From a virus, in the IMG/VR virus record IMGVR_UViG_3300025132_000084, positions 1 to 43,504 of that record: 43,504 bases of DNA; one strand, 5' to 3'. Each line of letters begins with the position of its first letter. The stretch's first letter is position 1. Below, piece after piece: positions 1 to 43,504 of the stretch. Position numbers and translations under genes: made by a program. The notes beneath the pieces are model-generated. The model was given only the letters and a program-made list of their open reading frames with translations. It made no database searches and was not told the DNA's origin.

Positions 1-98
1 GTAGGGCAGTAAATTTCTATCCAGTTTTCTTCTTCGTTAATTACTTGTGCTGCTAATTTTGTATGTCCGTTTTTACATTTTAATTTTCTATAATTCAT
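1..98 (-). CDS. Partial small zinc-ribbon-like protein (runs off left edge)
   Basis: A leftward frame opens at an ATG at 98 and stays open to the window edge, showing 32 codons. It contains Cys8 followed by GH at 11-12 and a CP pair at 31-32 next to the edge, which looks like the start of a short zinc-binding fold. Its start codon overlaps the TGA of the gene upstream (ATGA at 98-95), so it is probably translated by coupling with the 95-304 gene. The C-terminal part is missing and no specific function can be assigned. Confidence 0.55.
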   Translation of the reverse strand, partial: MNYRKLKCKNGHTKLAAQVINEEENWIEIYCP

Positions 99-304
99 TC
101 AATCACCAAGGTTAATTTAGTTTGATTAGCATCTTTCCAAACTGGCTTAGGATGTATGACTTCTATTACGCCAGTGTTTTCACATTCTAAACAAACAACC
201 TTTGTTACTTCTACTAAGTCCCCATCATCATTAACATAATGGGTACAACCATATACGTCATAATCTGCATTATCATTACATCTACTATTATTATTACATT
301 TCAT
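95..304 (-). CDS. Small cysteine-rich, probably zinc-binding protein
   Basis: A 69-residue protein with Cys at 3, 9 and 20 and a CLEC knuckle at 38-41, consistent with binding one zinc ion. I prefer the ATG at 304 over the GTG at 313, because on the minus strand an AGGTGACT ribosome site lies just upstream of 304 and the GTG is part of that site. It sits in a tight leftward string with the helicase gene, so it is probably an accessory DNA- or RNA-handling protein. I do not recognise the family. Confidence 0.6.
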   Translation of the reverse strand: MKCNNNSRCNDNADYDVYGCTHYVNDDGDLVEVTKVVCLECENTGVIEVIHPKPVWKDANQTKLTLVIE

Positions 305-309
305 TTTAG

Positions 310-546
310 TCACCTATTGTCACGGTATTCTTCGTATGCATAATCATCTGCATCCGCTTTTATCTTTTCTTTATCAACCCATCCATATTGTTCGGATGCT
401 ATTTCTTCTACAATCTCTTCAATATGACCACTGTTATCTTCATCAATTAAAGATTCCAATAAACTCATTAGTTCGTTGTGGGTCATATTTGCTACAATTA
501 TCTCGTAGGCATTTTTATATCCACAAAAATTCAAAACTTCTTCCAT
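310..546 (-). CDS. Small acidic protein of unknown function
   Basis: A 78-residue, strongly acidic protein with no cysteine knuckles or membrane segment. It has a good ribosome site on the minus strand (CGGAGGTAACT, two bases before the ATG). The start at 546 directly abuts the stop of the helicase at 547, and its own stop abuts the ribosome site of the next gene, so it is an internal member of a leftward operon. I do not recognise the family; its role may be linked to the helicase only through position. Confidence 0.6.
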   Translation of the reverse strand: MEEVLNFCGYKNAYEIIVANMTHNELMSLLESLIDEDNSGHIEEIVEEIASEQYGWVDKEKIKADADDYAYEEYRDNR

Positions 547-1980
547 TTAGTTACCTCCGATTTTACTTGGTTTTGGGCCAATATAGAACAAGTTCTTTTT
601 GGCTCTAGTTATTGCTACATAACAGATATTATTTTCTTCAAGACCGCCTTTTGGATGAGGCATTCTTTCTGTTGCTAGAAGGTAGACATTGTTTGCTTCA
701 AGACCTTTAGCCTTGTGAACAGTTGAAAGCATAATCTCTCCTTTATCGTTTCCATCAAATACTCTTTTTATTTCTTCAATGATTCCACCAACGGTAGTTG
801 CCTTTTCTACAAAAATCATAATACAATCTTTCTTATCTTCAAGAGCAAAGGCTTGATTCATTTTATCATTCTTTACTAATTTAGCATAGTTGAATTCAAA
901 ATCTTGTATGAACAATTGTTTGAATTCATCTACACCCATATTGTTATTTTTACTAATTTTCTTAACGGCTTTGATTAAACCTTTAGTCATATCTCGACCT
1001 AGAATATATGCTGATTTACCTGCACTGACTAAATCATAGAAAGCACCAACTAGAGGCGCATTATATCTACAAAGAACCATGTCTTGAGGTTGTGGATTAA
1101 AGTGAGCGTTTACAAAAACTGCTCCTTCATTAGCGGTAGGTGGGCAAGTAAACTCTTTGACATATCTATTTGCTTCTTTTACAACTTCTTTAGGGCATCT
1201 CCATGAAATACTTAGAGGTAATTGAGTAATATCTCTAGCACTTAATTCCAACCTTTCAACGAATTTACCAATTGAATTGCTATCAGCACCTCTAAATCCA
1301 TAGATGGCTTGATTTTTATCACCAACGATAATACATCGACCACCGTTTACTACACGGATAATTAATTCTCTTTGTATTTCATTGAAGTCTTGTGCTTCAT
1401 CAACAAATACTACATCATAATGAGGTAGTGGATATTCGTTGATAATTGGTAGCCAAATCATATCATCAAAATCAATATGATGAGTTTGGGTTCTACATAG
1501 TGTGAGAATAGCAGGAATTGACATAATAGCCTGTTCTTCCTCTCTGTAAGATTCAAAGGTAATGTTATACTCATCAATCAATTTACGAATTGATGAAACA
1601 TCTTTACCATCTGTTAAACTGCCTTTTACTAGACTTACGAGTTTAGTAATTGGTGCGGTATAACAATCTTTGCCCATCAATTCTTGCACGATTTGGTGGC
1701 ATTTTCTGTTGTTTACTTTTGTTCTAATTCCAGCATTTCTAATTGCTGCAAATCCGAAAGCATGGAATGTTTTTGCCTCTACATTATCTGGTAGTCTAAC
1801 AGTCAATTCTTGTTGAATTGATTTGTTAAATGCAAGAAAGGCCGCTTGACAAGATAGAAGTTTTGATGCTTCTACAATTGTTGTTGTTTTGCCTGTCCCT
1901 GCACCTGCATTTATCACTACATGGTTTTCGGTATTTTCTATTGCTTCGTATATTTTTATTTGTTCATCTGTTGGGTTCAT
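547..1980 (-). CDS. SF1A UvrD/Rep/PcrA-type DNA helicase
   Basis: A 477-residue ATP-dependent 3'-5' DNA helicase-like protein for viral replication or repair. Motifs appear in the correct order: Walker A AGAGTGKT at 25-32, Walker B DEAQD at 194-198, motif III GDKNQAIYGFRGA at about 220-232, a motif IV-like SWRCP around 259, motif V STVHKAKGLE at 419-428 and motif VI YVAITRAKK at 454-462. It is shorter than cellular UvrD (about 700 residues), so subdomains 1B and 2B must be reduced, as in many viral versions. The frame is open upstream to 2121, but the extra residues are Asn/Ser/Tyr-rich and unlike the family, and GGAGAAATAATA precedes the ATG at 1980, so I use that start. Confidence 0.93.
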   Translation of the reverse strand: MNPTDEQIKIYEAIENTENHVVINAGAGTGKTTTIVEASKLLSCQAAFLAFNKSIQQELTVRLPDNVEAKTFHAFGFAAIRNAGIRTKVNNRKCHQIVQELMGKDCYTAPITKLVSLVKGSLTDGKDVSSIRKLIDEYNITFESYREEEQAIMSIPAILTLCRTQTHHIDFDDMIWLPIINEYPLPHYDVVFVDEAQDFNEIQRELIIRVVNGGRCIIVGDKNQAIYGFRGADSNSIGKFVERLELSARDITQLPLSISWRCPKEVVKEANRYVKEFTCPPTANEGAVFVNAHFNPQPQDMVLCRYNAPLVGAFYDLVSAGKSAYILGRDMTKGLIKAVKKISKNNNMGVDEFKQLFIQDFEFNYAKLVKNDKMNQAFALEDKKDCIMIFVEKATTVGGIIEEIKRVFDGNDKGEIMLSTVHKAKGLEANNVYLLATERMPHPKGGLEENNICYVAITRAKKNLFYIGPKPSKIGGN

Positions 1981-2083
1981 TATTATTTCTCCATTATTAT
2001 TATTATTGTGGGAATAGGAGGAGAGAGAGGGGAGTTGACAATAATAATACCTCTCTCTCCATGAATAGGTGGGGGAAGGAAAC

Positions 2084-2118
2084 AATCTATTGGGAGTTGA
2101 AGTCAATAGATTATACTT
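2084..2118 (-). promoter_or_regulatory. Candidate leftward promoter with 9-bp inverted repeat
   Basis: On the minus strand AAGTATAA (2118-2111) resembles an archaeal TATA box, placing initiation near 2085 and leaving a leader of about 105 nt before the helicase ATG. A perfect inverted repeat, AATCTATTG (2084-2092) and CAATAGATT (2104-2112), overlaps this box and the predicted start. It could be an operator or a leader hairpin. The assignment is inferred from sequence pattern only. Confidence 0.35.
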
Positions 2119-2153
2119 CATTTGTTGCGCCAGTTTCGCTTCGCCCCGTAATT

Positions 2154-2186
2154 ATATGACCTAATTGACAACCAATTAAGTCATAT
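2154..2186. repeat. Near-perfect 14-bp inverted repeat
   Basis: ATATGACCTAATTG (2154-2167) and CAATTAAGTCATAT (2173-2186) pair at 13 of 14 positions around a 5-nt loop. It lies in the gap between two leftward genes, downstream of the 2281-2541 stop. It could be a transcription terminator for that gene or a protein-binding site. The rest of the 2122-2280 gap holds no supportable gene. Confidence 0.45.
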
Positions 2187-2280
2187 CAACCGATGCCTCC
2201 TCGGAGACACCGACTCAAAGGCGAACCCCTCGGATGGTATATAGGCAGCGAACCCCCCTACCCCTATTGTTTTTAACAAC

Positions 2281-2541
2281 TCAAAAGGGGGAGGATTCAG
2301 TGAGTAAAAGATAAATGACAACGCTTCCAATCAATAGAAGACTTCCGAACTTCATCAGTCTTAATCTGACATTATTTGGAGGGTTACATTTTTTATTTAG
2401 ACAATAATGACTTGTTAATAATGCCCCTTGATGAACATAAGTCTCTAACAAATGATTACTGCCTTCTTCAATGTCAATCCCACAGGTTTGACAAATTGTA
2501 TTTTTTTCTGCTTTAATATATACTTCTTCAATAAGTCTCAT
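2281..2541 (-). CDS. Small membrane-anchored zinc-ribbon protein
   Basis: An 86-residue protein with a CxxC knuckle at 17-20 (CQTC), a second pair at Cys47 and Cys52, then a hydrophobic C-terminal segment at about 64-80 that looks like one membrane anchor. The ATG at 2541 is chosen because AAAGGTGATTAAA stands just upstream on the minus strand, the ribosome-site form seen throughout this window. The arrangement suggests a zinc domain tethered to the membrane. Function unknown. Confidence 0.6.
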   Translation of the reverse strand: MRLIEEVYIKAEKNTICQTCGIDIEEGSNHLLETYVHQGALLTSHYCLNKKCNPPNNVRLRLMKFGSLLLIGSVVIYLLLTESSPF

Positions 2542-2632
2542 TTTAATCACCTTTGGGGGGTGGGAGAAAACCTTAGGCAACAACAACCAAAGAGAGGAAC
2601 GGTTTTTTTATACTTTCAAACTCCCATGAATT

Positions 2633-3076
2633 TCACAAGGAATCTATCCCGCCATCCCAAACGCCATCTTTGAACATCTTGGCCAATGAGTTTCTAGTTT
2701 TCTTAACCACTGATTTAGCATAGTCTTCCGCATCTTCGTAAGGTTTTCCGCCTCTACCGACAGTAATCTTGCTAATCAATTCATGACTGTTAAAATAGGC
2801 TATGGCCGATTCTTCTACAAGTCCACATGCTTTGTCAATATTCATTCTTACTGAAGTTGGGACTGAAGATTTCTTTCCTTTTCTAAAAGGAGTTCCATCA
2901 CGGCCTCTCAATAATGCCTTCAATGCATTCTTAGCCGCTACTCTTTCACTAGGGTTATTTTCACCAATTTGTAAGTTAAGCACAATTACTTGTTTTAACC
3001 CTTCTTCCAGAGAGTTATCTGCTTCTAGATATTCATTAACTTCTATTACTAGACTATTCCATTCGTTATCATCCAT
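2633..3076 (-). CDS. Paralog A of an ENW/WDG family (unknown function)
   Basis: A 147-residue protein of unknown function. It is related to the rightward genes at 4137 and 5638: all three have a Trp near residue 5-6 after acidic residues, a central basic RKG-x-x-SS segment, a GR-rich turn before a helical region, and a WDG near the C-terminus. This copy is more diverged and lies alone on the leftward side of the control region with its own promoter. A plausible but unproven idea is that the family is a nucleic-acid-binding or early anti-host family. It is the first leftward gene after the control region. Confidence 0.65.
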   Translation of the reverse strand: MDDNEWNSLVIEVNEYLEADNSLEEGLKQVIVLNLQIGENNPSERVAAKNALKALLRGRDGTPFRKGKKSSVPTSVRMNIDKACGLVEESAIAYFNSHELISKITVGRGGKPYEDAEDYAKSVVKKTRNSLAKMFKDGVWDGGIDSL

Positions 3077-3111
3077 ATTAATTACCTGTTAATCTATTAT
3101 AATTCCTGCTC

Positions 3112-3119
3112 TATATAAA
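3112..3119 (-). promoter_or_regulatory. TATA box for leftward transcription
   Basis: On the minus strand the sequence reads TTTATATA, a strong archaeal TATA match, about 25 nt upstream of a predicted start near 3087. That gives a very short leader before the ATG at 3076. It is the best candidate promoter for the leftward operon head. Confidence 0.5.
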
Positions 3120-3200
3120 CACCCCTATAATGCAATTAATAGCAAAAAACACCATAAATCTATTTAATTTACCTAAATTTGCCCATTCATCTCGCCATCT

Positions 3201-3215
3201 GTCTCAACGTGAGAC
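3201..3215. repeat. Hairpin GTCTCA-ACG-TGAGAC
   Basis: A perfect 6-bp inverted repeat with a 3-nt loop. Its GTCTCA arm is the same word found in the longer direct repeats at 3267 and 3446, so it probably belongs to the same family of binding sites in the control region. Confidence 0.5.
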
Positions 3216-3266
3216 GAATACTTTTCACAAAAAAACCGCCCTACTGCGAGCCTGTAATTCTGAAAA

Positions 3267-3284
3267 AAATACGTCTCATCTCAT
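3267..3284. repeat. 18-bp direct repeat, copy 1
   Basis: AAATACGTCTCATCTCAT occurs here and again at 3446-3463, 179 bp apart. Each copy is preceded by a related CGCCCT word, so the repeated unit is larger than the 18 bp. This copy runs on into extra CATCTCAT repetitions. Confidence 0.6.
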
Positions 3285-3356
3285 CTCATCCATCTCAGAT
3301 AATACTCTCTCTCAGAGAATCCTCTCTCCTAGCATAATACAGGGGTAGTAGTAGTA

Positions 3357-3372
3357 TGAATGAATGAATGAA
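3357..3372. repeat. TGAA tetranucleotide microsatellite
   Basis: Four tandem TGAA units, followed by a degenerate run of GAGATAT words. Simple repeats of this kind are rare elsewhere in this window and add to the non-coding look of the control region. Confidence 0.6.
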
Positions 3373-3445
3373 TGAGATATGAGATATATGAGATAGATAA
3401 ATAATAAACTATACCTACGGTATCAAAAACGCCCTTTTTCTCTGG

Positions 3446-3463
3446 AAATACGTCTCATCTCAT
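3446..3463. repeat. 18-bp direct repeat, copy 2
   Basis: An exact second copy of the 18-bp word at 3267-3284, again with an upstream CGCCCT. The identical spelling in a non-coding region suggests selection for protein binding rather than chance. Confidence 0.6.
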
Positions 3464-3630
3464 TCCTGTTTTTTCATGAGATGAATTGGAAATTCTATAT
3501 TATATTATTATAGGGATATAAAATACAATATTTTAATTGAGATAAACATAACGGTCAATTGAAATACATTCTGCTTTAGACGTTACAGAGAGAGAAAAGA
3601 ATATTTTACTAAAAAATAGGGTTTGCTTAA

Positions 3631-3640
3631 GTATATAATA
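3631..3640 (+). promoter_or_regulatory. Candidate TATA box for rightward early genes
   Basis: GTATATAATA is the best TATA-like word before the first rightward gene. It would start transcription near 3660, just upstream of the first ACCATATGGT element and 78 nt before the ATG at 3738. Pattern-based call. Confidence 0.35.
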
Positions 3641-3669
3641 ACCAAAACCCTTTGTTTAGTGAATGTATT

Positions 3670-3691
3670 ACCATATGGTTCGGACTCTTTG
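3670..3691. repeat. ACCATATGGT element, copy 1
   Basis: A perfect 10-bp palindrome ACCATATGGT at 3670-3679, followed by CTTTG at 3687-3691. This first copy lacks the left CAAAG arm found in copies 2-8. It lies between the candidate promoter at 3631 and the first rightward gene. Confidence 0.7.
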
Positions 3692-3737
3692 TTCCTCTCT
3701 TGAGCGAACCTTAACTATACTATATTTTCCAATAGGT

Positions 3738-3986
3738 ATGAAAGCAAGACTAACAAGTGACTTATTCAAGAATGAATATGCAAAATTGACAATAAACACA
3801 TGCCTAGATATGTTGAACTATATGCCGCAGATTCTTAAGTTCACGAACAAGTGGGGCTTGGAATGGACTCTCTCCGCATCCAACTACAGGAAGAATGGAG
3901 CAACACTCACCGTTACTGGAGAAAACCTATTGCCAAACCTAGAAAGAATCAGAGAATACATCTCAAGGAATGGTTGGGGCAAATAA
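3738..3986 (+). CDS. Small protein of unknown function
   Basis: An 82-residue soluble protein, mildly basic, without recognisable motifs. The frame is open from 3663, but that upstream part would translate straight through the ACCATATGGT element, so the ATG at 3738 after AATAGGT is the better start. The stop lies in the loop of a strong stem-loop at 3971-3998. It is the first gene of the rightward cassette region. I do not recognise the family. Confidence 0.55.
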   Translation: MKARLTSDLFKNEYAKLTINTCLDMLNYMPQILKFTNKWGLEWTLSASNYRKNGATLTVTGENLLPNLERIREYISRNGWGK

Positions 3987-3998
3987 CTGTCCCAACCA
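3971..3998 (+). terminator. Stem-loop spanning the stop codon
   Basis: TGGTTGGG (3971-3978) and CCCAACCA (3991-3998) form a perfect 8-bp stem whose 12-nt loop contains the TAA of the preceding gene. It may act as a terminator, an RNA-stability element or a brake on read-through translation. A similar stop-codon hairpin occurs at 7239-7257. Confidence 0.5.
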
Positions 3999-4016
3999 GC
4001 CTTAGGGCCATAAAAT

Positions 4017-4048
4017 CAAAGTAAGACCATATGGTTGTAATCGCTTTG
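4017..4048. repeat. ACCATATGGT element, copy 2
   Basis: CAAAG at 4017-4021, the palindrome at 4026-4035 and CTTTG at 4044-4048. The right part also joins a 9-bp inverted repeat, GGTTGTAAT (4033-4041) with ATTACAACC (4059-4067). It starts 30 nt after the previous stop, the usual position. Confidence 0.75.
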
Positions 4049-4136
4049 CGCTTGTTTAATTACAACCCTAATACCAAATGCTCTCCCTCGTATTGCTTCG
4101 GGGGTATTGAAGCATACAATCAAAGGAGTTGATAAT

Positions 4137-4640
4137 ATGAAGGAAGAAAATTGGATAACAAATGTAAACAGAGTAGCATTATGGCTTGAAGCCGAAGATA
4201 GAGGACAAGCAGGGCAAGCGATTTCCCTGTCTATTACTCTAGGAAATGATTGCGGTAGCGATGAAATGCGTTCAACATACTGGACTGCTATACGCTCAAT
4301 TGGAGGTAATTATGACGACTTCCCTTTGGCCCGAAAAGGTCGAGAATCGTCTTTGTCTCCAGAAATGCAAATGCAAATAGATGGTGTTGTTTCTGCGGTA
4401 GAGACTGCTTTTGCGGCTATTACTGACGCTGAACTAATTGCTACAGTAATTCACCCACATGGTCGAACTGGTGGCGGATATGATTCAATTGCTGACTTGG
4501 CTGCTGATTATGCCAACAAGGCAAAACAGAATCTAGTAAAGGCTGCTAAAGACAACCGTTGGGATGGAACCATGAACGGTAATATCCCAGTGATGACCCC
4601 ACCTCCTCTAAAGGAGAAAACGGAGGCCCAAAAAGATTGA
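4137..4640 (+). CDS. Paralog B of the ENW/WDG family (unknown function)
   Basis: A 167-residue protein clearly homologous to the gene at 5638. They share ENW near residue 6, the block DEMRSTYWTAIRSIGGN, RKGRESSLS, HGRTGG, and an NRWDG near the C-terminus. The ATG at 4137 follows AAAGGAGTTGATAAT, a good ribosome site; the frame open from 4107 has none. Paralog A (2633-3076) is more distant. The conserved basic RKGRESS followed by a helical C-terminal half suggests nucleic-acid or protein binding, but no known fold is evident. Confidence 0.75.
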   Translation: MKEENWITNVNRVALWLEAEDRGQAGQAISLSITLGNDCGSDEMRSTYWTAIRSIGGNYDDFPLARKGRESSLSPEMQMQIDGVVSAVETAFAAITDAELIATVIHPHGRTGGGYDSIADLAADYANKAKQNLVKAAKDNRWDGTMNGNIPVMTPPPLKEKTEAQKD

Positions 4641-4681
4641 TGTGCAACAATACCCCCGTTGCGCCTCTTTAGGGTCGTTCG

Positions 4682-4711
4682 CAAAGCGAACTACCATATG
4701 GTTGTGCTTTG
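4682..4711. repeat. ACCATATGGT element, copy 3
   Basis: CAAAG at 4682-4686, the palindrome at 4693-4702 and CTTTG at 4707-4711. The left arm is itself part of a small hairpin, GTTCG-CAAAG-CGAAC. It begins 41 nt after the previous stop. Confidence 0.75.
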
Positions 4712-4719
4712 TCATTTAA

Positions 4720-4730
4720 CCCCGAAGGGG
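4720..4730. terminator. CCCC-GAA-GGGG hairpin
   Basis: A GC-only 4-bp stem with a 3-nt loop in otherwise AT-rich DNA. It lies just beyond the stop (4738) of the leftward gene, so it could terminate that transcript; it also lies after copy 3 of the repeated element. Confidence 0.35.
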
Positions 4731-4737
4731 AAACCAA

Positions 4738-5076
4738 TTAGGTTTTTACTGCCCCTCTCCACATAATTGTGAATGTTTTGGCATATATGTCCTTATTTTC
4801 ATCAGATTTGTTATACAAATCTCTAGTGAATTCTAGGGATGCTCTCAATTTCTCATCCTCTATATCATCCATAACAGCATTATTCACTATCCACTCAGCA
4901 GTTGCAGGTTCCACATAATTTTCTTCTTCTTCTTCTTCTTCAGTTGTTCCAGTTACACAGTAGCCACATTTTACAGTGACGGTAATTTCAGTAGCATCAT
5001 GTTCATATTCGGAATGGTACATTCCATAAGTCACATAATTTCCACAATCTACGCATTCTGCTTCTCTCCATGTCAT
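4738..5076 (-). CDS. Zinc-ribbon protein on the opposite strand
   Basis: A 112-residue protein with a two-knuckle zinc ribbon, CVDC at about 9-12 and CGYC at about 37-40, a run of seven Glu and a helical C-terminal half. It is the only supportable leftward gene inside the rightward accessory block. The ATG at 5076 lies about 25 nt from a CTATAG-containing TATA-like site on its own strand, suggesting a leaderless transcript. Such ribbons occur in viral transcription regulators, but the specific role is unknown. The paired knuckles argue that this is a real gene, not a shadow. Confidence 0.6.
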   Translation of the reverse strand: MTWREAECVDCGNYVTYGMYHSEYEHDATEITVTVKCGYCVTGTTEEEEEEENYVEPATAEWIVNNAVMDDIEDEKLRASLEFTRDLYNKSDENKDIYAKTFTIMWRGAVKT

Positions 5077-5093
5077 GATATACGTCTAAACAA

Positions 5094-5110
5094 TCTACCT
5101 ATAGGGTAGA
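5094..5110 (-). promoter_or_regulatory. Palindrome over a leftward TATA-like box
   Basis: TCTACC-TATAG-GGTAGA is a perfect 6-bp inverted repeat whose centre is the TATA-like word expected about 25 nt upstream of the leftward start at 5076. This geometry suits a repressor operator that blocks TBP binding. Inferred from sequence only. Confidence 0.4.
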
Positions 5111-5122
5111 CGTTCCGTTACT

Positions 5123-5153
5123 CAAAGTTATCCTACCATATGGTATTGCTTTG
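5123..5153. repeat. ACCATATGGT element, copy 4
   Basis: CAAAG at 5123-5127, the palindrome at 5135-5144 and CTTTG at 5149-5153. It lies in the divergent gap between the leftward gene at 5076 and the rightward gene at 5191, about 20 nt before the rightward TATA-like box. Confidence 0.75.
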
Positions 5154-5163
5154 GAATACCTTA

Positions 5164-5173
5164 TCATATACTT
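5164..5173 (+). promoter_or_regulatory. TATA-like box for a leaderless gene
   Basis: TCATATACTT is centred about 23-25 nt before the ATG at 5191, where no ribosome site is present. This spacing fits archaeal leaderless transcription and places the box directly downstream of element copy 4. Confidence 0.4.
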
Positions 5174-5190
5174 AATTATAAGTTAATAGT

Positions 5191-5487
5191 ATGAGAAAAA
5201 TAACGGCTGACGCATGCGAAGCATTTGAAAATGCATGGAACTTCAAAAAAAGCAATACCGAAGTGATAAGATATAATCCTCTAAATGTAGAAATGAAATT
5301 ATTCGGTAATTTGATAGCCTACAGTGACCCAACTGGGACATATATTTCAAATGGTGGCGTACCAATGACAAACACAACAAAAGAAAGATTAAACGGCTTA
5401 ACGGGCGTTAACATCTATCAAACGAACTTTCAAGTGTTTTTGAATAATGAGGCTTGGAATGGCGATTGGATAAAAATCGCAGACTAA
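5191..5487 (+). CDS. Small conserved phage-type protein (NTTKERLNGL)
   Basis: A 98-residue protein resembling a small family of unknown function that I recall from many marine bacteriophages. Family-like features are an N-terminal ITADACEAF helix, a central LIAY-D strand, ISNGG, the signature NTTKERLNGL at about 70-79 and a C-terminal WNGDW. The role in those phages is not established. There is no ribosome site, and a TATA-like box lies about 25 nt upstream. It is bounded by element copies 4 and 5, so it looks like an exchangeable cassette. The family resemblance is from memory, not from a search. Confidence 0.7.
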   Translation: MRKITADACEAFENAWNFKKSNTEVIRYNPLNVEMKLFGNLIAYSDPTGTYISNGGVPMTNTTKERLNGLTGVNIYQTNFQVFLNNEAWNGDWIKIAD

Positions 5488-5488
5488 A

Positions 5489-5512
5489 GAGGATATTCCT
5501 CGCCCTTCGGGG
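5489..5512 (+). terminator. Tandem small hairpins after the stop
   Basis: GAGGA-TAT-TCCTC (5489-5501) is followed at once by CCC-TTC-GGG-type pairing (5503-5512), right after the TAA of the preceding gene. This is compatible with termination or 3'-end protection before element copy 5. Confidence 0.4.
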
Positions 5513-5519
5513 TTGATAC

Positions 5520-5548
5520 CAAAGTTATCAACCATATGGTTGGCTTTG
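5520..5548. repeat. ACCATATGGT element, copy 5
   Basis: CAAAG at 5520-5524, the palindrome at 5531-5540 and CTTTG at 5544-5548. It lies 32 nt after the previous stop and about 90 nt before the next start. Confidence 0.75.
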
Positions 5549-5637
5549 TTAACCTTACAGATATATCAAATAAGCAACTCTCTTATGCTTCAAAGGAGTA
5601 ACAAACAAGACACAACCCAAAACAGGAGTTGAAAAAT

Positions 5638-6153
5638 ATGAAAATAGAAAATTGGAATGTAAATGCAAACAAGGTTAGAGTTTGGGCAGAAGCCCAAGAT
5701 GAAGAAGACCCTCAAGTTAAAGCGATTATGCTTTCTCTTGGATTAGGAGACTCTGCACCTAATGATGAGATGAGAAGTACCTATTGGACAGCAATTCGTT
5801 CAATCGGCGGTAACATGGATGGTTTTCCATCTGCCCGCAAAGGAAGAGAATCTTCATTATCAGACGAGCAACAAATTGTTGTCGATGGTGTAGAGCAAGC
5901 CGTTATGAATGTTTTTGCGGGAATCCCTACTGAATCTCACGACTTACTACTTTCCGTAATTGTTCCTCACGGTAGGACTGGCGGCGTATATGCTGATTGG
6001 TCTGCTCTGGTCAATTCAATGAAGAAAAACGCACACAACTACATGTTGAAATCCATTAAGGAAAACCGATGGGATGGTTTGGCACTAGAAGATGGTGTTC
6101 CACAAATCACCCCTACCCCCACAAAGGCCGATGAGGTGGCCGACGAAGCGTGA
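5638..6153 (+). CDS. Paralog C of the ENW/WDG family (unknown function)
   Basis: A 171-residue protein, the close paralog of the gene at 4137: same IENW start, DEMRSTYWTAIRSIGGN block, ARKGRESSLS, HGRTGG and NRWDG. The ATG at 5638 follows AACAGGAGTTGAAAA, nearly the same leader as its paralog, so the duplication included the translation start. Between the two copies lie a leftward zinc gene and a small phage-type gene, showing that cassettes were inserted or shuffled after duplication. Function unknown. Confidence 0.75.
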   Translation: MKIENWNVNANKVRVWAEAQDEEDPQVKAIMLSLGLGDSAPNDEMRSTYWTAIRSIGGNMDGFPSARKGRESSLSDEQQIVVDGVEQAVMNVFAGIPTESHDLLLSVIVPHGRTGGVYADWSALVNSMKKNAHNYMLKSIKENRWDGLALEDGVPQITPTPTKADEVADEA

Positions 6154-6202
6154 TTGAGTTTGTTACTCCTTTGTTGCGCCTTTGCGCTTCATTGGGGTAA
6201 AG

Positions 6203-6233
6203 CAAAGCATTACCATATGGTAAGAATGCTTTG
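6203..6233. repeat. ACCATATGGT element, copy 6 (most symmetric)
   Basis: CAAAG at 6203-6207, the palindrome at 6212-6221 and CTTTG at 6229-6233. The outer arms extend to a perfect 10-bp inverted repeat, GCAAAGCATT (6202-6211) with AATGCTTTGC (6225-6234), so the whole element could fold as one long hairpin. Confidence 0.8.
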
Positions 6234-6282
6234 CATTCGCACCCTAAGTACCAAAACCTACTGGCTTTACTGTGGTGAAACG

Positions 6283-6984
6283 ATGCCAATAACGTATGTA
6301 AGAACGATGAAAATAAAATATGCAAGAAGTAAGATAACCGATTTAGAAATGGCTAAATTATGTGAAACCCTACAACATAGAGGTTTGAATGTAGTAGATT
6401 GGGGAATTGGTGATGAGATTACTCATTATGGAAAGATAACAAGTACTAAAGAAACAAAACTTTACACTATAGTAAATAGCCGAAACAAAGTAGTCTTTGG
6501 AGACAAATTTATGTCAATTAGAGACGATGTATTTAATCAAATTTCAAAAGTGTATAAGGTATCTAAGTCCTCTTATGTTGATACAGTCACTAGAACCGAA
6601 TGGGTTGACCCCGTTGGCCAGAGATTAAGTTTGAAAGATTCTGATGCCATGATTAAAACAGACTATCATCGCAATTATGCTTATCATAATGATGTTAATA
6701 TGATAGTGCATTATTTCAACACCTATAATGGAATTGGAATTGTTTTTGAAATTACTTGGGAAACCGACAAAATACAGAGAAAAGAAGCCATTGAACAAAT
6801 GGTCGTTAACACCCCTTTACGTGATATGGGTAGAATACAATCTATCTTTGAAGGTGCTTTAGCGCACTATACCGAGGTTGATGAGCATCCGGTGATTGAT
6901 TGTCACTTTGATGCTAAAACCGAAAGCCGTAGCGAATGCACTCCAGATGTAATTAAACTTGTTAGGGAGGCCAGAAACCGATGA
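6283..6984 (+). CDS. Protein of unknown function
   Basis: A 233-residue soluble protein with mixed helix and strand character and no motif I recognise. The frame is open from 6154, but the upstream part would read through element copy 6, so I place the start at the ATG at 6283 after GGTGAAACG; an ATG at 6307 is the alternative. The stop overlaps the start of the next gene by 4 bp (ATGA), so the two are probably co-translated. It belongs to the cassette between element copies 6 and 7. Confidence 0.6.
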   Translation: MPITYVRTMKIKYARSKITDLEMAKLCETLQHRGLNVVDWGIGDEITHYGKITSTKETKLYTIVNSRNKVVFGDKFMSIRDDVFNQISKVYKVSKSSYVDTVTRTEWVDPVGQRLSLKDSDAMIKTDYHRNYAYHNDVNMIVHYFNTYNGIGIVFEITWETDKIQRKEAIEQMVVNTPLRDMGRIQSIFEGALAHYTEVDEHPVIDCHFDAKTESRSECTPDVIKLVREARNR

Positions 6985-7124
6985 CCTACAAGATAATTAG
7001 GTTCCGTTTTAATGGAACAAATCGAGTAATCAAAAGAGGCTTATCGCTTGAAGAAGCACAAGCCCACTGTAGCAGAGATGATACAAGAGGAGATGGTTGG
7101 TTTGACGGATATAATGAAGAATAG
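6981..7124 (+). CDS. 47-residue phage-type protein (VIKRGLSLEEAQAHC)
   Basis: A short gene of 47 codons plus stop with a strong resemblance to a tiny protein family that I recall as widespread in bacteriophages. It begins MTYKIIRF, continues with VIKRGLSLEEAQAHC and ends GWFDGY plus acidic residues. The family's role is unknown to me. It starts within the stop of the gene before (ATGA), indicating coupling. The family match is by recall; the complete and typical architecture makes me confident that it is real. Confidence 0.75.
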   Translation: MTYKIIRFRFNGTNRVIKRGLSLEEAQAHCSRDDTRGDGWFDGYNEE

Positions 7125-7242
7125 AATGGTTTATGCGGAATACATAACCAAGCAATGTGGAGAATACAATCACAAGTTTGAATTGAAATCTTGTGTTATT
7201 TGTAAGGAGAGAAATGATGGGATTAATGCAGCCACAGTTTAA
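7114..7242 (+). CDS. Small possible zinc-finger protein
   Basis: A short frame of 42 residues with an N-terminal helix, then Cys, a His and a CVIC knuckle near the C-terminus, which could form a small zinc finger. The frame is open back to 7048, but that part overlaps the well-supported gene at 6981-7124 in another frame, so I choose ATG 7114 (ATG 7126 is also possible). Its TAA lies in the stem of the hairpin at 7239-7257. Moderate to low certainty. Confidence 0.4.
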   Translation: MKNRMVYAEYITKQCGEYNHKFELKSCVICKERNDGINAATV

Positions 7243-7257
7243 GGATTTTTTCCTTAA
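7239..7257 (+). terminator. Stem-loop over the stop codon
   Basis: TTAAGGA (7239-7245) and TCCTTAA (7251-7257) form a perfect 7-bp stem with a TTTTT loop. The left arm contains the TAA stop of the preceding frame. Like the 3971-3998 hairpin, it combines a stop codon with a stable stem immediately upstream of a repeated element. Confidence 0.5.
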
Positions 7258-7287
7258 GCCCCGTAAGTCCTATATGGCAGGGTAATG

Positions 7288-7315
7288 CAAAGCATTACCA
7301 TATGGTGTGGCTTTG
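7288..7315. repeat. ACCATATGGT element, copy 7
   Basis: CAAAG at 7288-7292, the palindrome at 7297-7306 and CTTTG at 7311-7315. The left flank TGCAAAGCATT is identical to copy 6 for 9 bases (GCAAAGCATT), suggesting recent exchange or duplication. Confidence 0.75.
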
Positions 7316-7332
7316 TTATGAACTTTCACCCC

Positions 7333-7341
7333 GATATAATA
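7333..7341 (+). promoter_or_regulatory. TATA-like box
   Basis: GATATAATA lies about 25 nt before the ATG at 7361 and about 27 nt after the palindrome of copy 7. An order of element, TATA box, gene is also seen at the 5135-5191 gap. Confidence 0.4.
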
Positions 7342-7360
7342 CCTAAAGGAACGGATTAGC

Positions 7361-7843
7361 ATGGAGGATAATGATATTACCGTAAATAATGGAAGCGAAA
7401 CGAACAGTAGCATAATACTACATGTTTGTAGAACAGGAAAGAAAGAGCAATACTATACCTTGTATTGTGAGAGCCTAGTGGTTAGAAAATACATGTATAA
7501 CCATCATTGCTACTACATGAAGAATTTGGCCCATACAAAGGAAAAGGCGATGGCAAAGGCTCAAGTCGAAAAAGCGAATTTTATCGCATCAAACTTTTGG
7601 CATACTGTCGAAATACAGTACCATGACTCGCCAAGAATGGTTTATGAGAAAATGACGGCTTTTGGTACTGAATTCAAAACATCCAGAAAAGGCACTACAA
7701 TGTGGGCATATGCATCACCTGAGTTTTGGGAGAATTGGAAAACAAGCAAGCAAGAAATCAAAGACGCTGGCTTTTGGGTCAAGAAGTTTGATGATGGTTG
7801 GAGAGTATTTGTTAGGAGAGATGCTGAGTTCGACCATCGTTGA
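7361..7843 (+). CDS. Protein of unknown function
   Basis: A 160-residue protein with an N-terminal polar tail, a His/Tyr/Cys-rich segment at about 40-55, a central strand-rich region and a C-terminal KKFDDGWRVFVRRD. It is weakly reminiscent of small viral nucleic-acid-binding proteins, but I do not recognise a family. ATG 7361 is preceded by AAAGGAACGGA and by a TATA-like box 25 nt upstream. It is the gene of the cassette between element copies 7 and 8. Confidence 0.65.
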   Translation: MEDNDITVNNGSETNSSIILHVCRTGKKEQYYTLYCESLVVRKYMYNHHCYYMKNLAHTKEKAMAKAQVEKANFIASNFWHTVEIQYHDSPRMVYEKMTAFGTEFKTSRKGTTMWAYASPEFWENWKTSKQEIKDAGFWVKKFDDGWRVFVRRDAEFDHR

Positions 7844-7854
7844 AATGGCTGCAA

Positions 7855-7873
7855 AAAACCGTATATCGGTTTT
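7855..7873 (+). terminator. Hairpin with flanking A/T tract
   Basis: AAAACCG (7855-7861) and CGGTTTT (7867-7873) form a perfect 7-bp stem with a TATAT loop, 11 nt after the stop of the preceding gene. The right arm ends in a short T run, so this resembles a terminator. Confidence 0.5.
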
Positions 7874-7894
7874 CCTCGTCTGGGGTTTATCGGA

Positions 7895-7923
7895 CAAAGC
7901 CGAACCATATGGTTTTGGCTTAG
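7895..7923. repeat. ACCATATGGT element, copy 8
   Basis: CAAAG at 7895-7899 and the palindrome at 7904-7913; the right arm is CTTAG (7919-7923), one base from CTTTG. It immediately precedes the candidate structured RNA. Confidence 0.7.
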
Positions 7924-8075
7924 TTAATAAGTATCAATTAGCACTCATGCTCTTATTTATGTTATTCATCATAAGTCCTTGTAATTGAACTTTTAACAGT
8001 TGCGTAAAGCGTTCTATAGAAAATTACATCTTCATATGAGAACGGAGCCTATGTCTCTAATTGATACTTATTAAC
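7923..8075 (+). ncRNA. Candidate structured RNA closed by a 19-bp perfect stem
   Basis: The 19 bases at 7923-7941 are the exact reverse complement of CTAATTGATACTTATTAAC at 8057-8075. Nested inside, TGTAATT (7980-7986) pairs with AATTACA (8022-8028) and GAAC (7987-7990) with GTTC (8011-8014). No convincing protein frame covers the region; a frame beginning at 7662 overlaps a better gene. Nested pairing and the position between element copies 8 and 9, where other gaps carry genes, suggest an RNA gene. It is not a tRNA. An origin or recombination site is an alternative. The strand is chosen only by the direction of neighbours. Confidence 0.45.
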
Positions 8076-8095
8076 AATAGTTTCTCAATAACACA

Positions 8096-8109
8096 ACCAT
8101 ATGGCTTTG
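8096..8109. repeat. ACCATATGGT element, copy 9 (degenerate)
   Basis: ACCATATGGC (8096-8105) matches the palindrome at 9 of 10 positions and runs directly into CTTTG (8105-8109), as if the spacer had been deleted. There is no left CAAAG arm. It is the last copy; none was found in the remaining 35 kb. Confidence 0.6.
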
Positions 8110-8188
8110 TTTTCTAAAATTTTTATTTGTTAACATTTAAACAAACTGGCTTTAAATGTGGTACTTTTGACCTCCGATGGGCTTATAA

Positions 8189-8200
8189 TCTATATTTAAT
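8189..8200 (+). promoter_or_regulatory. TATA box for a leaderless gene
   Basis: TCTATATTTAAT is centred about 26 nt before the ATG at 8220, and no ribosome site precedes that ATG. This is the clearest leaderless archaeal-type promoter in the window. The stretch from 8110 to 8188 holds nothing else that I can support. Confidence 0.5.
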
Positions 8201-8219
8201 TGGGCTTTAACGATACAAT

Positions 8220-8444
8220 ATGTCGGCAGAGCAACAAGCCTTACAACATTTAAATGAGATATTCAAAGATATTAAAGAAACTTTACAAGAAGTTCAAAAG
8301 AATAAAAGAGATGCTCGTCAATTAACTGAACAAGAAGAGGCCGTACTGAAGAATATAGTAGGCAAAATTAAACAAGTTAGAAGCAATTTAAATGATTACT
8401 TAAAGTCTTTTAGAGTTCAAACTAGACTTGATGAATTTAATTAA
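8220..8444 (+). CDS. Small coiled-coil protein
   Basis: A 74-residue, highly charged, almost wholly helical protein with heptad-like spacing and no Cys, Trp or membrane segment. It probably forms a dimeric or trimeric coiled coil. It is read from the leaderless promoter at 8189 and marks the border between the accessory cassette region and the late region. Function unknown; a regulatory or small structural role is possible. Confidence 0.65.
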   Translation: MSAEQQALQHLNEIFKDIKETLQEVQKNKRDARQLTEQEEAVLKNIVGKIKQVRSNLNDYLKSFRVQTRLDEFN

Positions 8445-8463
8445 AACGGGCCAAATTAAATAG

Positions 8464-8653
8464 TTTAAAGCAGCAGATTTAAATGAACAAGTTTTTATCC
8501 TGTTTATAACTTTTATAAGATTTAAAGCAGGGCGCAAGTCCCGAATAAATTCCGCCACATTTTTTGAGGTTTTTTCCTTTCTTTTGATAAAGCATTTATA
8601 CTTAGAATCTATCGGATTGGATAAAGTGGGTATTCCAAAAAAATTCCGCCACA
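8464..8653. repeat. Upstream region with two pairs of direct repeats
   Basis: TTTAAAGCAG occurs at 8464 and 8521, and AAATTCCGCCACA at 8547-8559 and 8641-8653, the latter 94 bp apart and each followed a few bases later by TTTTGAG. A TATA-like CATTTATACTTA lies at about 8593-8604. The paired repeats upstream of the first gene of a long co-directional block suggest binding sites of a late-transcription regulator. This is inference. Confidence 0.4.
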
Positions 8654-8682
8654 AAAATTTTGAGAAAATTAAGGTGATTAAA

Positions 8683-9315
8683 ATGTCAGAAATTAGAAGG
8701 ATTATGGCTTATGGAAATAATAGTTTATCTAAACTATTGGATAAAATAGGCATGGGGTCTAAAGGCGTGATAAAAGCCACCACTACTTTTGCCAATAAAA
8801 TGATTGAGGATATGTCTAGAAAAGAAACTTCTGAATCGGAAGGAATTAAAACAAGCGACCAAATTAAGGGAACTTCGCTAATCTTAACTTCTATTATATA
8901 TGAAGGATTTGAGGCATACAAAAGATTAGACGTTAAAGAAAGTATGAAAGAACAATTAGCGCTAATAGATTTAGATTCTGAAACTGCACCAGAAGGTATT
9001 ATCCCCGATAATGTTCTTGTGTCTACTATCAATAAGGCATTTAGCGAAATAGTAAAAGAATTTAAAGCAGATAATATTGATGCTAAGTCTTTGTCTTACT
9101 TGTTACCAAGCATGATGTCAGAAGAAGGTAGAAATTATGCAACTTGGATGTTGCTACTAATTACTTCATATTTCGCAAGAGCAGAAGAAGCAGATGCTAT
9201 TACAGAAGCAGACAAAAGAGAAGAAAGAACTTCTATTCCTGTTCCCGATGAGGATGATTTTTCTGATGAGTTTCAAGAGTTAAATAAGGCATGGTTTAAT
9301 CTACTAAGGAAGTGA
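8683..9315 (+). CDS. Protein of unknown function, first gene of the late block
   Basis: A 210-residue, mainly helical protein with a hydrophobic stretch at about 170-190 (WMLLLITSYFA) and an acidic tail. The ATG at 8683 follows AAGGTGATTAAA, a perfect site; the frame open from 8584 would run through the repeat at 8641. Its C-terminus ends AWFNLLRK, similar to the W-x-x-I-L-K tag seen on many proteins downstream, but this is a weak match. Its stop overlaps the ribosome site of the next gene. Confidence 0.6.
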   Translation: MSEIRRIMAYGNNSLSKLLDKIGMGSKGVIKATTTFANKMIEDMSRKETSESEGIKTSDQIKGTSLILTSIIYEGFEAYKRLDVKESMKEQLALIDLDSETAPEGIIPDNVLVSTINKAFSEIVKEFKADNIDAKSLSYLLPSMMSEEGRNYATWMLLLITSYFARAEEADAITEADKREERTSIPVPDEDDFSDEFQELNKAWFNLLRK

Positions 9316-9320
9316 TTACA

Positions 9321-9899
9321 TTGTCTTGGTTTTTAGTTCTTAAAAATCAAGATTTAGTGAACACTACTTTAGGAGCGACTATGGATTGGGAAAATGAAGT
9401 AGTGCCGGAAGAAAAGAAAGACTGTAAGAAAAAATTACTAGGGCTTGCTAAATATTTGTCTAATTTTGAGATACCTTTTGGCAACGCTAAACCCGAATCC
9501 AAAGAATACACCACCGAAACATTTGTGTTTAGAAATAGAGGAAGTCAAAAGGAGAGGGGAGAGGGCCATATAATGGTAGAATTAGATATTGATGATATAG
9601 GAATTTTTGATGAAGAAATGGTTTGCCTATTTAATGAAAAAATTATAGAAGTTATTCAAGCATTTATAGCAAAATCAAGTCTAAGAAATACAATTGATTT
9701 AGGCGAAAACATATTGAGAACTCATCATATGCAAAGTGCTGATTTTGGCTATCAGAGATGTCGTGCTGTTTTAGCAAACAAGGTTAAGCCAGTCGAAGAT
9801 TTGTTAGTTTTTAGGTTAAGGTATATACCAGATACAACACAGGAAAATAAAGATAAGTTAACAAGAATGTTAACTAGAATAGTCGAGATATTAAACTAA
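9321..9899 (+). CDS. Tagged tandem paralog 1
   Basis: A 192-residue protein, first of four adjacent paralogs. All four start with W-x-x-(V/I)-(L/I)-K-NQ-(D/E)-L, then a T-x-L-G-x-T-x-DWEN block, an (I/V)P plus acidic residues and a conserved Cys-(K/R)-K at about residue 33-36. Beyond that N-terminal block it diverges strongly. I choose the TTG at 9321, giving MSWFLVLKNQ, because GGAAGTGATTACA precedes it with normal spacing and it aligns with the ATG starts of the siblings. It carries the recurrent N-terminal tag. Function unknown. Confidence 0.65.
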   Translation: MSWFLVLKNQDLVNTTLGATMDWENEVVPEEKKDCKKKLLGLAKYLSNFEIPFGNAKPESKEYTTETFVFRNRGSQKERGEGHIMVELDIDDIGIFDEEMVCLFNEKIIEVIQAFIAKSSLRNTIDLGENILRTHHMQSADFGYQRCRAVLANKVKPVEDLLVFRLRYIPDTTQENKDKLTRMLTRIVEILN

Positions 9900-9912
9900 T
9901 GAAGGTGTTATA

Positions 9913-10434
9913 ATGTGGTTTGATATTTTAAAAAATCAAGAGTTAACAACTTCTCAATTAGGTGGAACTTTAGATTGGGAAAATCCAGCGATTCCCGAAG
10001 AAGAGGATGATAAATGCAGAAAAATAATAATGGCTATGATAGATAGGGCAAATGAGATGAAGCAAAAATATCCAGAATTCGACTATGATTTTACCAATTT
10101 TCGGATTGGCCCTAGTGCCGGAAAAAGTGTGGGCGAAGTGTCAGAAGAAAACATATGTAAAGCATTAGAGATGTTTAAAAATCTAAAAGGTGGAGATAAT
10201 GATATATTAAGCGAGAAAGATTTTGATGTAGTAGTCCATAAAAATTTTAAGTATTATGGAATGCTCAAAAGAACCTCAATTGGTGTAGAGGATGATATGG
10301 GCTATTTATGGGTCATAGTTGACATTTATCTTGATGATTTAGAAGACAAAAAAGAATTAGTAAAAGAATATCAAGAACTTTGCACATATATTTTCGGAGA
10401 AGAATATTACAGTCCCGATTCTAAATTTGGGTGA
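9913..10434 (+). CDS. Tagged tandem paralog 2
   Basis: A 173-residue protein starting MWFDILKNQEL, after GAAGGTGTTATA. It is closest to paralog 3: they share CRKIIM-x-MIDRA and a later SEE-x-ICKALE-x-FKNLK segment, pointing to a fairly recent tandem duplication. The rest is acidic, with mixed helix and strand. No enzyme motif is visible. It could be a cargo protein of the virion, as inferred from the tag. Confidence 0.65.
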   Translation: MWFDILKNQELTTSQLGGTLDWENPAIPEEEDDKCRKIIMAMIDRANEMKQKYPEFDYDFTNFRIGPSAGKSVGEVSEENICKALEMFKNLKGGDNDILSEKDFDVVVHKNFKYYGMLKRTSIGVEDDMGYLWVIVDIYLDDLEDKKELVKEYQELCTYIFGEEYYSPDSKFG

Positions 10435-10438
10435 TACT

Positions 10439-10975
10439 ATGTGGTGGGAAGTAATTAAGAATCAAGAGTTAGAAACTTCTCAATTAGGGGCAACTATGGA
10501 CTGGGAGAATGAAGTTATTCCCGATAAGAAAGACGACGAGTGTAGAAAAATAATCATGGGAATGATAGACAGAGCAAAAAGATATGAAGGTTTGTCGCAT
10601 GCTTTTATAACCGTCGTTCCGCTAGGAATGAGTGGGACTGTATCAGAAGAAAGTATATGTAAAGCATTAGAGATATTTAAAAATTTAAAAAACGGAAAGA
10701 TAGAAGAAACTACAGAGTCGGGCGCAGATATTGATATTTTTAAAAATCATAGTTATTCAGAACAAATGATTGACGATTATCGGGGTAAGGTTGTGTTAAG
10801 TGGAATACAGATAATAGATTGGGATAACCCAAATATCACACCAAGCACCATAAAAATAATAGTCGCTCTGAAAGCAGAGGTAAGAAAAGATAAAAAACTA
10901 TTAGAGGATGAATATCAAAAGGTTTGTGAATATATTTTTGAAGAATATTACAATACAGATTTTAAAATTGAGTGA
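10439..10975 (+). CDS. Tagged tandem paralog 3
   Basis: A 178-residue protein starting MWWEVIKNQEL. The ATG at 10439 follows GGGTGATACT, with the ribosome site overlapping the stop of paralog 2. It is the closest relative of paralog 2 in this window. It has a hydrophobic core with strand segments, acidic surfaces and a YY-x-D tail also seen in paralog 2. Function unknown. Confidence 0.65.
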   Translation: MWWEVIKNQELETSQLGATMDWENEVIPDKKDDECRKIIMGMIDRAKRYEGLSHAFITVVPLGMSGTVSEESICKALEIFKNLKNGKIEETTESGADIDIFKNHSYSEQMIDDYRGKVVLSGIQIIDWDNPNITPSTIKIIVALKAEVRKDKKLLEDEYQKVCEYIFEEYYNTDFKIE

Positions 10976-10979
10976 TACT

Positions 10980-11747
10980 ATGTGGCGACTAATATTGAAA
11001 AATCAAGAATTGGCCACCACTTCTTTAGGCGGCACTTTAGATTGGGAAAATGAGGCCATACCAGACGAAAGAGATGATGATTGCAAAAAGTGGCTGAAAG
11101 GACTATATGACTTGATAAACAAATATGCAGATATTGGTAACAAAGATATGTACGGCGAAAATATATTTCAATCAGATAGAATTTCAGAAAATTTGGCTTG
11201 CGCTATTAAAGACTATTATACTGAAGCGAGCGATATTAATACAGAAGGGGTTGAGCCGATTAAATCTGAATTAGAGCCTTTCTTAAAGAAGCATGGAGTT
11301 GATAAAGATGAATTTTCTTCTATGGTATTTGGGAATGCTACGAACCATTTTGAAATTATTATGGCAATTGAGGATAAGCACAATGAATTAATATTACTTG
11401 CAGACGTTTCTTTTTACTCTACTGAGGGGCCATTTAAGGAAGCGTTTGAATTAATAAAAAGAGACACAGGTAAAGTTAAACTTACGCAGACACCTATAAG
11501 TCAGGATGCTGCCTTAGTAATAGAGGAAGTTTTTGGTGGATTACATAAGGAAACCAAAAGATTATGTTCTTTTGTTGAAGAGTATGCTAAATACATAAAT
11601 AGGGTAGAAGTTATAGAAGAGTTTATAGATTTCTATGCCGATAGATGGCTTTACATAATGTCCAAAAATTACAGATTTAAAGAAAAGTCCTTAAAAAAAC
11701 CTACTGCGATTGAGCAATTTAAAATTCTAATTAGAAACTATTTCTAA
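10980..11747 (+). CDS. Tagged tandem paralog 4 (longer)
   Basis: A 255-residue protein starting MWRLILKNQEL. Only about the first 45 residues match the siblings; the long helical remainder is unique, so this looks like the shared N-terminal block fused to a different domain. The frame is open from 10908, but ATG 10980 after GAGTGATACT matches the siblings' starts. Helix-rich, slightly acidic, no recognised motif. Confidence 0.65.
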   Translation: MWRLILKNQELATTSLGGTLDWENEAIPDERDDDCKKWLKGLYDLINKYADIGNKDMYGENIFQSDRISENLACAIKDYYTEASDINTEGVEPIKSELEPFLKKHGVDKDEFSSMVFGNATNHFEIIMAIEDKHNELILLADVSFYSTEGPFKEAFELIKRDTGKVKLTQTPISQDAALVIEEVFGGLHKETKRLCSFVEEYAKYINRVEVIEEFIDFYADRWLYIMSKNYRFKEKSLKKPTAIEQFKILIRNYF

Positions 11748-11772
11748 ATAAAAAATACTAATAAGAAGAACC

Positions 11773-11782
11773 CTTTATACTA
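11773..11782 (+). promoter_or_regulatory. TATA-like box
   Basis: CTTTATACTA lies about 22 nt upstream of the ATG at 11799 in one of the few longer gaps of the late block. It may re-initiate transcription for the tagged genes downstream. Weak, pattern-based call. Confidence 0.3.
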
Positions 11783-11798
11783 CATCAAGGTGAGCAGT

Positions 11799-12005
11799 AT
11801 GTCATGGAAAGAAATACTGAAAACAGAAGAGAAAGCCCATTGTGGGACGGAAAAATTAGAAGATGATGACCCCTTTGAAAAGAAACTTGTGGGTAATCAA
11901 AAGAAAATTGATGCGAACAAGGATGGCAAAATTACTGGCGAAGACTTCAAACAGTTGAGAGAAAAGAAAAGCAAGAAGCGTAGTGCCTTTACTTCTGAGG
12001 ATTAA
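11799..12005 (+). CDS. Tagged mini-protein with one EF-hand loop
   Basis: A 68-residue protein: MSWKEILK tag at 1-8, an acidic linker with one Cys, a canonical EF-hand or dockerin-like calcium loop DANKDGKITGED at 38-49 (Asp, Asn and Asp at loop positions 1, 3 and 5, Gly at 6, Ile at 8), then a basic tail. ATG 11799 follows CAAGGTGAGCAGT; the in-frame GTG at 11790 is part of that ribosome site. A single EF-hand usually works as a dimer or as a small Ca2+ sensor or stabiliser; in a virion it could respond to the high Ca2+ of sea water or bind capsid. The loop is seen directly, the role is inferred. Confidence 0.75.
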   Translation: MSWKEILKTEEKAHCGTEKLEDDDPFEKKLVGNQKKIDANKDGKITGEDFKQLREKKSKKRSAFTSED

Positions 12006-12007
12006 TT

Positions 12008-12115
12008 ATGACTAGATGCCTTTTACTCGATGCTTGGTTTGACCATCAATCAAAAAAATTAGATGCGGAAGAGAAGAAGCAAAAGAAGGATTTGATTACA
12101 GGGGAAAAGAAATGA
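12008..12115 (+). CDS. 35-residue protein
   Basis: A tiny frame starting at the ATG at 12008 and ending in an ATGA overlap with the next gene. It has a hydrophobic, Cys-containing start (TRCLLLDAWFDHQ) followed by a basic Lys-rich tail. The exact overlap with its neighbour and the dense packing support a real gene. Function unknown. Confidence 0.45.
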   Translation: MTRCLLLDAWFDHQSKKLDAEEKKQKKDLITGEKK

Positions 12116-12306
12116 ATTGGAAAGAGGTTCTGAAATTTTGTGAATATCACAGAAATCCACCAGAACCTATTCCTGCAAAAGAAGAAGAAAAGATGGTAGG
12201 GGCAGTAACAACAACTTCCCCATCTTCTGTTAAAGGTAAATTATTCAACATCTCACATGGTAAAAGGAGGAAGAAACATGGTAAAGAAAAAGAAACAGAA
12301 TATTGA
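12112..12306 (+). CDS. Tagged small basic protein
   Basis: A 64-residue protein starting MNWKEVLKF (the recurrent tag), then a Pro/Glu-rich linker, a Thr/Ser-rich centre and a basic, Lys/Arg-rich C-terminus. It overlaps the gene before by 4 bp and the next gene by 29 bp. The tag plus basic tail is a recurring design here and would suit a packaged DNA-binding protein. No fold recognised. Confidence 0.6.
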   Translation: MNWKEVLKFCEYHRNPPEPIPAKEEEKMVGAVTTTSPSSVKGKLFNISHGKRRKKHGKEKETEY

Positions 12307-13405
12307 TGGTAATACCTTTGTGCAAGATTTTGATAATCTAAAGTTCGTTCAAGAATATACTGAATGGAAAGAGAACTGTTTGAGCATCAGTGGAGAAAGC
12401 ATTGGTGTCAAGAATATTCCCACACTTTGGGATTTTCTAATCGTGCATGTATTTGAGAATATTCGTGATGGTTCAAAAAATAAGGGTAGAGATGGTGAAG
12501 GTGCTATTGAAGCATTAGAGGCTATTGAAAAAATTATACAGGAGAGAGTCTTAACTCCAATAGACATTCTTAAGATAAAAAAATTAGCAACTACTCTTAA
12601 GAATTTACAAACTGATGATGGGCTTAATCCAAAAGACATTTTATTTACCGAAAAAACTTATGATAAATCTGGACAAGTTTCTGGAAAACTAGAAAGATAT
12701 GGTCACTATCGAACAGACGAATATGTAAAAAGAAGAAAAGCCGCAGGTAAAGATGATGGCCTTGAAGCCGTTCCTTCTGGTTGGTATTCGGGAACTGGCA
12801 ATCCGCCATTTTTTGCTTTATTTGGTGGCAATACTACATATGCAAAGCCAAGAGGTCTTGTAGAAATTATGGAAGGTGTTTCTGATACTTTGGGTAAAAA
12901 GGGTGAAGGAGTCAAAATTAAAGATTTAGAACTTGTTGAAGCAAAGGGAAGAAATATCGTTGATAGGATGTCTGGAATCCGAGGGATTGAAAGGTATTTT
13001 GACCAAGTAATAAAGAAGCCAGAATTTTGGAATGAAGGTGGGAGATTATTAGTTTCTAAGTTGAACAAGGATTTTATGACTCAAGAGTTTAAAGTGACTC
13101 CAAGAGAGCAAAGCATTGTTAGAAATTTAGCAGGTTTGGGAACAGGGAAAGATTCTGTTGCTGGAACTATTATGAATTTTAGAGTAAAACAGGCTACTGC
13201 TTTACCTGTTATTGATTTAGTAAACGCTGCCCTTGTTAGGGCAGGAACTAAAAAAGCCCCTAATGGATATAGAGCGTGGCAAAATTCTAGAAGGGGGGGC
13301 TTTGACTATAGGAAAACTCGACGAGAAAAATTCGGTGAGGATGCAGAAGGGAATCCAAAGGCAAAAGTGATTTCTAAAAGTTGGCAATCACATCTTTGGA
13401 GGTGA
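12278..13405 (+). CDS. Large protein of unknown function
   Basis: A 375-residue protein starting at ATG 12278 after AAAAGGAGGAAGAAAC. It has a Lys-rich N-terminus, a central region with Gly/Pro-rich loops and a basic C-terminus ending in a SWQSHLW segment. No enzyme motif was found. Its position just before the candidate small terminase and the co-directional packing suggest a virion or packaging role, but this is only contextual. Confidence 0.6.
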   Translation: MVKKKKQNIDGNTFVQDFDNLKFVQEYTEWKENCLSISGESIGVKNIPTLWDFLIVHVFENIRDGSKNKGRDGEGAIEALEAIEKIIQERVLTPIDILKIKKLATTLKNLQTDDGLNPKDILFTEKTYDKSGQVSGKLERYGHYRTDEYVKRRKAAGKDDGLEAVPSGWYSGTGNPPFFALFGGNTTYAKPRGLVEIMEGVSDTLGKKGEGVKIKDLELVEAKGRNIVDRMSGIRGIERYFDQVIKKPEFWNEGGRLLVSKLNKDFMTQEFKVTPREQSIVRNLAGLGTGKDSVAGTIMNFRVKQATALPVIDLVNAALVRAGTKKAPNGYRAWQNSRRGGFDYRKTRREKFGEDAEGNPKAKVISKSWQSHLWR

Positions 13406-13410
13406 TTACT

Positions 13411-14073
13411 TTGGTCACTAGAAAACGATGTGGTCTTTGCCAAAGTGAAAATAGAAATGAGTTAGAAACGGCTTTGGAAACTCGCCAAATAACTTGTGAT
13501 GAAATGGATTTGGCTAATGGTTGGAGAAGTGGAACTGCGGCTCAACACCAAAGAAACCACATGGGCGATTTTGAAATGAGTTCAAATCCTAAATGTAATC
13601 TATGCACAGACCCAATGAGAAAGCATTATGAAAAGGCTATTCACAGTGGGGATATTCAAAGTGGTGCAGTTGCCGAAGCACTGAATACTACAAAGCAACA
13701 AATTCAAAGACATATGAAACATCATCTTACTCCCATTGTTCAAGAGAGTGCGGCTATGATGATAGCCCAAAAAGAAATCAGTGAAGTTGATTTGCTTTCT
13801 AACAATGTGCAAAAGTTAGATACAAGATTAGAGCAAGTGTTTAACGAATTAGGAAATGACTTAGACCCTAAGATGATTGATGCACTAACTAAGTTAGCAA
13901 GAGAAATTAGAGAGTCGCTAAAGTATCTCATGGAGTTTAAGGGTAAGTTAGTTCACAAGAGACAAGATACAATTATTGTTGCACAGATGCAAGTTGTTCA
14001 AGAAGTATTAGCACAGAACAATCCTGAGATTTGGTTAGAGATTAAGAGTAAAATGCAGGAAAGATTACAATGA
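13411..14073 (+). CDS. Double zinc-knuckle HTH-like protein, candidate small terminase
   Basis: A 220-residue protein with an internal duplication. Cys7-Cys10 with His46 and His50, and Cys62-Cys65 with His101 and His104, each enclose a helical segment like a zinc-stabilised helix-turn-helix. The C-terminal half is helical and resembles the oligomerisation part of phage HTH proteins encoded before the large terminase. The role would be recognising viral DNA for packaging; this is inferred from fold pattern and order, and a transcription regulator is the alternative. The TTG at 13411 is chosen because GGAGGTGATTACT, a perfect site, precedes it; the earlier in-frame TTG at 13381 lies inside the previous gene. 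Confidence 0.6.
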   Translation: MVTRKRCGLCQSENRNELETALETRQITCDEMDLANGWRSGTAAQHQRNHMGDFEMSSNPKCNLCTDPMRKHYEKAIHSGDIQSGAVAEALNTTKQQIQRHMKHHLTPIVQESAAMMIAQKEISEVDLLSNNVQKLDTRLEQVFNELGNDLDPKMIDALTKLAREIRESLKYLMEFKGKLVHKRQDTIIVAQMQVVQEVLAQNNPEIWLEIKSKMQERLQ

Positions 14074-16154
14074 ACAACCACCCTACTTACCAACATTGGT
14101 TTAATATTTTTAAAGTTCAACCTACTCAAGCACTTACTCTATTAACCACTCTTTTTAGTGAAAGAGATACAGAAGAGTTAGTAGAAAATCTAAAAACAAA
14201 ACCTCCTAACAATAGATTAAAAGGTGTTTTATCTAGAATTAAAGGAGGACAACTTACAGTTGAAGATTTAATGGCTGAATTGCCAAATCCAGCAGTTACA
14301 AAAGAAGAAATTGAAGCAAGATTAGGAAAGGTAATGGCATCTGCTAAATTTGAAACACTGGCTTCGTTAGGAGAATTGTTGGATGAAGCAATTTCGATAA
14401 AAATGAAGATAGGCGACCCAAATTACACGGCCAGCGTAGAAGAAATTAAAAGATTACAAGAATTAATTACAAAAATTATTGATTCTTCTCAAAAATCCCC
14501 TCAAAAACTTCGTAAAGATAAGGCAATTAGGGCAAAATTAAATTATTTCAATAGAGTCATTAGGCCAAGAGAAAAATATACTATCACTTTTGAAAAAATT
14601 CCAGAAAATCGCCAAGAATTTGATAAAAAAGTAAAAAATGCAGAAAAAATTGTAGTCAAAGAAGAGAACATTGATGGAAAAAATGTAAAAACCTACTTAG
14701 GAAGCACGAAAGGAGACAAATTTGTAACAGTTTTTGATACTCAAAGTGAATTTTTGGAATTTTTAACAAAAAATCCTGACAAAAGGCAACAAATCAATGA
14801 ATCTATTGGTGAATTTGCGAAAATCACTCGTTCAGTAACAAGAAAAAAGAAGAAAAAGACTCGTCAAAGAGAACTTAGCAAAGAAAGGTTAGAAGAATTG
14901 ACGGCTAGAAACGTAGTTTTTGAAACCACTAAGATTACTGACTTTGAGGGGGTGCAAAAATACCTAGATGCCATAGAACAAGTCCCTTATTCTATACTTA
15001 ATTTTATTCCAAGCACACTAGAAAAGGGGAAGGTAGATGGAATATACAATGCGACAACCGAATTACCCCCAAATTTCTTTTTGACTAGAAAATCAGTTCA
15101 AGAGGGAGGAGGAAAGGGAGTTAAAAGTTTAATACTAAATCCTTATGCTACAGTTTTGTTAAGGGCTACTTACAGTGAAGGAAATGAACAATGGTTTAAG
15201 GATTATTTTCAAGATGTTACGAAATCACAAATCATAGGCGAAAGTTTAGCAGAACTTATTGTTTATGATGACTTATATGATATGTTACAATTAAATAAAC
15301 CAAGTAGTTATGGTTTTGATAGAGACAGATTTGGAAGTATAACTCTTTCAAAAGATAGAGAAAAATCTAGGAAGAAATTAAAGGAAATTGTTAATGCTGA
15401 TTCTACTCTCAGAAGAGAAGTAAGTGCAAGAACAACTCCATTGACAGAAAATATGTTTAATTATCTTAAGACAGATTTTACTCTAGGTGAAGCCAAGAAA
15501 ATAGAAGAACTTTGGGATGACGATTTGGATATTGAATATGGTGAGTTGGAAACACAGTATAGAAACTCTAAGGGAGAAATTGATAAGAAAGATTTTGCTT
15601 CTTATGCTACTTTACTTGTAGATGGTAGGGCAGTTAATCCACAACAAATAAAAGAAATGTTAGAAGGAGAAGAAAAAGAAGCACCGATGGTAAAGATTAG
15701 AGAATTAATAGAGGTTGCTTCCCAACATGAAAGTATTGGCAATAAATTTGTTTCCTATGTTTTATCTCTATCACCCGAAGAATTGATGGCAATAGTTAGA
15801 ATATCAGCAGATGCCTCTTCTAACTTTAGTGATAAATTAAACCCTAAAAACAGTTTAATTTTCTTATCAACTATAAGTGAGAGACTTTTAGGAGAGTATA
15901 AAAACTTCGTTTCTGATGCTTTTGAAAAAGTAGCGCAAGAAGAAAGCCTAGAAAAGAAACAGGCTATTCTTAATGAATTGAACGAAAATATGCCAAAGTT
16001 CCTAAATTATCTTAAGAAAGCAGTATTTGGTTCCTTTCAAGCAGAGTTAGATGACTTTGCCGTAAACTACGTGCAAACAGTGGCAAGAACACCAGATAAG
16101 ATAATTAGAGCAATTGATTCGTTTAAACAAAAGGGACTATTGAAGGGTGATTGA
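14070..16154 (+). CDS. Very large helical protein, unknown
   Basis: A 694-residue, Lys/Glu-rich, mainly helical protein with charged runs such as RKKKKKTRQR near residue 260. It starts by ATGA overlap with the candidate small terminase. Residues 9-15 read HWFNIFK, a variant of the recurrent W-x-x-I-L-K tag shifted slightly inwards. No catalytic motif is seen. With its neighbour at 16156 it occupies 4.6 kb between the small and large terminase candidates, so a large internal virion protein is plausible, but a scaffold or ejection protein is only a guess. Confidence 0.7.
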   Translation: MNNHPTYQHWFNIFKVQPTQALTLLTTLFSERDTEELVENLKTKPPNNRLKGVLSRIKGGQLTVEDLMAELPNPAVTKEEIEARLGKVMASAKFETLASLGELLDEAISIKMKIGDPNYTASVEEIKRLQELITKIIDSSQKSPQKLRKDKAIRAKLNYFNRVIRPREKYTITFEKIPENRQEFDKKVKNAEKIVVKEENIDGKNVKTYLGSTKGDKFVTVFDTQSEFLEFLTKNPDKRQQINESIGEFAKITRSVTRKKKKKTRQRELSKERLEELTARNVVFETTKITDFEGVQKYLDAIEQVPYSILNFIPSTLEKGKVDGIYNATTELPPNFFLTRKSVQEGGGKGVKSLILNPYATVLLRATYSEGNEQWFKDYFQDVTKSQIIGESLAELIVYDDLYDMLQLNKPSSYGFDRDRFGSITLSKDREKSRKKLKEIVNADSTLRREVSARTTPLTENMFNYLKTDFTLGEAKKIEELWDDDLDIEYGELETQYRNSKGEIDKKDFASYATLLVDGRAVNPQQIKEMLEGEEKEAPMVKIRELIEVASQHESIGNKFVSYVLSLSPEELMAIVRISADASSNFSDKLNPKNSLIFLSTISERLLGEYKNFVSDAFEKVAQEESLEKKQAILNELNENMPKFLNYLKKAVFGSFQAELDDFAVNYVQTVARTPDKIIRAIDSFKQKGLLKGD

Positions 16155-16155
16155 T

Positions 16156-18633
16156 ATGGATTATAGAACAGAAATTAAAAATTTAATTGAATCAGTAGAT
16201 TCTGATGCTCCAGCCTTTAGGCAAAAAAAGAGAGAATTGAGAGAAAAATATAGGAATTTTTTACAAGAACAAACAGATGATAAAGGCAACAAACTAACGG
16301 ACAAAGAAATAAAGGCTAAATTGATGCAAATGGGTAAAGACTTTAGAGAACTATCAGCAACTCAAGAAGTTCAATCTGGTGCGATTGTTTTAAACCCAAT
16401 ATTAAGAATGAGAATTACCGATGAGTTTGGAGTAGAATATGGAATAGATTCCCTACTAAATACTAAATTAGGTAAAATAAATGTTGGTGGTGATAGTGCA
16501 GAAATACGCACCGATGCGTTTATGAAGAATATAAAAAATTATGCTAAGACTTTGCCAGAAAATCAATCGGTTAATTTGCTTAGTAATATAAAAAGAATCA
16601 AGGCGGCAGCCACTAGACAAAGTAAAAAGAAAGAAAAGGTAGTTAGAGGTAAGATGATAGATGTAAATATTAGGAAATATCTTGGGGCTACTGATTTATC
16701 TAAGGCATCAACTAGAGTAGATATTTACGATTTTTGGGGTGAAGTCGCTAAGAAATATAAGAAATTTGAAAAGACTTTAAAGAATTTTTTTGATAAAGCA
16801 CTTACTTTTGATATTTCTGAAGGGGAAGAAAAAATCACAGAAGTTGAAAGAAATAAAATAAATAGAGAGTTTACTTCTGAGTTAAGAAAAATACAACAAA
16901 AATATGCCGATATGAATTTAGAATATATTGCTAACTTTACAAAGGTGGATGTTCCTGTTGAGAAAGACCCTAAAAAGAGATTATTACAAGCCTTAGATAG
17001 ACTTGTTGAAGCCCAACAGTTAACTCAATTAAAAAGACCTAAAGATGCGCCTACAGAAGATGAACCTGATGAAAGCCAAAGAAGTTGGGAAGCAGCATAT
17101 ATGGCAGAACAAGAAGAAAGAACGGGATATGGTGGTCAAGAAATAGAGATAGGAATTGCTGATGAAGAAGGGGAAGAGGAACTAAAGACCAAATACGATG
17201 TGTATTCTCTAGAAAACGCATACAAAGTTCCTGTTGACCCCTTACTAGCGTATGAAGTAATGAAAAATGTGAAACTCCTTGCTTTCACAGAAGAGAGTAG
17301 GGCCGTTCTTAGAGAGGCTTTGGATAGTCTTAGAGATGAAGAGACGGATTTAGATTTTAGAACAGATTTAACAGAATTGATTAATCAACTTAAAGATACT
17401 TTAGTTCTTGAACAAGATAATTATTTTTTACCAATTTCAGTTATTAAAAACAATGATTTCAAAACTTTTGCTAGATTTTCAAAATTAACTTCTGCTCTTA
17501 ATAACCAGAACATGGAAGTAGACATTTTAGAAACTCTAAACGAATTATTTAATGATATTGAAGACGTAATAACTGATGAAAAATTTGCCTTTGCTATGGG
17601 AGTAAGGGCCAGTGGTAGAGTAGGCATAGGAGGAAAGCCATTAGGATATGATGAAAGAAAAGAGGCTAGAGGAGGGCCAATGCAAAGTATGGTTTATGAA
17701 ACTATGAGAATAAGTCCCACACAAGGAGGCAAGAGAGGAAAGTTGAGAAACTTAAGAGAGAAAGTTATGACTCCTTTGAAAGAACTACTACAAGCATACA
17801 ATGAATATTACATTGAGCCTCTTTACGCTGGCCGTCTTCCTATTGAAGTACCAAGATATGCCACTGGAAGAGGGGCAAAGGTTCTTACTATTTTACTAAA
17901 AGATTTAGGTGGAATAAGCGTTACTTCTGATGTATATGAAATGTTAGCGACAACAGAAAGAGCAACCTTGAGTGTTCAAACTATGCGAGATTTGGCTAAT
18001 TTCTTAGTTAAATTACAAAGCCCAAATATTAGAGTTGATGATGCATTAATATCATTAGCAGAAGACGCTAGTGTCGCACTTACAGATATTTTTGGAGCAG
18101 AAGAAAAGAATCGTAATTATGTTAGTGCGGTGTTAATGCATTTCATGGAAGAAACAGGAGACATGGATAAAGCAAGAGAACAATTTTATGGTAAATCAAT
18201 AAGAGTAAGGGCAAATGCATTTGAAAGAGACTATAAGAAAAGAAAATCCTTTCCCATTTTTGCCCTACCGCAGTTCATTGATTCTAATCAATCTTTATTG
18301 ACTAAAGATAATAAAAGAAAGGAACAATACAAAAGACTCAGAGGAGTTTTGGATGAAGTCGAAGATGATTTGCCATTAGAACTTACTAAGTTACTAAAGG
18401 CTCATGATGCGATTAGAAAAGCATTAGGAAAACCAGTCTTTTATGGATTTATGCCAATATCATATTATTCAATTGAGAAAATGGTAGATTATCTTTATAA
18501 AAACAAACAGGTTGATTTGAGCCACTTGGAGATAGGCAATATTGTAAAATCCTTTGATTCCCATAAAAATATTTCAAAAGAGTACGGTATTACAGAAGAA
18601 AGTGTCTATTTAATTAAAGCAAACTTTAGGTGA
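16156..18633 (+). CDS. Largest late protein but one, helical, unknown
   Basis: An 825-residue, helix-dominated, highly charged protein without recognisable catalytic motifs or membrane segments. ATG 16156 follows GAAGGGTGATTGAT; the in-frame GTG at 16147 belongs to that ribosome site. It resembles the preceding gene in composition but I see no clear alignment. The C-terminus contains a helix-turn-helix-like segment (HKNISKEYGITEESVY). By position it could be an internal or ejected virion protein. It lacks an N-terminal tag. Confidence 0.7.
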   Translation: MDYRTEIKNLIESVDSDAPAFRQKKRELREKYRNFLQEQTDDKGNKLTDKEIKAKLMQMGKDFRELSATQEVQSGAIVLNPILRMRITDEFGVEYGIDSLLNTKLGKINVGGDSAEIRTDAFMKNIKNYAKTLPENQSVNLLSNIKRIKAAATRQSKKKEKVVRGKMIDVNIRKYLGATDLSKASTRVDIYDFWGEVAKKYKKFEKTLKNFFDKALTFDISEGEEKITEVERNKINREFTSELRKIQQKYADMNLEYIANFTKVDVPVEKDPKKRLLQALDRLVEAQQLTQLKRPKDAPTEDEPDESQRSWEAAYMAEQEERTGYGGQEIEIGIADEEGEEELKTKYDVYSLENAYKVPVDPLLAYEVMKNVKLLAFTEESRAVLREALDSLRDEETDLDFRTDLTELINQLKDTLVLEQDNYFLPISVIKNNDFKTFARFSKLTSALNNQNMEVDILETLNELFNDIEDVITDEKFAFAMGVRASGRVGIGGKPLGYDERKEARGGPMQSMVYETMRISPTQGGKRGKLRNLREKVMTPLKELLQAYNEYYIEPLYAGRLPIEVPRYATGRGAKVLTILLKDLGGISVTSDVYEMLATTERATLSVQTMRDLANFLVKLQSPNIRVDDALISLAEDASVALTDIFGAEEKNRNYVSAVLMHFMEETGDMDKAREQFYGKSIRVRANAFERDYKKRKSFPIFALPQFIDSNQSLLTKDNKRKEQYKRLRGVLDEVEDDLPLELTKLLKAHDAIRKALGKPVFYGFMPISYYSIEKMVDYLYKNKQVDLSHLEIGNIVKSFDSHKNISKEYGITEESVYLIKANFR

Positions 18634-18638
18634 TAATG

Positions 18639-19193
18639 ATGGAAGATATATTAAAAAGAATGTCATATGATGAAAATGCTGCTAGAGATGCTTTCACTAT
18701 GTTGAATTTAGGAGATAAGTTTATTTTGAATTTTAATGTATATGAGGATTTTGTTGAAAACTTTATTTCAAAATTGAAAACCCCCGCAGAAAAAACTTCG
18801 ATTAGAAGAAAATTTAACACTCTTAAGCCTAAGATGGATAGGAAAATAAAACTTTATTTCAAAAAGGTCGCAAAAGAAATGGGCTATTTTGAAATAAAAC
18901 CGGATGTATTTGATAGGTCTTTAGGCCAATTCAAAAAATCTTGGGAAGAGATATTAAAAAGAAAATCAGGAAGAAGGGGACAAAAAGCCCGTAAAAAGCG
19001 TAAGAAAAAGAAGGCTAAATATAAAGCCCCTGCCGGAGTATATACTCAACCAAAACTAAGGGAAAGAATACACGCAACTTTACTTAATCAAAATACTCAT
19101 GGAACTGCCGCAGGTGAATGGTCTGCTCGTAAATCTCAAGAACTGAATAGAAGATATCAAAAGGCAGGTGGCGGATTTGTCAATAAAAAATAA
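18639..19193 (+). CDS. Protein with internal tag and basic C-terminal domain
   Basis: A 184-residue protein in two parts. Residues 1-98 form a helical domain whose start, MEDILKRM, is itself a Trp-less form of the tag. Residues 101-107 are SWEEILK, the full tag, followed by a very basic RKKRKKKK stretch and a C-terminal GEWSARKSQELNRRY and GGG segment that I recall from small phage proteins. The second half thus looks like a former separate tagged protein fused to the first. The ATG at 18639 (or 18636) follows TTAGGTGATA. DNA binding is likely for the basic half. Confidence 0.65.
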   Translation: MEDILKRMSYDENAARDAFTMLNLGDKFILNFNVYEDFVENFISKLKTPAEKTSIRRKFNTLKPKMDRKIKLYFKKVAKEMGYFEIKPDVFDRSLGQFKKSWEEILKRKSGRRGQKARKKRKKKKAKYKAPAGVYTQPKLRERIHATLLNQNTHGTAAGEWSARKSQELNRRYQKAGGGFVNKK

Positions 19194-19440
19194 TTGGAAA
19201 AATGTTCTCAAAGGATTAACTGAGGAACAAAAAGATATGGTTGAGTGGAGTAAAGAAGAGTGGGAGCCACTTACTACAGAGGGAGGAAGACTTGCCCCTA
19301 AAGCAGTAAAGGATGCTCTTACCCCTCAACAAAGAGCATATGAAAGTCGGAAAAAAAGAGAAGGCACTAAAAAAGGAAGGCAGCATGTTCCTAGAAGCAA
19401 AGCAGCAAAAAAAGTTTATCGCAGAGTAGAAGGAAGATGA
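19177..19440 (+). CDS. Tagged small basic protein
   Basis: An 87-residue protein; with the TTG at 19177 it starts MSIKNNWKNVLK, matching the tag. AGGTGGCGGAT precedes this start inside the end of the previous gene; the in-frame GTG at 19168 is part of that site. A Trp/Glu-rich segment follows and the C-terminus is strongly basic with KKGRQHVPRSKAAKKVYRR. Likely nucleic-acid binding by charge; family not recognised. Confidence 0.6.
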   Translation: MSIKNNWKNVLKGLTEEQKDMVEWSKEEWEPLTTEGGRLAPKAVKDALTPQQRAYESRKKREGTKKGRQHVPRSKAAKKVYRRVEGR

Positions 19441-19477
19441 GTGGTAATTCAGAAATGCGCTATTTTAGGTGATTGTT

Positions 19478-19906
19478 ATGTGGCAACAAATCCTAAAGAA
19501 AGATATGTCTTACTGCGTTTGTAGTGGGCCAAATAAAACTAAAGGATTTACTTGTAAAGCGCATTGTCGTAGTAAAGAAATGAAAAAGGCTGACCCAAAA
19601 AAAGGAACAGGTAAAAAACCAAAAGGTTCAGCAAGAAGATTATACACAGATGAGAATCCAAAAGATACTGTTCCTGTAAAATTCAGAACTGCAAAAGATG
19701 TAAGAGATACATTTTCAAGTTCAGCATTTAAGAGAAAACCTCACAAGAGGCAATCTCAAATAATTAATCTTGTTGAGCAAAGAGCAAGGGTAGCAGCAAA
19801 CAGGGCTAAAGACCCCGAAGCAAAAAAGAGATTAAATGCCGCACATAAAGTAGCGTTATCAAGAAAAGAATCTAGCAAAAGAAAAACAAAGAGGATGAAA
19901 GCATGA
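19478..19906 (+). CDS. Tagged basic protein with Cys4 knuckle
   Basis: A 142-residue protein: MWQQILK tag, then four cysteines at about 12-32 (CVC then CKAHC) that could hold a metal ion, then a long Lys/Arg-rich body rich in Ala and Ser, like a histone-like or DNA-condensing protein. ATG 19478 follows TTTTAGGTGATTGTT. The tag plus metal knuckle plus basic tail fits packaged DNA-binding cargo; this is inference. It overlaps the next gene by 4 bp. Confidence 0.65.
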   Translation: MWQQILKKDMSYCVCSGPNKTKGFTCKAHCRSKEMKKADPKKGTGKKPKGSARRLYTDENPKDTVPVKFRTAKDVRDTFSSSAFKRKPHKRQSQIINLVEQRARVAANRAKDPEAKKRLNAAHKVALSRKESSKRKTKRMKA

Positions 19907-20268
19907 GTTGGAAAGATATACTTAAAACGGATTTAACACCGGAAGATGAAAAAGAAATTGAGAATCTAATGCGGTTTGAAAATCTAACTAGAGAAGACGC
20001 TGAAAGAAAATACCGAAAGAAGACGGGAAAGATTCCAAAAAGAAATCCCCCCACTGGAAGAGTAGTAAAAGAGGATAAAGTGTCCAAAGAAAACATTGAT
20101 ATGATTCTAAGAGAAGTCAAAAAAGAAGGTGGGGCTTTAGGTATGAAAAACCTAAAAGGTTTAGAAATGGAATCTAAAGAACTTAAAGAAACTCTTGACC
20201 ACATGCTAAAAGAAAAAATGCTTTTCCGCCATAAAGATGGCGACCTTTACACTCATAAACCGGAGTGA
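19903..20268 (+). CDS. Tagged protein with winged-helix-like C-terminus
   Basis: A 121-residue protein starting MSWKDILK. The middle has a LTREDAERKYRKKTG helix pair, reminiscent of UBA-like or small helical domains, and the C-terminal 50 residues have helices ending in a strand pair (MLFRHKDGDLYTH) like the wing of a winged helix. It overlaps the gene before by ATGA. DNA binding is plausible; the role is unknown. Confidence 0.65.
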   Translation: MSWKDILKTDLTPEDEKEIENLMRFENLTREDAERKYRKKTGKIPKRNPPTGRVVKEDKVSKENIDMILREVKKEGGALGMKNLKGLEMESKELKETLDHMLKEKMLFRHKDGDLYTHKPE

Positions 20269-20272
20269 TATT

Positions 20273-20581
20273 ATGACTTGGGTAAACATTTTGAAAAGAG
20301 GAAAAGCCATTGTTTACCCTGTCTTTAATCAAGCCGTTAGAAACATCATAGAAGATATGGATGGTTTTATTGCTGACGATATTCTTAACGCAGTATTAGA
20401 TGAATATATGGCACTCTTAAAAGAAGGAAAACATATGCATCCTTCGGCAATAAAACAACACGCTAGAAAAAAGGTCAAGAAAGACCTTATATCTAAAACT
20501 ATAGCAAAAATTGGAACGCATTCTGCAAAGATAGACCAAAGAGAAAATAGAACAAGAAAAGTATGGAGGAGAATAAAATGA
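20273..20581 (+). CDS. Tagged small basic helical protein
   Basis: A 102-residue protein starting MTWVNILK. ATG 20273 follows CCGGAGTGATATT, and the frame open from 20237 lies inside the previous gene. Mostly helical, acidic in the middle, strongly basic towards the end (RTRKVWRR). It overlaps the next gene by 4 bp. No family recognised. Confidence 0.65.
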   Translation: MTWVNILKRGKAIVYPVFNQAVRNIIEDMDGFIADDILNAVLDEYMALLKEGKHMHPSAIKQHARKKVKKDLISKTIAKIGTHSAKIDQRENRTRKVWRRIK

Positions 20582-20925
20582 GTTGGAAAAATATAGTAAA
20601 AGATATTGCTACTCTAATACCGTTGTGGCTACGAATATTAGTAGATTATGATTTACCTGTGCAAATAGCAAGAGAATTAAATAAATACAATAATGCTTCA
20701 AAAGGGGAGAATTACAATTTATCAACAAAGTTACAAACAATTGATGCCGATACCAATAGAGGTGCTGAAATTGGTGAAATTAGTAAAAAGGTAAGAGAGA
20801 TGGTAGAAAGAACTGATATTAAATCTCCGATGACAAATACTTACAGTGAAGATTTTAAACAAATGACTCCAAAAGAGTATGAAGTTATGTTTAAATATAC
20901 AAGACATTTAGTAGAACAATTGTGA
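20578..20925 (+). CDS. Tagged helical protein
   Basis: A 115-residue protein starting MSWKNIVK, followed by a short hydrophobic segment (IATLIPLWLRILV) and a helical, charged remainder. ATG 20578 follows TGGAGGAGAATAAA. The hydrophobic patch directly after the tag is unusual among the tagged set and might be a buried amphipathic helix. Function unknown. Confidence 0.65.
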   Translation: MSWKNIVKDIATLIPLWLRILVDYDLPVQIARELNKYNNASKGENYNLSTKLQTIDADTNRGAEIGEISKKVREMVERTDIKSPMTNTYSEDFKQMTPKEYEVMFKYTRHLVEQL

Positions 20926-20930
20926 TTAAA

Positions 20931-21332
20931 ATGAGTTGGGAAATCATTCTAAAAGAAATGGCTTGTCCAAGAGCAACGCAAGATTTGATGCTAAACACTA
21001 AGAATAGAGATGCCGCAGTTAAAAATCCAAATATTAGATATGGGCCACTTAATCTTGAAGATAAAAAATATTGGGAAGAATACGGTAAGCGATGGAATAC
21101 TACTGCTGAGGTAGCAAAGAAATCTAACTGTAGTAATTGTGTAGCGTTTGATATTAGTCCTAGAATGGAAGATTGTATGCCCTTGGAACTAGATGATGAT
21201 GGTCGTTTAGGTTATTGTTGGATGCACCATTTCAAATGCCATTCAGCAAGAACTTGTTATACTTGGGCTAAGGGTGGCCCAATCACTGATGATAAGAGGT
21301 CAAAAGAAAATCAAATGAGGGGAAAACAGTGA
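20931..21332 (+). CDS. Tagged cysteine-cluster (HiPIP-like) protein
   Basis: A 133-residue protein: MSWEIILK tag, helical linker, then cysteines at 67, 70, 82, 96, 103 and 109. The pattern C-x2-C ... GYC ... FKC ... TCYTW resembles the small high-potential iron-sulfur-like or zinc cluster that I recall from head or neck proteins of marine phages. It probably binds a metal or Fe-S cluster. ATG 20931 follows TTGTGATTAAA. The cluster is seen directly; its identity is inference. Confidence 0.65.
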   Translation: MSWEIILKEMACPRATQDLMLNTKNRDAAVKNPNIRYGPLNLEDKKYWEEYGKRWNTTAEVAKKSNCSNCVAFDISPRMEDCMPLELDDDGRLGYCWMHHFKCHSARTCYTWAKGGPITDDKRSKENQMRGKQ

Positions 21333-21610
21333 CCGAGTGGAAAGAAATCTTAAAATTTGAAAGACGATTTAAAAAAGTCGTGAGAAATAAAAAGACAGGT
21401 AGAACTAAGACTGTTAAATATGGTCAAGCAGGAAAAGCCAAAGATGGTAAAGATAGAATTAGACCAAGCACAGAGAAGGGAGATTCTTACTGTGCTAGAA
21501 GTATGGGGATAAAAAGAAGGCTACCTAAAAAGAAAAGAAATGACCCTAATACCCCTAATAACTTAAGTCGTAAAAAGTGGAAATGTCGTGGCACTAAATC
21601 AATGAGGTAA
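21329..21610 (+). CDS. Tagged very basic protein, marine-phage-type family
   Basis: A 93-residue, strongly basic protein starting at a GTG that overlaps the previous stop: MTEWKEILKF. After the tag come RKVVRNKK-type runs, a KGDSYCARSMGIK block and a C-terminal LSRKKWKCRG. I recall this GD-x-YCARS plus SRKKWKC combination from a small protein family of unknown role in marine phages. Here it has acquired the tag at its N-terminus. Two conserved Cys might bind metal. DNA binding is likely by charge. Confidence 0.7.
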   Translation: MTEWKEILKFERRFKKVVRNKKTGRTKTVKYGQAGKAKDGKDRIRPSTEKGDSYCARSMGIKRRLPKKKRNDPNTPNNLSRKKWKCRGTKSMR

Positions 21611-21615
21611 TCAAT

Positions 21616-22290
21616 ATGTGGAAGGATATTCTAAAGGTAGATAATATCATATTTGATAAAGACCAACCTCCTGCCTTTTACAATCCTCACTCTAAAGAAA
21701 TAACTTTGAATTTAACAAATATGCCATCCAAAGGCAAAACCGATGAGGAAATTATACTTGATTTAGAAGAGGTAATTATTCATGAATCTGCTCATAAAGC
21801 AACTTCATCAGAAATTAAGCATTTAACTGAAAAATTTGTAGGCGAGTTCGCAGATACCTTTGTGTCTATGGTCAATGAAGGTCTTGAGACTGGAGAAATA
21901 GATGCAAGTAAATTGTCTAATGTAGTTTCTAAGTTGCTTGAAATTGTAAGTTTAGATGAAGCCTATGCTTATAGCACTGGAGCCACTGTAAGACGAATAC
22001 CTCTCATGAACATTATTGAATCAAGTGTTGTTGGAATAGAAGAAAATCTAATAAATAAATTAATAAGAGATATAATGCAACAAATCATTCAATTGTATTC
22101 TCCCGATGACACGATGGCAATATTAGAGGCTTTAGAACGACTAAAGAGAAATTTACTAAGAAAAATGGCAAGTAAGGTATCTTCTCTAGAATTTACAGTT
22201 AAGCAATTCGTTGCAGATATGAATAAATTAACCCCCGATGAAATTAGTGATTATATGATAAAAACATCGAAGAAAATAGGCATGGTGTAA
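21616..22290 (+). CDS. Tagged HExxH metallopeptidase-like protein 1
   Basis: A 224-residue protein: MWKDILK tag, then HESAH at 56-60 (the HExxH zinc motif) followed by KATSSEIK, and Glu115 in a DEAYAY segment that may be the third zinc ligand, as in gluzincin-type peptidases. The remainder is helical. Predicted zinc-dependent peptidase or a minimal zincin fold. It is homologous to the C-terminal half of the next gene. With the tag it could be carried in the virion to cut a host or capsid-internal protein. Peptidase activity and substrate are inference. Confidence 0.7.
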   Translation: MWKDILKVDNIIFDKDQPPAFYNPHSKEITLNLTNMPSKGKTDEEIILDLEEVIIHESAHKATSSEIKHLTEKFVGEFADTFVSMVNEGLETGEIDASKLSNVVSKLLEIVSLDEAYAYSTGATVRRIPLMNIIESSVVGIEENLINKLIRDIMQQIIQLYSPDDTMAILEALERLKRNLLRKMASKVSSLEFTVKQFVADMNKLTPDEISDYMIKTSKKIGMV

Positions 22291-22300
22291 AGGTGAGATT

Positions 22301-23575
22301 ATGCCAAGGGTTTTAGGACAAATATTTACTTTTGATGAGATGAAATCTCGTTGGGATAGTGATAATCCAGAAAACCCCTATGTTCGTTCATCCACTGTTC
22401 CCGATTGGTATGATTTAGATAAATGGATTATTAGAGTAGATGACAATGACAAAACAGTTTCTACTACTGCTTGGAGAGTAGCACCAGAGTATGTTTTATT
22501 GGGCGGAACTCAAAAAATTCCCAATAGTGGAAAAGGACATTTTAAGGATTTAAAAAATAAAAGAAACAAATTATTGTCTAAGGATAGACCTTGGATAGCC
22601 GCATATACTAACGCCCCTAGATGGCTAAATACCGTTACTAGCGAAGGTGTGCAAATATATAATGAACAATATGGCGGAATAGATGAAGATATATTAAGAA
22701 GTTTACCTGAAGATATTATAAATAAAATGAAATCTTCTTATCCCGACGGAAATTGGGGTGTTTATCCAGCAACCGTTAATGTAGAAAAGGCATTTGAAAA
22801 ATCTTGGTGGCGCACTTTACCCGATAACCGTTTAAAGAAATCTTGGAGAGATATTTTAAAAGTAGATGAGTTTGTTTTTCGGCCAGAAGATAAAGCAGCA
22901 GGTTGGTATCAAGGGGGAAAGGTAACAGTAAATTTAGCGGGGAATGCTGATAAGTTAGAATCTGAAATAGTAGAAGATGTAATAGAAACAATAATACATG
23001 AATATAGCCATAAAGCAACAAGTTCAGAAATTAAGCCACTTGTTGAGAAACATATATCAAAAGCATTTGACTTATTAAATGAGTATATAGAAAACTCTCC
23101 GAGTATTGTTATTAATAATAAAGACCGCATTAGAACGAATCTTCTGCGCTCAATAAAAGAGCCTTTGGTAAAGATAGGTAAAATAGATGCTTATGATGAA
23201 ACTTATGCTTATATTACTTCTGCTTTTTCTAGTAGGGAAATGAATTTGAAGATTATAGAGTCTACCGAAGAATATATGAAAAATGTTTTAAATGGTTTTA
23301 TGAAATATGCTATGACGATTTTAGATGAGGCAGAAGTTGATAAAGAGGTTAAGGATGGAGTTAAAAAGGATTTAGAGAATCTAAAGTCTGATGTTCTTAA
23401 AGAAGTTGAAAATTATGCTGTGAATCTAACAGTATATGGGAGGGATTTCTATATGAAAATAAACGAAGACCCATACCAACCCAATAGGGGATATACTGGT
23501 GGAAAATATATTCGTGACCTTAGAAAGAAATCATTAGAAGAATTAAAAGCCAAACAGTTAGAGAGACTTAAGTAA
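22301..23575 (+). CDS. Fusion: GNAT-like domain + internal tag + HExxH domain 2
   Basis: A 424-residue protein. Residues 181-187 are SWRDILK, directly followed by VDEFVF, exactly as the tag of the previous gene is followed by VDNIIF; HEYSH at 233-237 and Glu300 in DETYAY repeat the zinc motif. The C-terminal half is therefore the paralog of the preceding gene, with its tag now internal. Residues 1-180 are an added domain with a strand, GKGH-x-x-L turn and helix pattern that weakly resembles a GNAT acetyltransferase. ATG 22301 follows AAAGGTGAGATT. This fusion shows that the tag moves with domains. The GNAT call is low confidence; the zincin call is good. Confidence 0.65.
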   Translation: MPRVLGQIFTFDEMKSRWDSDNPENPYVRSSTVPDWYDLDKWIIRVDDNDKTVSTTAWRVAPEYVLLGGTQKIPNSGKGHFKDLKNKRNKLLSKDRPWIAAYTNAPRWLNTVTSEGVQIYNEQYGGIDEDILRSLPEDIINKMKSSYPDGNWGVYPATVNVEKAFEKSWWRTLPDNRLKKSWRDILKVDEFVFRPEDKAAGWYQGGKVTVNLAGNADKLESEIVEDVIETIIHEYSHKATSSEIKPLVEKHISKAFDLLNEYIENSPSIVINNKDRIRTNLLRSIKEPLVKIGKIDAYDETYAYITSAFSSREMNLKIIESTEEYMKNVLNGFMKYAMTILDEAEVDKEVKDGVKKDLENLKSDVLKEVENYAVNLTVYGRDFYMKINEDPYQPNRGYTGGKYIRDLRKKSLEELKAKQLERLK

Positions 23576-23590
23576 TAGATGGGATAGATT

Positions 23591-25015
23591 ATGGACTTAG
23601 ACTTGTTTAATCTTGAGCATCAAATGGATATGGAATTATCCAAAAATTCATTTCCTTACTTTTTTAAAAATGTCCTTGGTCTAGATTTTGCCAATCATCA
23701 ACAAGAATGGCATGAACTAATGAATACTACTCAAAGAACAGTAATTATCTGTTCTAGGGGTCACGGTAAATCTGTATTTATGCATGCATGGGTAGTTTGG
23801 AATTTAGTTTTCCAGCCCCCTCCATATCAAATGTTATACATTTCTTCTAACCAAAAGCAGACTATGGTTCACATGAGAGATATTGATAAATTATTTGCTC
23901 ATCCTTTACTAAAGAAATTCAAGCCAGCAAGAGGTTGGGCTATTGGTAACATTACTCTAACCAATGGTAATCAAATCTTAGAGCGTTCAGTTGGCTCTCA
24001 GATTCGTGGTCTTCACCCACAAGAAATTGTTATTGACGACCCTTTGAAAGAATTTAGTGTAAGTGGTATTCAAAAAGTTACAGATTGGTTTTATGGCGAC
24101 ATGATTCCTACGCTTCACCATACTGCTTCTTTGAGAGTTATCGGAACTCCATTTAGTTATACAGATATTTATCAACAACTTTCTGAAAATCAAGCCTATA
24201 CAGTTAGAACCTATCCTTGTCTTAATGCTTTAAATGAACCACTTTGGCCAGATAGGTGGAACTATGAGGCGTTGATGGAAAGAAAGGCTGAGATAGGCTC
24301 TCTTAAATTTACTAGAGAATATATGTGTGTGCCTATTTCAACTGGAACTTCTCTCTTTAATCCTGAACATTTAGACAGTGCTAAGAATAAAGATTTGGTA
24401 TTAAAGCCCCAAAAAAGAGAGGGAATGAAATACTTTGTAGGTGTTGACCCTGCTATTTCTACTGATGGCGACTACAATGTAATTACTGTAATAGAAATGG
24501 ATGAAAATGAGAATAAATCAATAATTTATATTGATAGGGCAAAGAATGTAGAGTTTAGAGAAAACATACAGAAGGTAAAACTCATTGGTCAAATGTTTAG
24601 ACCTGAAGTTATTCTTTTTGAAACCAATACCTTTGCCAAATCATTTACACAAGAACTTCGCCAAGTGGCTGATTTGAATGTTCATGATTTCAACACCACT
24701 CGCAGAAAAAAGCAAGAAATAATACTTAATTTGCAGATGACGTTAGAAAACAATAAAATGCATTTTCCTTATGGGAATGAAGAGAGCCGCAGAGTTACTT
24801 CGGCTTTGATTGAGGAATTGTCTATGTTTGCTATTACTGAAAGAGGTAAATTTGAGGGGGTAGGGGCGCACGACGATATGGTTATGAGTTTGGCTTTAGC
24901 AAATGCCGCTACTTACCAAGCCACAGATAACTTCATACTTCTAGATGATATGGGCCTGTTCGATGATAATCCAAGAAGGGCAAATACTAACTTTGGATTA
25001 GGATTAAATTTTTGA
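23591..25015 (+). CDS. terL: Terminase large subunit (ATPase/nuclease)
   Basis: A 474-residue large terminase that cuts and pumps viral DNA into the procapsid through the portal. The ATPase domain has Walker A CSRGHGKS at 54-61, Walker B IVIDD at 146-150 and a GTP coupling segment near 185. The RNase H-like nuclease has Asp286 (GVDPAIS), Glu344 (FETN) and the Asp pair 428-429 (HDDMVMSLA). Length is normal for the family and there is no intein or truncation. ATG 23591 follows GGGATAGATT. The downstream portal, protease and capsid genes confirm the context, although two unrelated genes separate it from the portal. Confidence 0.97.
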   Translation: MDLDLFNLEHQMDMELSKNSFPYFFKNVLGLDFANHQQEWHELMNTTQRTVIICSRGHGKSVFMHAWVVWNLVFQPPPYQMLYISSNQKQTMVHMRDIDKLFAHPLLKKFKPARGWAIGNITLTNGNQILERSVGSQIRGLHPQEIVIDDPLKEFSVSGIQKVTDWFYGDMIPTLHHTASLRVIGTPFSYTDIYQQLSENQAYTVRTYPCLNALNEPLWPDRWNYEALMERKAEIGSLKFTREYMCVPISTGTSLFNPEHLDSAKNKDLVLKPQKREGMKYFVGVDPAISTDGDYNVITVIEMDENENKSIIYIDRAKNVEFRENIQKVKLIGQMFRPEVILFETNTFAKSFTQELRQVADLNVHDFNTTRRKKQEIILNLQMTLENNKMHFPYGNEESRRVTSALIEELSMFAITERGKFEGVGAHDDMVMSLALANAATYQATDNFILLDDMGLFDDNPRRANTNFGLGLNF

Positions 25016-25024
25016 GGAGTAAAT

Positions 25025-26389
25025 ATGCCTACTGCTGAACAATACAGAGAAGCCTCTACTCAAATGTCTCGTCTTGCTGAGTTAGAACAAGAAGAGGAAG
25101 AGGCAAAAGAAAGTGTTCAGCAGGAATTAGATATTGAACTAAAATTTGACTTTGGAGAAGTATTATCGGAGTATGACGAAATTAATAAGATTTCAAATAC
25201 ATACAATGTTAATGCTAGTAAAGCAAGAGATATGTTGAATTCATTTCCTAAAGAATACACAGTTGAGGATAATAGTATTCCAGACTTGATAAAAACTATG
25301 AGAAAAACTCGTAGAGAATTAAAGGGAGAACAAAGAGATAAAATGTCAAAGGCCATTGATACTATGATTGATGCATATAGTGACCATTTGTATAAGTGCA
25401 TTGATGCTATTTACTGGCTATCTCCCTATAAATCAACTCTATTGAAAATGAGATTCAATGAAAAAGACCTACATAAATTACATAAAATGAAAGATTTATC
25501 TTCTCGAAGAAAAGTTGTAGATGCTTTGTGTAAATATTGGGAAGCAGAACTCGAACAAAAAGATATGGCCTACGGTAAAGAATATGCCACGCTATCCAAA
25601 ACTATGTCTTCCGCAAAAAAACAATTTAGAGATTGTATTGCTAAAGTTAGTAGTCAGTCTATTACTAAATCCAAAAAAGAAAGACAAGAGGATTTTATTA
25701 TCAAAACAGTTTGCGAATTCCAAGGTATAGGTGCTAGAGAAATACATGAAAGAATGCCAAATAGTATGCATAGAACTTGTTCTCCTCATGTTATTTCTAA
25801 AATGATTAAAAAATTGGATATTGTTTCTGTAGATGGAGCCTATTACAAATTACCTAGTGAAATAAAAAAGAATATTTGGGCTTATACTGCGGCATTTATT
25901 GACTCAGATGGATATATCACTCTTGATAGAAATATGAATCCTAGAGTGGGGCTAGTTGCTACAGGAGAAAGAGGAAAAGCATTCATGCTGGAAATGCACA
26001 AATCAATTGGTTTTGGTAGGATGCATCTAGACCAAAAATCTCCACAAGATACTAGACTAATAAATAGATTAAATTTTTATTCACAATCAGATGTTAGTGA
26101 ACTACTAACGAAATGCCTACCTCACTTTAGACTAAAGAAAGGAAATGCTAAACTTCTTTTAGAACTAATTCGCATGAAGAAGTCCTACAAAAAAACAGAT
26201 TGGTATAAAGACCGATGTGGTGAAATTTTTAAATTAATGAAATGGGAAAATCATAAAGACCATGTTGGGTTTGATTGGGCAAAAGAAAATATAAATTTAG
26301 ATGATATTCAAAAATATAAAGATAATTGTAAAGTTTCTGTAATGGATGAAATAGAACAAATTGGTGGGACTGTTCTAAAGGAGGAGTAG
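25025..26389 (+). CDS. Winged-helix protein fused to LAGLIDADG-like domain
   Basis: A 454-residue protein with three parts: an acidic, helical N-terminus (1-210), a winged-helix-like segment at about 222-278 (IGAREIHERMP, then a recognition-helix-like VISKMIKKL and a strand pair), and a C-terminal domain with YTAAFIDSDGYI at 287-298, a variant of the LAGLIDADG homing-endonuclease motif followed by the typical strands and helices. It carries a single motif, so it would act as a dimer or as a domesticated DNA-binding module. It is not an intein: no splice-junction residues are visible. It follows terL by 9 bp with GAGGAGTAAAT as ribosome site. The role is unknown; site recognition for packaging, or a homing element, are options. 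Confidence 0.65.
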   Translation: MPTAEQYREASTQMSRLAELEQEEEEAKESVQQELDIELKFDFGEVLSEYDEINKISNTYNVNASKARDMLNSFPKEYTVEDNSIPDLIKTMRKTRRELKGEQRDKMSKAIDTMIDAYSDHLYKCIDAIYWLSPYKSTLLKMRFNEKDLHKLHKMKDLSSRRKVVDALCKYWEAELEQKDMAYGKEYATLSKTMSSAKKQFRDCIAKVSSQSITKSKKERQEDFIIKTVCEFQGIGAREIHERMPNSMHRTCSPHVISKMIKKLDIVSVDGAYYKLPSEIKKNIWAYTAAFIDSDGYITLDRNMNPRVGLVATGERGKAFMLEMHKSIGFGRMHLDQKSPQDTRLINRLNFYSQSDVSELLTKCLPHFRLKKGNAKLLLELIRMKKSYKKTDWYKDRCGEIFKLMKWENHKDHVGFDWAKENINLDDIQKYKDNCKVSVMDEIEQIGGTVLKEE

Positions 26390-26391
26390 AG

Positions 26392-27276
26392 GTGGATATA
26401 GAAATCTACGAAGTCGGGCCAAGAGATGGGTTACAAAATAGTAGTTTCAAATTATCCACTGAGAATAAAGTTCACTTGGTTAAGGAGTTACATTCTGCTG
26501 GCCTTACTCAAATGGAAATCGGCTCTTTCGTTCATCCTAAGTATGTTCCTAATATGGCAGATTCCAAAGAAGTATTTTTACAAACTAAAGAAATAGCAGA
26601 TTTCGATGTCTTGATTCCTAACCAAAAAGGATTTGATAATGCTAAGGAAATAGGTGCTAAGAACTTCAATGTCTTTTTTTCACCCTCTAAAGAATTTAAC
26701 ATGAGAAATTTGAATAGGTCTTTAAAAGAAAAATTTTCTGAGTTAGATGATATGCTAATTGAAGTAGATAGAAGTAATGTAAGAGCGTATGTGTCTTGTG
26801 CTTTCGGTTGCCCCTTTGAAGGAAAACCCAAAGAACACGTTCTAAAAGATGCTATGTTCAAAGCAGACTACTTGGCAGAAACTATTGTTTTATGCGATAC
26901 TATTGGTGTTGCCCATCCTACTCAAATGCTACATACTTTAGAAATGACTAGAGGACTTGATGCAAACATAGCACTACACTTACATGAAAATAAAAATTAC
27001 ACTAGAGACATTTTTGACAATGTAAAGGTAGCGGCTGAATGGGGAATAGACACTTTTGATGCTAGTATTAACGGTTTGGGAGGATGCCCATTCATACCAA
27101 ATAGTGGGGGAAACCTTTCTACTAACCAGTTAATTTCTTGGGCAAACAATCATGGTTATGAAACAGGAATCGAACTTGAAAACCTCAGTGAGATAACTTA
27201 CTGGATTAAACGTTTTCAAGATAAAAAACTTAAGTTACCCGAAGCATTCATAATAGAAACATCTCCTGTTGCTTGA
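26392..27276 (+). CDS. Hydroxymethylglutaryl-CoA lyase (HMGL family)
   Basis: A 294-residue TIM-barrel enzyme predicted to split HMG-CoA into acetyl-CoA and acetoacetate. Landmarks of true lyases, counted here from the GTG start, are Arg11-Asp12 (VGPRDGLQ), Glu42 with SFVHPKYVP, SCAFGCPFEG at 135-144, a CDTIGVAHP segment, metal-binding His196 and His198 (HLHE), catalytic Cys232 in GLGGCPF and Asn241. The length equals bacterial HMGL. All catalytic positions that I can check are kept, so it looks active. It lies between terminase and portal, with GGAGGAG upstream of the GTG. HMG-CoA is an intermediate of the archaeal mevalonate route to membrane lipids, so the enzyme may redirect host carbon; that role is inference. 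Confidence 0.9.
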   Translation: MDIEIYEVGPRDGLQNSSFKLSTENKVHLVKELHSAGLTQMEIGSFVHPKYVPNMADSKEVFLQTKEIADFDVLIPNQKGFDNAKEIGAKNFNVFFSPSKEFNMRNLNRSLKEKFSELDDMLIEVDRSNVRAYVSCAFGCPFEGKPKEHVLKDAMFKADYLAETIVLCDTIGVAHPTQMLHTLEMTRGLDANIALHLHENKNYTRDIFDNVKVAAEWGIDTFDASINGLGGCPFIPNSGGNLSTNQLISWANNHGYETGIELENLSEITYWIKRFQDKKLKLPEAFIIETSPVA

Positions 27277-28933
27277 TAAGGGAGGAGGTGATGCTATCGT
27301 TGAACAGAAAAGAAGATTCAGTATTACGAACTTATTTAGACGCTCTACTCCAAAACCTGCTGATAGGGAAATATACAATATTGGTATTCAAGAAAGGCAA
27401 CAGAATAGCCTTATGACGGCTCCTTTACTATATCATATAGTTCAAAATTCTGTAATAACTAGGACTTGTATTACCCAACTTAAGCAAGAAATTTTTCGTA
27501 GAGGATATGTTTGGGAAAAAGCCTACGAAGCAAGATGCAAAGATTGTGGCAAAGAACATAAAAGACCAGTTATCGAATGTTCAAGATGTGAAAGCACAAA
27601 TTTACAAACTCCAGATGTTAAGCAACTTCAATATGCTGAAAAATTTATAGAAGGATATGTTAACAAAGCAGAACAACTTTTCATAGATGTCCTTAGAGAA
27701 TTAGAAGATGACTTGAACATAATGGATGATGCTTACATTATTTTAGTAAAAGAATACTTTATTGATGGTAATCAAAAAATAAGGATGCATCGTATTAAAG
27801 AAATCTATCGAGGCGACCCTGTAACTATGGCTATTTATTCTGATGAGTTAGGGCAAAGAGGGACAAAAGGATTTACATGTGTAAATCATAGACATATTCT
27901 TTCCACTGAACCTCATGAAATGTGTGAAGAATGCGGTAGTGCATTATATCCAGTTCATTATGTAAACCGAGTTGGAGGCAAAGACCAGCACTACTTGAAA
28001 GGAGAAGTATTGCATTTTAGCAAATATAGTCCTTCTAGATTATATGGTATGTCTCCTATTATTACTCTTTATAATCACATTACTACACTGATTGCTATGG
28101 AAAACTATGTCAACTCATCATATCAAAAAAGTCGTATGCCTAGAGGCCTACTTGCAGTTCAAACTAGAAATATGGATTCGATGCGTTCTTTTTGGCGGTC
28201 TGTTAAAGAGAAGATGGAGACTGACCCTCACTTTATTCCTGTAATGGGTATTGAAGCAGAAGGCGGTAAAGGTTCTGTTGAGTGGATTAAGTTCATGGAT
28301 AGCCTAAAGGAAATGGACTATGTTTCTGTTAAAGATGATTTAAGAGATAGAATTTCTGCTTTCTTTGGAGTAAGCAAAGTGTTTATGGCCGACAATACTA
28401 CAAGTGGTGGGCTAAACAATGAAGGTATGCAAATACTTGTAACTAATAGAGCAGTTCAAATGGCACAAAATGTTTACAATAATTATGTATTCCCATTCTT
28501 AATTAAACAGTTTGGCATTACTGATTGGAATCTAAAACTCCCACCAAGCGAAGAAGAAGATGAAATAGCAGTATTAAGAAAGAGAGAAATTGAAGTTAAT
28601 ATTGCGGCTTCTACTAAGAATTTAGGATTTGAAGTTGATATGGATGAAGATGGCCAATTTACTTTTAAGAAACCTGAACCAAAAGAACCAGAAGAAGGTA
28701 AAGAAGGGGCTAAAGAAGAAAAAGTTGAATTAGACCCCTATGCTGGAACAAATATAGACCAAAGCCAATTAGGGCAAATACAAGAACAGACTTTAAGCAA
28801 ACCACAGGAGAATCCACCGGCAACTAGAAATAAACCGAGAATGAGCGTTGGGCCAGATAAAAGAATGACAGGCCTACCTAAAGAAGCAGGGAATCAAAAC
28901 GTAGACACAAGAAATGAAAGGAGAGTAGGATAA
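27269..28933 (+). CDS. Portal protein with zinc-ribbon insertions
   Basis: A 554-residue portal protein, the dodecameric ring through which DNA enters the head. Portal-like features are the basic N-terminus (KRRFSITNLFRR), a long helical core, an FSKYSPSRLYGMSP segment, the SAFFGVSKVFM stretch and an acidic, disordered C-terminus. Unusual are two apparent zinc ribbons: CKDC with CSRC at about 90-108 and a CVNH/CEEC pair at about 204-223. The start is unclear: the TTG at 27269 lies inside the previous gene with no ribosome site, whereas a perfect GGAGGAGGTGAT sits at 27281-27292 with only an in-frame ATC (27296) at the right distance. Function call is strong, start is not. Confidence 0.9.
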   Translation: MLDKGGGDAIVEQKRRFSITNLFRRSTPKPADREIYNIGIQERQQNSLMTAPLLYHIVQNSVITRTCITQLKQEIFRRGYVWEKAYEARCKDCGKEHKRPVIECSRCESTNLQTPDVKQLQYAEKFIEGYVNKAEQLFIDVLRELEDDLNIMDDAYIILVKEYFIDGNQKIRMHRIKEIYRGDPVTMAIYSDELGQRGTKGFTCVNHRHILSTEPHEMCEECGSALYPVHYVNRVGGKDQHYLKGEVLHFSKYSPSRLYGMSPIITLYNHITTLIAMENYVNSSYQKSRMPRGLLAVQTRNMDSMRSFWRSVKEKMETDPHFIPVMGIEAEGGKGSVEWIKFMDSLKEMDYVSVKDDLRDRISAFFGVSKVFMADNTTSGGLNNEGMQILVTNRAVQMAQNVYNNYVFPFLIKQFGITDWNLKLPPSEEEDEIAVLRKREIEVNIAASTKNLGFEVDMDEDGQFTFKKPEPKEPEEGKEGAKEEKVELDPYAGTNIDQSQLGQIQEQTLSKPQENPPATRNKPRMSVGPDKRMTGLPKEAGNQNVDTRNERRVG

Positions 28934-29160
28934 TGACTGAAGATTTAAAACAAAAAGAAATAAGATTAAGAAAAGAATTAGCACAAGTAAAAGCGTTAAA
29001 CGCTAATGCAAGTGCAGAGGTAAAAAAGACTAGAGATTTATCTCTAGGAGGACTCCCTCCAGATACTTCTCATAAAGTTAGTCCAGCATCTAGAGATATT
29101 CCTGATGTTGTAAGTTTGCCTCCAAAAAGAAGAGGAAGAAAGGAAAATATTCCATTTTAA
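28933..29160 (+). CDS. Small charged protein
   Basis: A 75-residue protein with an N-terminal coiled-coil-like helix and a Pro/Ser-rich, basic C-terminus (PPKRRGRKE). It starts in the stop of the portal gene (TAATG overlap). The size and position directly after the portal suggest a small head-assembly accessory; no family is recognised. Confidence 0.55.
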   Translation: MTEDLKQKEIRLRKELAQVKALNANASAEVKKTRDLSLGGLPPDTSHKVSPASRDIPDVVSLPPKRRGRKENIPF

Positions 29161-29169
29161 GGTGTTACT

Positions 29170-31083
29170 ATGTTTTTAGAAATATCTAAAGATAAATCAT
29201 TTGATACTCTTATAAAAAGAGTTTCTTTAGATGAAAATACTAAAAAACTACTAGGCACATCGAGTAGGAACGAAATTATAAAATCTTTAGTTGAAAATAT
29301 GAATAGTGAAAATATCGCTATTTATAGAAAACTAATTTCAAAGGCAGAAGAAGAAGATAGAGAAGAACAAGAAGCAAGAGAGGAAGCAGAAGCGGCTTTT
29401 TCTGCCCAATTAGGAGGCCAAGGGTCTAGAGGAGAAGGAATTAGTCAAGCCGGAACCGATACTGAAGCATATGAATCAGAAGAATCAGAAGAAGTTGCTT
29501 CTAGTAAATTTGAATATAGCAGATTTAAATCTGTTAGACAAAGATATGTCACTCTAAAAAATGCACTACCAGCATTAGAACGTCTTGCGAAGGAAATAGA
29601 AATACAACCCTCTACCAAAAGCATACACACTTCCGGCTATGAATTCTTTAACGTAGATGATTATGATGGTCTTATTGGAAAAAATATGAAAAAGTCCAAT
29701 ACTATTATGGATGCTATGGAAATTATTTCTGAAAGTGAAAAAGGCCTACTTGACAAAACTGAGTATATTAAAAATGGAATTCTTGTTGCCATCTCTCCAC
29801 CTTTAAGAGCCGATAGAGCCACAGGAAAACCTAAAAGAGTTAAAAAATTAGATGATGTTGATGTTCAAGAAATTCAAACTAGGCTATTAGAAATAATGAA
29901 CAACACTTATTCTGTCGAAGGTCAAGAAGACATGACCTTTATGGATGCTTTTAAAAATATACATATTAATACCTTTAAGAAAACTCCTACTGCTAAAAGA
30001 GATACAAAATCTTATCTCTCTAGAGTGCAAAGAGCATTTAACAAAATTTCTGAAAAAGAATATGATGAAATGGGAAGCATAATGAAGGGACTACAAGAGG
30101 TACTAAAGGAACTAGAAAAACTAGGGAAGAATGATATAAGGTTAGTAGATAAAATAGCAGAATTAGAAGGCTATATGAAAAGCGATAATTTAGAAGATAT
30201 GATTGCTTATACTATTAACAATCTTCTTAGTAGCCTAAAGGAAATTAAAACTACTTACTATAAAGAAACCCCTACTGCGGAAAAGAAACCTATTGGCCAA
30301 TCAGTTGCTTATCGGAGAAAAGAAGACCCCACTACTGGAAAAGTCGGGCCAGAAGTAGGGGAAATTTTAGACCAAGTAGAAGAAATTTCTCAAAATAAAG
30401 AAAAATACAAGGATGAAACTATTCAAACAATACAAGAAGAATTAAGCGAAAACCAACAAAAATTAAAGGAAGTTAGAAGAGACATTAAATCTCTAATGTC
30501 TTACGTTCCATTCATTGAACAGACTATAACAATCATAAGAAAATTCAATAGGATAACCAAGCCAGATAAATCAGAACTTGCTAGATTAGAATCCATAGTT
30601 GAGACTCTAGAAGAAGATGACGAGGTAGATAATAAAGAACTTAAAAACGCTAAAGAACAAGTAGCGTTAGAGGAAAAATCCTTAGAAAGATATTTCACAT
30701 TAAGAAAAAGAATAAAACAGTTTGACGCTATGATTGGCGATATTAAAGATGAGTTTAGGAATTTAAATGTTTTATTAGAGCCTATAGAGGAAGGAAATGA
30801 AAAAGCCCTTCAAGATTTAGTTAGTTCAATATCCACCATGTTTATGTTTACACAAAAAGAAAAGAGAGCAGAGGCTCAATCTATTGTAGATGAAATAAAA
30901 GATGAATCTATCTCAGAAATGAATCCAAGAAGTAGAAAAAAGAAATACAAAAAAGTTACTTCTGTATCTATGGAACAATTGGATGAAATGTTGGAAGCAG
31001 CAGATGAAGCATATGAAGTTGTGGAAAAACTAGCGGAAAAAGTAAATGAGATGGAATCTTTATTAAGTGAAATAAAAGGGTGA
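29170..31083 (+). CDS. Large coiled-coil protein, unknown
   Basis: A 637-residue protein with long charged helices, an acidic Glu/Ser-rich linker at about 60-110 and coiled-coil-like repeats in the C-terminal third. ATG 29170 follows AAGGTGTTACT. No catalytic motif or membrane segment is visible. Located between portal and protease, it may be an internal core or ejection protein, by position only. Confidence 0.65.
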   Translation: MFLEISKDKSFDTLIKRVSLDENTKKLLGTSSRNEIIKSLVENMNSENIAIYRKLISKAEEEDREEQEAREEAEAAFSAQLGGQGSRGEGISQAGTDTEAYESEESEEVASSKFEYSRFKSVRQRYVTLKNALPALERLAKEIEIQPSTKSIHTSGYEFFNVDDYDGLIGKNMKKSNTIMDAMEIISESEKGLLDKTEYIKNGILVAISPPLRADRATGKPKRVKKLDDVDVQEIQTRLLEIMNNTYSVEGQEDMTFMDAFKNIHINTFKKTPTAKRDTKSYLSRVQRAFNKISEKEYDEMGSIMKGLQEVLKELEKLGKNDIRLVDKIAELEGYMKSDNLEDMIAYTINNLLSSLKEIKTTYYKETPTAEKKPIGQSVAYRRKEDPTTGKVGPEVGEILDQVEEISQNKEKYKDETIQTIQEELSENQQKLKEVRRDIKSLMSYVPFIEQTITIIRKFNRITKPDKSELARLESIVETLEEDDEVDNKELKNAKEQVALEEKSLERYFTLRKRIKQFDAMIGDIKDEFRNLNVLLEPIEEGNEKALQDLVSSISTMFMFTQKEKRAEAQSIVDEIKDESISEMNPRSRKKKYKKVTSVSMEQLDEMLEAADEAYEVVEKLAEKVNEMESLLSEIKG

Positions 31084-31088
31084 ATAAT

Positions 31089-31454
31089 ATGACATGGGAT
31101 TTTTATGGTGAAGGAAATAATTTTATTTTAAAGGAAAAGAAACAGGTTCCAAAAGAACTTTTAGATTCTTTAGATGCTAAAGGTAAAAAAAGATTAAAGA
31201 AAACATTACAGGCTGCTGAACCAACAGAATTTTTTGGTCAAGATTTTACTAAGTTAGGTGATTTAATTTCTACTCTTAAAGAATTAGATTTGATGAAATC
31301 AGATAAAAAACTCAATAAGAAAATAAAGTCTATGGATGAGAGAAACATTGATATTGTGGCTACTGCTACAAAACTCCGTAAGGAGTATGAATTGCTCTTT
31401 AGACAACTAAGAGATTTAGTTTATCCCGCAGGAAAAAAGGAGAGAAAGGAATGA
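31089..31454 (+). CDS. Small helical protein with divergent tag
   Basis: A 121-residue, Lys-rich helical protein. It begins MTWDFYGEGNNFILKEKK, where MTW and ILK are both present but separated by a longer insert than in the normal tag, so it is a doubtful member of the tagged set. ATG 31089 follows GGGTGAATAAT. It overlaps the next gene by 4 bp. Confidence 0.55.
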   Translation: MTWDFYGEGNNFILKEKKQVPKELLDSLDAKGKKRLKKTLQAAEPTEFFGQDFTKLGDLISTLKELDLMKSDKKLNKKIKSMDERNIDIVATATKLRKEYELLFRQLRDLVYPAGKKERKE

Positions 31455-31690
31455 GCGATAAAACCATTAATGAAGAACTACTTGAAATCATAAAGGCTTT
31501 GAGTGTTAAGATTGAGTCCTTGGAAAGAACTGTTTATTCTCAAGACAATTTGCTAATGAAGTCGGGGTATGTTGTTACCGAGACTCCCACTCCAGTAATT
31601 GATAATGTGATTGGCTCAAGTGTGGCTGATGTATCAACTATGGATTGGTCTGATATTCACAAAATGGTAGAAAATGCAGGGGGCCAATAA
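31451..31690 (+). CDS. Small protein ending in the scaffold-type tail MDWSDIHKM
   Basis: A 79-residue protein with an N-terminal coiled-coil helix (EELLEIIKALSVKIESLE), a short strand-rich middle and a C-terminal tail containing MDWSDIHKM. The scaffold encoded at 35075-35737 ends in MNWNDIHKM, so the two proteins share a nearly identical C-terminal peptide, and both resemble the N-terminal W-x-x-I-L-K tag. I infer that the tail binds the inner surface of the capsid protein. It starts by ATGA overlap. Confidence 0.65.
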   Translation: MSDKTINEELLEIIKALSVKIESLERTVYSQDNLLMKSGYVVTETPTPVIDNVIGSSVADVSTMDWSDIHKMVENAGGQ

Positions 31691-31691
31691 T

Positions 31692-31940
31692 ATGCCAGAA
31701 AGAGTAACAAAAGAAGAAAGAATTGTCAGCCTAACTATTGAAAAAGCAAGAAACGCAAAAGAATTACTGCATCAATCAATGTATGATAATAATCGTCTAC
31801 CAGATGAAAAAGATGACCGTATGGAAAAAGTCAAAGTTAAGCGACCCAAGGCTGAAAAGGATAAAACCAAAATTGAGAACAATGATGGGACTCATTCTGG
31901 TTACGGTAAAGGTGGGGAAACAACAGAATTCAAAGCCTAA
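31692..31940 (+). CDS. Small basic protein
   Basis: An 82-residue charged protein: a helical N-terminus, a Lys-rich middle (KVKVKRPKAEKDK) and a Gly-rich tail. The ATG at 31692 follows the TAA of the previous gene by one base, so it is likely co-translated; the frame open from 31674 has no better site. Function unknown. Confidence 0.55.
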   Translation: MPERVTKEERIVSLTIEKARNAKELLHQSMYDNNRLPDEKDDRMEKVKVKRPKAEKDKTKIENNDGTHSGYGKGGETTEFKA

Positions 31941-31957
31941 GTTGAAGAGGGTTTTGA

Positions 31958-34498
31958 ATGAAGTTAAGTTCTATTGAGAAGGATAAACAACCTTCCGAAG
32001 AAATACTTCGCTTATTTGAAAGGGTTAGAGTTGCATACCTTTCTGCAAGAAATGACCCTACTGAATATGGCGGGCGTTGGAGAAAAGCCATAGAAACGAT
32101 TAAACAAGTAGTAGAAGATATAGATGCTACCACTAATGAACTCAAAGACTATTTAGATTTTGATTTATTAGATATGAAAGAAAGTGGCGACCCATCTTCA
32201 CTTCAAGCACAGAAAATATTCGATGGAATAAAGGCAGTTAGATATTCTTCTGATTTAGTGGAAGACCCCTTCTCTAAAAGATTCAAAGGAAAAGTCCTAG
32301 AGTCTCTATTAGGTAATCCAGAAACTATGGTAAAATTTGTTCACTATGCTCTTAGAGAAAATGATAAAACTTTACCCGAAGAAATTTATGCGATTAAAGA
32401 TATGGAAATGGATGATATTACTGTAGGTCTTAAGGGGCTTGACCTAGAATCAGATGATATTGCCCTCTATATTATTGAACATTACGGGGATGGAAAAGAC
32501 TCGAAAGAGGTAGAAAAGAAAGTTAAATCTGCTATGGATATGTTAGAACTATTAATGTTATCTAAATATTCTGAAGAGGACTTAGAAGACTTAAAAGAAA
32601 TAGATGGGTTTAAAACTCAAAAAGAAAAAAAATCTTTAGAGATAAAAAAAGAAATAAAATCCCAAGAAGAAAAATCCCAGTCTGATTTTATTGTTCCAAA
32701 TAAACCAATGTATAGAATTTTCGACATAGGTGACATTAATGAATTAAAGGGCTTTAGTGGAGAATGGTTTATTCAAGAAAAATATGATGGTATGAGAATA
32801 CAATTACATAAAATAGACAATAATGTAAAGATTTATTCTTATAATAAAAAAGATATTACTGAAAAGTGTAAAGATATTGTTAAGGAATTAAAGAATAAAC
32901 AATTTGGTAGTTGTATTTTAGATGCAGAATTAATTTTATTTGATGGTGAAGAAGCCCTTCATAGAGCAGATACTATTGCTCATGTTTTTAAAAATAAATA
33001 CAAAGATGCTACATTAAAATGTCATGTCTTTGATATTATGCGACATGATGAACAAAATTTGTTAGATGAAGAATTAAGCGATAGAATGACTATAATGTTC
33101 AATAATTATTCTATGCATTCTGCTGACGTTCTAAACTTCCCATCAAAGAAAGATACTAGGCAAGCAGATAATCTAAAAGATGTAGAAGAATATTCTAAGA
33201 CTATTATGGAAATGCCTACTTCCGAAGGAGTAGTTATCAAAGACGCTACTTCTACATATTACTTAGGAACTAGAAAGAACCCAAAGTGGATAAAGTGGAA
33301 GAAGTTCGTAGACTTGGATGTTATTGTTTTAAATAAATCTAAGACTAAAAGCAATCTTTATTCCTATACTTTAGGAATTGGCCCAGTTGAAGAGGAAGGA
33401 AAATTTATCGAAGAATTCCAAGGCAATAAATATATGGATGTTGGTAAGGCTCTTAACACCAAAATAAATGTAGATATTGGAAGCATAATAAGAGTGAAGG
33501 TAGATGAAGTCAAAAAATCAGGAGAAAGATATACTTTATTTTCTGCTAAGGTAATAGAAGTGCCAGAAGTAGAACACCCTGATAAATTAGTTACTTTGGA
33601 ACTTCTTTCTCAAGATACTAAAAAATCATTAAACTATACAGTTGATGCTCTAAAGAAAGGAATTACTATAACAGACCATATACACGGAGAAACCACTATT
33701 ATTGTTAAGTCTGATTTGGATGGCTTTACCATATATGGTTTTGAAGAAAACAATTTAATGTCTAAAAATGCATTAAAGGATTTAGATATGTGGAAACAAC
33801 AAGTAGAGGAAATAATGAAAACAAAACAAAGTAAACTTACTGTTGCTATATTTAACTATTTGAAAGAAAATGGGGCTAAGACTCCTAAAGAATTACATAA
33901 TTATTTAGTAAAGGCCCACTCTTCTCTTTATGAAGATATATTAGAAAGCCAATATTCTAAACTTAAGAACTGGGCAGAAGAAAGAGATGGTATTTCTTTT
34001 GATTCAGATAAATTATTTGCAGAAGCAGATAAGATATACCAAGAAGATTCTATTAAGAAAGCCTATAAAACTCCAGAAGAATACCAACAAGGTGAATTCA
34101 AAATATATATGCGAAAAGATAACAATCTAAATATTGTTATGAAATTAGGAGATGAATCTATTAACTGGTTAGTAGATACTCAAGATGAAGAAGAAATATT
34201 TGATATGTTTGGTAAAGCAGGTAAATATCCTGCTGAAGTAGCAAAAAATATTGATAAAGAAAAGACAGTAGATACTGGAACTGTTAAATTAGGAATTCAA
34301 AGGCATGGCTATCATGAATATTTTTTAGAAGGCAACAAGTTTGAAACTAAACTTCATGTTCGGGTTTTACCAGTGAAAGGTGAAAGAATGTGGTTAGCAT
34401 GGACTGGTTATGAACAAAAACCAGCAGACAAAGAAGGAGATGACGGTATTTGGAATATTTATGAAGATAAGTTTAGTTCAATAGATATTCCACGTTAA
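31958..34498 (+). CDS. ATP-dependent DNA ligase with extra N- and C-terminal domains
   Basis: An 846-residue DNA ligase that seals nicks using ATP. The adenylation core has motif I EKYDGMR with the nucleophile Lys275, motif III-like DAELILFDG at 322-330, CHVFDIM near 355, motif IV EGVVIK at 423-428 and motif V WIKWKK at 444-449, followed by an OB-fold region to about 560. Residues 1-250 form a separate helical domain. The last 130 residues form another domain (KIYMRKDN to the end) that weakly recalls the phosphoesterase domain of bacterial LigD. It lies inside the morphogenesis operon, between coiled-coil genes and the protease, which is unusual for a replication enzyme. Confidence 0.88.
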   Translation: MKLSSIEKDKQPSEEILRLFERVRVAYLSARNDPTEYGGRWRKAIETIKQVVEDIDATTNELKDYLDFDLLDMKESGDPSSLQAQKIFDGIKAVRYSSDLVEDPFSKRFKGKVLESLLGNPETMVKFVHYALRENDKTLPEEIYAIKDMEMDDITVGLKGLDLESDDIALYIIEHYGDGKDSKEVEKKVKSAMDMLELLMLSKYSEEDLEDLKEIDGFKTQKEKKSLEIKKEIKSQEEKSQSDFIVPNKPMYRIFDIGDINELKGFSGEWFIQEKYDGMRIQLHKIDNNVKIYSYNKKDITEKCKDIVKELKNKQFGSCILDAELILFDGEEALHRADTIAHVFKNKYKDATLKCHVFDIMRHDEQNLLDEELSDRMTIMFNNYSMHSADVLNFPSKKDTRQADNLKDVEEYSKTIMEMPTSEGVVIKDATSTYYLGTRKNPKWIKWKKFVDLDVIVLNKSKTKSNLYSYTLGIGPVEEEGKFIEEFQGNKYMDVGKALNTKINVDIGSIIRVKVDEVKKSGERYTLFSAKVIEVPEVEHPDKLVTLELLSQDTKKSLNYTVDALKKGITITDHIHGETTIIVKSDLDGFTIYGFEENNLMSKNALKDLDMWKQQVEEIMKTKQSKLTVAIFNYLKENGAKTPKELHNYLVKAHSSLYEDILESQYSKLKNWAEERDGISFDSDKLFAEADKIYQEDSIKKAYKTPEEYQQGEFKIYMRKDNNLNIVMKLGDESINWLVDTQDEEEIFDMFGKAGKYPAEVAKNIDKEKTVDTGTVKLGIQRHGYHEYFLEGNKFETKLHVRVLPVKGERMWLAWTGYEQKPADKEGDDGIWNIYEDKFSSIDIPR

Positions 34499-34508
34499 TC
34501 TCATGTTC

Positions 34509-34516
34509 TTTATATA
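34509..34516 (+). promoter_or_regulatory. TATA box for protease/scaffold/capsid genes
   Basis: TTTATATA in the short gap after the ligase gene places transcription start near 34535-34540, just before the protease ATG at 34547. A dedicated promoter would allow higher expression of scaffold and capsid protein than of the genes upstream. Confidence 0.5.
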
Positions 34517-34546
34517 GTAGATGGAAATTAGGGAGGATTGAAGAAA

Positions 34547-35737
34547 ATGAATGTTCTTCTCAAAAGAGACACAAATGAGTTTCAAATATTAAAAAGCGAT
34601 GAATTAATGATTGGAGGATATGCAAGTATAGAAATCGTAGACAAACAAAACGATTTAATTACCCTTAAAGCATTAAATGAAGCAGTAAAAAAATATATGG
34701 AGAATCCAAAATTTAGAAATGTAATGACAAATCATTCAAATGTCCAAGTTGGAGAAGTAGTAAAATCATATCGAGATAAAACTGGGAGGTTATGGAAAAC
34801 AGAAGTAGATGATGTTGGCTTCTTTGTTGTAATTAAACTCCGTGACGATATAGAAAAAGCAAAAGAAATTAATAGAGGCATCAGAAAAGGTTCATTGAGG
34901 AGTTTTAGTATCGGAGGACAGGCAATACAAAAAGTAAAGAAAAGCCATCCAGAATTAGGACAATACAATGAAATAAGCAAACTAGAATTACATGAGGTTA
35001 CAATCTGTGAAAAAGGAATAAACCCTGAAGCAAAGTTTGACATTCTAAAACAAGAAAAAAATAAGGTGAAAAATATGACAAAATTAGAAAAAGCACTTGA
35101 GGAATTGGATTCATTGATGAATGAAGTCAATGCCTTGAGGAAGGAAGAAGAAAAGAAAGACGGAGAGATGTTGGATATGCCAGAAAAAGAAAGCATGGAA
35201 ATGGAAGACGAGACAATGTTGGAAGAGGAAAAAGGCATGGGCGAATACATAGATGCAGAGACAAAAGCAGTTGTTTCTACTCTAGATGGAGCCGGTGTTG
35301 AAATCGGAGAGCCAGCAGACAGAGTTGTTGTTGACAATGGAAAGCCTAAAGCAACTGATATGCCAGTTGTAAAGGCTTTTGATTCCAACGAATTCTCTAC
35401 ACTTGACCTTTCCAACGAAAACATCGAGAAAGCATATGAAGCATTCCGTCAAGAACAACTAGAGAAATTGGCCTACGATAATCTACAAAAGACATTTGAA
35501 AGCCGATTCGCAAAAGAAGTTACTTCTAGAGAAGAACTGTTGGCAAAGGCTGAATATGATGCTGCTAGTGAAATTGCTTCCCTCAAGGAAGAATTTACAC
35601 AATTGCGAAAGTCTCTAACTACTGAAAAGGAAACAATCCTAAAAGCACAAGAAGAGGCTCAAGTTACACTCCCTTCATTGGATGAAATTGCAGATATGAA
35701 CTGGAATGACATTCATAAAATGGCAGGAGGAATTTAA
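34547..35737 (+). CDS. Prohead protease fused to scaffold
   Basis: A 396-residue protein. The N-terminal 165 residues match the HK97-type (S78) prohead serine protease pattern: a GGYASIEIVD strand, His63 in MTNHSNVQVGE and Ser121 in RSFSIGG as the likely catalytic pair, and an LHEVTICEKGINP segment. It would cleave scaffold and capsid N-termini during maturation. The remaining 220 residues are acidic, coiled-coil rich and act as scaffold; they can also be made separately from ATG 35075. The C-terminus is MNWNDIHKMAGGI. ATG 34547 follows GGGAGGATTGAAGAAA. Confidence 0.85.
   Translation: MNVLLKRDTNEFQILKSDELMIGGYASIEIVDKQNDLITLKALNEAVKKYMENPKFRNVMTNHSNVQVGEVVKSYRDKTGRLWKTEVDDVGFFVVIKLRDDIEKAKEINRGIRKGSLRSFSIGGQAIQKVKKSHPELGQYNEISKLELHEVTICEKGINPEAKFDILKQEKNKVKNMTKLEKALEELDSLMNEVNALRKEEEKKDGEMLDMPEKESMEMEDETMLEEEKGMGEYIDAETKAVVSTLDGAGVEIGEPADRVVVDNGKPKATDMPVVKAFDSNEFSTLDLSNENIEKAYEAFRQEQLEKLAYDNLQKTFESRFAKEVTSREELLAKAEYDAASEIASLKEEFTQLRKSLTTEKETILKAQEEAQVTLPSLDEIADMNWNDIHKMAGGI
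35075..35737 (+). CDS. Nested scaffold protein (internal in-frame start)
   Basis: Inside the protease gene, in the same frame, AAGGTGAAAAAT precedes an ATG at 35075, a standard ribosome site for this window. Translation from it gives a 220-residue acidic, coiled-coil scaffold lacking the protease domain, the arrangement known for lambda C/Nu3 and several other tailed phages. It ends in MNWNDIHKM, the peptide shared with the gene at 31451, which I infer is the capsid-binding end. Production of the short form is inferred from the start site. Confidence 0.65.
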   Translation: MTKLEKALEELDSLMNEVNALRKEEEKKDGEMLDMPEKESMEMEDETMLEEEKGMGEYIDAETKAVVSTLDGAGVEIGEPADRVVVDNGKPKATDMPVVKAFDSNEFSTLDLSNENIEKAYEAFRQEQLEKLAYDNLQKTFESRFAKEVTSREELLAKAEYDAASEIASLKEEFTQLRKSLTTEKETILKAQEEAQVTLPSLDEIADMNWNDIHKMAGGI

Positions 35738-35738
35738 G

Positions 35739-37073
35739 ATGACAGGATATATTAACACAATTGCAGACTTAGAAGCACAAACATACGGATTTAGCCTTGG
35801 TGGAAGCAGTAATATGCTTTTGAAAACCGCAGGAGCGGTCACTGGTATTCATGGGGGCCATGATGCAGCAACTCAAACTTCCCCAACAACAGGTGTTGCA
35901 GGTAATCTTTACGGTGTTCTATACGGACAAAAAGTTTGGTCTATGCTAAACAGAGAAGTAAACGCACTCTCTGTTATGTCAAAAAGGCCATACACTTCAA
36001 GTGGTTGGAGAGTTCTATCAAAGCGACCTGCTGGTGGAACTGGTAACTTCCATAACTTTACTCAAACCGGAACTGATTTGGCTGGAACTGATGCTCCACG
36101 ATTAGACCATATTGGTGGTGTTCCAGAAAACGCTTCCCTATCTACAAGTGGAGATGGTTTGATTGCTATTGCTCCAGAATACTCTGTATTAAGCATGTCT
36201 CCAAAGACTGTTGCTCATCAATTCGATTTCAGCGAATTGGCAATGGAGATGGCACAAATTGATGACGGAATTGGTGACATTAGAGCGCAAATGAGAGAAG
36301 ATATGGGTAAGCATCACGCTGAATCTCAGAATCTAATGCTTGTTGCTCCATTGGAAGCATATCTACAAGCAGATAAATCAAATGCTGCTGCTAACATTGA
36401 AAGAAACTATACCTCTCTTTACAAGGTTATTTCTTCAAATGCTGAACTAGACCAAATGGACGCAGATAATTTCCCTGTTTCTTCAATCACAAACGATATT
36501 AGTGAAGCATACCACATTTACGGAACAAACCGTGACAGTGCTTCTTTCCTAGATTGCACTCTAGATTTCGGTGATGGATATGCAAGTGGAGACTCTAGAG
36601 CCTTTACCCTAACAATCATGAACAGTCTTTTGCGACAACTCCGTGAAAACGGTGGTTCACCAAAAGTTATTATGACTGGATATGACACAATTCAAACACT
36701 ATCTGACCTTCTACAATCCCAAGAGCGATTTATGGATAGAAAAGAAGTAGTTCCTACTGTTAACGGTGTTCGTGGAGTTAAAGGTGCAGAAGTTGGATTC
36801 CGTGTAGCAACTTATTACGACATACCAATGATTCCAGTTGTTTCAATGCAAAGCACATCTGCTGACTCTGGAACAATCAGTGACATGCTTTTCCTTGATA
36901 CTGACCATTTGTGGCTTGCAGTTATGAAACCAACTCAATACTTTGAAGATGGTATTAGCAACGGAAACCCATTCGGTGTTGGGCAACTTGGAAACAGAGC
37001 ATTGTATCGAACAATTGCAGAAGTAGGTTGTTCATACTTTAAAGGCCAAGGTAAAATTACCAACTTGAAGTGA
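35739..37073 (+). CDS. Major capsid protein (HK97 fold)
   Basis: A 444-residue protein placed right after the protease/scaffold gene, as in HK97-type viruses. It has a Gly/Ser/Thr-rich N-terminal part, long helix-forming stretch (FSELAMEMAQ through REDMGKHHAESQNLML, in parts), a P-domain-like region with PKVIMTGYDTI and RFMDRKEVVP, and a C-terminal PVVSMQ/FLDTDHLWLAV strand set typical of this fold. Codon use is richer in C-ending codons than in neighbours, as in highly expressed genes. ATG 35739 follows GCAGGAGGAATTTAAG; the earlier frame start at 35706 overlaps the scaffold tail. An N-terminal cleavage is possible but not predictable here. Confidence 0.88.
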   Translation: MTGYINTIADLEAQTYGFSLGGSSNMLLKTAGAVTGIHGGHDAATQTSPTTGVAGNLYGVLYGQKVWSMLNREVNALSVMSKRPYTSSGWRVLSKRPAGGTGNFHNFTQTGTDLAGTDAPRLDHIGGVPENASLSTSGDGLIAIAPEYSVLSMSPKTVAHQFDFSELAMEMAQIDDGIGDIRAQMREDMGKHHAESQNLMLVAPLEAYLQADKSNAAANIERNYTSLYKVISSNAELDQMDADNFPVSSITNDISEAYHIYGTNRDSASFLDCTLDFGDGYASGDSRAFTLTIMNSLLRQLRENGGSPKVIMTGYDTIQTLSDLLQSQERFMDRKEVVPTVNGVRGVKGAEVGFRVATYYDIPMIPVVSMQSTSADSGTISDMLFLDTDHLWLAVMKPTQYFEDGISNGNPFGVGQLGNRALYRTIAEVGCSYFKGQGKITNLK

Positions 37074-37083
37074 GGTGTTTTAA

Positions 37084-37677
37084 GTGACACACACAATTAC
37101 AATTTTAGCCGACCATAAAGGCTATACTACACCAAGGGTCAGTGGGGATGAATATTTTGTAGATGCGGTAATAGATGTAACATCTTATGCTGCTGCTCAA
37201 ACCACCCCTACAGTCACCTTTGCTGCTGGCACTACTAACAATATTACTGGTGATACGCTTGATGGTGTAACTTCTGGTCAGGAAATAACTATTGCCAGTG
37301 CTGCGACATCCTCAAATTCAGGAGCGCACAATGGTACGTTTATTGTTCTTGCTGGAAGTTCTTCTGTATCATTTACATTGACTAACTTGGATGGTAGTGC
37401 TTTTACTGCGGTTGCTGAAACTGATGACGAAATAACAGTTAGCCATACTAATGAAGTAATTAATGCATCTTCGTTTGGTCTTTCCACAATCAACAAGATT
37501 GAGGTGACTGGCAAAGAACTCATTACTTACGACGTATTGCCAAAAATCAGCGCTACTGGGGGCTATTTAACAGACTCTTCGTTTGAACTTAAAGCGGTAA
37601 CTAACTCTTCTGGAGCCGATGTTGCTAGAACAACCAACATTGGTGCAGTTAGAGTTAGAGTTTACGGTAATCTTTGA
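37084..37677 (+). CDS. Beta-rich virion protein, possible decoration protein
   Basis: A 197-residue protein starting at GTG 37084 after GAGGTGTTTTAA. Residues of about 40-120 are Thr/Ser/Gly-rich with alternating hydrophobic residues, like an immunoglobulin-type or Big-like beta domain that seems inserted between two shorter conserved-looking parts (start and last 70 residues). The position right after the capsid protein suggests a head decoration or fibre protein. A similar Thr/Ser-rich domain appears in the partial gene at the right end. Confidence 0.6.
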   Translation: MTHTITILADHKGYTTPRVSGDEYFVDAVIDVTSYAAAQTTPTVTFAAGTTNNITGDTLDGVTSGQEITIASAATSSNSGAHNGTFIVLAGSSSVSFTLTNLDGSAFTAVAETDDEITVSHTNEVINASSFGLSTINKIEVTGKELITYDVLPKISATGGYLTDSSFELKAVTNSSGADVARTTNIGAVRVRVYGNL

Positions 37678-37686
37678 GGTGAGCAA

Positions 37687-38025
37687 TTGCCTCAAGTTAC
37701 CTTAAGCCATAGAGCAAACATTAGTCGTCTTGATACGCCATATGGAGTAATTCGCAAAAGAGGTGCAATTAGCGTTTCTGCTGAATGGGCTTTAATGAGA
37801 ATAAAAGACAATAATCTAATGTTTGTCTTTGAAGAATCAGATAGAGAAGAAGTCTTAAGCACTGATGAAAAAACTCTAAAGTTGTTAAGTAGAGTCATGG
37901 GAGAGAATTTAGCAGACGCTACTTCTCTCTCAGACCTACTTCTTCCTAAGAAGAAAGGTGTTTCTAAACCTAAAGTTTCTAAACCAAAAAAGAAACCTCA
38001 GACTAAGAAAACCACCAAAGAGTAG
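37687..38025 (+). CDS. Small virion protein with basic tail
   Basis: A 112-residue protein from TTG 37687, preceded by TGAGGTGAGCAA. The N-terminal 90 residues are of mixed fold; the last 25 are Lys/Pro/Thr repeats like a flexible DNA- or capsid-binding tail (SKPKVSKPKKKPQTKK). By position a small head protein. Family unknown. Confidence 0.6.
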   Translation: MPQVTLSHRANISRLDTPYGVIRKRGAISVSAEWALMRIKDNNLMFVFEESDREEVLSTDEKTLKLLSRVMGENLADATSLSDLLLPKKKGVSKPKVSKPKKKPQTKKTTKE

Positions 38026-38073
38026 AGAAACTGTTAAGAGTCTTGGCTCATAACAATTAATTGAGGGAATACT

Positions 38074-38373
38074 ATGGGAATAGGTTGTAGAAGTAGTGGT
38101 GTATTAACGGCGGCTAGTAATGCCATATTTTCGGGACAGTGTAAATTGGTTTCTATCCATGCCGTAGCAACAGGTTCAAATGCCACAACAATAAAGGTTT
38201 TTGATAATACTGCTGGAAGTGGAACAGAAGTAGCGAGACTAATTGTTGGAGGAAGTAATGCTCCTCATACTACTGAATTCGATATGCATGGTGTTATTTG
38301 CGGAACTGGTATTTTTGCTACTATTTCAGCAGGAACAGGCGAATCTGCGGCTATTTCCATAGAATTCTCTTGA
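38074..38373 (+). CDS. Small beta-rich virion protein
   Basis: A 99-residue protein with Gly/Ser/Thr-rich alternating strands, compatible with a jelly-roll or Ig-like decoration protein. ATG 38074 follows TTGAGGGAATACT. It belongs to the string of small virion-type genes after the capsid gene. No motif identifies it further. Confidence 0.55.
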   Translation: MGIGCRSSGVLTAASNAIFSGQCKLVSIHAVATGSNATTIKVFDNTAGSGTEVARLIVGGSNAPHTTEFDMHGVICGTGIFATISAGTGESAAISIEFS

Positions 38374-38382
38374 GGTGTTTTT

Positions 38383-38769
38383 TTGGCGGCTTTGAATCAA
38401 GATACTAGATTAGTGATGACTATATTATTTGTTGGAACCCTAAGTGGAGCGAATGTATTCTTTTATGCTCTATATGGTTCTACTTTCCCATATACCCCAA
38501 TAGCCCACGCTACTTTATTTGGGCTAATGACTATTGGAAGCATTATGGTAATGAAAGCCTTATTTGATTTAGCACTTAATGATAAAATCGAGATGTGGCT
38601 ACTTGATAGAAAGATAGCAGCCTATTGGGAAAGAAAGGCTAGAGATGAAGCACAAAGAAACAAGATGCGTGAAAGTGCTAGGCAATACAATACTAACTTC
38701 TATACTCCTCAAGGGCAAGAAGAAGATTCTAACACTGTTGGAAGTGAATTTTTAGCCACACTTCAATGA
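38383..38769 (+). CDS. Two-pass membrane protein
   Basis: A 128-residue protein from TTG 38383, after TTGAGGTGTTTT. Two hydrophobic segments at about 9-31 and 38-62 are followed by a long charged amphipathic helix (LLDRKIAAYWERKARDEAQR) and a polar tail. This suggests a hairpin in the membrane with a cytosolic helix. It is the first of three adjacent genes, with the membrane protein at 38779 and the GTPase at 38998. Confidence 0.65.
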   Translation: MAALNQDTRLVMTILFVGTLSGANVFFYALYGSTFPYTPIAHATLFGLMTIGSIMVMKALFDLALNDKIEMWLLDRKIAAYWERKARDEAQRNKMRESARQYNTNFYTPQGQEEDSNTVGSEFLATLQ

Positions 38770-38778
38770 GGTGGTTAA

Positions 38779-38997
38779 ATGGTATTTGGCGACTTGATGG
38801 GTTTTTCAGACTCAGACTATGCTTATAATCAGCAAAGAGCGCATTCTGCGGATGTCTTCTTTTTGAAGATGAGAGCATGGTTTTGGGGCTTTACTTTTAC
38901 ATTTGCTGGTTTTTTAGTTGGTAATATTCTAGGTGTTTTTGACATAAATATAATGGGTTGGATTGTTGATGGAGTAACAGGTCTTTGGGGGCATTAA
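38779..38997 (+). CDS. Single-pass membrane protein
   Basis: A 72-residue protein with a polar, aromatic N-terminus and a hydrophobic segment at about 32-55 (WFWGFTFTFAGFLVGNILGV), then an amphipathic end rich in Gly and Trp. The ATG at 38779 follows TGAGGTGGTTAA. It ends directly against the ATG of the GTPase at 38998, so coupled translation is likely. Candidate membrane partner of that GTPase; holin-like or fusion-like activity is possible, not shown. Confidence 0.65.
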   Translation: MVFGDLMGFSDSDYAYNQQRAHSADVFFLKMRAWFWGFTFTFAGFLVGNILGVFDINIMGWIVDGVTGLWGH

Positions 38998-39666
38998 ATG
39001 TCTCTAATGACAGGCTTCGCTATTTTAGTTGGTGAAGCAGTAATAGGTTTTTGGAAAAAGGTTCACGCCATTAATTTTGGAGTCTATGGGGCAACAATGG
39101 TGGGTAAAACAACATTAAGTCATCAATTAAGAACAAGAGGAGAAGTTCCACAAATTAATAAAAGAACAGTTGGTAGGGCTAGGGCTACTAGAAAAAATAT
39201 TAAAATAGATGGTAATTCACATACAATAAAAAGTGCTGACATAGGTGGGGAAGCGATATTCTGGAAAGAATGGGAAAAAGATATGATTTTAAGAAAACCC
39301 AAATATATTATATTTATGATTGACCATCGACATTTAGACAGTGAAGTTAATTTAGACCATCAAGTAGCGTGGAAATTTTTAGTAGATACTATAATAACAA
39401 ACCTTTGGTCAAATGGGAAAAGAAAAAAAGAAGCAGATTATCCCTTAGCAGTAGGTATTTGGGCTAACAAGTATGATGTTTGGGGAGAAAAATATCCTTT
39501 ATTAGAAGGTAAAACTATAGATAAACATCAAATATTTGAACCCTTTAAATATGGCATGAGGCAGTTGAATGATAAAGGAATCCCATGCTACAAGTATATA
39601 GTTTCAGCAAAATCAGATTCAGAAATGGTGTATAAAGGAATACTTACAATGATAAAGGATTATTGA
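38998..39666 (+). CDS. Ras/Arf-like small GTPase with N-terminal hydrophobic helix
   Basis: A 222-residue P-loop GTPase. G1 is GATMVGKT at 31-38, a Thr in the INKRTVGRAR region may be the switch I threonine, G3 is DIGGE at 81-85 (the DxGG type found in Arf, SR-beta and Ras-superfamily proteins), G4 is NKYD at 157-160 and G5 is SAK at 203-205. All nucleotide motifs are intact. The first 20 residues form a hydrophobic/amphipathic helix like the membrane-binding N-terminus of Arf. It directly follows two small membrane proteins. A membrane-associated switch in assembly, entry or egress is inferred; a viral small GTPase is rare. Confidence 0.85.
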   Translation: MSLMTGFAILVGEAVIGFWKKVHAINFGVYGATMVGKTTLSHQLRTRGEVPQINKRTVGRARATRKNIKIDGNSHTIKSADIGGEAIFWKEWEKDMILRKPKYIIFMIDHRHLDSEVNLDHQVAWKFLVDTIITNLWSNGKRKKEADYPLAVGIWANKYDVWGEKYPLLEGKTIDKHQIFEPFKYGMRQLNDKGIPCYKYIVSAKSDSEMVYKGILTMIKDY

Positions 39667-39671
39667 TTATT

Positions 39672-39878
39672 ATGTGGGAAAAAATATTAAAACATGATGC
39701 AACAGAAATAAATAAAAAAAACATATTAGAATATATTAAAAAAGATACTGATAATGCAAGGGTTGTAGAAATGTTATATAATAATTGGAAGAAAGATAAC
39801 TTTAGCACAAAATCAAGAGGTTATGATTCACTTAGATTATTCATAAAAGGATTAAAAGATTTAGAATGGGAACTATAA
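39672..39878 (+). CDS. Tagged small helical protein
   Basis: A 68-residue protein starting MWEKILK, the only clear tagged gene downstream of the capsid gene. It is charged and helical with no other motif. ATG 39672 follows GGATTATTGATTATT, a weak site overlapping the GTPase stop. Its presence far from the main tagged cluster shows that the tag is not just a product of local tandem duplication. Confidence 0.6.
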   Translation: MWEKILKHDATEINKKNILEYIKKDTDNARVVEMLYNNWKKDNFSTKSRGYDSLRLFIKGLKDLEWEL

Positions 39879-39896
39879 GAGAAAGAGGAATGAAAG

Positions 39897-40571
39897 ATGT
39901 ATCAGCAGCAAATTATAGGACAGAATGCCCCACAGAATTTTAACCCGCTACTCAATCCAATTGAGCAAGCAAGAACTTCTGGTAACATAGTAGAATACAA
40001 ACCACTAGCGATTAAACCAAAAAAACAAAAAAAGGAGTTTATTAAAATATTAACTGCGGAACCAAAGAGTTTTCTAGGAATTAAATATGGAAAAAAATTT
40101 AATCTAAAAGAAAGATGTGTAGTATGTGGAATGCATCACATATGGGAGGCAGGAGATTATCTTAGACCCCCAATGCCATTAGATAAAGTAGTGAAAGGTA
40201 GGCCGTTAATGGGAACCTATTGTCCTAAACATTCTTCTATTTTTAGACAGTTAGAAATACTTGACCAACAAATGTTAGCAGAAAAGCATGGGTTAGAGTA
40301 TAAAGGATTTAAGCCAAGGATGCCTAAAATACTAAAAGGTGGGCCATTAACTAATTTAAGTAAGAACGATATTGCTTCTCTTACTGCCGCAGGTTATTTA
40401 ATAAAGCCACCTGTTATGCGTGATAATAGGTCAGCCACTAACGAGGCTATCGAAATTGTTGGGGAAATAAATATACTAACAGATAGGTTGAATTACTTAA
40501 TGATACAGGCAGGGGTAAAAATAACAAAGCCTTTAGAAACTGAAGAAAAGAAAGAAGATAAAGAGGAATAA
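39897..40571 (+). CDS. Zinc-binding protein of unknown function
   Basis: A 224-residue protein with a Gln/Asn/Pro-rich N-terminus, then CVVCGMHH at about 74-81 and CPKH at about 109-112, together a plausible zinc site, and a helical C-terminal half ending in an acidic-basic tail. ATG 39897 follows AGAGGAATGAAAG. Located among virion genes, possibly a head or neck accessory protein. Confidence 0.6.
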   Translation: MYQQQIIGQNAPQNFNPLLNPIEQARTSGNIVEYKPLAIKPKKQKKEFIKILTAEPKSFLGIKYGKKFNLKERCVVCGMHHIWEAGDYLRPPMPLDKVVKGRPLMGTYCPKHSSIFRQLEILDQQMLAEKHGLEYKGFKPRMPKILKGGPLTNLSKNDIASLTAAGYLIKPPVMRDNRSATNEAIEIVGEINILTDRLNYLMIQAGVKITKPLETEEKKEDKEE

Positions 40572-40573
40572 AT

Positions 40574-41227
40574 ATGCCATTTGGAACAAGTAATAAAACT
40601 GTTTTAGGAGCAGTTCAAGCACAAAATGACCAGCAATTCAAGAATGTAAATAATTTACTTTCTTTACAAGACAATCATGTTGAAGAGTTTTTTCAATATC
40701 ATGGTGAGATGTTTTTTGTTGCGGTGGAAAAATTACTAGAAGACGTTATAGAAAGAGTAGTTTCACAAATGTTAGGAAAACTAGCCTTTACTACAAATGG
40801 TGGCAACATCTCTTTGAATCCAGAATGTCTAAGAGAATATGAGAGAATAACACAAGAAAATATTGATTTAGATATTCAAAAGATTCTTGGGGCTGCGTTA
40901 AATGCAGAGGTTATTAATCAAAGAAAAATGGCTAAGTCACAATATCTAGAATCTCAAGGTTTTGGTGGTGGCGGAGTGAATAATGCCCCTAGTGCTGGAA
41001 TGGCAGTAGCAGGAGTAACAGGAAATACTCAACAATACAATCAAGTAAATAATGCTATGAATAATGGTAGTGGTTATCCTATTCCTCCCTCTGGAACAGA
41101 TGGATATGGAAGACCATATTGGATTGACCCCTCTAATGGTCAAATGAGTTATGAGCCCCCTTCAAGTGGATTACATTTAGGTTCAGCCATACAAAAAGGT
41201 GCGGCTTGGGCAAAATGGTTAATGTGA
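40574..41227 (+). CDS. Protein with helical N-half and Gly/Pro/Tyr-rich C-half
   Basis: A 217-residue protein. The first 135 residues form helices; the rest is low-complexity, Gly/Asn/Pro/Tyr-rich (YGRPYWIDPSNGQMSYEPP) and likely flexible, as in surface or neck appendages. It starts 2 bp after the previous stop, after AGAGGAATAA. No enzyme motif. Virion role by context. Confidence 0.6.
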   Translation: MPFGTSNKTVLGAVQAQNDQQFKNVNNLLSLQDNHVEEFFQYHGEMFFVAVEKLLEDVIERVVSQMLGKLAFTTNGGNISLNPECLREYERITQENIDLDIQKILGAALNAEVINQRKMAKSQYLESQGFGGGGVNNAPSAGMAVAGVTGNTQQYNQVNNAMNNGSGYPIPPSGTDGYGRPYWIDPSNGQMSYEPPSSGLHLGSAIQKGAAWAKWLM

Positions 41228-41239
41228 AGGTGATTACAT

Positions 41240-42574
41240 TTGTCTGTTCAGTTTAGATTTGGAAAAAATAGCCAAACTTTACCAGAAGCAGAAAATACCT
41301 TTAAGAAAATATTTGCAGAATATTTGTCAAAAGATAGTGATGACCAAAACTTTCGTGAACTTTTCAGAAGAACTTTAGGGGATGCTAAAGCAAAAGGAAA
41401 CTATGATGAACTAACGCAAGAGTTTTCCGAGGTTCTTGAAAAAACAATCAAAGACAAAGAATTATCTTTACAAATGTATAAAGAGGATGCTGATGCATAC
41501 AGTGAGTATATTCGTGGAGATGAAAATGAAAGAGCAGAAGCAATAAAATTTGCCGAAGAAAATTCTTTATTTGATATATTGACTGATTCAAAAAAATATA
41601 ATCAGATGATTGGTGAAACTTCCCTTACATTGGGAAGAGATGTTTTAGATTTAGCACAAGAAAAGAAGTTGCCAAAATTAGATATTGATGAATTTTTGGC
41701 TTTAGAAGACTTAAACGAGTCTTATATTGAATTTATACATGATAGTATAGTGTTAAACATTAGTTTAGGAAAACCCGCTAAAACTACAAGAAATATGTAT
41801 GAAGCATACAATGGAGATATGAAAACATTGATGGCAATTCCTAAATTTGTAGATAGTCTAAATATTAATTACAGTCTAATTAAAAGCGAAGAAGATGCAA
41901 AGTATGATTTTGATGTCGAGGTTCCAGAACAATCCGATACTGCAAAAGTTATGGCAGACAAACTTAGAAACTATTATGTTGAATATATTAGAGATACTTT
42001 AGGAATTAAATCGGGAGGATTTATTCCTGAAGGCTCCTATTATACTAGAGGAGTAGAATCATCTGTGGAGTATAGGCCAGATACAAAAAATACATTTACT
42101 ATAAACATTTTATCTAGTGAATTAGAAGATGAATTATCTTACGATAACATTATGAAAAAAATAGAATCTATCCTACCTAACCACTTAAAGTTTGATATGC
42201 CAACAAATATTCTTGAAGTAGATTTAACTAAAGATATATTGGAGGGAATCGAAGAATCTGATGCCGTTCAAGCAAGAATAGAAGACTTATCTGTAATTAC
42301 AGAAATAAAACTATTTCACTTAAAACTCACAATAAGATTAAATCCCTTTACAAAAACCGAATGGAAAAAAGGAGATAAAGATAAATTACTAAAAAAACCT
42401 CTTAAAGAAGCGCTTCTTGTTTCAGAAAGAAGAATTGCTAAAATAGGAAAGTTTGATTTTAGTTATTATTCTAGAGAAGGTCAAATAAAGAAAGATAAAA
42501 TGAATGACCATCTTAATGAAATAAGGGTCAAATTGAAATATTTAAAAACTAATGGAGTAGATGGGGGAATATAA
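41240..42574 (+). CDS. Large late protein of unknown function
   Basis: A 444-residue, acidic, mainly helical protein with a strand-rich region at about 250-370. TTG 41240 is the start because GAAGGTGATTACAT precedes it, the same arrangement as for the TTG-started gene at 9321. Length, location before an adaptor-like gene and absence of catalytic motifs suggest a neck, tail or internal virion protein. I do not recognise the family. Confidence 0.65.
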   Translation: MSVQFRFGKNSQTLPEAENTFKKIFAEYLSKDSDDQNFRELFRRTLGDAKAKGNYDELTQEFSEVLEKTIKDKELSLQMYKEDADAYSEYIRGDENERAEAIKFAEENSLFDILTDSKKYNQMIGETSLTLGRDVLDLAQEKKLPKLDIDEFLALEDLNESYIEFIHDSIVLNISLGKPAKTTRNMYEAYNGDMKTLMAIPKFVDSLNINYSLIKSEEDAKYDFDVEVPEQSDTAKVMADKLRNYYVEYIRDTLGIKSGGFIPEGSYYTRGVESSVEYRPDTKNTFTINILSSELEDELSYDNIMKKIESILPNHLKFDMPTNILEVDLTKDILEGIEESDAVQARIEDLSVITEIKLFHLKLTIRLNPFTKTEWKKGDKDKLLKKPLKEALLVSERRIAKIGKFDFSYYSREGQIKKDKMNDHLNEIRVKLKYLKTNGVDGGI

Positions 42575-42575
42575 A

Positions 42576-43504
42576 ATGTCAATTACCTCATCTCCCAGTG
42601 ATTATTCTTTAGCAGGAACTCCTGACTATTCAGCCGGTATTGGTTTTTATACAGATTATATTCAAGTTGCTGATTTATTACAAGTTCCTCGTTTTGATGC
42701 TTCTGCGACTTATCCAACTAGAGCGCAAGTTGGTAACATAATAAAAAGAGTAGAAGGGATGGTTGACGATAAATTAAAAAGAAGTTATAGACCAATTGTA
42801 ACTAAAAAAGAGATTCATAATTTTGAATACACTAATAGAGCAGGAGCAACTCTTTATGGTGGTTATGTTGGTTTTATTCAACTAAGACAAATGAAAATTC
42901 AAAAGATTATTTCTTTACAAGTTTGGTCTGGAAGTGGATATAAAGAATTAGCATCAGCAGAAGCACAAATACAATTATTAGAAAATTTTAGAGATATTTA
43001 TTCTATTACTTTACAATTACCTAATAGCGGTGTTGAATTTGAGATGGTTGCAGAAAATACAGTAGGTAGTTTAGGCAATGATGAGTTTTGTAATACCTTT
43101 GGAATTAAAACAACTGTTAATGATATTATTTCATTAATTAATGAAGAATTTCCATCTACTAGACAATATACCAACGCTAATGCAGCAAAAAGTCTAACAA
43201 GTTCTAATTTGTCGATTTCGGACTTTTTCTTTGCCCAAAAAGAGGAAGGAAATGGGGCAAAGATTCTCGTTTCCTCCCTACTTTCGGGGGATGATGGGTC
43301 GGATTGTGTGGTGAAAATAAAGACCCAACAAGCGATGACCACTTCTAATACTAGCACTACTTTGACAGTAGCGGATTCCAGTAAATTAGTAGTAGGTATG
43401 GGAATATCGGGAACTAATATTCCTAGCGGAACGACAATTTCTACAATAGCAAGTTCTACATCAGTTACCATGAGTCAAGCGGCTACAGGAACAGGTAGTG
43501 CAAC
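42576..43504 (+). CDS. Partial adaptor-like protein with Thr/Ser-rich Ig-like domain
   Basis: An open frame from ATG 42576 to the window edge (309 codons seen). Residues of about 25-70 resemble the helical start of head-tail adaptor proteins (VADLLQVPRF and IIKRVEGMVDDKLKRSYRP), followed by strands. From about residue 245 the sequence turns into a Thr/Ser-rich, alternating-strand domain like Big/Ig-type domains of tail proteins. The base composition changes near 43190-43320, with G-runs and different codon use, pointing to a domain acquired by recombination. The C-terminus is outside the window. The role at the neck or tail is inferred. Confidence 0.6.
   Translation, partial: MSITSSPSDYSLAGTPDYSAGIGFYTDYIQVADLLQVPRFDASATYPTRAQVGNIIKRVEGMVDDKLKRSYRPIVTKKEIHNFEYTNRAGATLYGGYVGFIQLRQMKIQKIISLQVWSGSGYKELASAEAQIQLLENFRDIYSITLQLPNSGVEFEMVAENTVGSLGNDEFCNTFGIKTTVNDIISLINEEFPSTRQYTNANAAKSLTSSNLSISDFFFAQKEEGNGAKILVSSLLSGDDGSDCVVKIKTQQAMTTSNTSTTLTVADSSKLVVGMGISGTNIPSGTTISTIASSTSVTMSQAATGTGSA

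What the first reader, a model, noticed from the sequence alone, without database searches (positions are those of the whole stretch)
9321..11747. Four tandem tagged paralogs with rapidly diverging bodies
All four share W-x-x-(I/V)-(L/I)-K-NQ-(D/E)-L, a T-x-L-G-x-T-x-DWEN block and a Cys-(K/R)-K, then diverge in length (173-255 residues) and sequence. Copies 2 and 3 are closest. A conserved delivery head with variable effector bodies is a pattern typical of arms-race genes.
Basis: partly seen in the sequence, partly recalled or inferred. Interest (0 to 1): 0.62.

Follow-up and report, generated by a model that had tools for sequence, protein, structure and literature searches.

The report
Capsid-targeting tag on magrovirus cargo proteins
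A virus of abundant marine archaea puts the same short N-terminal tag, MxWxxILK, on four neighbouring fast-evolving proteins and about a dozen unrelated ones; the tag resembles the end of the virus's own capsid scaffold, so it is probably an address label for loading proteins into the virus head for injection, as in phage T4 but with a different sequence.

Summary
The four tandem paralogs are real (9321-11747). The window is a magrovirus fragment (order Magrovirales). The shared head has two parts.

(1) An eight-residue tag, M-[STN]-W-x-[DEN]-[IV]-[LI]-K. It is not specific to these genes: it starts about 15 window proteins and 5-19 proteins per near-complete relative, in dozens of unrelated families. 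All 95 tagged genes lie on the capsid-gene strand. The same core, M-x-W-x-[DE]-[IVL], ends the protease-scaffold in every relative whose C-terminus is held. Bacteriophage relatives of tagged proteins lack it. I infer a capsid-targeting sequence that mimics the scaffold end.

(2) A linker of about 25 residues, specific to these paralogs, alike within a virus (30 of 30 best matches) but different between viruses.

Between two related viruses the bodies evolve fast (dN/dS 0.60; heads 0.17, MCP 0.16). They are not unrelated effector domains: two invariant cysteines, a shared predicted alpha/beta topology, and body types that recur across viruses.

"Delivery head, fast bodies" is therefore largely supported; "variable effector bodies" becomes one hypervariable family. 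Packaging and injection are inferred, not shown. T4 and P1 have capsid-targeting sequences; this tag and its scaffold resemblance appear unreported in the open literature searched.

The parts
9321..9899 (+). Paralog A: tag MSWFLVLK, linker NQDLVNTTLGATMDWENEVVPEEKKD, Cys, two-Cys alpha/beta body (192 aa, TTG start)
   Evidence: AlphaFold pLDDT 68, pTM 0.63; body relative in another virus E 9e-9
9913..10434 (+). Paralog B: tag MWFDILK, linker, two-Cys body (173 aa)
   Evidence: AlphaFold pLDDT 61
10439..10975 (+). Paralog C: tag MWWEVIK, linker, two-Cys body (178 aa), closest to B
10980..11747 (+). Paralog D: tag MWRLILK, linker, longer body (255 aa) related to L086:845-1567
   Evidence: E 6e-5
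11796..12005 (+). Tagged ORF MSWKEILK..., weak EF-hand/dockerin-like loop
12112..12306 (+). Tagged ORF MNWKEVLK...; the gene next to the array in relative G050 has the same sequence start
18630..19193 (+). ORF starting MEDILK-like with an internal tag (KSWEEILKRKSGRRG) that is the N-terminus of a separate gene in G005
19168..19440 (+). Tagged ORF ...NNWKNVLK
19469..19906 (+). Tagged ORF MWQQILKK
19903..20268 (+). Tagged ORF MSWKDILK
20276..20581 (+). Tagged ORF MTWVNILK
20578..20925 (+). Tagged ORF MSWKNIVK
20931..21332 (+). Tagged ORF MSWEIILK + body homologous to a phage protein annotated as high potential iron-sulfur protein; the phage homologue lacks the tag and sits next to its capsid maturation protease
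21329..21610 (+). Tagged ORF MTEWKEILK, basic
21616..22290 (+). Tagged ORF MWKDILK + HExxH (metallopeptidase-like) domain
22301..23575 (+). Protein with an internal SWRDILK directly before a second copy of the HExxH domain (fusion of a tagged unit)
31451..31690 (+). Small coiled-coil-like ORF ending ...MDWSDIHKMVENAGGQ (C-terminal scaffold-type motif)
34538..35737 (+). S78 prohead protease-scaffold ending ...MNWNDIHKMAGGI: the scaffold-end motif that the tag resembles
35706..37073 (+). Major capsid protein (HK97-like); marker used to define the virus group
39663..39878 (+). Tagged ORF MWEKILK downstream of the capsid genes

Best explanation
MxWxx[IV][LI]K is a capsid-targeting sequence of magroviruses. 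It is a short terminal helix, W-x-[DE]-[IV], that resembles the C-terminal end of the protease-scaffold. Tagged proteins would dock at the site used by that scaffold end (on the inner face of the capsid shell or within the scaffold core), be enclosed in the prohead, stay with the DNA and enter the host with it. The four paralogs are a hypervariable array of such cargo. Behind the universal tag comes a virus-specific linker shared by all copies in a genome, probably a site for one common viral partner such as a processing enzyme or sorting adaptor; then a fast-evolving two-cysteine alpha/beta domain, probably acting on a changing host target as T-even internal proteins do. Shown here: the tag, its genome-wide spread, strand and position bias, the scaffold-end resemblance, linker homogeneity, fast body evolution. 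Inferred: binding at the scaffold end, packaging, injection, host target.
For: Tag at ORF starts 122 observed against 0.55 by shuffling, in more than 50 sequence clusters with unrelated bodies; 77 tagged proteins share only W and K. Sharp motif ending at K. 95 of 95 tagged ORFs on the MCP strand, against 546 untagged ORFs on the other strand, mostly 4-34 kb upstream of MCP. Protease-scaffold C-terminus is M[DNE]W[NS]xIHKM in relatives and keeps M/L-x-W-x-[DE]-[IVL] in diverged ones; a second head-region protein and two putative cargo proteins carry the motif at the C-terminus. Homologues of tagged families in bacteriophages lack the tag, and one sits beside a capsid maturation protease. In fused multi-unit ORFs only the first unit keeps WxxIL. 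T4 IPI-III targeting sequences read MKTFKEFT and MKTYQEFIAE, with the same T/S-aromatic-x-acid-hydrophobic order, and T4 targeting depends mainly on residues 4 and 7 (PMC9026906). Linker best match is in the same genome for 30 of 30 units, 0.68 within against 0.18 between, while body types cross viruses. Body dN/dS 0.60, head 0.17.
Against: No magrovirus has been cultured (PMC10768690), so there is no virion proteome. The scaffold motif lacks the invariant Lys of the tag (K, R, N, S, D or A at that position) and usually has H or N where the tag has L or I. HCTV-1, the nearest cultured relative, has no such scaffold end, so the signal cannot be traced to a virus with known virion proteins. Two window proteins have the motif internally (22841, 18939). 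Tagged proteins are not clearly more basic than their untagged neighbours, p = 0.07, and the four paralogs are acidic, unlike T4 internal proteins. No cleavage site after the tag could be recognised. The group was partly collected with a tag-based pattern, though the first set was collected with MCP alone.
Confidence: 0.62

Rival explanations
1. The tag is an assembly (not cargo) signal: tagged proteins are scaffold helpers, minor head, neck or tail proteins that use the motif to join the assembling particle and are then lost or stay structural; nothing is injected.
For: Same strand and block as the structural genes; the motif is at the C-terminus of the protease-scaffold and of a second head-region protein; many tagged proteins are short (median 122 aa).
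Against: 5-19 tagged genes per genome with patchy, changing content and hypervariable arrays fit accessory cargo better than assembly parts; HExxH, PAP2-like and GNAT-like domains are among the tagged proteins.
Confidence: 0.2
2. The tag binds another target: a membrane (amphipathic N-terminal helix) or one host factor, used by late proteins inside the cell; the scaffold resemblance is coincidence or reflects prohead assembly at the same place.
For: Spacing W, I, L is that of one amphipathic helical turn; an N-terminal helix 3-13 is predicted for B, at low confidence.
Against: An acidic or polar residue (D, E, N) is preferred between W and I, unusual for membrane anchors; C-terminal versions exist; strict late-strand location.
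Confidence: 0.12
3. The shared head is only common descent: a recently duplicated family plus chance W..ILK starts elsewhere, without a common function.
For: The four genes are true paralogs.
Against: Tag enrichment over 100-fold on unrelated bodies; synonymous sites in the heads at the level of independent codons, so selection keeps the peptide.
Confidence: 0.03
4. A rival for the linker only: its uniformity within a virus comes from body exchange. Bodies are swapped by recombination behind a resident head, so heads follow the virus and bodies follow type, without a coevolving partner.
For: Body types cross viruses while linkers do not; frequent gain, loss and fusion of units.
Against: Resident heads within a virus differ at synonymous sites as much as independent codons in most arrays (0.47-0.54; 0.30 and 0.40 in two), so they are old, yet their linkers still agree.
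Confidence: 0.35

Closest known systems
Capsid targeting sequence (CTS) of T4 internal proteins IPI, IPII, IPIII and Alt
   Same: Short N-terminal tag shared by proteins with unrelated or hypervariable bodies; aromatic-x-acid-hydrophobic order (MKTYQEFI / MKTFKEFT against MSWKDIL); bodies vary between phages, for T4 IPI as anti-restriction (PMC3012670, PMC9026906).
   Different: Different sequence with invariant W and K; far more tagged genes per genome; resembles the scaffold C-terminus; no processing site recognised; archaeal virus with an S78-type protease fused to the scaffold; packaging not shown.
Phage P1 Dar antirestriction proteins (DarB N-terminal packaging signal)
   Same: N-terminal signal directs accessory proteins into the head for injection (PMC9024508).
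   Different: BLAST found no consensus shared by Dar N-termini; here one consensus is shared by all tagged proteins.
Ejection proteins of giant phages (SPN3US, phiKZ) with N-terminal propeptides
   Same: Many inner-head proteins, tandem paralogs (gp53/gp54) with identical N-termini, prohead protease (PMC5694885).
   Different: Mostly long cleaved propeptides (over 100 residues); here an eight-residue tag plus a linker of about 25 residues.
Magroviruses (order Magrovirales, Aoguangviridae and relatives)
   Same: Genome size of relatives, split PolB, RFC, ATP-dependent ligase, HMG-CoA lyase, two opposed gene blocks, relation to Druskaviridae (PMC10768690).
   Different: Neither the tag nor the arrays were found in the magrovirus papers that could be read or in searches of the open library.

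Membership tests
Capsid-targeting sequence (T4 type, as a functional kind) | Short N-terminal peptide shared by unrelated late proteins | tested here: met
Capsid-targeting sequence (T4 type, as a functional kind) | Peptide is necessary and sufficient for incorporation into the prohead | not testable with these tools
   needs expression or virion proteomics; magroviruses are uncultured (PMC10768690)
Capsid-targeting sequence (T4 type, as a functional kind) | Removal of the peptide by the prohead protease | tested here: inconclusive
   no conserved residue after K at +5 in the logo; protease specificity unknown
Capsid-targeting sequence (T4 type, as a functional kind) | Tag absent from genes of the early/replication block | tested here: met
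   95 of 95 tagged ORFs on the MCP strand
T4 internal proteins (as homologues) | Sequence or fold similarity of the bodies | tested here: inconclusive
   no Pfam match above cut-off, no strong PHROG match, no significant fold match
Order Magrovirales (magroviruses) | 90-100 kb genome with virus-encoded replisome incl. family B polymerase, RFC and ligase, opposed to a structural block; related to Druskaviridae | tested here: met
   (relatives; the window itself is a 43.5 kb fragment with ligase and HMGL-like gene)
Order Magrovirales (magroviruses) | Direct similarity to the type member YSH_150918 (ON649702) | not tested
   record not found among hits of the phage collection
Polymorphic effector array (conserved head, unrelated bodies) | Bodies of unrelated folds behind one head | tested here: not met
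   bodies share C35/C102 and predicted topology, at low model confidence; the tag alone, without the linker, does precede unrelated bodies

The most novel reading that the evidence does not exclude
Magroviruses use one linear motif as the molecular handle of the scaffold and as a general cargo code: any late gene that acquires MxWxxILK (N- or C-terminal) is loaded into the head. A second, virus-specific linker code then directs a hypervariable multi-copy cargo family to a partner unique to each virus, a two-level address system that lets each virus keep a private set of injected anti-host proteins.
Probability: 0.3. Interest if true: 0.85.

Novelty: new variant of a known kind. Interest (0 to 1): 0.66.

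Why it matters
Magroviruses infect Poseidoniales, which are among the most abundant archaea of the surface ocean, and neither their virions nor their host-takeover proteins are known. If the tag is a packaging code, it gives a sequence-based list of probable virion-internal proteins in uncultured viruses, nominates candidate anti-host factors (first of all the hypervariable arrays), and would be a capsid-targeting signal in an archaeal virus. It would also suggest that cargo signals arise by copying the scaffold's own end, which is testable in other tailed viruses.

Tried and rejected
DNA-level or translation-start explanation of the tag: rejected, synonymous codons vary freely and C-terminal versions exist. 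Recent gene conversion of the heads: not supported in most arrays (0.47-0.54 synonymous mismatch, 0.50 expected), possible in L128 and L131 (0.30, 0.40). HCTV-1 (Druskaviridae) as outgroup for tag/scaffold covariation: uninformative, its scaffold end has no such motif. Host by provirus search: the one scan of genome contigs gave two contigs of a Maricaulis bin, more likely mis-binned viral contigs than a host. Alignment A1 found only two array-bearing loci and alignment A5 was too divergent for the pattern scan; arrays were found by profile search instead. Fold search of the bodies: models of pLDDT 61 and 68; best PDB matches E 0.11 and 0.014, VIA-align Z at most 5.3; the recurrent PUR/whirly-like matches (8cht, Z 4.9, rmsd 3.2 over 82) are a lead only. 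Net charge as support for T4-like internal proteins: not significant. Pfam DUF5063 match of D (E 0.004, under cut-off) discarded. No co-folding of a tag with the capsid protein could be run (single chains only).

Full report
WHAT IS THERE. Gene A most likely starts at the TTG at 9321, giving MSWFLVLKNQ; B, C and D start with ATG directly before W. The alignment confirms the block W..[IV][LI]KNQ[DE]L....LG[AG]T[LM]DWEN...P and C[KR]K, with B and C the closest pair.

WHICH VIRUS. The window is a single IMG/VR record. It encodes a large terminase, portal, S78 prohead protease-scaffold, HK97-like major capsid protein (MCP), ATP-dependent ligase and an HMG-CoA lyase-like enzyme. The MCP scan returned 455 relatives, of which 80 were kept. 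Relatives of 92-99 kb have a replication block on the opposite strand; in G050 it holds RFC and a split family B polymerase. The nearest cultured relatives by MCP and RFC are Haloarcula viruses incl. HCTV-1 of Druskaviridae. All of this matches the description of Magrovirales/Aoguangviridae, viruses of Poseidoniales (PMC10768690). Host assignment rests on that match, not on a provirus.

THE TAG IS GENOME-WIDE. W..[IV][LI]K begins about 15 ORFs of the window. In 82 related loci it occurs 122 times near ORF starts; shuffled proteins give 0.55. The tagged proteins fall into more than 50 sequence clusters, and an alignment of 77 of them from eight genomes shares only W and K. The logo is M-[STN]-W-[KEQ]-[DEN]-[IV]-[LI]-K and stops there. 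A search of all IMG/VR contigs for one DNA version of the tag gave 107 stretches; of 50 source records 38 encode the same MCP family, including all records of 80 kb or more. In eight near-complete genomes all 95 tagged ORFs lie on the MCP strand, mostly 4-34 kb upstream of MCP, while 546 untagged ORFs lie on the other strand.

THE SCAFFOLD END. The protease-scaffold ends in ...M[DNE]W[NS]DIHKM... in the window and in the relatives where the C-terminus is complete. More diverged members end in MSWGDIHNL, MTWDDVHSL, MSWEELNDL, MSWDEINDL or LSWDEIANI. The core M/L-x-W-x-[DE]-[IVL] is thus kept. A second small protein (31451-31690) ends the same way, and two tagged proteins in relatives carry SWQDILRW or NWKDILK at the C-terminus. 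So the motif is a terminal linear signal shared by scaffold and putative cargo.

THE TAG IS AN ADD-ON. Cyanophage homologues of the tagged DUF6321 proteins start directly before the core without a tag. The homologue of the tagged protein at 20931 in Actinomycetia phage DSL-LC01 has a different N-terminus and lies next to the capsid maturation protease.

THE ARRAYS. A profile of the units finds tandem arrays of 2-8 copies in about a dozen relatives. In G023 four units are fused into one 855-residue ORF and in G050 two are fused; only the first unit keeps WxxIL. Behind the tag lies a linker of about 25 residues. For 30 units from seven viruses, the best linker match is always in the same virus (mean similarity 0.68 within, 0.18 between), although body similarity is low everywhere (0.07 and 0.05) and body types cross viruses: A resembles L086:3242 (E 9e-9), D resembles L086:845 (6e-5), B resembles L106:9828 (3e-6). 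Synonymous codons in the heads are at the level of independent codons in most arrays (0.47-0.54, expected 0.50; lower, 0.30 and 0.40, in two), so the agreement is mainly kept by selection rather than by recent gene conversion.

EVOLUTION OF THE BODIES. G070 and G072 carry seven orthologous units in the same order, and G072 has one more. Pooled dN/dS is 0.17 for heads (95% 0.09-0.32) and 0.60 for bodies (0.49-0.73); MCP is 0.16, scaffold 0.17, and the other untagged genes compared 0.02-0.28. The bodies evolve much faster; this is relaxed or diversifying selection, with no proof of dN/dS above 1.

ONE DOMAIN. All 42 aligned units keep two cysteines, one at the end of the linker and one in [SP]EExxC. 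Models of A (pLDDT 68, pTM 0.63) and B (61, 0.55) have the same order: disordered head, helix with Cys, strand, helix with Cys, four strands, helix. Bodies C and D were not modelled. No solved or viral predicted structure matches significantly; weak similarity to PUR/whirly-like nucleic-acid-binding domains recurs.

MECHANISM. Best explanation: the tag docks proteins at the position used by the scaffold C-terminus during prohead assembly, so that they are enclosed and later enter the cell with the DNA. Phage T4 internal proteins do this with a ten-residue targeting sequence (MKTYQEFIAE, MKTFKEFT) in which residues 4 and 7 matter most (PMC9026906). The order T-Y-x-E-F-I / S-W-x-D-I-L is alike. 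T4 gp22 begins MLKEQLIAEA, so there too the cargo tag resembles a scaffold end; this is my comparison, not a published claim that I read. The T-even internal proteins are described as a diverse set of anti-defence proteins with only a conserved targeting sequence (PMC3012670). Membership is stated as 'works like', since necessity, sufficiency and cleavage could not be tested.

VERDICT. New variant of a known kind.

Noticed in passing
window 26392-27276: HMG-CoA lyase-like enzyme gene inserted between a terminase-adjacent gene and the portal gene, in the structural block; an auxiliary metabolic gene also listed for Aoguangviridae.
   Followed up: partly
window 22301-23575 and 21616-22290: Two neighbouring proteins share an HExxH (metallopeptidase-like) domain preceded by WxDILKVD, once N-terminal and once internal: a tagged unit fused behind another domain.
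   Followed up: partly
L229:8344-10911, L118:12559-14495, L085:7162-7995: Units of the array fused into multi-domain ORFs (up to four); internal units lose WxxIL but keep the linker and Cys, as expected if one tag per chain suffices and the linker has its own role.
   Followed up: partly
L088:14668-21261 (HCTV-1 genes 107 and 109): HCTV-1 late proteins share another recurrent module (W[VT].DP.[DE]APNRW.NTETGE.RYQE.KPGS); possibly the Druskaviridae counterpart of a shared cargo module.
   Followed up: no
window 4107-4640, 5629-6153 and 2633-3076: Two similar proteins (DEMRSTYWTAIRSIGG..FP.ARKGRESSLS) on the + strand and a possibly related one on the - strand: another small diverged family near the early end.
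   Followed up: no
window 11796-12005; G041 62015-63037: Small tagged proteins next to the array with an EF-hand/dockerin-like loop (DANKDGKITGEDF) or a DLDKDG loop; possible calcium binding.
   Followed up: no
L089, L090: Magrovirus contigs in a public MAG named Maricaulis sp. (NZMJ01000024.1, NZMJ01000101.1): probably mis-binned viral sequence.
   Followed up: no
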